DNA from: a virus
Reading direction: 5' to 3' (one strand)
Length of the DNA stretch: 22,133 nt
Virus record (IMG/VR): IMGVR_UViG_3300006790_000128
Span: 1 to 22,133 of that record
Shown here: in pieces, positions 1 to 22,133 of the stretch
Numbering within the stretch: the first letter of the stretch is position 1
Layout: each line of letters opens with the position of its first letter
Translations under genes and position numbers: made by a program
Notes under the pieces: generated by a model
What the model was told of the DNA's origin: nothing
The model's input: only the letters and a program-made list of their open reading frames with translations
The model's database searches: none

Positions 1-201
1 GAAGCTAGAATAGAACTTGATAGAGCTAAGATGGTACAAGCAAAAGATATTAATGACGAGAAAATTGCACAAAATGAAGATTTGGCTAATTTAAGAGCTG
101 ATACAGCAATTGAAAAATCATTAATATCGGCTGATGTTAAACTAACTTCAGATAAAATGAAAGCTAAGGATGTTAGAACCTTGAAAGGTCCTAGATCTTA
201 G
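1..201 (+). CDS. 3' end of an upstream gene (charged helical C-terminus)
   Basis: The reading frame is open from base 1 and stops at TAG 199-201, giving the last 66 residues of a protein whose start lies outside the window. The fragment is rich in Glu, Lys, Asp, Ala and Leu with no Pro until the last few residues, so it is probably one long charged helix or coiled coil, ending in KGPRS. It lies upstream of the small basic genes and the head module. In phages with this kind of layout the portal gene often sits here, and portal proteins can end in a long helix. That identity is only a guess from position. The coding call is well supported by the open frame and by the ribosome binding site of the next gene following directly after the stop. 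Confidence 0.65.
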   Translation, partial: EARIELDRAKMVQAKDINDEKIAQNEDLANLRADTAIEKSLISADVKLTSDKMKAKDVRTLKGPRS

Positions 202-226
202 TATATAGAAACAATAGGAGTAAATT

Positions 227-436
227 ATGAAAAACCCAAAAATAACAAAACCGGTTGGAGTAAACAAAGATGGTTACGCTAGTGGTGGAGTAAACATAGA
301 GGTTCCTTCTCAAAACTTACATTTAGATCCAAGATCTAAATCAAGTATTAGAGGACAGAACTATGTTGCTCAAGGAGACACTGTAACTGTTAAGGGTACA
401 AAAACTAGAAAACCTCAAAAAGCAACTTGGTTCTAA
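227..436 (+). CDS. Small basic phage protein, unknown function
   Basis: This encodes 69 residues, starting at ATG 227 after a GGAG-type ribosome binding site near 214-218. I do not recognise a named family. It is basic, with Gly/Val-rich stretches (GYASGGVNIEVPS) and a Lys/Arg/Thr-rich end, and has no Cys, signal peptide or membrane segment. The stop at 434-436 lies one base before the ATG of the holin-like gene, so the two are likely translated together. Its place in a compact + strand run of small late genes suggests a minor virion or DNA-associated role, but nothing in the sequence proves this. Confidence 0.7.
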   Translation: MKNPKITKPVGVNKDGYASGGVNIEVPSQNLHLDPRSKSSIRGQNYVAQGDTVTVKGTKTRKPQKATWF

Positions 437-437
437 T

Positions 438-824
438 ATGTGGTTGTCGGCAATTAAATTAGCCGTTTCTGCTGGAAGTAAGATTTATGCTAACAAGCAG
501 AGAACGAAGATGGCAATGTCAGAAGCGCAGCTTATGCATGCTTCTAAGATGGCCGCTGGAGAGGAAGCTTACCAAGGTAAACTTCTAGAAGCCCGACAGT
601 CAGACTGGAAAGACGAGGCGGTACTCATAATTTTAAGTTTGCCCGTTTTGGTGCTCGCTTGGGCAGTAATATCGGACGACCCGTCTGCGATGGACAAAGT
701 AAAATTGTTCTTCGAGATGTTTTCGCAACTCCCTTCATGGTTCACAAACCTGTGGATCCTTGTCGTTGCGAGCATATATGGTATAAAGGGAACTCAAATT
801 TTTAGAAACGGAGGAAAAAAATGA
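438..824 (+). CDS. Holin-like membrane protein (possibly GTA 3-TM holin type)
   Basis: This 128-residue protein has a short hydrophobic N-terminal helix (residues about 2-14) and a charged central helix. A clear membrane segment follows at about residues 61-79 (AVLIILSLPVLVLAWAVIS), then an amphipathic stretch (85-97) and a second membrane segment at about 102-117. The layout WKDE, hydrophobic segment, acidic loop, LPSWFTNL, hydrophobic segment, short basic tail resembles the three-TM holin family known from gene transfer agents and marine phages. Holins form inner-membrane lesions that time lysis. No endolysin is seen in this window, so the lysis role rests on topology and resemblance alone. 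Its end overlaps the next start as ATGA (821-824). An alternative is a small structural or ejection-related membrane protein. Confidence 0.55.
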   Translation: MWLSAIKLAVSAGSKIYANKQRTKMAMSEAQLMHASKMAAGEEAYQGKLLEARQSDWKDEAVLIILSLPVLVLAWAVISDDPSAMDKVKLFFEMFSQLPSWFTNLWILVVASIYGIKGTQIFRNGGKK

Positions 825-1051
825 GGCAAAACGGAGTAAGATCAAATGTTAGATTTCCATATGGAGCATCTGGCATGAGAAAAGGTGGATCTGCTAAAAA
901 GAAAAAGCAGGGCTACAAAGATAGAAAAGATGAATCTATTGCTATGAGAATCAGAAAAAAAAGAACTCCTGCACAGTTAAAAGCTAGCAGAGATGAGTCT
1001 TATGGTAAGTTTGGTTCTAAAGCTAAAAAATCTGGCAAAATAAATAGATAA
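821..1051 (+). CDS. Small, strongly basic phage protein
   Basis: This encodes 76 residues, very rich in Lys and Arg (GSAKKKKQGYKDRKDES, MRIRKKRTPAQLKASRDES) and without hydrophobic segments. The start overlaps the stop of the holin-like gene (ATGA at 821-824), and the GGAGG just upstream (about 811-815) is a good ribosome binding site. Its stop overlaps the next gene as TAATG. A highly charged, probably disordered protein in the late region could bind DNA or be packaged in the head, but the function is unknown. The coding call rests on the overlap pattern and on codon use matching its neighbours. Confidence 0.7.
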   Translation: MRQNGVRSNVRFPYGASGMRKGGSAKKKKQGYKDRKDESIAMRIRKKRTPAQLKASRDESYGKFGSKAKKSGKINR

Positions 1052-1317
1052 TGGTTAAGCCAAATTTTTCGTATAAACCTAAATCTTGGGTTAAAGGTTA
1101 TTCAATTCAAGAAGGAAACAACGCTGATGGTTATCCAACAGGTGGTGTTAGAATGGGTTTGAGAAAAGGTGGCTGGATACAAGACGTAAATAAATCTATT
1201 AAAAAGCGAGGAACAAAAGGCAAGTGTACACCAATTACTAAACCCGGTTGCACAGGTCGAGCAAAAGCTTTAGCTAAGACTTTTAAAAAAATGGCTAAGA
1301 AAAGAAAAAATGCTTAA
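1051..1317 (+). CDS. Small basic phage protein, unknown function
   Basis: This encodes 88 residues, starting at ATG 1051, which shares a base with the TAA of the upstream gene. It has a central GYPTGGVRMGLRKGGWIQD segment and a basic C-terminal half with two Cys about ten residues apart (KGKCTPITKPGCTGRAKA), ending in a Lys-rich helix. A block of this type (WIQ, then a Lys/Gly-rich segment and a basic helix) recurs in small hypothetical proteins of marine phages, but I know of no function. It is part of the run of small basic genes between the holin-like and GroES-like genes. The last 8 bases overlap the next gene. Confidence 0.7.
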   Translation: MVKPNFSYKPKSWVKGYSIQEGNNADGYPTGGVRMGLRKGGWIQDVNKSIKKRGTKGKCTPITKPGCTGRAKALAKTFKKMAKKRKNA

Positions 1318-1507
1318 AAAATTAAAAAATTTATTATGTAAAATAATTGGAATCAAAGCATGTCAGTGCGATGAAGATGAGCATATTGAATTTTTTACTA
1401 AAACACCAGAACCAGATGTTCCGGTGCATGAAGAAAAACCAAAACATTGTGGATCACACACAAGATTTATAAAATCTTGCCATCAATGTCTTGCAGTAAT
1501 TAAATAA
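1310..1507 (+). CDS. Small Cys/His-rich protein, possible zinc ribbon
   Basis: This encodes 65 residues with an unusual density of metal-binding residues. There is a CxC at residues 18 and 20 followed by an acidic segment with His25. A C-terminal cluster, HCGSH...KSCHQC, has Cys47, His50, Cys57 and Cys60. The C-terminal CxxH and CxxC pairs would fit a small zinc-binding site. The N-terminus (MLKKLKNLLCKIIGI) is an amphipathic helix and might touch a membrane. The gene overlaps its upstream neighbour by 8 bases and ends just before the next ribosome binding site. No named family is recognised. Confidence 0.65.
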   Translation: MLKKLKNLLCKIIGIKACQCDEDEHIEFFTKTPEPDVPVHEEKPKHCGSHTRFIKSCHQCLAVIK

Positions 1508-1517
1508 AGGAGAATAT

Positions 1518-1676
1518 ATGAGCAAAGGAACTCATAAAACTAAAGACGGCAGAACTGCTAAAAAAGGTCTTTGGTACAACATCCATCAAAAAAGAAAAAG
1601 AGGTGGTAAACCTAGAAAACCAGGAAGTAAAGGAGCACCTACGGCTGCTGCTTTTAAACGAAGTCAAAAAAAATAA
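1518..1676 (+). CDS. 52-residue basic phage protein
   Basis: A short gene starts at ATG 1518 behind a strong ribosome binding site (AAGGAGA, about 1507-1513) and stops at TAA 1674-1676, overlapping the next ATG as TAATG. The 52-residue product begins MSKGTHKTKDGRTAKKGLWY and continues with a Lys/Arg/Gly-rich tail. The N-terminal KDGRTAKKGLWY type of motif recurs in short hypothetical proteins of marine phages. It is basic, probably disordered or single-helix, and of unknown function. It is easily missed because of its size, but the ribosome binding site and the exact overlap with the next gene support it well. Confidence 0.7.
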   Translation: MSKGTHKTKDGRTAKKGLWYNIHQKRKRGGKPRKPGSKGAPTAAAFKRSQKK

Positions 1677-1954
1677 TGGCCGAGAATCCAATACCAAGAA
1701 ATAAGAAAAACTACAGATCTACAAAATCTGGAGCAGGCATGACTCAAGCCGGTGTCAAAGCCTATAGAAGAGCAAATCCCGGCAGTAAACTAAAAACAGC
1801 CGTGACTGGAAAAGTGAAGCCAGGATCTAAAGCTGCAAATCGACGTAAGTCGTACTGTGCAAGAAGCGCAGGCCAACTAAAACGATCATCTGCAAAAACA
1901 CGTAACGATCCTAATTCTCGAATAAGACAAGCACGGAGAAGATGGAAGTGTTAA
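1676..1954 (+). CDS. DUF6321-like small basic phage protein
   Basis: This 92-residue, very basic protein has the recognisable core AGMTQAGVKAYRRANPGSKL, followed by a KTAVTGKVKPGSKAANRRKS stretch, a YCARSAGQ segment, a DPNSRI segment and a C-terminal RRWKC. This pattern matches a widespread conserved phage protein family that I know as DUF6321 and that has no assigned function. The conserved single Cys in YCARS and the terminal Trp-x-Cys are typical. The start overlaps the upstream stop (TAATG). Such small basic proteins of late regions may be DNA-binding or carried in the virion, but this is inference. Confidence 0.8.
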   Translation: MAENPIPRNKKNYRSTKSGAGMTQAGVKAYRRANPGSKLKTAVTGKVKPGSKAANRRKSYCARSAGQLKRSSAKTRNDPNSRIRQARRRWKC

Positions 1955-1955
1955 T

Positions 1956-2081
1956 ATGAAAAAACTGCACAAAGTAGCAAAAGCTTTAAACAAAGCTTCA
2001 AAGTTACATAAAAAACAGTCTAAAGTTATTAAAAAACATATTAAGGAGATGAAACGTGGAACCAGAACAAGTACTAAATAG
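1956..2081 (+). CDS. Very small Lys-rich ORF (41 residues)
   Basis: ATG 1956 follows the TAA of the DUF6321-like gene by one base, and the frame runs to TAG 2079-2081. The 41-residue product is dominated by Lys, Leu, His and Ala in a helical pattern (MKKLHKVAKALNKASKLHKK). It overlaps the start of the next gene by 26 bases, which is more than its neighbours show, and there is no strong ribosome binding site of its own. It fits the pattern of adjacent small basic genes and fills a gap of 101 bases that would otherwise be empty. Without comparison to related genomes it remains tentative. Confidence 0.45.
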   Translation: MKKLHKVAKALNKASKLHKKQSKVIKKHIKEMKRGTRTSTK

Positions 2082-2298
2082 TTTAAGACGAGCAATCAAA
2101 AGAAGAGTAGACCAACTAGCCCTAAACGTAACGTCCGGTGGGGTTGACAGTATGGAAACATACAAGTATATAATAGGACAAATAAATGCATTGGAATCAG
2201 TGCAACAGGAAATCTCTAACCTGCTAAACGATAAGGAGCAAGATGAAAACAGAGGAACAGTCATCGACATCAAGTCGAAAACTAATAACCCCAAATAA
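2056..2298 (+). CDS. Conserved-type small helical phage protein
   Basis: This encodes 80 residues, starting at GTG 2056 behind AAGGAG (2043-2048). It is predicted largely helical: a first helix with LNSLRRAIKRRVDQLALNV, a turn SGGVDSME, then YKYIIGQINALESVQQEI and an acidic/Asn-rich tail. The layout of basic helix, short Gly turn, TYxYIxGxIxAL helix recurs in small proteins near the GroES-like and portal genes of marine phages, where they remain unnamed. The last 56 bases overlap the GroES-like gene in another frame. Confidence 0.65.
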   Translation: MEPEQVLNSLRRAIKRRVDQLALNVTSGGVDSMETYKYIIGQINALESVQQEISNLLNDKEQDENRGTVIDIKSKTNNPK

Positions 2299-2683
2299 AG
2301 AATTAGTTGGGTTAAAGAAATCAGAAAAAAAAGAAGTTACAAACGAAAAAGCAAAACTTCCTCAACCTACGGGTTGGCGTATGTTAGTTTTACCATTTAG
2401 AATGGATGAGAAATCTAAAGGTGGAGTTATTTTCGGACAAGAAACAATTGAAAGACAACAAGTAGGATCACAATGTGGAAATGTATTAGCAATGGGTCCT
2501 GATTGTTATAATGATAAAAACAGATTTAAGGATGGTCCTTGGTGCAAGGTCGGAGATTGGGTAGTCTTTGCGCGTTATGCAGGATCACGTATTGAAATTG
2601 AAGGTGGGGAAGTTCGTCTTCTTAATGATGACGAAGTACTAGCAACTGTGCAGGATCCAACAGATATCTTGCACAAATTTTAA
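2243..2683 (+). CDS. groES: GroES-like co-chaperonin (Cpn10)
   Basis: The 146-residue protein has a charged N-terminal extension of about 40 residues followed by a Cpn10-type barrel. GWRMLVLPFRMDEKSKGGVI (44-63) corresponds to the GroES first strands and mobile loop entry. The loop itself runs to about residue 74, and GNVLAMGP and CKVGDWVVFARYAG match the GxVxAVGxG and VGDxVlfxxYaG blocks. The end (LLNDDEVLATVQ) matches the xxDILAxv strand. GroES caps GroEL and helps fold proteins, and phage versions such as T4 gp31 support capsid protein folding by the host chaperonin. Its position directly before the scaffold and capsid genes fits that role. The start at 2243 follows AAGGAG (2233-2238). No GroEL is present, so it would work with the host chaperonin. 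Confidence 0.85.
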   Translation: MKTEEQSSTSSRKLITPNKELVGLKKSEKKEVTNEKAKLPQPTGWRMLVLPFRMDEKSKGGVIFGQETIERQQVGSQCGNVLAMGPDCYNDKNRFKDGPWCKVGDWVVFARYAGSRIEIEGGEVRLLNDDEVLATVQDPTDILHKF

Positions 2684-2697
2684 CATAGGAGGAAACT

Positions 2698-3636
2698 ATG
2701 CCAGAAGAGGAAAAGAAAACAGTAGACATTGATACATCCGGTCCAGAAACCGAGATCAATGTACCTGAAGAAAAAGATGAGTCGGTAGTTGATACCGCTC
2801 CGAAAGAAGAAACAACACCCACGGAACAAGAAACAGTAACAGAAGAAAAAAAGGAAGACGATAAATTAGAAGAATACAGTAAAGGTGTTCAATCTCGTAT
2901 TGCAAAACTTACGCGTAAGATGAGAGAAGCAGAAAGAAGAGAAGCTGCTGCTGTCGAATATGCTGCTGCAATCGAAAAGAAAAGAAGACTAGATCAGGAT
3001 AGATTTAATAAAGTCGATTCTGATTTTACTGCTAAATTTGAGGAAAGTGTAAAGTCTGGAATGGAACTAGCGCAAAAACAATTAGCGACAGCCATTGAAC
3101 AAGGCGATGCAAATGCTCAAGTTGAAGCAAATAAAAAAATTGCTGAGTTAGCTTTTGAGAGTGCTAAACTTAAGCAAAGAAAAGAAGACATGCCAGTTCA
3201 ACAGGAAGAGAAACCTGTTAGACTGTCTGACGGTGGACAATTACCAAATGAAACCCCTCAACAAATGCCTCAAGCTGATCCTATGGCTGAAGAATGGGCT
3301 GCAAAAAATAGATGGTTCGGAACAGATAGAGCTATGACATTTACTGCATTCGAGATTCACAAGGATTTAGTTGAAAAAGAAGGTTATGATCCTAAATCTC
3401 CAGAGTATTATACTGAGATTGATAAAAGGATTAGAGTTGACTTCGGGCACAAATTTGATAATAATGAAACTAAGCCAACGAACAGGGCCGTTCAGTCGGT
3501 AGCTTCGGCTAACAGAAGCTCAAAACCTGGTCGCAAAACTGTGAGACTCACATCATCACAGGTAGCAATAGCTAAAAAATTAGGTGTGCCACTTGAAGAG
3601 TATGCTAAACAATTAAAACTCACGGAAGGAGCATAA
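2698..3636 (+). CDS. Probable capsid scaffolding protein
   Basis: This 312-residue protein begins with a highly acidic, Glu/Thr/Pro-rich N-terminal part (about 1-60). A long charged coiled-coil region follows (about 60-165, KLTRKMREAERREAAAVEYA and so on), then a Gln/Pro-rich linker. Next is a compact block with WAAKNRWFGTDRAMTFTAFE and a following DPKSPEYYTEIDKRIR segment, and a basic C-terminus. Scaffolding proteins are typically acidic, helical and encoded just upstream of the major capsid protein, as here. The WFGxD...MTxxA...DPxSxEYYxxID block recurs in marine phage proteins at this locus. A basic C-terminal end would suit binding to the capsid protein. A good ribosome binding site (AGGAGG, about 2687-2692) precedes the ATG. 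Confidence 0.7.
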   Translation: MPEEEKKTVDIDTSGPETEINVPEEKDESVVDTAPKEETTPTEQETVTEEKKEDDKLEEYSKGVQSRIAKLTRKMREAERREAAAVEYAAAIEKKRRLDQDRFNKVDSDFTAKFEESVKSGMELAQKQLATAIEQGDANAQVEANKKIAELAFESAKLKQRKEDMPVQQEEKPVRLSDGGQLPNETPQQMPQADPMAEEWAAKNRWFGTDRAMTFTAFEIHKDLVEKEGYDPKSPEYYTEIDKRIRVDFGHKFDNNETKPTNRAVQSVASANRSSKPGRKTVRLTSSQVAIAKKLGVPLEEYAKQLKLTEGA

Positions 3637-3637
3637 T

Positions 3638-4090
3638 ATGACAAATGAAAAAACTTCTCGTGCGGCTGAGACTCGGTCAAAAACTGAAAGACCAAAAGAG
3701 TACAAGCCCCCATCATCTCTAGATGCACCACCAGCGCCTGACGGATTTAGGCACAGATGGATTAGAGCTGAATCAATGGGTTTCAATGACCAAAAAAATG
3801 TTCATGGTCGATTGAGATCTGGTTATGAGTTAGTGAGAGCTGACGAATACAAAGATGCAGACTATCCTGTTGTTGTAGACGGAAAATACGCTGGAGTCAT
3901 TGGAGTAGGTGGCCTTCTCCTGGCAAGGATACCCGAAGAACTCGCGCAGTCTCGTATGGACTATCAGAGAAGACAAACTGAAGGACAAGACGAGTCAGTC
4001 GAAACCGACTTACTTAGGGATCAGGACAAAAGAATGCCTATCAAAATTGATAGGAATTCGAAGCACACTTTCGGTGGTACTAAGAAGTAA
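3638..4090 (+). CDS. Head-region protein of unknown function
   Basis: This 150-residue protein has a basic, Pro-rich N-terminus. A compact domain follows, with FRHRWIRAESMGFNDQKNVH and RLRSGYELVRADEY, then a Gly-rich hydrophobic strand pair (YAGVIGVGGLLLARIPEE) and a charged C-terminal helix. The HRWIR...GYE.V..DEY...GVIGVGGL pattern recurs in marine phage proteins placed between scaffold and capsid genes. It may be a head assembly or minor head protein, but no biochemical role is known to me. The ATG lies one base after the scaffold gene stop, with AAGGAG nearby (about 3627-3632), so it is probably co-translated. Confidence 0.65.
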   Translation: MTNEKTSRAAETRSKTERPKEYKPPSSLDAPPAPDGFRHRWIRAESMGFNDQKNVHGRLRSGYELVRADEYKDADYPVVVDGKYAGVIGVGGLLLARIPEELAQSRMDYQRRQTEGQDESVETDLLRDQDKRMPIKIDRNSKHTFGGTKK

Positions 4091-4095
4091 TTCCC

Positions 4096-4111
4096 AAACT
4101 ATCGATAGTTT
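4096..4111. promoter_or_regulatory. Perfect 16-bp palindrome upstream of the capsid genes
   Basis: AAACTATCGATAGTTT reads the same on both strands. It lies six bases after the stop codon of the preceding gene, in the 78-base gap before the decoration-like gene. It could be an operator for a dimeric regulator or, as RNA, a weak hairpin. It has no loop, so a terminator is unlikely. Function is inferred from symmetry and position only. Confidence 0.4.
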
Positions 4112-4121
4112 TAAATAAACC

Positions 4122-4152
4122 GAACTGGAGGCCGTTTAACGACGGCAGGTTC
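4122..4152 (+). promoter_or_regulatory. Stem-loop in the leader of the capsid genes
   Basis: GCCGT (4131-4135) pairs with ACGGC (4142-4146) around a six-base loop. An outer GAAC (4122-4125) pairs with GTTC (4149-4152) across short unpaired bulges. The structure ends just before the strong ribosome binding site AAGGAG (about 4155-4160) of the next gene. It has no U-run, so it is more likely an mRNA leader structure (stability or translation control) than a terminator. Confidence 0.4.
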
Positions 4153-4168
4153 ATAAGGAGTAATAACT

Positions 4169-4777
4169 ATGGCAAATAGAAACACAGCAGGTTTTGGTTT
4201 GATCGCTCAAGGGACAGTTGGTTCTACACCAGCTACTCAAGGTCAAGGCAAATACTACATAGACGCTGGGTACAACCAAGACTTATTCCAAGGTGCTACT
4301 GTCAGAATGAAAGACGGTTACATCGTGGAGGCGTCAAGTACTCGAACGTTCTTAACAATAGGTGTGTTTAACGGTATCTTCTACAATGCGGCAACTACAC
4401 AGAAGCCGACGTGGGCGAACTGGTACAACCAACCTATTACTCCGGCTAACAGTGAAGATGTTACATGTTTTGTAATAGACAATCCATTCCAACTTTTTGT
4501 TGGTTCAACTTCTGCAGCAGTTACACAGGCAAATGTCGGTAGAACTGTATCTTTCGCAGCAGCTGTCCCTACAGGAAGTGAAATTTCTGGACAATGTTCT
4601 AATACAATGGATATTGGTAACATCCACGATACCAACAATCAGTGGAGAATCATAAGAAACGCTGAAGACCCTGAAAACAATGACCAAACAGCAGCTTACT
4701 GCTCAATGGTTTTTGCTCAGAACTTAGGTCAGTACTTATGTAACTCAGCTACTGCTGGTAACGACTGGACAATATAA
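4169..4777 (+). CDS. Probable capsid decoration or head structural protein
   Basis: This encodes 202 residues, starting at ATG 4169 after a strong AAGGAG. It is rich in Thr, Ala, Asn, Gly and aromatic residues, with beta-type alternation and no charged coil, like a virion surface protein. Segments such as ANRNTAGFGLIAQGTVGSTP and GVFNGIFYNAATTQKPTWAN recur in proteins placed directly before the capsid gene in marine phages. Five Cys are spread through it, and possible disulphides cannot be judged. Being immediately upstream of the major capsid gene (12 bases) and downstream of the scaffold favours a decoration or stabilising protein. A head fibre or minor head protein is an alternative. Confidence 0.6.
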   Translation: MANRNTAGFGLIAQGTVGSTPATQGQGKYYIDAGYNQDLFQGATVRMKDGYIVEASSTRTFLTIGVFNGIFYNAATTQKPTWANWYNQPITPANSEDVTCFVIDNPFQLFVGSTSAAVTQANVGRTVSFAAAVPTGSEISGQCSNTMDIGNIHDTNNQWRIIRNAEDPENNDQTAAYCSMVFAQNLGQYLCNSATAGNDWTI

Positions 4778-4789
4778 TAGGAGCATAAT

Positions 4790-5710
4790 ATGGCAATATC
4801 ACGAGCACAGCTAGTCAAAGAACTAGAACCTGGCCTAAATGCACTATTTGGGCTGGAGTACAAAAGGTATGAAAATCAGCATGCTGAGATTTATACTACA
4901 GAATCAAGTGACAGGGCTTTTGAAGAAGAAGTAATGTTATCTGGATTCGCTAACGCAGATGTAAAAGCAGAAGGTCAAGGAATTGCGTACGACGACGCGC
5001 AAGAAACTTACACTGCTAGATACACAATGGAAACGATCGCTTTGGCTTTCGCTATCACAGAAGAAGCAATAGAGGACAACCTTTATGACAGACTTTCTTC
5101 TAGATACACAAAAGCTTTAGCAAGATCTATGTCCAATGCGAAAGAAGTTAAAGGTGCAGCACCTTTGAACAATGGTCTACCGTCAGTAGCGGCAGCATCA
5201 GCGTTCCAAACAGGTGATGGCGTAAACTTACTATCAACTAGTCACCCGACTATTGCTGGTACAGTTTCAAACACTTTAACTACGCAAGCAGACTTAAACG
5301 AAACTTCATTAGAACAAGCATTGATTGATATCGCTGCTATGACTGATGAAAGAGGTTTAAGAATCGCAGCTAAAGGAGTTAAAATGATAATTCCTTCTGC
5401 GAATCAGTTCAACGCTGAGAGATTGATGAAATCTCAAGGTAGAACTCAAACTGCTGACAATGACATCAATGCAATCAACTCAATGGGAATGATTCCTCAA
5501 GGTTACAGAGTGAACAACTTCCTAACTGACGCTGATTCTTGGTACATTATCACGGACGTTCCAAACGGTATGAAGATGTTCTCAAGAACTCCATTGACAA
5601 CTTCAATGGAAGGAGACTTCGATACTGGCAATGTTAGATACAAAGCTAGAGAAAGATACGCTTTTGGCGCATCTGACTATAGAGGTATCTTCGGTTGCGA
5701 AGGTGCGTAA
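4790..5710 (+). CDS. Major capsid protein (HK97-fold type)
   Basis: This 306-residue protein forms the capsid shell. The N-terminal part is helical and acidic (MAISRAQLVKELEPGLNALF). An extended region rich in acidic residues and aromatics (about 30-75) could be the E-loop. A helical segment follows (ITEEAIEDNLYDRLSSRYTK, about 88-107), then a P-domain-like stretch with LLSTSHPTIAG and DERGLRIAAKGVKMIIPSAN. The protein ends in typical A-domain strands (YIITDVPNGMKMFSRTPL, RERYAFGASDYRGIFG). ALxxMTDERGxxI...KxxIxP and RERYAFGxSDYRGIFG are patterns seen in major head proteins of the Mu gpT-like/HK97-fold group. Length, position after the scaffold and decoration-like genes, and a terminator-like hairpin right after it all fit an abundantly made capsid protein. 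Confidence 0.85.
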   Translation: MAISRAQLVKELEPGLNALFGLEYKRYENQHAEIYTTESSDRAFEEEVMLSGFANADVKAEGQGIAYDDAQETYTARYTMETIALAFAITEEAIEDNLYDRLSSRYTKALARSMSNAKEVKGAAPLNNGLPSVAAASAFQTGDGVNLLSTSHPTIAGTVSNTLTTQADLNETSLEQALIDIAAMTDERGLRIAAKGVKMIIPSANQFNAERLMKSQGRTQTADNDINAINSMGMIPQGYRVNNFLTDADSWYIITDVPNGMKMFSRTPLTTSMEGDFDTGNVRYKARERYAFGASDYRGIFGCEGA

Positions 5711-5724
5711 GCATAAATAAAATT

Positions 5725-5749
5725 TGTGGCCGGACATAGTTCGGCCACA
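5725..5749 (+). terminator. Strong hairpin after the capsid gene
   Basis: TGTGGCCG (5725-5732) pairs perfectly with CGGCCACA (5742-5749). An inner G-T and A-T pair can reduce the loop to about five bases. The following bases are ATTTAAC, a weak U-run on the + strand. It lies 14 bases after the capsid gene stop. It could be a partial rho-independent terminator or a 3'-end stabiliser that raises capsid mRNA levels compared with downstream genes. Confidence 0.6.
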
Positions 5750-5774
5750 TTTAACAAATAACATGGTGGGATTC

Positions 5775-6032
5775 ATGAAAAGATTCTTAGTAAAAATATG
5801 GGCATACGATCATTACGCAAAATTTAATGTTTTGTCGGAAGATAATGCTATTGCTCTTGAACAATCAATCCTTGACAAACTGGGAGAAAAGAGTATAAAC
5901 TGGGAATATCTCGGAAATTCATATGATAACCGAGTTAATAGAATAACCTATGAGGAGGTTATAAATGATACAAGACCTATACAAACAAAAACGGTCTTGG
6001 GAGTTGAAGTGGGAACAGGAGCATCTGTCTAA
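5775..6032 (+). CDS. Small phage protein, unknown function
   Basis: This encodes 85 residues from ATG 5775: MKRFLVKIWAYDHYAKFNVL, then a helix with SEDNAIALEQSILDKLGEKS, a WEYLGNSYDN segment and a mixed C-terminus. The frame is open further upstream to a TTG at 5724, but that codon sits at the base of the post-capsid hairpin, so an internal ATG (5775, or 5763) is preferred. Its ribosome binding site is weak (GGTGGG, about 5765-5770). The alternation of beta strand, helix and strand suggests a small folded alpha/beta protein. No family is recognised. It overlaps the next gene by 68 bases. Confidence 0.55.
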   Translation: MKRFLVKIWAYDHYAKFNVLSEDNAIALEQSILDKLGEKSINWEYLGNSYDNRVNRITYEEVINDTRPIQTKTVLGVEVGTGASV

Positions 6033-6174
6033 TGGTAGATACACTCTTGAAATGGTTCGGATCGATGACAAAATCAAAGAAGTCATCACTGAAATCAAGC
6101 TCGAAGAAGCTAAAATTGCCCACAGGCAAAACACTGTTGAAAGTGTTGCTCCACAAGTTTCTGTAGCTACTTAA
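5965..6174 (+). CDS. Small coiled-coil protein
   Basis: This encodes 69 residues, starting at ATG 5965 behind a near-ideal ribosome binding site (AGGAGG, 5953-5958) that lies inside the upstream gene. The first 55 or so residues form a charged heptad-like helix pair (QDLYKQKRSWELKWEQEH, then DDKIKEVITEIKLEEAKIAH), and the short tail is Val/Ser/Ala-rich. The strong ribosome binding site makes this a convincing gene despite the 68-base overlap. Its role is unknown. Small coiled-coil proteins after the capsid gene may be head-completion or regulatory proteins, but nothing specific is visible. Confidence 0.65.
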   Translation: MIQDLYKQKRSWELKWEQEHLSNGRYTLEMVRIDDKIKEVITEIKLEEAKIAHRQNTVESVAPQVSVAT

Positions 6175-6206
6175 GTATAAAGCTACATCGCTGAAATCGC
6201 ACTTTC

Positions 6207-6236
6207 TTTACAGGCTCCCTTGCACTCTACTAAAAT
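6207..6236 (+). promoter_or_regulatory. Candidate sigma-70-type promoter
   Basis: TTTACA (6207-6212), an 18-base spacer and TAAAAT (6231-6236) match the bacterial -35 and -10 boxes at five of six positions each. It lies in the 160-base gap 6175-6334, the longest gene-free stretch here outside the minus-strand operon, upstream of the first tail-region gene. The AT-rich background makes chance matches common. Confidence 0.35.
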
Positions 6237-6272
6237 CTAATATATAAATTACTTACTATACAATTTAAATAA

Positions 6273-6313
6273 GAACATAGACGCGTATAGTCGACGGCCT
6301 AGAGACTATGTTC
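6273..6313 (+). promoter_or_regulatory. Inverted repeat in the leader before the tail-region genes
   Basis: GAACATAG (6273-6280) is the exact reverse complement of CTATGTTC (6306-6313), separated by 25 bases that include a GTCGAC palindrome and a GACGGC also found in the hairpin before the capsid genes (4141-4146). The element ends about ten bases before the AGGAGG ribosome binding site of the next gene. It can fold as an mRNA leader stem-loop or act as a protein-binding site. No U-run follows, so it is not a terminator. Confidence 0.45.
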
Positions 6314-6334
6314 GGAAACTAGGAGGATAAAATT

Positions 6335-6736
6335 ATGGCAAATACTACATTTTCAGGACCAGTTCGATCAGAGAACGGTTTTGACATGATAACTAAAAAC
6401 GCAACTACAGGTGCTGTTACAACTAACGCATCTTATGACAAAGGTATAACAGGTGGAGTTCAATCTTTATCTGGAGCTGGCGCAGTTGATATCGTTAACT
6501 TAGTAACTGAGGTTACAACTACTGGAGCAGATGCATTGACTTTAGCAGATGGTACAGTTGGTCAAATCAAAATAATTACTATGATTGTTGACGGTGGAAA
6601 TGGAACTTTAACTCCAACTACTTTTGCAAACGGAACTACAATCACATTCGACGCAGTGAATGAAACTGTATGTTTATTATTTGCAAACACAATTGGATGG
6701 GTTGTTGTTTCAAATAGTGGCGCAACGGTAGCGTAA
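6335..6736 (+). CDS. Virion structural protein, unknown role
   Basis: This 133-residue protein is rich in Thr, Gly, Val, Ala and Asn with strong beta alternation and very few Lys or Arg residues. It begins MANTTFSGPVRSENGFDMIT, a start pattern shared by many marine phage structural proteins. The rest is repeated short strands (ALTLADGTVGQIKIITMIVD, NGTTITFDAVNETVCLLFAN) typical of surface or fibre folds. It has its own leader, with a candidate promoter, an inverted repeat and an AGGAGG ribosome binding site, and a stable hairpin after its stop. That suggests separately tuned, high expression. A head fibre or decoration protein is most likely. Confidence 0.6.
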   Translation: MANTTFSGPVRSENGFDMITKNATTGAVTTNASYDKGITGGVQSLSGAGAVDIVNLVTEVTTTGADALTLADGTVGQIKIITMIVDGGNGTLTPTTFANGTTITFDAVNETVCLLFANTIGWVVVSNSGATVA

Positions 6737-6748
6737 TAAATAATTTAT

Positions 6749-6768
6749 TGTGGGGCTTCGGCCCCACA
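6749..6768 (+). terminator. Hairpin with UUCG tetraloop
   Basis: TGTGGGGC (6749-6756) pairs perfectly with GCCCCACA (6761-6768) around TTCG, giving the very stable C(UUCG)G tetraloop. It follows the preceding stop codon by about a dozen bases. The following bases are TGAATTTAAGG, so there is no real U-run on the + strand. It probably stabilises an mRNA 3' end or attenuates transcription rather than stopping it completely. Confidence 0.6.
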
Positions 6769-6787
6769 TGAATTTAAGGAGAATAAT

Positions 6788-7117
6788 ATGTCAATAACAT
6801 CAAAAGTTAGACAATCTGTAATACTAACTGCAAGTGGACAAATACAAAAATTGATTAATGGAACTGCAACTAATATCACTGCAGCAAACATTATGAATAT
6901 TTATGCAATGTCAAGTGCAGCAAATGCTGAAATTAAAATTTATAATGAAATAGGAAGTGGTGCTACTGCTTCTAAATTAATTTATCATGGTAAGTTTGGT
7001 TCAGCTGCTGATGCTGTTCACGAGTTTAAATTACCAGGAGCTGGTATTTATGCTGACACAGGAATGTATGCAGTTTTGGCTAACATAGACTTTTTTTACG
7101 TAGTCGGAACATTTTAG
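6788..7117 (+). CDS. Small virion structural protein, unknown role
   Basis: This encodes 109 residues, rich in Ala, Ile, Thr and Asn, with beta-type alternation (QSVILTASGQIQKLINGTAT, AEIKIYNEIGSGATASKLIY) and an aromatic C-terminal strand (IDFFYVVGTF). The ribosome binding site is AAGGAG (about 6776-6781). It lies between the putative head or fibre protein and the first connector-like gene, so a head-completion or decoration role is possible. No family is recognised. Its stop is 11 bases before the next ATG, with AGGAG between. Confidence 0.6.
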   Translation: MSITSKVRQSVILTASGQIQKLINGTATNITAANIMNIYAMSSAANAEIKIYNEIGSGATASKLIYHGKFGSAADAVHEFKLPGAGIYADTGMYAVLANIDFFYVVGTF

Positions 7118-7128
7118 AGGAGTAGCCA

Positions 7129-7932
7129 ATGGCGAATACTACTTCCTCATCATATTCATTTGATCAGGATTTCTCGATAGATGAAATCATTGCAGATGCG
7201 TATGAGCGTTTAGGTCTTGTGGGAACGGCAGGACACCAAATAAAAACGGCTAGAAGATCTTTAAACATTCTTTTTCAAGAATGGGGCAATAGAGGAATTC
7301 ATTTTTGGGAAGTTGGAAATACAAATATTAATTTAGTTGTAGGTTCGTCAACTAATGTTGATGCTACTGCTGAAGGTTCTGGTATTTATACTTTTTATAG
7401 AAATTCTTCAGATGTTCCTGGAGGAGGAGAACCACCACAAGCTACAACAGTTCCAACAGCAAACGTTTATGGTATCTCAGATATTTTAAATGTTACTTAT
7501 AGACAAAATTATAATACCACATCTCAATCAGATATTGGTTTAACTAAAGTTGCAAGAGATGCTTATTCTGCAACAGCAAACAAAGCGTCACTTGGAACAC
7601 CTTCTCAATATTGGGTACAAAGATTTATAGATAAAGTTACAATTACTATTTATCCTATGCCTAATGCAACTGCTGCATCAAACTATTTAAATGTTTATTA
7701 TGTAAAAAGAATTCAAGATGCAGGAGCATATACTAACGCAAGTGATGCACCTTTTAGATTTGTACCATGCATGATTTCAGGTCTTGCATATTATTTATCT
7801 ATGAAGTTTGCACCACAAAGAACACAGGAGATGAAGTTGTTGTACGAGGATGAACTTGCTAGAGCACTATCTGAAGATGGTTCTGCAGCTAGCACTTACA
7901 TTACTCCGAAGACATACTATCCAAATATATAA
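7129..7932 (+). CDS. Head-to-tail adaptor (P22 gp4/T7 gp11-like)
   Basis: The 267-residue protein starts with a helical domain containing SIDEIIADAYERLGLVG and the block ARRSLNILFQEWGNRGIHFW. This combination (an acidic helix, an (A/R)-SLNxLxxEWxNxGIxxW helix, then beta strands) is characteristic of adaptor proteins such as P22 gp4 and T7 gp11 that sit below the portal and join head to tail. The middle is strand-rich and contains QYWVQRFIDKVTITIYPMPN. The end is helical (AYYLSMKFAPQRTQEMKLLY), as in these adaptors. It overlaps the next gene by one base (TAATG), so they are translationally coupled. The family assignment is by pattern, and the exact structural class is not certain. Confidence 0.7.
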   Translation: MANTTSSSYSFDQDFSIDEIIADAYERLGLVGTAGHQIKTARRSLNILFQEWGNRGIHFWEVGNTNINLVVGSSTNVDATAEGSGIYTFYRNSSDVPGGGEPPQATTVPTANVYGISDILNVTYRQNYNTTSQSDIGLTKVARDAYSATANKASLGTPSQYWVQRFIDKVTITIYPMPNATAASNYLNVYYVKRIQDAGAYTNASDAPFRFVPCMISGLAYYLSMKFAPQRTQEMKLLYEDELARALSEDGSAASTYITPKTYYPNI

Positions 7933-8747
7933 TGGCTAGATTTGCAAAAGGTAGTAGAGCATTAGCAATCTCTGATAGATCAGGCGCAGCATTTCCATAT
8001 AGAGAAATGGTGCAAGAGTGGACAGGTGCATGGGTCCATATTTCTGAATTTGAACCTAAGCAACCACAATTAGAACCACATCCAGTAGGAGCTGATCCAC
8101 AAGGATTAAAACATGCAAGACCTGCAAGAGTTGAGTTTCCTGTACAAGATATTTTACCTAACAATCCATTTACAACAACAGGTGGATCTGGAACTTTAAG
8201 TGTGTCTTATCCATCAAATCAAATAAATGATGGAACTACTTATGTTAGATTTCAATCTGTTAAAGAACCTGTAGGTGGTGTTGCTATTTCTACTTTACAA
8301 TTAGAAACTACACTAAACGGAAATATAAGTGATTCAGTAGCAACTATTACTTTAACAGATGCCACTGAGTTTCCAACGTCGGGTTTTATTATGATAGAAA
8401 AAGTTGATACAACTCCGAACACAGCTAATTATGGAAAATATTTAAATGAAGTAATTCAATATACTGGCAAAGCTGGTAATAATTTGACAGGATGCACACG
8501 TGGAACATCTGCCCCATTTAAAGGAGTGAGTCCATCTAATACTACAGCAACTACGCATAGCAGTGGAGCAAAAGTTTTTGGATCTTATTTAGCAACTGCT
8601 GTTGGAACAACGGTTCAAACAGGCGCTCAACCAGCAACTGAAACACAATACAATTCATTAACAGTGCCATTAGTATCTAATGCTACAAGCACTAAAACAG
8701 GAGGCGGTTTTCAATGTACAATTGGACCGATTAATGATAGAGCTTAA
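7932..8747 (+). CDS. Tail or neck structural protein with a beta-type motif
   Basis: This 271-residue protein has an N-terminal block with RALAISDRSGAAFPYREMV and VHISEFEPKQPQLEPHP. That block recurs at the start of structural proteins in marine phages, next to connector genes. The central part (about 125-210) carries a strand-rich unit ending in EVIQYTG...LTGCTRGTSAPFKG...HSSGAKV. A closely similar unit (EEISYTG...TRNVRGTTNAAHSNGATV) occurs in the large nozzle-like protein encoded at 18998. The shared unit is probably a small carbohydrate-binding or oligomerising beta module. The gene is coupled to the adaptor upstream. Its exact place in the virion is unknown. Confidence 0.65.
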   Translation: MARFAKGSRALAISDRSGAAFPYREMVQEWTGAWVHISEFEPKQPQLEPHPVGADPQGLKHARPARVEFPVQDILPNNPFTTTGGSGTLSVSYPSNQINDGTTYVRFQSVKEPVGGVAISTLQLETTLNGNISDSVATITLTDATEFPTSGFIMIEKVDTTPNTANYGKYLNEVIQYTGKAGNNLTGCTRGTSAPFKGVSPSNTTATTHSSGAKVFGSYLATAVGTTVQTGAQPATETQYNSLTVPLVSNATSTKTGGGFQCTIGPINDRA

Positions 8748-8749
8748 TT

Positions 8750-9481
8750 ATGGCATATAGTTATTCAGATTTAACAACAGATATTAGAAATTGGACAGAA
8801 GTAGATGCAAATGTATTTACTGCTGCTGTTATAAATGGATTTCTTCGTAATGCTGAACACAGAATTAATTTAGATCTTCCTATGGATTCTGATAGAATCA
8901 TGGCACAGGGTCAGTTTGCTCAAAATTTTAATAGTATTACAGTTCCAGCAGGAACTTTATTTGTAAGAGGTGTACAAGTTTTTAATTCTACAACTGCTAC
9001 TACAGAACAAGGTTTTTGGTTGGAAAGACGAGATCAAACTTTCATTACTGAATATGTAGGCGAAGCTACAGGACCTTCGGGAGGTCAAGCAGCACAAAAC
9101 GTTAAAGGTTTACCTAAATATTATTCTATGTTTGGAGGAGCTACAACAGGTACAAGCACAGCTACTTCTGGAGCTATTTATGTAGCCCCTACACCAGATC
9201 AAAATTATCAATATATTATTCATTATAATGCTATGCCTTCTGGTTTAGAAACTGAGACAGCTGGGACATATATTAGTAATTATTTCCCTCAAGGACTACT
9301 CTATGCTTGTTTATGTGAGGCATATTCTTTTTTAAAAGGTCCAACAGATATGTTGACATTATACGAGCAAAAGTATAAAACTGAACTACAAAAGTTTGCA
9401 GCGATGCAAATTGGAAGAAGAAGACGAGACGATTACACGGATGGTACATTAAGAATTCCAATCGAGTCACCGCCTCAGTAA
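8750..9481 (+). CDS. Second adaptor-like tail/neck protein (gp11/SU10-adaptor type)
   Basis: The 243-residue protein begins with a helical domain (YSDLTTDIRNWTEVDANVFT, then INGFLRNAEHRINLDLPMD). A beta-rich centre follows, and a long C-terminal helix (YEQKYKTELQKFAAMQIGRR) ends in RRRRDDYTDGTLRIP. The helical head, beta domain and RRRRDDY tail recur in neck or adaptor proteins of marine podoviruses. The layout resembles the adaptor ring proteins of the T7 gp11 and SU10 type. Two adaptor-like proteins (here and at 7129) may form successive rings below the portal. The start follows the previous stop by two bases without a clear ribosome binding site, suggesting coupling. Confidence 0.6.
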   Translation: MAYSYSDLTTDIRNWTEVDANVFTAAVINGFLRNAEHRINLDLPMDSDRIMAQGQFAQNFNSITVPAGTLFVRGVQVFNSTTATTEQGFWLERRDQTFITEYVGEATGPSGGQAAQNVKGLPKYYSMFGGATTGTSTATSGAIYVAPTPDQNYQYIIHYNAMPSGLETETAGTYISNYFPQGLLYACLCEAYSFLKGPTDMLTLYEQKYKTELQKFAAMQIGRRRRDDYTDGTLRIPIESPPQ

Positions 9482-9496
9482 TAGGAGAAAAACATT

Positions 9497-9937
9497 ATGG
9501 CAATAACATCAGCAATTTGTAACAGCTTCAAAACAGAAGTTCTACAGGGCATTCATAATTTTACTGCTTCCTCTGGAAACACATTTAATCTAGCTCTATA
9601 CACAAGTTCAGCTACATTAAATAAATCAACAACAGCCTACAGCGCTACAAACGAAATATCTAATACATCAGGTTCAGCTTATTCTGCAAAAGGAAAAGCA
9701 CTTACAAGTGTAACTCCTGCATTATCAACTGACACTGCGTGTTGTGACTTTGCAGATGTGTCTTGGACTTCAGCATCGTTTACAGCGAACGGTTGTTTGA
9801 TATTTAATGATTCAGCAGCAGGTGATCCAGCAGTATGTGCGATCGCTTTTGGTGGAGATAAAACAGTTTCTTCAGGAACTTTTACAATTCAATTCCCAGT
9901 AGCAGACGCAAGTAACGCGATCATCAGAATAGCGTAA
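9497..9937 (+). CDS. Small tail structural protein, unknown role
   Basis: This encodes 146 residues with beta-rich composition. The N-terminal pattern AITSAICNSFKTEVLQGIHN, followed by FNLALYTSSATLNKSTTAY, is common in phage tail-region proteins. The rest is Ser/Ala/Thr-rich strands with paired Cys (DTACCDF) and a hydrophobic C-terminal strand. The ribosome binding site TAGGAG (9482-9487) is good. The position between adaptor-like and fibre-like proteins suggests a tail or fibre-base protein. Many relatives are annotated only as structural, and no enzyme motif is visible. Confidence 0.6.
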   Translation: MAITSAICNSFKTEVLQGIHNFTASSGNTFNLALYTSSATLNKSTTAYSATNEISNTSGSAYSAKGKALTSVTPALSTDTACCDFADVSWTSASFTANGCLIFNDSAAGDPAVCAIAFGGDKTVSSGTFTIQFPVADASNAIIRIA

Positions 9938-9951
9938 AGGAGTAACGCGGT

Positions 9952-11430
9952 ATGTCCGTTACTAAAACCTTTACAGTAACGGTTGTTAGCACCGGTTCCG
10001 GTAACAAATATGTTATCGATGGTGTACAACAAGACACTGTTATTTTAGGTGAAGGCGGTACGTATAGATTTGATCAATCGGCCGCTTCTAATAGTACTCA
10101 CCCTCTTTTATTTTCTACAACTGACGACGGGACACATGGTGGTGGTTCAAATTATACAACCGGTGTAACTACAGTTGGAACTCCAGGAAATGCAGGAGCC
10201 TACACTCAAATTGTCGTAGCAGATCCTGCACCACAACTTTATTATTGGTGTCTTAACCATCCTGGAATGGGTGGACAAGCAAACACCGTTCCAATGGATC
10301 AAGCTACTTCAGTCTGGGGTGGAAATAGTCCTTCAGTAGCTTGGAATGTAAACTCATGGCAATCTAACTCAATGACAATGACCTTAACAGGTCAAAGTTC
10401 AACATCAAGTATAGGTACAGTTCAAGCTTATCCTGAATCAGGATGGGGTTCTGACACTTGGGGAATGGAAAACTGGGGAGAAAGCTCAGTTGATGTTTAT
10501 CCAACAGGTTTTGGTTTAACTTCATCAATAGGAACTCTAGATGTTTATGCTTCAAATGGTTGGGGCCGACAACAATGGGGCAACTCTGCGTGGGGAGAAG
10601 AATATTCTGTTTTATTATCAGGTTTCAGTTTAACTTCTAGTATTGGAACAGTAATTGCTGAAGAATTTGTACAAGTAGATATAACAGCACCAGCAGGTTT
10701 AACTTCTTCAGTAGGTGATCCAATCACTGGACAAATTACTTTTGTAAATCCAACAGGTCAACAAGCTCAAACAGAACTTGGTGATTTTGATAATGCTGGT
10801 ACTATGGTTGGTTGGGGTAGAAATGGTTGGGGTGAAGAACCATATGGAGATTCTTGGAATAAACTTGTTCAACCTGCCGGACTTTCTTCAGTTTCTAGTG
10901 TAGGATCTATTACTCCTGCACAATTTGCATTTGGTTTAACAGGTGTAGAAGCTACAAGTTCTGTTGGTACTTTAGGATTAGAATTTGGAGCAAGCACAGA
11001 ACCTATAACAGGTGTAAGTGCAACATCTAGCACGGGTAATATATCAATAGGTATAGGAGTTCCATTAACCGGGGTTAGTGCGCTATCTAGCACGGGTGAT
11101 ATATCAATAGGTATAGGAGTTCCATTAACTGGTGTAGAGGCCACTTCAGAAATAGGTGAAGTAGAACAATCTTCTTCTCCTATTATACAACCAACTGGCT
11201 ATGGTTTAACCTCTTCAACAGGAACATTTACTATCGATGATATGCAGATAGGTTTAACTGGTTTAAGTACTACTTCTACAGTAGGATCACTAACTATTCC
11301 AGATGCTACTATTGGCTTAACTGGTCAAGAACTTCAAATAAGTCTTAATGGTCCTGGAATTAGTCCTCTATATTACAGAAAATTAACACCTAAAACTAGC
11401 ACAGGATATACTATAAAAACACCTGCATAA
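9952..11430 (+). CDS. Tail protein with cupredoxin-like domain and Gly/Trp and TSSxG repeats
   Basis: The 492-residue protein has three parts. Residues about 1-112 form a plastocyanin-like (cupredoxin) beta barrel with the four type 1 copper ligands in the right order: His50 (in STHPLLFS) and Cys100, His103 and Met106 (in YYWCLNHPGMGG). Residues about 120-300 contain repeated Trp/Gly motifs (GWGSDTWGMENWG, NGWGRQQWGNSAWGEE, GWGRNGWGEE) alternating with LTSSIGT strands. Residues about 305-465 are repeats of about 20 residues of the type LTGVSATSSxGxISI, including an in-frame 60-bp tandem duplication. Repeats of this kind occur in phage fibres. The domain could bind copper or be a structural relic of the fold. 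Role: a tail spike or fibre component, inferred from repeats and position. Confidence 0.7.
   Translation: MSVTKTFTVTVVSTGSGNKYVIDGVQQDTVILGEGGTYRFDQSAASNSTHPLLFSTTDDGTHGGGSNYTTGVTTVGTPGNAGAYTQIVVADPAPQLYYWCLNHPGMGGQANTVPMDQATSVWGGNSPSVAWNVNSWQSNSMTMTLTGQSSTSSIGTVQAYPESGWGSDTWGMENWGESSVDVYPTGFGLTSSIGTLDVYASNGWGRQQWGNSAWGEEYSVLLSGFSLTSSIGTVIAEEFVQVDITAPAGLTSSVGDPITGQITFVNPTGQQAQTELGDFDNAGTMVGWGRNGWGEEPYGDSWNKLVQPAGLSSVSSVGSITPAQFAFGLTGVEATSSVGTLGLEFGASTEPITGVSATSSTGNISIGIGVPLTGVSALSSTGDISIGIGVPLTGVEATSEIGEVEQSSSPIIQPTGYGLTSSTGTFTIDDMQIGLTGLSTTSTVGSLTIPDATIGLTGQELQISLNGPGISPLYYRKLTPKTSTGYTIKTPA
11007..11126 (+). repeat. 60-bp tandem duplication, two copies, in-frame
   Basis: Bases 11007-11066 and 11067-11126 are near-identical copies differing at a handful of positions, concentrated in the first third of the unit. 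The last 40 bases or so differ at a single position (AAT/GAT in the TCTAGCACGGGT...CCATT part). Each copy encodes 20 residues of the TGVSA(T/L)SSTG(N/D)ISIGIGVP type. A third, diverged unit begins at 11127. The 60-base period preserves the frame, so copy number can change without breaking the protein. Confidence 0.85.
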
Positions 11431-11436
11431 TTATGT

Positions 11437-11465
11437 TTGACTTGACAATAAATAAATTATATAAA
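11437..11465 (+). promoter_or_regulatory. Probable sigma-70-type promoter before the fibre genes
   Basis: TTGACT (11437-11442), a 17-base spacer and TATAAA (11460-11465) each match the consensus boxes at five of six positions with ideal spacing. The site lies in the 65-base gap between the repeat-rich tail protein and the fibre gene at 11496, about 30 bases before its ATG. A second TTGACA overlaps it (11442-11447) but has no well-placed -10 box. Confidence 0.5.
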
Positions 11466-11495
11466 TAACGAAAATTAAGTAAACGGATATAAATT

Positions 11496-12194
11496 ATGGC
11501 ATCATCATATTCTACAGACCTCAAACTAGAATTAATGGCTACTGGTGAAAACGCTGGTACTTGGGGTGATAAAACTAATACAAACTTAAATCTTGTTCAA
11601 CAAGCAGTTGCTGGTTATCAAGCAATCGATTGTGCATCTTCAGATGTTGCTCTTGTAATGACTGATGCAACTATTTCAAATGCAAGAAATGCAACTTTAA
11701 AATTAACAGGCACATTAGCTGCAAACAGAAACGTAACTATTCCTGACAGTATTGAAAAAGTCTATAACATTGTAGATGGAACTGACCACGCAGGATACAC
11801 TTTAACTTTTAAAACAGCATCAGGTACAGGTGTACTTTTATGCGAAGGCAATAACTACGTAGTATATGCTGATGGAACTAACGTTGTAAAACTTACTGAA
11901 GAAAGAGTTTGGAGAACTGTAACTGCAGCAGAAACTGTTCAAGCAGGTGCTAAACTTTTTGTAGACACAAATGGTGGAGCAGTAACAGTTACGCTACCTG
12001 CCTCGCCAGCTGTTGGTGATGTAGTAAATTTTGTAGATTCAAGATATACGTTTGATTCAAATGCATTGACTGTTGGAAGAAATAGTTCTAAAATAGCAAA
12101 TGCAAGTTCGGACTTAGTAGTTAATACAGAAGGTGCTGCATTTGGACTAGTTTATTCTGGTGCGAACGTAGGATGGACTTACACGGAGAAATAA
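11496..12194 (+). CDS. Tail fibre-type structural protein
   Basis: The 232-residue protein starts with SYSTDLKLELMATGENAGTW and continues GDKTNTNLNLVQQAVAGYQ, a start block shared by many fibre or tail proteins of marine phages. The rest is beta-rich, with a block near residues 160-230 (VTVTLPASPAVGDVVNFVDS, NTEGAAFGLVYSGANVGW) that recurs as a C-terminal module of fibres. The TGENAGTWGDKTN motif probably serves trimerisation or attachment, by analogy only. The ribosome binding site is weak, and a promoter-like sequence lies just upstream. The stop is one base before the next ATG, so it is co-translated with the collar-domain protein. Confidence 0.7.
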   Translation: MASSYSTDLKLELMATGENAGTWGDKTNTNLNLVQQAVAGYQAIDCASSDVALVMTDATISNARNATLKLTGTLAANRNVTIPDSIEKVYNIVDGTDHAGYTLTFKTASGTGVLLCEGNNYVVYADGTNVVKLTEERVWRTVTAAETVQAGAKLFVDTNGGAVTVTLPASPAVGDVVNFVDSRYTFDSNALTVGRNSSKIANASSDLVVNTEGAAFGLVYSGANVGWTYTEK

Positions 12195-12195
12195 T

Positions 12196-12768
12196 ATGTC
12201 AAATTACGAAGCAACTAAATACGATTTTTCAGGAGCAGACCTTACAGGTATCGAAGGAATTCCTACGGCAACTATTGTACCATGGACAACTGCATCTATA
12301 CCAACAGGGTACTTAGAATGTGATGGCGCAGCAGTTTCACGATCAACTTATTCTGCTTTGTTTGCAATAATAGGTACAACTTACGGAGCTGGAGATGGTG
12401 CATCAACTTTTAATGTTCCTAATTTAGCGGACAACGTAGCAGTTTCAAAATCAAACAATAAGGCTTTAGCATCAACTGGAGGAGCTAACACTGTAGCTTC
12501 AACTGGAAACGTTGGAGGATCTACAGCTAACGCAAGTTTATCAACAGCGCAACTTGCTAATCACTCACACAACATGCCGAGTGGTCCTGGACCATGGGGT
12601 GGTGGTGGATCCAACAATACTACTCAACAACCTGGTGGTTCTGCAAGAAACACAGGTGATGCTGGTAGTGGTCAAGGTCACTCTCACAACATGAGTGCAA
12701 CTTTTACTGGTGATGCAACTTCAGTATTGCAACCTTATTTAACAGTGGTATATATAATTAAGACGTAG
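12196..12768 (+). CDS. Tail collar domain fibre protein
   Basis: This 190-residue protein carries a Phage_Collar domain (residues about 25-85). The signature IVPWTTASIPTGYLECDGAA is followed by a RSTYSALFAIIGTTYGAGDG block and FNVPNLADN. The remainder is Gly/Ser/Asn-rich with two short His-rich motifs (NHSHNMPSG and GHSHNMSATF). It ends in QPYLTVVYIIKT, the usual end of this microcystin-dependent-protein-like family. Members are found at tips of short tail fibres (for example T4 gp12), where His-rich motifs can hold metal ions in the trimer. This is probably a receptor-binding tip. GGAG (12184-12187) precedes the ATG. Confidence 0.85.
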   Translation: MSNYEATKYDFSGADLTGIEGIPTATIVPWTTASIPTGYLECDGAAVSRSTYSALFAIIGTTYGAGDGASTFNVPNLADNVAVSKSNNKALASTGGANTVASTGNVGGSTANASLSTAQLANHSHNMPSGPGPWGGGGSNNTTQQPGGSARNTGDAGSGQGHSHNMSATFTGDATSVLQPYLTVVYIIKT

Positions 12769-12775
12769 GAGATTT

Positions 12776-13156
12776 ATGGCAACAAATGCACAATGGACAG
12801 TAATATTCGATGACAAGCTAATTCAAAAAAATTATGCTGAGAATAAATGGCATATAATTGATGACGCTTCTTTTTGGGCGAATCCAGCTTATTCAAATTT
12901 TTGGGCTGTTCAGTATGGTACAAGTGTAGCAACTGATGAAGTAGAATACAGAGATGAAACTCCTCACTCTACTTGGGCCGACACAGGTGAAAATTTTCAA
13001 TTGTTTATAGATAAATGGGATGAAGCTCATTTAGCATTCTTACAACAAGAATGGGATGAAGCTCCAGGAAATGCATCTACTGGTGTTCTATATGAATCTG
13101 AAGCAGATAAAATAGCTGACAGAGGACCAAGACCTACATCTTACTCTTCTTCATAG
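12776..13156 (+). CDS. Conserved-type tail-region protein, unknown function
   Basis: This 126-residue, acidic protein is rich in Trp and aromatic residues. It includes WTVIFDDKLIQKNYAENKWH, FWAVQYGTS, DEVEYRDETPHSTWADTGEN and a helix FIDKWDEAHLAFLQQEW, and ends RGPRPTSYSSS. The WTVxFDDK...NxWAxQYGTS...DEVExRDETPHxTW...FIDKWDxAHL pattern recurs next to tail fibre genes in marine phages, where it has no named function. A fibre chaperone or small tail protein is a reasonable guess. The ribosome binding site AGGAG (12766-12770) lies at the end of the upstream gene. Its last 23 bases overlap, tail to tail, with the last gene of the minus-strand operon. Confidence 0.65.
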   Translation: MATNAQWTVIFDDKLIQKNYAENKWHIIDDASFWANPAYSNFWAVQYGTSVATDEVEYRDETPHSTWADTGENFQLFIDKWDEAHLAFLQQEWDEAPGNASTGVLYESEADKIADRGPRPTSYSSS

Positions 13157-13622
13157 TATTAAAAGAAACCACTAATCTTTCTTCGTCTGAATCAAGTTTT
13201 TTTACTTGGTGAGGAATATCTGAAGGAAATAATAATAATTTATTTTTTTTAAATTCATAAGAATAAGAACCAAACGATCTGTCATAAAACAGAGTAGGAC
13301 TTTCCCCTTGTATATAGATTATACCCGAATAATCAGAACCTATATGTGTATGCACATCATGAGAATCATCTTTATTATATAATTGAGCCCAATTATTACG
13401 CAATAATAATTCATGACTATCTAATATAGCTATAATTTGTTGTTTAAGATTTTTTAAAATTGGAAAGTTTAAAACATTTAAATATTGATATGTATTTTTT
13501 TGTTCATTGGTTTGAACATCTTTAACTAAAAATAAAATTTGATTAATGTCATCTACAGATATCTCTAAATCATATTCATAGAATGCGTTTTGATACTCAA
13601 ATGGATCAAAAGAATTAGACAC
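13134..13622 (-). CDS. 2-oxoglutarate/Fe(II) oxygenase-like, HxH type (last gene of operon)
   Basis: The 162-residue protein resembles the small 2OG-Fe(II) oxygenase group of the PF13759 type, which couples oxidation of a substrate C-H bond to decarboxylation of 2-oxoglutarate. Visible features are WAQLYNKDDSHDVHTHIGSD with His91 and His93, SGIIYI on the next strand, FPSDIPHQV with distal His138, and ERLVVSFN with Arg149 in the 2OG-binding position. The usual HxD is HTH here. In this group the H-x-H...SGxxYx pattern is normal, so it is probably active, but the metal triad should be checked. The start is GTG 13620-13622, overlapping the upstream gene by 8 bases. No ATG is available. It is the last gene before the convergent tail gene. 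The substrate is unknown. Confidence 0.7.
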   Translation of the reverse strand: MSNSFDPFEYQNAFYEYDLEISVDDINQILFLVKDVQTNEQKNTYQYLNVLNFPILKNLKQQIIAILDSHELLLRNNWAQLYNKDDSHDVHTHIGSDYSGIIYIQGESPTLFYDRSFGSYSYEFKKNKLLLFPSDIPHQVKKLDSDEERLVVSFNTMKKSKM

Positions 13623-14232
13623 TTCGTAAATTCATCCAAGAAGTTGCAATATATTTTTCACCGGATAGCGGTGAATTTCCTCTATGAACATAGGGAAAAG
13701 CTGCAGGCCAAATAACTATTCTACCTGTTTTAGGTTTTACTCTTTTTGAAAAATGTAAAAACTCTGTTTCTCCACCTTCTTCAACATCGTTTAAATAAAT
13801 AGTATAAACCAAAGCTCTAGGTTCATTATGAAAGCCACGACCATGTTCTACATGCCATACATGATAACCTTCAGTAGGTAATGTTTTCTGTATTTTTATA
13901 CAAGTATAGTATAAATCATTTTGATCATATGCATGACAGACACCTGTGTTTTCAATATAATGTTTTAAAGCTATATCGAAATTAGCTAGCATAACTTTTA
14001 AGTCTTCATGCCAGACTACAACATTTAAATGATTACAGAACAACTGTTGATCCTGTTTATATAAAACAGAAGCTTGTTCATAAGACTGTCTATTCATAGT
14101 TTTTTCAAACTTATCTTGGTGTTCAAATAGTTCGATAGCTCTTTTACATTCTTGTTCTGTAATATAGCCATCATAGACTCCAATAAAATTATTAAGACTT
14201 ACTTCTTTTTTTTGATTAAGCTTTTCCATCAT
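13615..14232 (-). CDS. 2-oxoglutarate/Fe(II) oxygenase-like, HxE type
   Basis: This 205-residue protein has a helical N-terminal half and a prolyl-4-hydroxylase-like barrel. EGYHVWHVEHG (residues 121-131) gives His127-x-Glu129, followed by LVYTIYLNDVEEGGETEF, PKTGRIVIWPAAFPYVHRGN with distal His183, and SGEKYIATSWM, where Lys193 stands where Arg or Lys binds the 2OG C5 carboxylate. YLNDVxEGGETEF...FPxxHRGxxPxSGxKYxxTSW is a clear family pattern also seen in cyanophage oxygenases. Glu in place of Asp in the facial triad is found in some active members. Start codons are ATG 14232 or ATG 14229, and the gene overlaps its upstream neighbour by 17 bases. Substrate is unknown: protein, nucleic acid and small-molecule substrates occur in the superfamily. 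Confidence 0.8.
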   Translation of the reverse strand: MMEKLNQKKEVSLNNFIGVYDGYITEQECKRAIELFEHQDKFEKTMNRQSYEQASVLYKQDQQLFCNHLNVVVWHEDLKVMLANFDIALKHYIENTGVCHAYDQNDLYYTCIKIQKTLPTEGYHVWHVEHGRGFHNEPRALVYTIYLNDVEEGGETEFLHFSKRVKPKTGRIVIWPAAFPYVHRGNSPLSGEKYIATSWMNLRSV

Positions 14233-14776
14233 TTTCTTTCAATATTAATCTATTGTCTAATAACCAAGTCACAACGACTTCTCTTGAACTTCCTGAGTTA
14301 TTATTACAATAATGTTCATAACAATCATGAGGTAAGAATGCGACTAGTTTACCTTTCTCTGTTTTAATATGTTTATCATGTCTTGGAAATATTAAATCTG
14401 CATTAGGGTTATTAGTTAAATGTATTACAGTAGATAATACTCTAGGAAAACCTGGCAATTCATTTGCTATTCCATCACCATGAATATTTAAATTATCGTT
14501 TTCACCATATCTATGAAACGTAAAACCACTATCTTGTAGTCTTGATAGATCTAATTTAAAATCAAATTTTAATTTCTTTTCTACTATTTCATTAAACCGT
14601 TTTCTTAATCTATTATCTATATAAACTAATTCTTTTTTATGATCTGAAAACCTCACTGAATTTCCCTGTCTATTAAATTCATATTCTAATGAACTGTCGT
14701 CCATATGAGGATGACATAAATTGCTAATCTCATCACAGAATTGATCAGTAATAAAGTTTTTAAATTCCACAAACAT
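14216..14776 (-). CDS. 2-oxoglutarate/Fe(II) oxygenase-like, HxD type
   Basis: ATG 14776 (minus strand) is chosen because an AAGGAG ribosome binding site lies nine bases upstream. The frame stays open upstream to 14857, inside the halogenase-like gene, but the internal start gives the usual 17-base overlap. The 186-residue product has FTFHRYGENDNLNIHGDG with His99 and Asp101, VLSTVIHLTNNPNADLIFPR on following strands, LVAFLPHDCYEHYC with distal His155, and SSREVVVTWLL with Arg165. That is a complete HxD...H...R set. It differs from the other oxygenases of the operon in its N-terminal half, so it is not a recent duplicate. The target is unknown. Confidence 0.8.
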   Translation of the reverse strand: MFVEFKNFITDQFCDEISNLCHPHMDDSSLEYEFNRQGNSVRFSDHKKELVYIDNRLRKRFNEIVEKKLKFDFKLDLSRLQDSGFTFHRYGENDNLNIHGDGIANELPGFPRVLSTVIHLTNNPNADLIFPRHDKHIKTEKGKLVAFLPHDCYEHYCNNNSGSSREVVVTWLLDNRLILKENDGKA

Positions 14777-15908
14777 AAGTATTGTCTCCTTTCTTATTGA
14801 CTCCATCATACCATAATCTGATATTATAGCTACTCCATAATCCATAACAAATATCAATATTTGTTTTAATTCTTTCTAATAATTCTTCAAAAGGCATATT
14901 TTTAACATGATCTACTACAGCTTTAAAATCTCCCCTTAAATTATTTCTAGCCATTGATTCAGCATGATGCCAAAAAGAAGTTTCATATTTTGAACCATTA
15001 AGATAATGCCACAATATAAAATTCTCTACTTGTTTTACATGTCTATGTACAGTGTTGTTTGTTTCTTCTTTGTTAATTACTTTGTTCATATAATCTGAAT
15101 ATGAAACTGCACATCTATAGTAAGTATCCATGGCTGTTGCTTCTAACGGCTCTAGAAAAAATAATCTATTACCGTTTAACATTACTCTATCATTTACAAC
15201 AGGTTGTTTTTTTACATACTGTTGAAAAGGAAATTTTTTTACTTTATCTACTCCAAGTCTTTCTTGGAAATCTTTTGTTGCTTCTGCCTCTGTTGTAATA
15301 TTTGAATTATATAAATAACCTAAAGATGTTGTATGAGGTAAAGGAATATAGAAACACCACCCATTTGGATGAGCAATTGTTCTAGTCCATTTAACATCAT
15401 CAGGAACACGAGGTAAGTTAGCAAGCAATGCAGTGTTGAGAGGATTCTTTAACATTTCATAGGTATCATCTAAAGCTCCCGGTTTACCTCTACAGTCAAT
15501 AATAAAATCTGAATCTAAAGAATCATATTGCAAAACATGTTCATCTGTTTCTTTCATTTTAATTTTCTTTTTTAATTTACTACATACATAATCTTGAAAT
15601 GCTGCTGGGTGAAAATGAATAGAATGACTAGTTAAAGCAAAGTCATGAAAGATTTTTTCATTTAATTTACCCCAACCCTCATACATAATACCATGCTTCA
15701 TAGTGCATTGAAAATCTGGATCATCTATTTTGTAATGAAATAATTTATGTAAAAGGTTTGGAAATAATAATGTAGTACCTTGTCCTGTAGGTACAGGTTT
15801 TATATTAGAGTCATACAATAACTCTAATTCTATGTTTGGATTAGCATACGCTAAATACATAGCTGTAATACATCCTGCGTTTCCTCTTCCTAATATCGTT
15901 ACTTTCAT
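14760..15908 (-). CDS. Flavin-dependent tryptophan-halogenase-like protein
   Basis: The 382-residue protein (ATG 15908, overlapping the upstream stop as ATGA) resembles PrnA-type flavin halogenases. The N-terminal Rossmann motif is VTILGRGNAGCITA (GxGxxG at 7-12). GQGTTLLFPNLL resembles the GEAT block. A conserved lysine at 71 (QCTMKHGIMYEGW) matches the catalytic Lys of PrnA. NGWCFYIPLPHTTSLGYLY (182-200) resembles the GWxWxIPL block, and FLEPLEATAM (251-260) matches the EPLEST region with Glu256. Halogenases use FADH2, O2 and halide to make HOCl that the Lys holds. It is shorter than PrnA (about 540 residues), and EATA replaces EST-G, so halogenation is uncertain and flavin oxidation of another type is possible. 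A flavin reductase is not seen. Confidence 0.75.
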   Translation of the reverse strand: MKVTILGRGNAGCITAMYLAYANPNIELELLYDSNIKPVPTGQGTTLLFPNLLHKLFHYKIDDPDFQCTMKHGIMYEGWGKLNEKIFHDFALTSHSIHFHPAAFQDYVCSKLKKKIKMKETDEHVLQYDSLDSDFIIDCRGKPGALDDTYEMLKNPLNTALLANLPRVPDDVKWTRTIAHPNGWCFYIPLPHTTSLGYLYNSNITTEAEATKDFQERLGVDKVKKFPFQQYVKKQPVVNDRVMLNGNRLFFLEPLEATAMDTYYRCAVSYSDYMNKVINKEETNNTVHRHVKQVENFILWHYLNGSKYETSFWHHAESMARNNLRGDFKAVVDHVKNMPFEELLERIKTNIDICYGLWSSYNIRLWYDGVNKKGDNTYVCGI

Positions 15909-16432
15909 GGGCAATATATATAATTTAATTTTGAATTAAGTAAAGTATATGTAGCGTCATTAAATGTCTCAACCAATGGCCACCCGGCTAAATTAAAAGA
16001 TGTATTTAACAACAACGGTACTTTAGTTTTTTTATAGAATGCATTTATCAAATCGTAGTAATTAGGATTCTGATCTCTTTTTAAAGTTTGTATTCTACAT
16101 GTGTTATTAACATGTACTACTGCTGGAGTTTCTTGTTTAGCTTTGTCTTTAGCATGAACTGCAAAAGACATAAAAGGAGATTCATCTAGGCTGCCAAAAT
16201 CAAACCAATCATCTTTATGTTCGTGTAAGATAGTAGCTGCTGTAGGTCTCCACCATTGTCGACCTTTTATTTTATTAATAATTTCTTTTGCTTTTTTATT
16301 TCTAGGATCAAATAACATAGATCGATTGCCCAAGGCTCTCGGACCAAACTCAGACGAACCTTGAAATATAACTACAGGTTCTTCTCTTAAAAGTAATTCT
16401 ACAGCTTCTACTTGATTCTTAATTATTCGCAT
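15905..16432 (-). CDS. Carbamoyltransferase C-terminal domain (NodU/TobZ family), separate gene
   Basis: The 175-residue product contains only the C-terminal (YrdC-like) carbamoyltransferase domain. FQGSSEFGPRALGNRSMLFD (23-42) holds the hallmark GPRALGNRS. RQWWRPTAATIL (58-69) and VPLLLNTSFNLAGWPLVETF (138-157) are the usual later blocks, with Trp in place of the common Glu after LAG. In TobZ and NodU this domain makes carbamoyl adenylate from carbamoyl phosphate and ATP. The N-terminal domain is a separate gene at 16907-17791, with a methyltransferase-like gene in between. Start ATG 16432 follows an AGGA-type site and gives a 14-base overlap. An upstream extension inside the other gene is less likely. 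Confidence 0.85.
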   Translation of the reverse strand: MRIIKNQVEAVELLLREEPVVIFQGSSEFGPRALGNRSMLFDPRNKKAKEIINKIKGRQWWRPTAATILHEHKDDWFDFGSLDESPFMSFAVHAKDKAKQETPAVVHVNNTCRIQTLKRDQNPNYYDLINAFYKKTKVPLLLNTSFNLAGWPLVETFNDATYTLLNSKLNYIYCP

Positions 16433-16910
16433 ATTTAATTCCTGTAAATACTGAAGTAATAGTTTCTTGACCATATGTATTAAGCCATCCATAGTCAGTA
16501 CAATTATCACACATCTTTTTTAAATAAAAATAAGCATTAGGGTCCCAGTTTCCATTATCTAAAATAATAGTTTTTTTATAATTAAATTTTTCAATTAAGT
16601 TTTTAGCTACATCTTTTCTTTTGTATGACATAACCTCACTATTATCGATTAGAACATAGTCTACTCCGTCAAGAATATCTGGAAACATATCAAAAGTTAA
16701 TTCATATATAGAAGCATTGTTAGGAAGATTTTCCATCATCTCTAATCTAAATTGATCATTAGATTCTAAAGATATAACTTGTTTAAATATTCTACTAAAA
16801 TAATGAGTAGATCCTCCGCTTCCAAACTCTAATATAATTTTATCTTTAGTATCTTGTTCAGATATCCATTTTAAAAAAGACCAGGTTAATAATGGTGGAC
16901 CTATTCTCAT
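16419..16910 (-). CDS. Class I SAM methyltransferase-like protein
   Basis: This 163-residue protein has a Rossmann-type first half. DKIILEFGSGGSTHYFSRIF contains the motif I loop EFGSGGST, and KQVISLESNDQF carries an acidic residue at the end of the second strand, as needed to bind the ribose of S-adenosylmethionine. VDYVLIDNSEVM (82-93) resembles the strand 4 acidic block, followed by KTIILDNGNW on strand 5. The EFGSGGST...SLExxxxW/F pattern is common in small methyltransferases linked to sugar and lipid tailoring. The gene lies exactly between the two halves of the carbamoyltransferase, with ATGA overlap upstream and 14 bases downstream. Substrate is unknown. A non-catalytic partner of the split enzyme is an alternative. 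Confidence 0.65.
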   Translation of the reverse strand: MRIGPPLLTWSFLKWISEQDTKDKIILEFGSGGSTHYFSRIFKQVISLESNDQFRLEMMENLPNNASIYELTFDMFPDILDGVDYVLIDNSEVMSYKRKDVAKNLIEKFNYKKTIILDNGNWDPNAYFYLKKMCDNCTDYGWLNTYGQETITSVFTGIKYANN

Positions 16911-17791
16911 ATATAATTTGCAACATACATTGCAACTCCTATCGATGTTCCTGCATCATGTGGTATTGGGTCTACAAAAAAATTTATATTAGGATATCTT
17001 TTAACAAGCTTAAAATTATTTAAACAATTTAAAAAGTATCCTCCAGATAAAATAATATTTTTAGCATTAATAAGTTCTGACTTTTCTATTAGTTCACAAG
17101 TTTCAGCGAAGGTTTCTTTTTGAGCTTTATGTGCTAGTTCAACAGCTGTGTAATCTATCTTATCATATTTTTCTTTTACTTCTGCATAAGGAGCTAGTCC
17201 CATGAATTGTCCATACTCTTCACCAAAGCCAGCTTTAATACTAAGGTTAGCATATTTAAGTCCACCTACTATTCTTGAACTAAGTAGTGAATTATTTATG
17301 TCTTTAAATTCTTTATTGAAACAAGTGCTTCTAGCATCAGAGTAATGACCACAAACAAAAGATATGTTATTTTTATTTACATGCCATATAGTATCAGTTT
17401 CTCGATAACTAGGATAAGAAGATGAATGAGCAGCTCCTCCACCATCTCTAACTAATGCCATTGCCTCATCTAAATTAGAATGGTAAAGCCCAGCTATAGC
17501 ATGGTACTTATGATGATTCTCTCTATCAAATGAATAACCTTTATAATCTAATTTATCTAAAATTAATTTTGGTAATTCTTTTTCTGTTCCATCCCAACTA
17601 GTAATAGCAACAAAATCAAAAGAAAAATTTTTAAAAAGATCTAACCCTTTAACTTCATTAAAGGTTTTTATTGTTGGACCAAATCTTTTTTGTTTATTTA
17701 TTCTTTCTTCATTTACAAACATCTTTATTTTAGAGTCTTCTATAAAGCAGTAAGACATGTGGTGTGATATGTTAATTCCTAATATTCTCAT
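16907..17791 (-). CDS. Carbamoyltransferase N-terminal domain (NodU/TobZ family), separate gene
   Basis: This 294-residue product matches the Kae1-like (ASKHA) N-terminal domain. RILGINISHHMSYCFIEDSK is the usual start, and NEERINKQKR follows. NHHKYHAIAGLYHSNLDEAM supplies the metal motif His93-x3-His97, followed by ALVRDGGGA. QFMGLAPYA, NIILSGGYFLNCLNN and FFVDPIPHDAGTSIGVAMY follow, the last with Asp279 as third metal ligand. All expected motifs of this domain are visible. It ends where full-length relatives continue to the C-terminal domain (at 15905-16432 here). Relatives transfer carbamoyl groups to hydroxyls of antibiotics, Nod factors or, in some phages, modified nucleotides. ATGA overlaps join it to genes on both sides. 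Confidence 0.88.
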   Translation of the reverse strand: MRILGINISHHMSYCFIEDSKIKMFVNEERINKQKRFGPTIKTFNEVKGLDLFKNFSFDFVAITSWDGTEKELPKLILDKLDYKGYSFDRENHHKYHAIAGLYHSNLDEAMALVRDGGGAAHSSSYPSYRETDTIWHVNKNNISFVCGHYSDARSTCFNKEFKDINNSLLSSRIVGGLKYANLSIKAGFGEEYGQFMGLAPYAEVKEKYDKIDYTAVELAHKAQKETFAETCELIEKSELINAKNIILSGGYFLNCLNNFKLVKRYPNINFFVDPIPHDAGTSIGVAMYVANYI

Positions 17792-18321
17792 TTGATAAAC
17801 ATTTGAATAGAAACTCTAGGCATTATTGGACTTAAAACAGGATTAACTTTATGGTTAATAGGAGCTTTTATAATTATTAAAGAATTTCCTACAACAGGAA
17901 TAAAGCCATGACCGTTTTTACTATGGAACATAAGTTCTCCACCATGCTGTCTATTCCATCTACGATTAACATAAAAGGTAGCGCCATACTTCCAGATATT
18001 ATCATCATGCCAATTAATACCTGAACCTTTTTTCATAAAATGAATATTAGTTGACATTTCTTTTACATCTTTAAGTTGATAAAATTGATTAAGACGAGTT
18101 AAAACTTTTAATTTTTCAAAAGGAGCGTAGTTAGAAACAGTTACTCTTTCAGGGGGTACGATGTTATTGATTAAATCATCGTCCCATATACCTTTAGATG
18201 AGTGTAAGTTTATTGAGGCACGTTGTTTAAAAATAGCATTATGAATACCTTGATATGTTTCTTGATCTAAGAAATTTTGTATATAATACAATTGGTCGGG
18301 TATTTGGTATATCAATTTCAT
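17788..18321 (-). CDS. 2-oxoglutarate/Fe(II) oxygenase-like, HxD type
   Basis: This encodes 177 residues from ATG 18321, which overlaps the upstream TGA (ATGA). The frame is open further upstream, but this start gives the same tight coupling as the other operon genes. The barrel shows NIHFMKKGSGINWHDDNIWK with His105 and Asp107, YGATFYVNRRWNRQHGGELM, IIIKAPINHKVNP with distal His157, and PRVSIQMFIK with Arg169. This is a complete HxD...H...R set of the prolyl-4-hydroxylase-like type, here with the common FYxNxxWxxxxGGEL strand pair. The N-terminal part is a helical extension (YQIPDQLYYIQNFLDQETYQ). The function is hydroxylation or another 2OG-driven oxidation of an unknown substrate. Confidence 0.82.
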   Translation of the reverse strand: MKLIYQIPDQLYYIQNFLDQETYQGIHNAIFKQRASINLHSSKGIWDDDLINNIVPPERVTVSNYAPFEKLKVLTRLNQFYQLKDVKEMSTNIHFMKKGSGINWHDDNIWKYGATFYVNRRWNRQHGGELMFHSKNGHGFIPVVGNSLIIIKAPINHKVNPVLSPIMPRVSIQMFIK

Positions 18322-18929
18322 TTTGGAAACCCATCGTGTTTTGAGTGTAGAAAACAATTAATAGCATAACGAGTGCCTTTGGTAATAGGCTCTGTTCCGT
18401 GTATCCATATAGGTTCAGCAGGAAATATCATAGCATCCCCGGTCTTATAAGACTCTTTTATTCTGCCATTAAAGAATGTAAAATCTCCTCCTTCATAGTC
18501 TTCATTTAAATTTAAAGTACAAGATCCTCGAGTTCTCCAATCTACATCAGTATGGTCTTTGATATATTGTCCTTCTTCATATCTTAGTATTCTTACGTTT
18601 TGACTAGCGTTTAAATTATGGTCAGTAAAAGATGGACATATTCCTTTAGCCTTAATATATAATACATAATTAGCTATCATAATGTTAATAAATTGAGAGG
18701 CCGTTTCTAAAGCCCACTTAATATCTTCATTAGGATTTAGGGTTCGAGAAAGATTTATACATTGGAAATTATCTACTTCTCTTTTATCAGTCTCATACTT
18801 ATAGCTTTCTTCAGTAAGATATAATTCAGGGTATTTTTCAAATACTTCTATTAATTTTTGACAGATATTCTTAGGAACTAATCCATTAATCCTATATTTT
18901 AGATCCGATATTTTGTGCTCATAAGCCAT
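18318..18929 (-). CDS. Prolyl-4-hydroxylase-like 2-oxoglutarate/Fe(II) oxygenase (first gene of operon)
   Basis: The 203-residue product from ATG 18929 has a helical N-terminal half and a clear P4H-type barrel. VRILRYEEGQYIKDHTDVDW contains His126 and Asp128, and CTLNLNEDYEGGDFTFF is the usual LNxxxxGGxFxF strand pair. YKTGDAMIFPAEPIWIHGTE contains distal His177, and KGTRYAINCFLHS contains Arg187 for 2OG binding. Every catalytic residue is present, so it is likely active. The open frame extends to 18971, but a promoter-like sequence occupies that part, which favours the inner ATG. As first gene of the operon it may be the most highly made. Substrates of relatives include prolyl residues and free amino acids; here it is unknown. 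Confidence 0.85.
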   Translation of the reverse strand: MAYEHKISDLKYRINGLVPKNICQKLIEVFEKYPELYLTEESYKYETDKREVDNFQCINLSRTLNPNEDIKWALETASQFINIMIANYVLYIKAKGICPSFTDHNLNASQNVRILRYEEGQYIKDHTDVDWRTRGSCTLNLNEDYEGGDFTFFNGRIKESYKTGDAMIFPAEPIWIHGTEPITKGTRYAINCFLHSKHDGFPK

Positions 18930-18959
18930 TAGATTGTATCTTTCATTCTCTATATATTT

Positions 18960-18987
18960 AATATATAACATAAATCATATATTTCAA
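18960..18987 (-). promoter_or_regulatory. Candidate promoter of the minus-strand operon
   Basis: On the minus strand, TTGAAA (18987-18982), a 16-base spacer and TATATT (18965-18960) match sigma-70 boxes at five of six positions each. The site lies about 30 bases upstream of the chosen ATG 18929 and next to the divergent + strand gene starting at 18998. The region is very AT-rich, so chance matches are possible. Confidence 0.45.
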
Positions 18988-18997
18988 AGGTTTTTTT

Positions 18998-21217
18998 ATG
19001 TTACAGAAATTAGGATTTTTACCAGGCTTTAACAAACAAGTAACACCTACAGGAGCTGAATCACAGTGGACCGGAGGTGAAAACGTTCGTTTTAGATATG
19101 GTACACCTGAAAAAATAGGTGGTTGGAATCAACTAGGAACTAGTAAATTAACTGGTGCGGTTAGAGCAATCCATCATATGGTTAATAGAGATGGTATTAA
19201 ATATGCTCTTTTAGGATCTAATAGAATTTTATATGTATATTCTGGAGGTGTGTATTATGACATACATCCTTTAGTTAATCCATCAGGAACAGCACAAACA
19301 AATTTTTTTAGTACGACTAATGGACAACCTACAGTCACACTTAATTTTTCCTCAGCACATGGTTTTCTAGCAGGTGATATTATATTATTTGGAGATTCAT
19401 CTACATTTAGTTCTATCACTAATTCTAATTTTGTAGCTTCTGATTTTGCCGATAAAAAATTTATGATTACTTCGGTTCCAAATCCAACATCAGTTACTAT
19501 TACAATGCCTTCTAATGAAACAGGTACAGGAGCTTCTACATCAGGAGGTATTACTTATTATCGATATTATCATGTAGGACCAGCAGACCAGGTTGGAGTC
19601 TATGGTTTTGGTATATCTCAATGGGGTGGTACAGTTCCTAATCCTCAAACTACTACACTAAACGGAGCATTAAATGCCGATGCCTTTGGAACTGGTGGAT
19701 CAGGAACTACAATTAATGTAGCCAGCACAGCTGGATTTCCATCTACTGGTACGAATTATTTTCAAGTAGGCTCGGAAGAAATTTCTTACACAGGTACGAC
19801 AGCGACTAGCTTTACTGGAATTACCAGAAACGTACGAGGAACAACAAACGCTGCTCACAGTAATGGAGCAACTGTTACCAATACCAGTGACTACGCAGCA
19901 TGGGGTCAAGCAGCATCGACCACGGATAAAGTGGCTGAACCTGGTTTATGGTCTATAGATAATTTAGGAAGCACAGCTATTGCTTTAATTTGTAATGGTG
20001 CATGTTTTGAATGGGACGCTGATAGTATTAATGCAACACAAACCAGAGCAACAATTATATCTGGTGCACCAACAGCATCAAGGGATATGTTAGTTTCAAC
20101 TCCCGACCGTCACTTAGTATTTTTTGGAACTGAAACAACTATTGGAGACACAACAACACAAGATGATATGTTTATTAGATTCTCCTCTCAAGAAAATATA
20201 AATGATTATACACCTACAGCAACCAATAGTGCTGGTACACAAAGACTGGCCGCCGGATCACGGATCATGGGAGCTAAACTTGGTAGAAATGCTATTTATG
20301 TTTGGACAGATACTTCTTTATTTACCATGCGTTTTGTTGGTCAGCCATTTACTTTCGCATACGAACAAGTAGGAACTAACTGTGGATTGATTGGAAAAAA
20401 TGCAGCTGTTGAAGTTGATGGTGCTGCGTATTGGATGTCTGAAAATGGTTTCTTTAGATTTACTGGTAAACTAGAATCTATGGACTGTTTAGTTGAAGAC
20501 TATATTTATGATGATCTTAATACTACATCTAATCAAATGGTTTATGCAGGAATCAATAACTTGTTTGGTGAAGTTGTTTGGTTTTATCCTACTGCAGATT
20601 CAAATGTTAATACCAGATCAGTGACTTATAGTTATCTAGATTCTACAGCTAAACGACCTATATGGTTTACTAATGCTAGTTCATTATACACTAGAACAAC
20701 TTGGCAAGATTCGGCTGTCTTTGGTTTACCTCATGCAACACAATACGATGCCAGCGCGCATACATCTTTTGACGTAACTGGAAACACTGACGGTATTTCA
20801 TATTACTATGAACATGAAACAGGAGTTAATCAAGTTAGAGGTGGAACTACAACAGCTATACCGGCTAACATTACTTCTGGAGACTATGACATCACACAAA
20901 AAGTTATTAGAGGAGCAGCAACTAACATGGCTGACCTTAGAGGTGATGGAGAAAATATTATGAGGGTTAGTAGAATTATTCCTGACTTTATAAACCAAAC
21001 TGGAAACGCAATTATTCAATTAGATCTAAGAAATTATCCTAATAATACTGCAGCTAGCTCATCATTAGGGCCATTTACAGTGACAACTTCTACAAGCAAA
21101 GTAGATACACGAGCCAGAGCTAGAGCAATTGCTCTAACAATATCCAATACTGCAGTGGATACTACTTGGAAATTAGGAACTTTTAGGTTAGATATACAAG
21201 CTGGAGGAAGAAGATAA
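18998..21217 (+). CDS. Tail nozzle/stabilisation protein (P22 gp10/T7 gp12-like)
   Basis: The 739-residue protein is the largest in the window. It begins LPGFNKQVTPTGAESQWTGG and continues ENVRFRYGTPEKIGGW, the typical start of podovirus tail nozzle (tail tubular protein B) and DNA-stabilisation proteins. Long beta-rich regions follow, with propeller-like strands (DRHLVFFGTE, AIYVWTDTSLFTMRFVG, YWMSENGFFRFTGKLE). A small module near residues 235-295 (QVGSEEISYTGTT...TRNVRGTTNAAHSNGATV) is shared with the protein at 7932 and looks inserted. It would form the lower tail tube that plugs DNA exit. The start follows AAAGG (18986-18990). It is separated from the other tail genes by the minus-strand operon, and its stop overlaps the next gene (TAATG). 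Confidence 0.75.
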   Translation: MLQKLGFLPGFNKQVTPTGAESQWTGGENVRFRYGTPEKIGGWNQLGTSKLTGAVRAIHHMVNRDGIKYALLGSNRILYVYSGGVYYDIHPLVNPSGTAQTNFFSTTNGQPTVTLNFSSAHGFLAGDIILFGDSSTFSSITNSNFVASDFADKKFMITSVPNPTSVTITMPSNETGTGASTSGGITYYRYYHVGPADQVGVYGFGISQWGGTVPNPQTTTLNGALNADAFGTGGSGTTINVASTAGFPSTGTNYFQVGSEEISYTGTTATSFTGITRNVRGTTNAAHSNGATVTNTSDYAAWGQAASTTDKVAEPGLWSIDNLGSTAIALICNGACFEWDADSINATQTRATIISGAPTASRDMLVSTPDRHLVFFGTETTIGDTTTQDDMFIRFSSQENINDYTPTATNSAGTQRLAAGSRIMGAKLGRNAIYVWTDTSLFTMRFVGQPFTFAYEQVGTNCGLIGKNAAVEVDGAAYWMSENGFFRFTGKLESMDCLVEDYIYDDLNTTSNQMVYAGINNLFGEVVWFYPTADSNVNTRSVTYSYLDSTAKRPIWFTNASSLYTRTTWQDSAVFGLPHATQYDASAHTSFDVTGNTDGISYYYEHETGVNQVRGGTTTAIPANITSGDYDITQKVIRGAATNMADLRGDGENIMRVSRIIPDFINQTGNAIIQLDLRNYPNNTAASSSLGPFTVTTSTSKVDTRARARAIALTISNTAVDTTWKLGTFRLDIQAGGRR

Positions 21218-22133
21218 TGTCAGTAGATAAAAGAGTTATGTATGAAATGCAAGGCGGTAATATGCCTGCAAGAAATTATTTAGGAAAACAAAAAACAGTT
21301 AGTGACGTTCCTGTTAAATGGCAATCAGGACCAAATACACCTCCAACAGAATTAGCATATATTACAGACGCTGAAAAAGATTTAATTCTTAAAGCAAATT
21401 TACATGGATCATTAACGGATGGACCTAACACAGGTCCAGATGGAATTATGTCTTTAGACTCTCAAGGAGATTATACAAGAGACAGGAGTCCTGGAGCTTA
21501 CGACAGCGGTCCAGCCGGTAACACAGGAGGAGGAAATACTCAACAAGATTTAAGAAACCGAGCAATGAATGAACAACACATGAAAGATATTTTAACAGGT
21601 CAAAAAAATATTGGTCAAACAGTTCAGACAGGTCCAAGAACTCGACAATATTCTGATCTTCCTGAATACATGAAAGTTATGCAACCAGATGGAACTTATA
21701 AAGATACTTATGTAGGTTCAGCATATAAATCATATGGTCAACCAAGTTTCTTTGGAAATTTATTTAGTAGAGGTGCACCAGGTTATAGAGGAATTAGAGG
21801 ACTACCAGCATGGGGAGATCCTATGAGAAATTATAGTTTAAATATGACTGGCCCTGCTGGTCCTGGGTATTATACAGACAAAACAAATTTTACAGAAATG
21901 CGAGGAGCATTACCACCAATTGGTATCATGGGTATTTTAAGTAATATAATGAATAGAGTTAGACCACCTAAAGATATGTCTGAATTTAATAAATTAAGTT
22001 TAACTAAACCAGAAGATCAAAAAGTTTATATGCCTGAAGGAATGGATATTCCTATGGATAGAAATATTCCAGGGTTTAATTGGACGGATGCTGTTACTAC
22101 AGACGTTCAAGAAAATGAAGAAGTTGTAGATGA
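21217..22133 (+). CDS. Late-region protein cut by window end, unknown function
   Basis: The frame starts at ATG 21217, overlapping the TAA of the nozzle-like gene (TAATG), and stays open for 305 codons to the window end, so the 3' end is missing. The N-terminus has VMYEMQGGNMPARNYLGKQK, then a block with TELAYITDAEKDLILKANLH, GSLTDGPNTGPDGIMSLDSQ and GDYTRDRSPGAY. The rest is Gly/Pro/Asn-rich and probably extended. The NYLGKQK...ELAYIT.AEK..L...LHGSL..GPN.GP.GI.SLD pattern recurs after the nozzle gene in marine phages, with no known function. An internal virion or ejection-related protein is possible from position. No transmembrane or enzymatic motif is seen. Confidence 0.65.
   Translation, partial: MSVDKRVMYEMQGGNMPARNYLGKQKTVSDVPVKWQSGPNTPPTELAYITDAEKDLILKANLHGSLTDGPNTGPDGIMSLDSQGDYTRDRSPGAYDSGPAGNTGGGNTQQDLRNRAMNEQHMKDILTGQKNIGQTVQTGPRTRQYSDLPEYMKVMQPDGTYKDTYVGSAYKSYGQPSFFGNLFSRGAPGYRGIRGLPAWGDPMRNYSLNMTGPAGPGYYTDKTNFTEMRGALPPIGIMGILSNIMNRVRPPKDMSEFNKLSLTKPEDQKVYMPEGMDIPMDRNIPGFNWTDAVTTDVQENEEVVD

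Follow-up and report, generated by a model that had tools for sequence, protein, structure and literature searches.

A modular island of predicted tailoring enzymes linked to tail-fibre type in HTVC023P/027P-type phages

The window analysed here, a 22,133-bp fragment of virus record IMGVR_UViG_3300006790_000128, carries at 13134-18929 nine open reading frames on the minus strand, each overlapping the next, surrounded by plus-strand late genes. According to Pfam and PHROG searches and AlphaFold modelling, five of the products are 2OG-Fe(II) oxygenases and one is a compact flavin halogenase; two are the halves of a split O-carbamoyltransferase of the TobZ type, and the ninth has a class I methyltransferase fold. 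The nine-gene minus-strand operon in the tail module claimed by the initial annotation was borne out by the reading frames, the Pfam matches and the AlphaFold fold of P6. GC content is approximately 29.5% within the nine-gene block and approximately 37% around it. Five mechanically called reading frames were shortened to their likely true starts (P9 at 18929, P8 at 18321, P5 at 16432, P4 at 15908 and P3 at 14776), the methionine start of P5 being set by comparison of the L009/L011 junction. The features are listed below.

11496..13156, plus strand: upstream flank (type A fibre set) of a tail/fibre-like protein, a tail-collar protein and the small protein g12776; PHROG tail/collar matches
13134..13622, minus strand: P1, PF13759-type oxygenase; PF13759 E 3e-11, above cut-off
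13615..14232, minus strand: P2, 2OG-Fe(II)/prolyl-4-hydroxylase-like oxygenase, core gene in fibre type A loci; PF13640 E 4e-11 (above cut-off), phrog_61 E 2e-45
14216..14776, minus strand: P3, 2OG-Fe(II) oxygenase, with AAAGGAG ahead of the gene; PF13640 E 1.6e-4 (23 bits, just under the 27-bit cut-off), phrog_61 E 9e-17
14760..15908, minus strand: P4, predicted compact (382 aa) flavin-dependent halogenase; PF04820 (Trp_halogenase) E 6e-36
15905..16432, minus strand: P5, C-terminal half of an O-carbamoyltransferase; PF16861 (Carbam_trans_C) E 2e-55, PDB 7xb6 E 4e-31
16419..16910, minus strand: P6, class I SAM-dependent methyltransferase fold, encoded between the two halves of the carbamoyltransferase; AlphaFold pLDDT 90.2
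16907..17791, minus strand: P7, N-terminal (Kae1-like) half of a TobZ/NodU-type O-carbamoyltransferase; PF02543 (Carbam_trans_N) E 1e-10, phrog_1601 E 8e-38
17788..18321, minus strand: P8, 2OG-Fe(II) oxygenase, OxE subfamily; PF13640 E 5e-8, above cut-off
18318..18929, minus strand: P9, 2OG-Fe(II) oxygenase that opens the operon, beginning MAYEHK at 18929; PF13640 E 3e-11, above cut-off
18940..18967, minus strand: conserved 28-nt cassette leader TATATATTAAATATATAGAGAATGAAAG, present once in the window
18960..18987, minus strand: promoter-like site TTGAAA, 16 nt, TATATT, from a consensus scan only
18998..21217, plus strand: downstream flank, virion structural ('stabilization', stab) protein; phrog_3287 E 3e-94

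No PHROG match was obtained for g12776. The leader heads minus-strand cassettes regardless of their first gene, with up to 4 mismatches, and a scan of plus-strand cassette loci gave no match to it. Most relatives retain the TTGAAA stretch of the promoter-like site; L003 and L012 have it in altered form. A terminator scan returned no site fitting the operon end. The operon is probably transcribed from its own promoter.

The HxD/E...H iron triad and the arginine or lysine for 2OG are present in P2, P3, P8 and P9 and invariant across orthologues: H127xE129, H183 and K193 in P2 (15 sequences), H126xD128, H182 and R192 in P3 (7 sequences, numbered on the longer reading frame), H117xD119, H169 and R181 in P8 (10 sequences), and H140xD142, H191 and R201 in P9 (11 sequences). 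P1 reads HxH...H...R, HxH replacing HxD, in comparison with one orthologue, HTVC027P gp72, to which it is 57% identical. The closest PDB matches to P2 are prolyl-4-hydroxylases, a family with protein substrates. The pelagiphage 'ferrochelatases', such as those of phrog_2954, also resemble 2OG-type oxygenases.

In P4, the flavin site G7xG9xxG12 and residues K71 and E256 are invariant in 41 sequences aligned with solved halogenases, and K71 and E256 correspond to the catalytic lysine and glutamate of PrnA (K79 and E346). The P4 model (pLDDT 88) aligned with 5lv9 at Z 39.3 (354 residues at 2.9 A), with tryptophan halogenases at Z of approximately 39 and with MibH, a lanthipeptide halogenase, among others. 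At the WxWxIP fingerprint P4 reads WCFYIP, with an invariant F186 instead of the second tryptophan. Despite this change, the modelled fold and predicted catalytic residues place P4 in the flavin-dependent halogenase superfamily. VirX1 (PDB 6qgm; Gkotsi et al. 2019) shares the fold, at Z 31, and the catalytic lysine and glutamate, but has 531 aa and WxWxIP where P4 has 382 aa and WxFxIP; the sequence match is weak (E 2e-14), and P4 is not close enough to VirX1 in sequence and size to belong to a VirX1-like subgroup. Other cyanophage PrnA-like halogenases also share the fold and the two catalytic residues. Compact cyanophage relatives are 36-38% identical to P4, and some related halogenases lie near head genes and not in the tail island. 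A host-derived biosynthetic cluster was set aside on a single genome-contig scan, which recovered only three compact-halogenase relatives, at 34-38% identity, in Poribacteria, Chloroflexi and Euryarchaeota MAGs, none with a carbamoyltransferase or the oxygenase set beside it; the genes may nonetheless have a cellular source.

P7 and P5 together supply the parts of a TobZ/NodU-type enzyme, a Kae1-like N-domain with the HxxxH metal site (HHxxH motif, with H93, H94 and H97 invariant) and a Carbam_trans_C domain. Both domains are shared with TobZ, NodU, GdmN and the 5hmC carbamoyltransferase (PMC8670742), whereas in the window the enzyme is split into two genes with the methyltransferase gene in between. 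Enzymes of this type usually, though perhaps not by definition, have both domains in one chain; two reading frames are found in the P2-P9 loci, in most with P6 between the halves, and long forms of 499-543 aa occur in L038, L074 and L107. At TobZ positions 408/421/423, with numbering inferred from an ungapped motif, P5 has I/G/R (RALGNR), the proven 5hmC enzyme I/C/T (RALCNT) and TobZ W408/G421/R423, so that P5 differs from the 5hmC enzyme at 421 and 423. P6 had no confident Pfam family; its best Foldseek matches were SAM methyltransferases (E 7e-6) and the glycine-rich motif I, EFGxGxST, is conserved. The model thus indicates a class I SAM methyltransferase fold of a substrate class not assignable from the Foldseek matches, which are scattered over RNA, small-molecule and other methyltransferases.

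P2-P9 were found in the same order in five further genotypes, one of them without the methyltransferase, giving six genotypes with the window; nucleotide identity of the other five to the window is 77-93%. No other contig with the halogenase block has P1, which makes the eight genes P2-P9 the recurring unit. Estimates of dN/dS were 0.08-0.38 for P2-P9 against the five relatives, indicating purifying selection, and 0.51 for P1 against its one relative. These ratios, the invariant triad residues and the repetition of P2-P9 in independent contigs show the operon to be more than a chance arrangement. An assembly artefact or degenerate genes were rejected, as the same order and both flanks recur in independent contigs and the P2-P9 ratios are well below 1. 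PADLOC returned only a generic '2OG' model, with nothing for P1 and P4-P7, and an anti-phage defence system was also set aside.

In this lineage the island lies between the fibre genes and the stab gene. Among 34 fully covered relatives, the interval between the fibre genes and the next virion gene holds a median of four oxygenases, with halogenase, carbamoyltransferase, sulfotransferase and methyltransferase as optional genes; one sulfotransferase in the island forms a single protein with an Asp/Asn hydroxylase domain. The tail module of HTVC023P/027P-type phages thus holds a modular tailoring island that is exchanged horizontally. The window shows one of its configurations, and the island looks like an interchangeable kit. 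The initial annotation had proposed a joint pathway on one target, which would be unlikely if homologues occurred only as scattered single genes. The gene-order search in related phages found the block in six genotypes, and this conservation ruled out the scattered-gene explanation. P2-P9 do travel together; a single fixed pathway is unproven, because for each of P1, the methyltransferase, the halogenase and the carbamoyltransferase there are relatives without the gene.

SAR11 are the ocean's most abundant bacteria. By sequence, the contig is related to the HTVC027P/HTVC023P-type pelagiphages that infect them: it shares with HTVC027P the virion module order tail11496, collar, g12776, P1 and P2, and its stab is 45-46% identical to those of HTVC027P, HTVC023P and 023Pt_psg01. 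HTVC027P (MN698241) carries three minus-strand oxygenase genes, gp72-gp74, in precisely this position, with g12776 on one side and stab on the other, behind the same leader; gp72 is orthologous to P1 and gp73 to P2, but P3-P9 are absent, and with them halogenase, carbamoyltransferase and methyltransferase. Wittmers et al. 2022 (PMC9599517) described 2OG-Fe(II) oxygenase 'partner-AMG' clusters in HTVC023P-type pelagiphages, the same lineage, with several non-orthologous 2OG oxygenases co-located. The main text of that article mentions neither halogenase nor carbamoyltransferase, and no fibre-type segregation, minus-strand leader or modular swapping was found in the portion available. Oxygenase clusters in this lineage are therefore already published; the wider enzyme repertoire, the fibre-type linkage and the leader were not found in the literature searched. 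Among T4-like pelagiphages, which have other flanking genes, HTVC008M has an oxygenase cassette in its structural region, with six minus-strand genes, at least four of them annotated as dioxygenases. Also T4-like and differently flanked, the pelagimyophage host-recognition cluster is likewise a hypervariable fibre-bearing island within the structural region; its description, in the portion of PMC7029224 available, stresses glycosyltransferases.

Fibre type could be assigned at 45 loci. P2 was present in 12/12 type A loci and 0/33 of types B and C; three oxygenase subfamilies occurred in all 7 type C loci and in 0/38 others, and one in 19 of the 26 type B loci and 0/19 others. The accessory carbamoyltransferase (CTc) crosses fibre types. 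In types B and C the whole upstream fibre set (11496..13156) gives way to another, and similar stab backgrounds carry types A and B. Whole enzyme sets are exchanged along with fibre genes. The core oxygenases would appear to be dedicated to a single fibre type, with the halogenase, the carbamoyltransferase and the relatives' sulfotransferase as optional decorations. The earlier argument from neighbouring fibre genes was strengthened by this segregation of oxygenase subfamilies with fibre type. Co-transfer by linkage alone could also explain the association, since the genes are adjacent and the loci are not independent.

Our tentative reading, given a probability of roughly 0.4, is that the enzymes act before assembly on tail-fibre/collar proteins of the phage itself and modify them, the tail fibre being the likeliest target. 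P2 and other oxygenases would hydroxylate fibre/collar side chains, the two-chain carbamoyltransferase (P7 and P5) would use carbamoyl phosphate and ATP to carbamoylate some of the hydroxyls so formed, P4 would halogenate aromatic side chains using reduced flavin from the host, and P6 would methylate the target. The outcome would be chemical diversity on, or protection of, the receptor-binding surface, in addition to sequence diversity. This reading is supported by the adjoining fibre genes and the oxygenase subfamilies that follow fibre type, by intact catalytic residues under purifying selection, by the nearness of P2 to enzymes with protein substrates and the alignment of P4 with MibH, by the hydroxylate-then-decorate logic repeated in the sulfotransferase-hydroxylase fusion, and by the HTVC008M cassette, also in a structural region. 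Against it, the likenesses to prolyl-4-hydroxylases and MibH do not fix substrates, an antisense operon with its own promoter-like site might be timed differently from virion proteins, and some related halogenases lie near head genes.

P5 and P7 match solved carbamoyltransferases of the TobZ/GdmN/novobiocin kind, which act on sugars and antibiotics, and this would suit remodelling of host envelope glycans or lipids with O-carbamoyl, methyl and hydroxyl groups, to block superinfection or aid adsorption or release. A glycosyltransferase gene lies downstream of stab in HTVC023P and HTVC027P, and the pelagimyophage island of fibres and glycosyltransferases is read as O-chain modification in the available portion of PMC7029224. 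However, the operon is without a glycosyltransferase or lipid enzyme, aromatic halogenation and several prolyl-4-hydroxylase-like oxygenases fit glycans poorly, and segregation with fibre type would be unexpected unless receptor and fibre change together; we consider an envelope target unlikely. Equally improbable is an accretion hotspot of unrelated auxiliary genes acting on separate metabolites, for example in 2OG/succinate flux or halogenation of free tryptophan. The gene content is highly variable, single parts coming and going, the P4 fold is that of tryptophan halogenases, and Sullivan et al. (PMC3037559) proposed that cyanophage oxygenases have roles in the 2OG pool and in DNA repair; yet eight genes with overlaps and a shared leader keep their order over 77-93% nucleotide identity, and the island strongly favours C-H/O-tailoring chemistry over a random set of metabolic genes.

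Carbamoylation of 5hmC, a candidate in the initial annotation, is disfavoured by the sequence of P5, which is TobZ-like (G421, R423) at two of three discriminating positions, position 408 being isoleucine in both P5 and the proven enzyme. That enzyme is viral (PMC8670742), and thymidine-hypermodification genes occur in some HTVC023P-type clades (PMC9599517, in the portion available), so hydroxymethyl bases might be converted to 5-carbamoyloxymethylcytosine; but the island lies in the tail module, and 5hmC enzymes co-occur with thymidylate synthase, whereas no thymidylate synthase or dCMP hydroxymethylase was noticed in the reading frame list of the 22-kb fragment. DNA or nucleotide hypermodification therefore seems very improbable. 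We give as little credence to a product route, in which the operon would make or tailor a peptide or small molecule, for example a compound bearing halogen and carbamoyl groups and directed against competitors or the host. Natural-product clusters typically hold halogenase, oxygenase, carbamoyltransferase and methyltransferase tailoring enzymes, the kinds found here, but the operon has no evident gene for scaffold building or for a precursor peptide, and there would be little room for such a product during lytic replication in streamlined hosts of the SAR11 kind.

Published work treats the oxygenases of this lineage as metabolic helper genes, whereas the anatomy described here points to a chemical-decoration island tied to fibre type. 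More doubtful than fibre modification in this phage is its extension to marine phages of SAR11-type hosts in general, in which post-translational modification of fibres might be combinatorial and swappable, with hydroxylases particular to each fibre type and optional halogenase, carbamoyltransferase, sulfotransferase or methyltransferase, so that host recognition would be tuned chemically as well as by sequence. The HTVC-type relatives belong to a virus lineage widespread in the ocean. If true, the decoration of fibres would reveal a further level of diversity in how phages bind their receptors, together with a compact halogenase family.

An ORF map placed nine minus-strand genes at 13134-18929, numbered P9 (first in the operon) to P1 (last), within a region of plus-strand virion genes, as the initial annotation had described. 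Fibre-, tail- and collar-like genes lie before the operon, and the virion structural ("stabilization") gene stab lies after it:

11496..13156, plus strand, type A fibre set: tail/fibre-like protein, tail-collar protein and small protein g12776
13134-18929, minus strand, operon P9 to P1
18940-18967, minus strand, conserved 28-nt leader TATATATTAAATATATAGAGAATGAAAG heading minus-strand type A cassettes
18998..21217, plus strand, stab

Adjacent operon genes overlap by a few bases, which is usual for translational coupling. Pfam and PHROGs matches agreed with the families first proposed: P1, P2, P3, P8 and P9 are five 2OG-Fe(II) oxygenases, P4 is a tryptophan-halogenase-family protein, and P5 and P7 supply the C- and N-terminal portions, respectively, of a NodU/TobZ-type carbamoyltransferase. 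The five oxygenases also match PHROGs bearing endonuclease labels. Pfam and PHROGs gave no confident family for P6; its AlphaFold model (pLDDT 90) has a predicted class I methyltransferase fold, in keeping with the methyltransferase-like protein claimed earlier. The operon is AT-rich (GC ~29.5% versus ~37%), as such tailoring genes are generally: across 82 loci their mean GC was 28.6%, and that of stab 36.7%.

The iron triad and 2OG-binding residue are invariant in orthologues of P2 (HxE...H...K) and of P3, P8 and P9 (HxD...H...R); P1 has HxH in the triad, with one orthologue only for comparison. HHxxH is kept in P7, and the Carbam_trans_C motifs of 7xb6 in P5. The flavin glycines and catalytic Lys (K71) and Glu (E256) of P4 are kept in 41 sequences, with WxFxIP in P4 versus the halogenase WxWxIP. 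The P4 model aligns with tryptophan halogenases at Z 39 across ~355 residues and with VirX1 at Z 31, and P4 is 100-150 residues shorter than these matches. Comparison with five relatives gave dN/dS of 0.08-0.38 for P2-P9, with P4, P5 and P6 having the lowest values, and comparison with HTVC027P gave 0.51 for P1.

The window, a virus fragment of 22 kb, encodes a stab protein 45-46% identical to those of pelagiphages HTVC027P and HTVC023P, and of 023Pt_psg01. In HTVC027P the site of the operon holds three minus-strand oxygenase genes, beginning with gp72 and gp73, the respective orthologues of P1 and P2. When related phages were checked for the same gene order, as the initial annotation had proposed, P2-P9 was repeated in contigs L006/L007, L008, L009 (without the methyltransferase), L011 and L012, and in part in L010, L014 and L015. 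Cassettes of relatives were 77-93% identical to that of the window. The cassette has been transferred from one phage background to another, because L012 and the window share 47-87% identity in cassette genes but only 35-41% in stab. L009 (5640-5720) and L011 (5205-5760) differ cleanly by the methyltransferase gene, which was gained or lost where start and stop codons overlap in ATGA; the sequences flanking the junction on the two sides are alike (TATATATGA / TAAATATGA). This suggests that genes are shuffled at short stretches of shared sequence.

A promoter-like pair, TTGAAA-16-TATATT, precedes the first gene of minus-strand type A cassettes. The leader heads minus-strand cassettes in L003, L006, L008, L009, L011, L012, L016, L041, L048, L051, L083 and L086, and scanning of plus-strand cassette loci gave no match to it; it occurs once in the window and in none of the shuffles. 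Both elements are also present in HTVC027P, and they precede the cassettes whichever gene comes first. The leader stays put when the genes that follow it are exchanged. In several loci, ATGAAAG inside the leader begins a mini-ORF, just a few codons long, that overlaps the next start.

Genes between the fibre genes and stab were classified in 80 contigs chosen by stab, to which the P2-P9-related loci above were added. This interval is filled with oxygenases from several families, with a median of four (range 0-8) in the 34 loci bounded at both ends; the single zero-oxygenase locus, L002, has its oxygenases just past the boundary used. The bounded loci also held halogenase (8), carbamoyltransferase (6), methyltransferase (5) and sulfotransferase-family (3) genes. 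Carbamoyltransferases were either long (499-543 aa) or split, and only some of the split ones have P6 between their halves. Sulfotransferase-family proteins lie in the tail islands of L085, L052 and L072, and at least one (L085) carries a fused aspartyl/asparaginyl beta-hydroxylase domain. A second search found compact halogenases (43-97% identity) in 80 contigs, mostly in the tail module, with an oxygenase adjoining 61 of 86 copies; in some contigs they lie upstream of tail protein g8750, near head genes. L126, L137, L154 and L162 have theirs at this second site, away from the fibre island. A compact-halogenase relative (38% identity; L183:8001-9095) lies on a contig from a Poribacteria MAG, where the other genes include ABC-transporter-like, PhyH-like and flagellin-like ones, and is possibly a cellular relative. 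The T4-like pelagiphage HTVC008M has dioxygenase genes in two regions, 1622-4901 and 8418-10377, with a six-gene, dioxygenase-rich minus-strand cassette ahead of the neck genes; a phytanoyl-CoA-dioxygenase gene paired with a halogenase gene adjoins the terminase genes.

The "ferrochelatase" family (phrog_2954; 52 proteins, including L004:8289-8906, L098:2028-2669 of HTVC008M and L002:10054-10707) had no Pfam match, ferrochelatase included. HxD...H plus Arg is invariant in all 52 members. Its profile matched two 2OG families at 92-94% probability over ~146 columns, with non-oxygenase controls at ~1% or less, and did not match two other island oxygenase families (9% and <1%). The protein is probably another 2OG-type oxygenase, so the published pairing of ferrochelatase with oxygenase may have arisen from misannotation. 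L002:8313-8792, labelled "DNA endonuclease V" (phrog_274), had a weak 2OG-oxygenase Pfam match only and belongs among the oxygenases.

Loci were assigned to type A (collar plus g12776), B or C by their upstream fibre genes, and oxygenase subfamilies were defined by 50% identity linkage. The P2 subfamily occurred in 12/12 type A loci and 0/33 of types B or C. Three other subfamilies were confined to type C (7/7; 0/38 elsewhere), and one to type B (19/26; 0/19 elsewhere). The "ferrochelatase"-like family is common to types B and C, and the accessory carbamoyltransferase passes from type A to type B. Tailoring genes were 73 minus versus 1 plus in type A, and 147 plus versus 6 minus in types B and C. 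Types A and B are both paired with stab genes ~80-86% identical to that of the window; together with the segregation, this indicates that fibre genes are exchanged along with their core oxygenases. The original argument for a fibre target from neighbouring fibre genes thereby gains support, not proof, since linkage alone could produce such segregation and the loci are non-independent.

One published account describes co-located 2OG oxygenases and "ferrochelatase" partners in HTVC023P-type phages (PMC9599517). Seasonal viruses are enriched in such oxygenases (PMC11561400), a hypervariable island for host recognition is described in pelagimyophages (PMC7029224), and halogenases, carbamoyltransferases and oxygenases have long been known in cyanophages as separate genes (PMC3037559). 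No description of the gene set, the fibre-type link or the leader was found in the literature searched, which lay mostly outside subscription journals.

DNA modification, such as carbamoylation of 5-hydroxymethylcytosine (5hmC), had been listed as a candidate. DNA-modifying carbamoyltransferases are best told apart from the others by TobZ positions W408, G421 and R423, and thymidylate synthase co-occurs with the proven 5hmC type (PMC8670742). The P5 motif EFGPRALGNRS is of the TobZ class, whereas the 5hmC enzyme has EFGPRALCNTT. If residue numbers are read off the ungapped motif, P5 is TobZ-like at two of the three positions, because position 408 is I in both P5 and the 5hmC enzyme; this weighs against 5hmC as the target. 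The operon enzymes might instead modify the host envelope, tailor a small molecule or act separately from one another in auxiliary metabolism. Modification of the fibre or collar is most likely, given the location of the operon and the fibre-type segregation, the P4H-like character of P2, a halogenase model whose structural matches include a peptide halogenase, the sulfotransferase-hydroxylase fusion in sister islands and an independent oxygenase cassette in the HTVC008M structural region. Linkage is a confounder, and expression timing possibly differs. On the fibre/collar reading, the oxygenases would hydroxylate fibre or collar side chains, the two-chain carbamoyltransferase would carbamoylate some of the resulting hydroxyls, aromatic side chains would be the halogenase substrate, and P6 would add methyl groups.

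Follow-up and report, generated by a model that had tools for sequence, protein, structure and literature searches.

Why would a phage divide a carbamoyltransferase between two genes and place a methyltransferase-like gene between them? The question is raised by a 22,133-nt stretch of viral DNA (IMG/VR record IMGVR_UViG_3300006790_000128; hereafter the window), an incomplete phage genome in which we confirmed three intact minus-strand reading frames at 15905-17791, here called CtN, MT and CtC. Homology and synteny of the capsid and tail genes place the window among the HTVC023P-type pelagiphages, with capsid identities of 80.7% to HTVC027P and 70.3% to HTVC023P. The original prediction, made from the sequence alone, had described two half-genes coupled by overlaps to a methyltransferase-like gene; the frames and both overlaps are as described. 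The explanation that we consider probable is that CtN and CtC constitute a two-subunit class III carbamoyltransferase and that MT is an independent tailoring gene inserted at their translational-coupling junction. The features, all on the minus strand, are as follows, in operon order.

18318-18971, minus: 2OG-Fe(II) oxygenase gene, first gene of the operon (PF13640, E 3.2e-11)
17788-18357, minus: 2OG-Fe(II) oxygenase-like gene upstream of CtN (PF13640, E 4.8e-8)
17788-17791, minus: ATGA overlap of the upstream oxygenase-like gene and CtN (sequence)
16907-17791, minus: CtN, 294 aa, Kae1-like (carbamoyl-transfer) half of a class III carbamoyltransferase (PF02543, phrog_1601, AlphaFold2 model)
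16907-16910, minus: CtN/MT stop/start overlap, ATGA, 4 nt (sequence)
16419-16910, minus: MT, 163 aa, class I SAM-dependent O-methyltransferase-like protein between the halves (AlphaFold2 model, Foldseek)
16440-16443, minus: AGGA, Shine-Dalgarno-like site for CtC, within MT (sequence)
16419-16432, minus: overlap of the MT 3' end and the CtC 5' end, 14 nt (sequence)
15905-16432, minus: CtC, 175 aa, YrdC-like (carbamoyl-AMP-forming) half, GPRALGNRS (PF16861, homologue alignment)
15905-15908, minus: ATGA overlap of CtC and the halogenase-like gene (sequence)
14760-15908, minus: flavin-dependent tryptophan-halogenase-like gene downstream of CtC (PF04820, E 5.8e-36; phrog_2928, E 4e-77)
14216-14857, minus: 2OG-Fe(II) oxygenase-like gene (Pfam match below the curated cut-off)
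13615-14232, minus: 2OG-Fe(II) oxygenase-like gene, homologue of HTVC027P gp73 (PF13640/PF13759 scan; blastp 68%)
13134-13622, minus: 2OG-Fe(II) oxygenase-like gene, homologue of HTVC027P gp72 (PF13640/PF13759 scan; blastp 57%)

The start of CtC was set at the ATG at 16432 from the starts of its homologues, the mechanical ORF start being a GTG at 16510. The 14-nt MT/CtC overlap is common to five further loci (L005, L008, L010, L011 and L012). Since the Shine-Dalgarno-like AGGA of CtC lies inside MT, MT may matter for CtC translation in the loci that carry it.

Two halves of a class III carbamoyltransferase

CtN matches the last 50 positions of the Pfam Carbam_trans_N profile (E 1.2e-10) and, over residues 1-209, phrog_1601 (E 8.5e-38). 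Its AlphaFold2 model (pLDDT 94.2) matches TobZ 1-353 with a Z-score of 23.7 over 251 residues (rmsd 2.7), so that the model reproduces the whole Kae1-like domain of TobZ. The two histidines and two aspartates that bind metal in class III enzymes are present: H93, H97, D116 and D279 are invariant in all 52 rows of the CtN alignment and align with GdmN H133, H137, D156 and D333, a comparison that adds D116 as the fourth ligand to the three residues named in the original prediction. The four are retained in 109 of the 110 N-only ORFs among the matches listed, repeat contigs included.

CtC carries the YrdC-like C-terminal domain of the class (PF16861, E 1.5e-55, profile positions 2-162 of 170), with the predicted GPRALGNRS motif complete. 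It matches positions 360-521 of phrog_1601 (E 4.8e-66) and, unlike CtN, also phrog_20469 (181 positions); both PHROGs are annotated 'Nol-like carbamoyltransferase'. The alignment of CtC spans TobZ 405-555 and VtdB 424-587 (E 4.4e-31 for VtdB), so that, with CtN covering TobZ 1-353, the division does fall at the interdomain linker.

The pair thus shares both catalytic domains, the ligands and GPRALGNRS with the class III O-carbamoyltransferases TobZ, GdmN, VtdB, NovN and NodU (PF02543 plus PF16861). It differs from them in being two genes, in having no equivalent of some 40 residues of the linker (TobZ 354 to ~392, extrapolated) and in lacking a GdmN-type dimerisation domain. In separating a YrdC-like from a Kae1-like protein it resembles TsaC/TsaD (YrdC/Kae1), and chains of TsaD and Kae1 score Z ~18 against CtN, but the substrates of that system are different and CtN clearly stands closer to TobZ than to TsaD. 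By analogy with the division of labour between TsaC and TsaD in t6A synthesis, CtC would use carbamoyl phosphate and ATP to form carbamoyl-AMP, and CtN would pass the carbamoyl group, at its H93/H97/D116/D279 site, to an acceptor hydroxyl. We infer both this catalysis and a physical pairing of the two proteins, which would be subunits of one enzyme that has long been encoded by two translationally coupled genes in a mostly marine phage clade.

Age and selection of the split

The same CtN-MT-CtC order is found at 68-95% protein identity in six IMG/VR contigs (L005, L006, L008, L010, L011 and L012), and two further members of the group (L007 and L017) are cut at contig ends. Because these metagenome contigs are independent, the order is not an assembly error. 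The split itself is far more general than the single locus could reveal: counted by distinct CtN proteins, there are at least 82 distinct split pairs, 72 of them ordered N then C (NC), and neither these nor the window has the one-chain arrangement that is usual for, but does not define, the class. The queries were built from split members (alignments A2 and A3), and the counts of split against single-chain enzymes are not natural frequencies. Among the matches listed, in which some contigs were entered twice, 99 of the 110 N-only ORFs adjoin a split C gene, two lie at contig edges and nine have a single-chain enzyme next to them (an 85-aa fragment accounts for one of these nine ORFs), while 99 of the 100 C-only ORFs adjoin an N gene and the remaining one, in L017, starts at a contig edge. 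A scan of genome_contigs for split CtN with narrow peptide patterns gave five loci, two split in the order N then C (L172 and L173) and three single-chain (L174-L176); the two split loci are on MAG contigs with phage-like neighbours, as judged by eye, and for this reason were not counted as cellular.

The split arrangement is old and falls in one main clade. In a tree of 118 rows, the 53 NC-ordered pairs form a single clade (SH-aLRT 100) with six CN-ordered pairs beside it, all 59 split rows group together (SH-aLRT 99), and the arrangement changes five times, against a mean of 44.1 for shuffled arrangements. Across 32 loci the correlation between the distance matrices of N and C is 0.75, compared with 0.60 (N) and 0.61 (C) against a tail gene. 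All three genes are under purifying selection, with dN/dS of 0.13-0.29 for CtN, 0.11-0.28 for CtC and 0.05-0.14 for MT (carbamoyltransferase-associated copies).

These data bear directly on the reading of the split as decay, frameshift or misassembly of one chain, which we regard as extremely improbable. Although 56 single-chain homologues share the tree, we found no support for it; the split recurs across dozens of independent contigs as well as in the genomes of two cyanophage isolates, S-RIM44 and Sf-FP1, both halves are under purifying selection and the metal ligands are kept. An assembly or frameshift artefact was accordingly rejected, and the original suggestion of a selected rather than decayed arrangement is upheld. 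In S-RIM44 and Sf-FP1 the two genes are likewise adjacent and each called carbamoyltransferase, but their order is C then N and no methyltransferase lies between them.

The methyltransferase-like gene at the junction

MT had to be identified from a structure model, sequence searches with MT alone being uninformative. There was no match in Pfam or PHROG and no real match in NCBIfam; a search of 50,697 phage records at E 0.1 yielded no relative, and none was confirmed in genome_contigs; a profile search of the PDB gave weak, chance-level rows only, the sensible one being 3cvo (E 0.42). The AlphaFold2 model (pLDDT 82) and its PDB matches have a Rossmann-like methyltransferase fold. The best Foldseek match is 6jcl, cofactor-bound Rv0187 (E 1.9e-6), and MT residues 5-162 match COMT with a Z-score of 15.9 over 153 residues (rmsd 2.8). 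All ten rows of the MT alignment contain LEFG[SA]GGST and E49, corresponding to the glycine-rich SAM motif I and the acidic residue at the end of strand 2, as well as invariant D89, D118 and N119, which resemble the COMT metal ligands D141, D169 and N170. The catalytic lysine of COMT is K144; in the rows of this sequence-based alignment, the position three residues after D89 holds E or V and no conserved lysine. MT models as a self-contained, COMT-like class I SAM-dependent O-methyltransferase, although it differs from COMT and other Mg-dependent O-methyltransferases in its low identity (16-19%), in having no evident counterpart of K144 and in belonging to no Pfam, PHROG or NCBIfam family.

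Might MT, as originally proposed, be dedicated to this enzyme, as a third subunit or a linker that keeps CtN attached to CtC and contributes a coupled methylation step? Its position, the overlaps at both ends and its dN/dS, the lowest of the three genes, would fit, as would its retention between the halves in six of the seven loci of its clade that are complete and distinct (the window, L005, L008, L010, L011 and L012). In the seventh, L009, however, the halves are joined by ATGA without MT and both are intact, and its CtN is 98% identical to that of the MT-bearing L008. Moreover, the halves overlap directly, with no gene between, in 62 of the 72 distinct NC pairs (among the matches listed); MT homologues occur without an adjoining carbamoyltransferase gene in L018-L021 and L179; and other genes occupy the junction elsewhere, a 2OG oxygenase in L032 and L033 (PF13759 in L032) and a pyrimidine-dimer-glycosylase-like gene (PF03013) in L166. 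As L018-L021 and L179 are short contigs, the rest of the genomes concerned could still contain a carbamoyltransferase pair. On these grounds MT is not a required linker, and a third-subunit role is very unlikely; that it adds a second reaction to the carbamoyltransferase's pathway is possible. A three-gene unit conserved across split phages was likewise rejected, MT between the halves being confined to the window's clade.

We favour instead the independent tailoring gene. In the ancestor of the group to which the window belongs, MT would have entered an already split pair without a seam, at the ATGA where start and stop codons overlap, and could be lost again exactly, the carbamoyltransferase having no need of it: the empty site in L009 is the ATATGA common to both MT ends in L008. 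The direction of this change, gain or loss, we infer; the CtN dS between L008 and L009 is 0.035. A recent arrival of MT by transfer is unsupported, its dS between loci (0.38-1.0) being like that of its neighbours. The region recombines, since the CtN of L005 is nearer to L008 and L009 than are the neighbouring genes of L005.

Pathway and acceptor

MT would belong to a tailoring cluster of 2OG oxygenases and a flavoenzyme. Compatible with the two-subunit enzyme, and plausible if somewhat short of an even chance, is that the whole minus-strand operon is a pathway acting on virion-protein side chains or a small metabolite: the 2OG oxygenases would hydroxylate, the flavoenzyme oxidise or halogenate, MT O-methylate, and CtN with CtC O-carbamoylate, perhaps on a shared acceptor that the 2OG oxygenases make. 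The gene content and ATGA coupling of the operon point this way, as does L179, where MT, at the same site in the tail region, has a 2OG-like gene on either side and is also flanked by a flavoenzyme. QhpG is a peptide tryptophan hydroxylase, and the flavoenzyme is weakly similar to it (24.7 bits, the cut-off being 240). A 2OG-like ORF is present at a distance of 3 kb or less in 31 of the 35 NC split loci that have both flanks, in 13 of 42 single-chain loci and in none of four CN loci, a comparison to which we give little weight because it used a home-made profile and single-chain controls that were not habitat-matched, and marine phages commonly carry 2OG genes whatever the neighbours. The corresponding site between tail genes of HTVC027P carries a minus-strand trio, gp72-74, of 2OG type where matched; tblastn found no homologues of CtN, MT, CtC, the flavoenzyme or the upstream oxygenase-like gene (Ox17788) in the examined regions of HTVC027P, HTVC023P and 023Pt_psg01.

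CtN and CtC could alternatively modify phage DNA, carbamoylating a hydroxymethyl-pyrimidine. In the MetaGPA study a single-chain phage class III carbamoyltransferase acts on 5-hydroxymethylcytosine (PMC8670742), and clades V, VIII and IX of the HTVC023P-type pelagiphages are reported to have genes for thymidine hypermodification (PMC9599517); the S-RIM44 pair, too, adjoins the thymidylate synthase ThyX. The MetaGPA enzyme, however, is encoded by one ORF (63 kDa), its contig also carries thymidylate synthase, and it has GPRALCNT where CtC has GPRALGNR (PMC8670742). No thymidylate synthase was found among the ten operon-region genes scanned in the incomplete genome, and the operon sits among tail genes and carries PF13640/PF13759-type oxygenases. 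We think DNA modification unlikely.

For the two-subunit carbamoyltransferase with its inserted tailoring gene, one extension is speculative and, in our estimate, rather improbable: the CtC of marine phages, a small subunit making carbamoyl-AMP, may serve one or more Kae1-like acceptor subunits encoded by separate genes, with the ATGA junction as a spot that accepts tailoring enzymes (O-methyltransferase, 2OG oxygenase), in an exchangeable pathway decorating hydroxylated tail or capsid residues. The portions of the literature covered (including PMC8670742, PMC9633730, PMC9599517, PMC12753301 and PMC3037559; subscription journals fell mostly outside) contain no description of a carbamoyltransferase that is split or has two components. 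The characterised members of class III that we encountered are single chains, and an old natural split suggests that adenylation and transfer can be carried out by separate proteins, as in t6A synthesis. It also brings the passage of carbamoyl-AMP between the two halves within reach of experiment, with proteins of 175 and 294 residues, and the matched pair L008 and L009, with and without MT, presents a case of scarless gene gain or loss inside a coupled operon.

The operon and its two carbamoyltransferase halves

In the window, a minus-strand operon of nine genes lies between plus-strand tail genes. It opens with two genes for 2OG oxygenase-like proteins, continues with CtN, MT and CtC and then a flavoenzyme resembling tryptophan halogenases, and closes with another three 2OG oxygenase-like genes. 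CtN and CtC are the Kae1-like and YrdC-like halves of the carbamoyltransferase (Ct), MT is the methyltransferase-like gene between them, and Ox17788 (17788-18357, minus strand) is the 2OG gene directly upstream of CtN.

17788-17791, minus strand: overlap of the CtN start with the upstream gene, 4 nt
16907-17791, minus strand: CtN, N half of a class III carbamoyltransferase
16419-16910, minus strand: MT, between CtN and CtC
15905-16432, minus strand: CtC, C half of a class III carbamoyltransferase
15905-15908, minus strand: overlap of the flavoenzyme start with CtC, 4 nt

The MT start overlaps CtN by 4 nt (ATGA), and CtC starts 14 nt within MT; from the starts of its homologues, the CtC start was set at 16432 and not at the first GTG (16510). 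The flavoenzyme (14760-15908), called as a tryptophan halogenase, has QhpG as its best NCBIfam row at 24.7 bits, far below the model cut-off of 240, and could be either a halogenase or a hydroxylase.

Each half is intact. For CtC the profile hits are Carbam_trans_C (E 1.5e-55) and the C-terminal portion of phrog_1601 (E 4.8e-66); for CtN they are the last stretch of Carbam_trans_N (E 1.2e-10) and phrog_1601 over its first 210 positions (E 8.5e-38). The structure model of CtN (pLDDT 94.2, alignment of 52 rows) has TobZ as its top solved-structure match (Foldseek E 3.7e-14) and superposes on TobZ 1-353 with Z 23.7 and rmsd 2.7 over 251 residues; TsaD/Kae1 proteins rank below it (Z about 18). Since CtN covers TobZ 1-353 and CtC aligns with TobZ 405-555, the break falls in the interdomain linker, as originally noted. 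The metal ligands named originally, His93, His97 and Asp279, also held up: with D116, they are the counterparts of the GdmN iron ligands H133, H137, D333 and D156, respectively, as listed in the GdmN study (PMC9633730), and all four are invariant in 52/52 rows. Among 110 N-only ORFs, 109 retain the four ligands, the lone exception being an 85-aa fragment, and 103 retain H10, which occupies the catalytic-histidine position.

In capsid sequence the window shares 80.7% identity with Pelagibacter phage HTVC027P and 70.3% with HTVC023P. HTVC027P carries a minus-strand trio (gp72-74) at the position of the operon, with gp72 and gp73 homologous to the last two 2OG genes; the region fetched contains no CtN, MT, CtC, flavoenzyme or Ox17788. 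A study of 80 uncultivated genomes of the HTVC023P type reports clusters of 2OG oxygenases as well as genes for thymidine hypermodification, and the words 'carbamoyl' and 'methyltransferase' are absent from its main text (PMC9599517).

Age and spread of the split

HMMs built from the first members were used to scan the loci (L numbers denote loci or contigs), and Ct or MT genes were found in 168/168 loci collected by then. The 157 complete Ct sequences comprise 87 split in N-C order, 8 split in C-N order and 62 single-chain enzymes. We built a quick tree of 118 non-redundant rows, leaving out L001, L006 and L016 as repeats, together with open-ended genes and near-copies (at least 88%); the three branches flagged as long do not belong to the clade of 59 described here. 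The same split, sought in related phages, was found: a single clade unites 53 of the 55 N-C rows (SH-aLRT 100), and adding six C-N rows gives a clade of 59 (SH-aLRT 99). L124 and L166 (N-C) and L004 (C-N) group elsewhere with two single-chain rows, which implies at least two origins or reversals of the split.

A C gene adjoins 99 of the 110 N-only ORFs, two others lie at contig ends and nine adjoin a single-chain enzyme; an N gene adjoins 99 of 100 C-only ORFs, and the remaining one starts at a contig end. Neither half was found alone among these ORFs where contig extent allows. The split is general and old. Four contigs (L054, L055, L093 and L100) carry a split pair plus a single-chain enzyme of ~500 aa, and L109 (3757-9220) carries a tandem of three single-chain genes. 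L172 and L173, contigs from MAGs that bear the labels Maricaulis and Sphingobacteriales, also carry split pairs, with phage-like neighbours, and are probably phage DNA binned with bacteria.

Because phrog_20469 is the family of the C half and the carbamoyltransferases of S-RIM44 and Sf-FP1 are annotated as two genes, the split is already recorded in databases. Literature searches, which covered a minority of subscription journals, found no paper discussing it.

The methyltransferase-like gene as probable cargo

MT has no family match in Pfam, PHROG or NCBIfam, where the only NCBIfam rows are sub-threshold and at chance level. Its model (10 sequences, pLDDT 82) is that of a class I SAM methyltransferase, matching 270 PDB chains at E <=0.001 with cofactor-bound Rv0187 first; on re-alignment, catechol-O-methyltransferase (COMT) is the best of the matches (Z 15.9, rmsd 2.8, 153 residues). 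D89, D118 and N119 are invariant in 10/10 copies, with a spacing like that of the COMT metal ligands; no residue in these copies evidently corresponds to the COMT lysine. Among Ct-associated copies MT is under strong purifying selection, with dN/dS 0.05-0.14; some dS values near 1 are rough.

The suggestion that MT serves as a linker or partner of the halves is not supported by these comparisons, and gene order points to MT as cargo. The CtN of L009 is 98% identical to that of L008 (dS 0.035), and in L009 CtN and CtC join directly at ATGA, without MT. ATATGA borders the MT stretch on both sides in L008, and both states are explained by precise excision or insertion between such short repeats. 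As the MT carriers L010, L012, L005 and the window fall outside the L008/L009 pair in the tree, loss of MT in L009 would be the simpler history; recombinational replacement is possible. The CtN of L005 (4578-5465) is 94% identical to those of L008/L009 and 88% to that of the window, but its neighbouring flavoenzyme is 97% identical to the window's, indicating recombination inside the operon.

More broadly, the halves overlap directly in 62 of 72 distinct N-C pairs. The other ten are six with MT, L032 and L166 with other genes, and L104 and L116, whose halves are separated by 57 nt and 2 nt, respectively. The L032 insert (6908-7528), which overlaps CtN, is a 2OG oxygenase (PF13759, 2OG-FeII_Oxy_5, E 5.9e-15), a 2OG-FeII_Oxy_5 gene likewise lies between CtN and CtC in L033 (2680-3300), and the L166 insert is pyrimidine-dimer-glycosylase-like (PF03013, E 1.8e-16). 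L037, a tree neighbour of L032, lacks the insert, and comparison of the two places the insertion point at the C-gene start codon; the 2OG gene entered this junction independently.

MT homologues also occur without an adjoining Ct, on contigs of 4-8 kb, so that a Ct pair may lie elsewhere. In L018-L021, which come from related phages, they occupy the head region. In L019 the homologue immediately follows a 2OG gene (PF13640) that shares 50% identity with Ox17788, the same gene is present in L020, and L018 and L021 have different neighbours. L179 (886-4259) holds a variant tail-region cluster of a 2OG-like gene, an MT homologue (44%), a 2OG-like gene, a flavoenzyme and a 2OG-like gene, with no Ct halves; the tail gene that it adjoins is also the one found beside the operon in the window.

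Proposed working and acceptor

By the chemistry described for the single-chain enzymes TobZ and GdmN, CtC would probably form carbamoyl-AMP and CtN would probably transfer the carbamoyl group onto a hydroxyl. L124 and L166 have two N-type genes per single C domain, and in L114, L122, L128, L134, L143, L160 and L161 extra N genes adjoin a single-chain enzyme. These extra genes fit modular halves, as if several Kae1-like transferase subunits used one carbamoyl-AMP-making domain.

2OG-like genes lie within 3 kb in 31/35 N-C loci with both flanks, 13/42 single-chain loci and 0/4 C-N loci, sets that are not habitat-matched. Although one phage carbamoyltransferase is known to use 5-hydroxymethylcytosine (PMC8670742), which counts the other way, we favour as acceptor a virion protein with hydroxylated residues, or else a small metabolite, rather than DNA.
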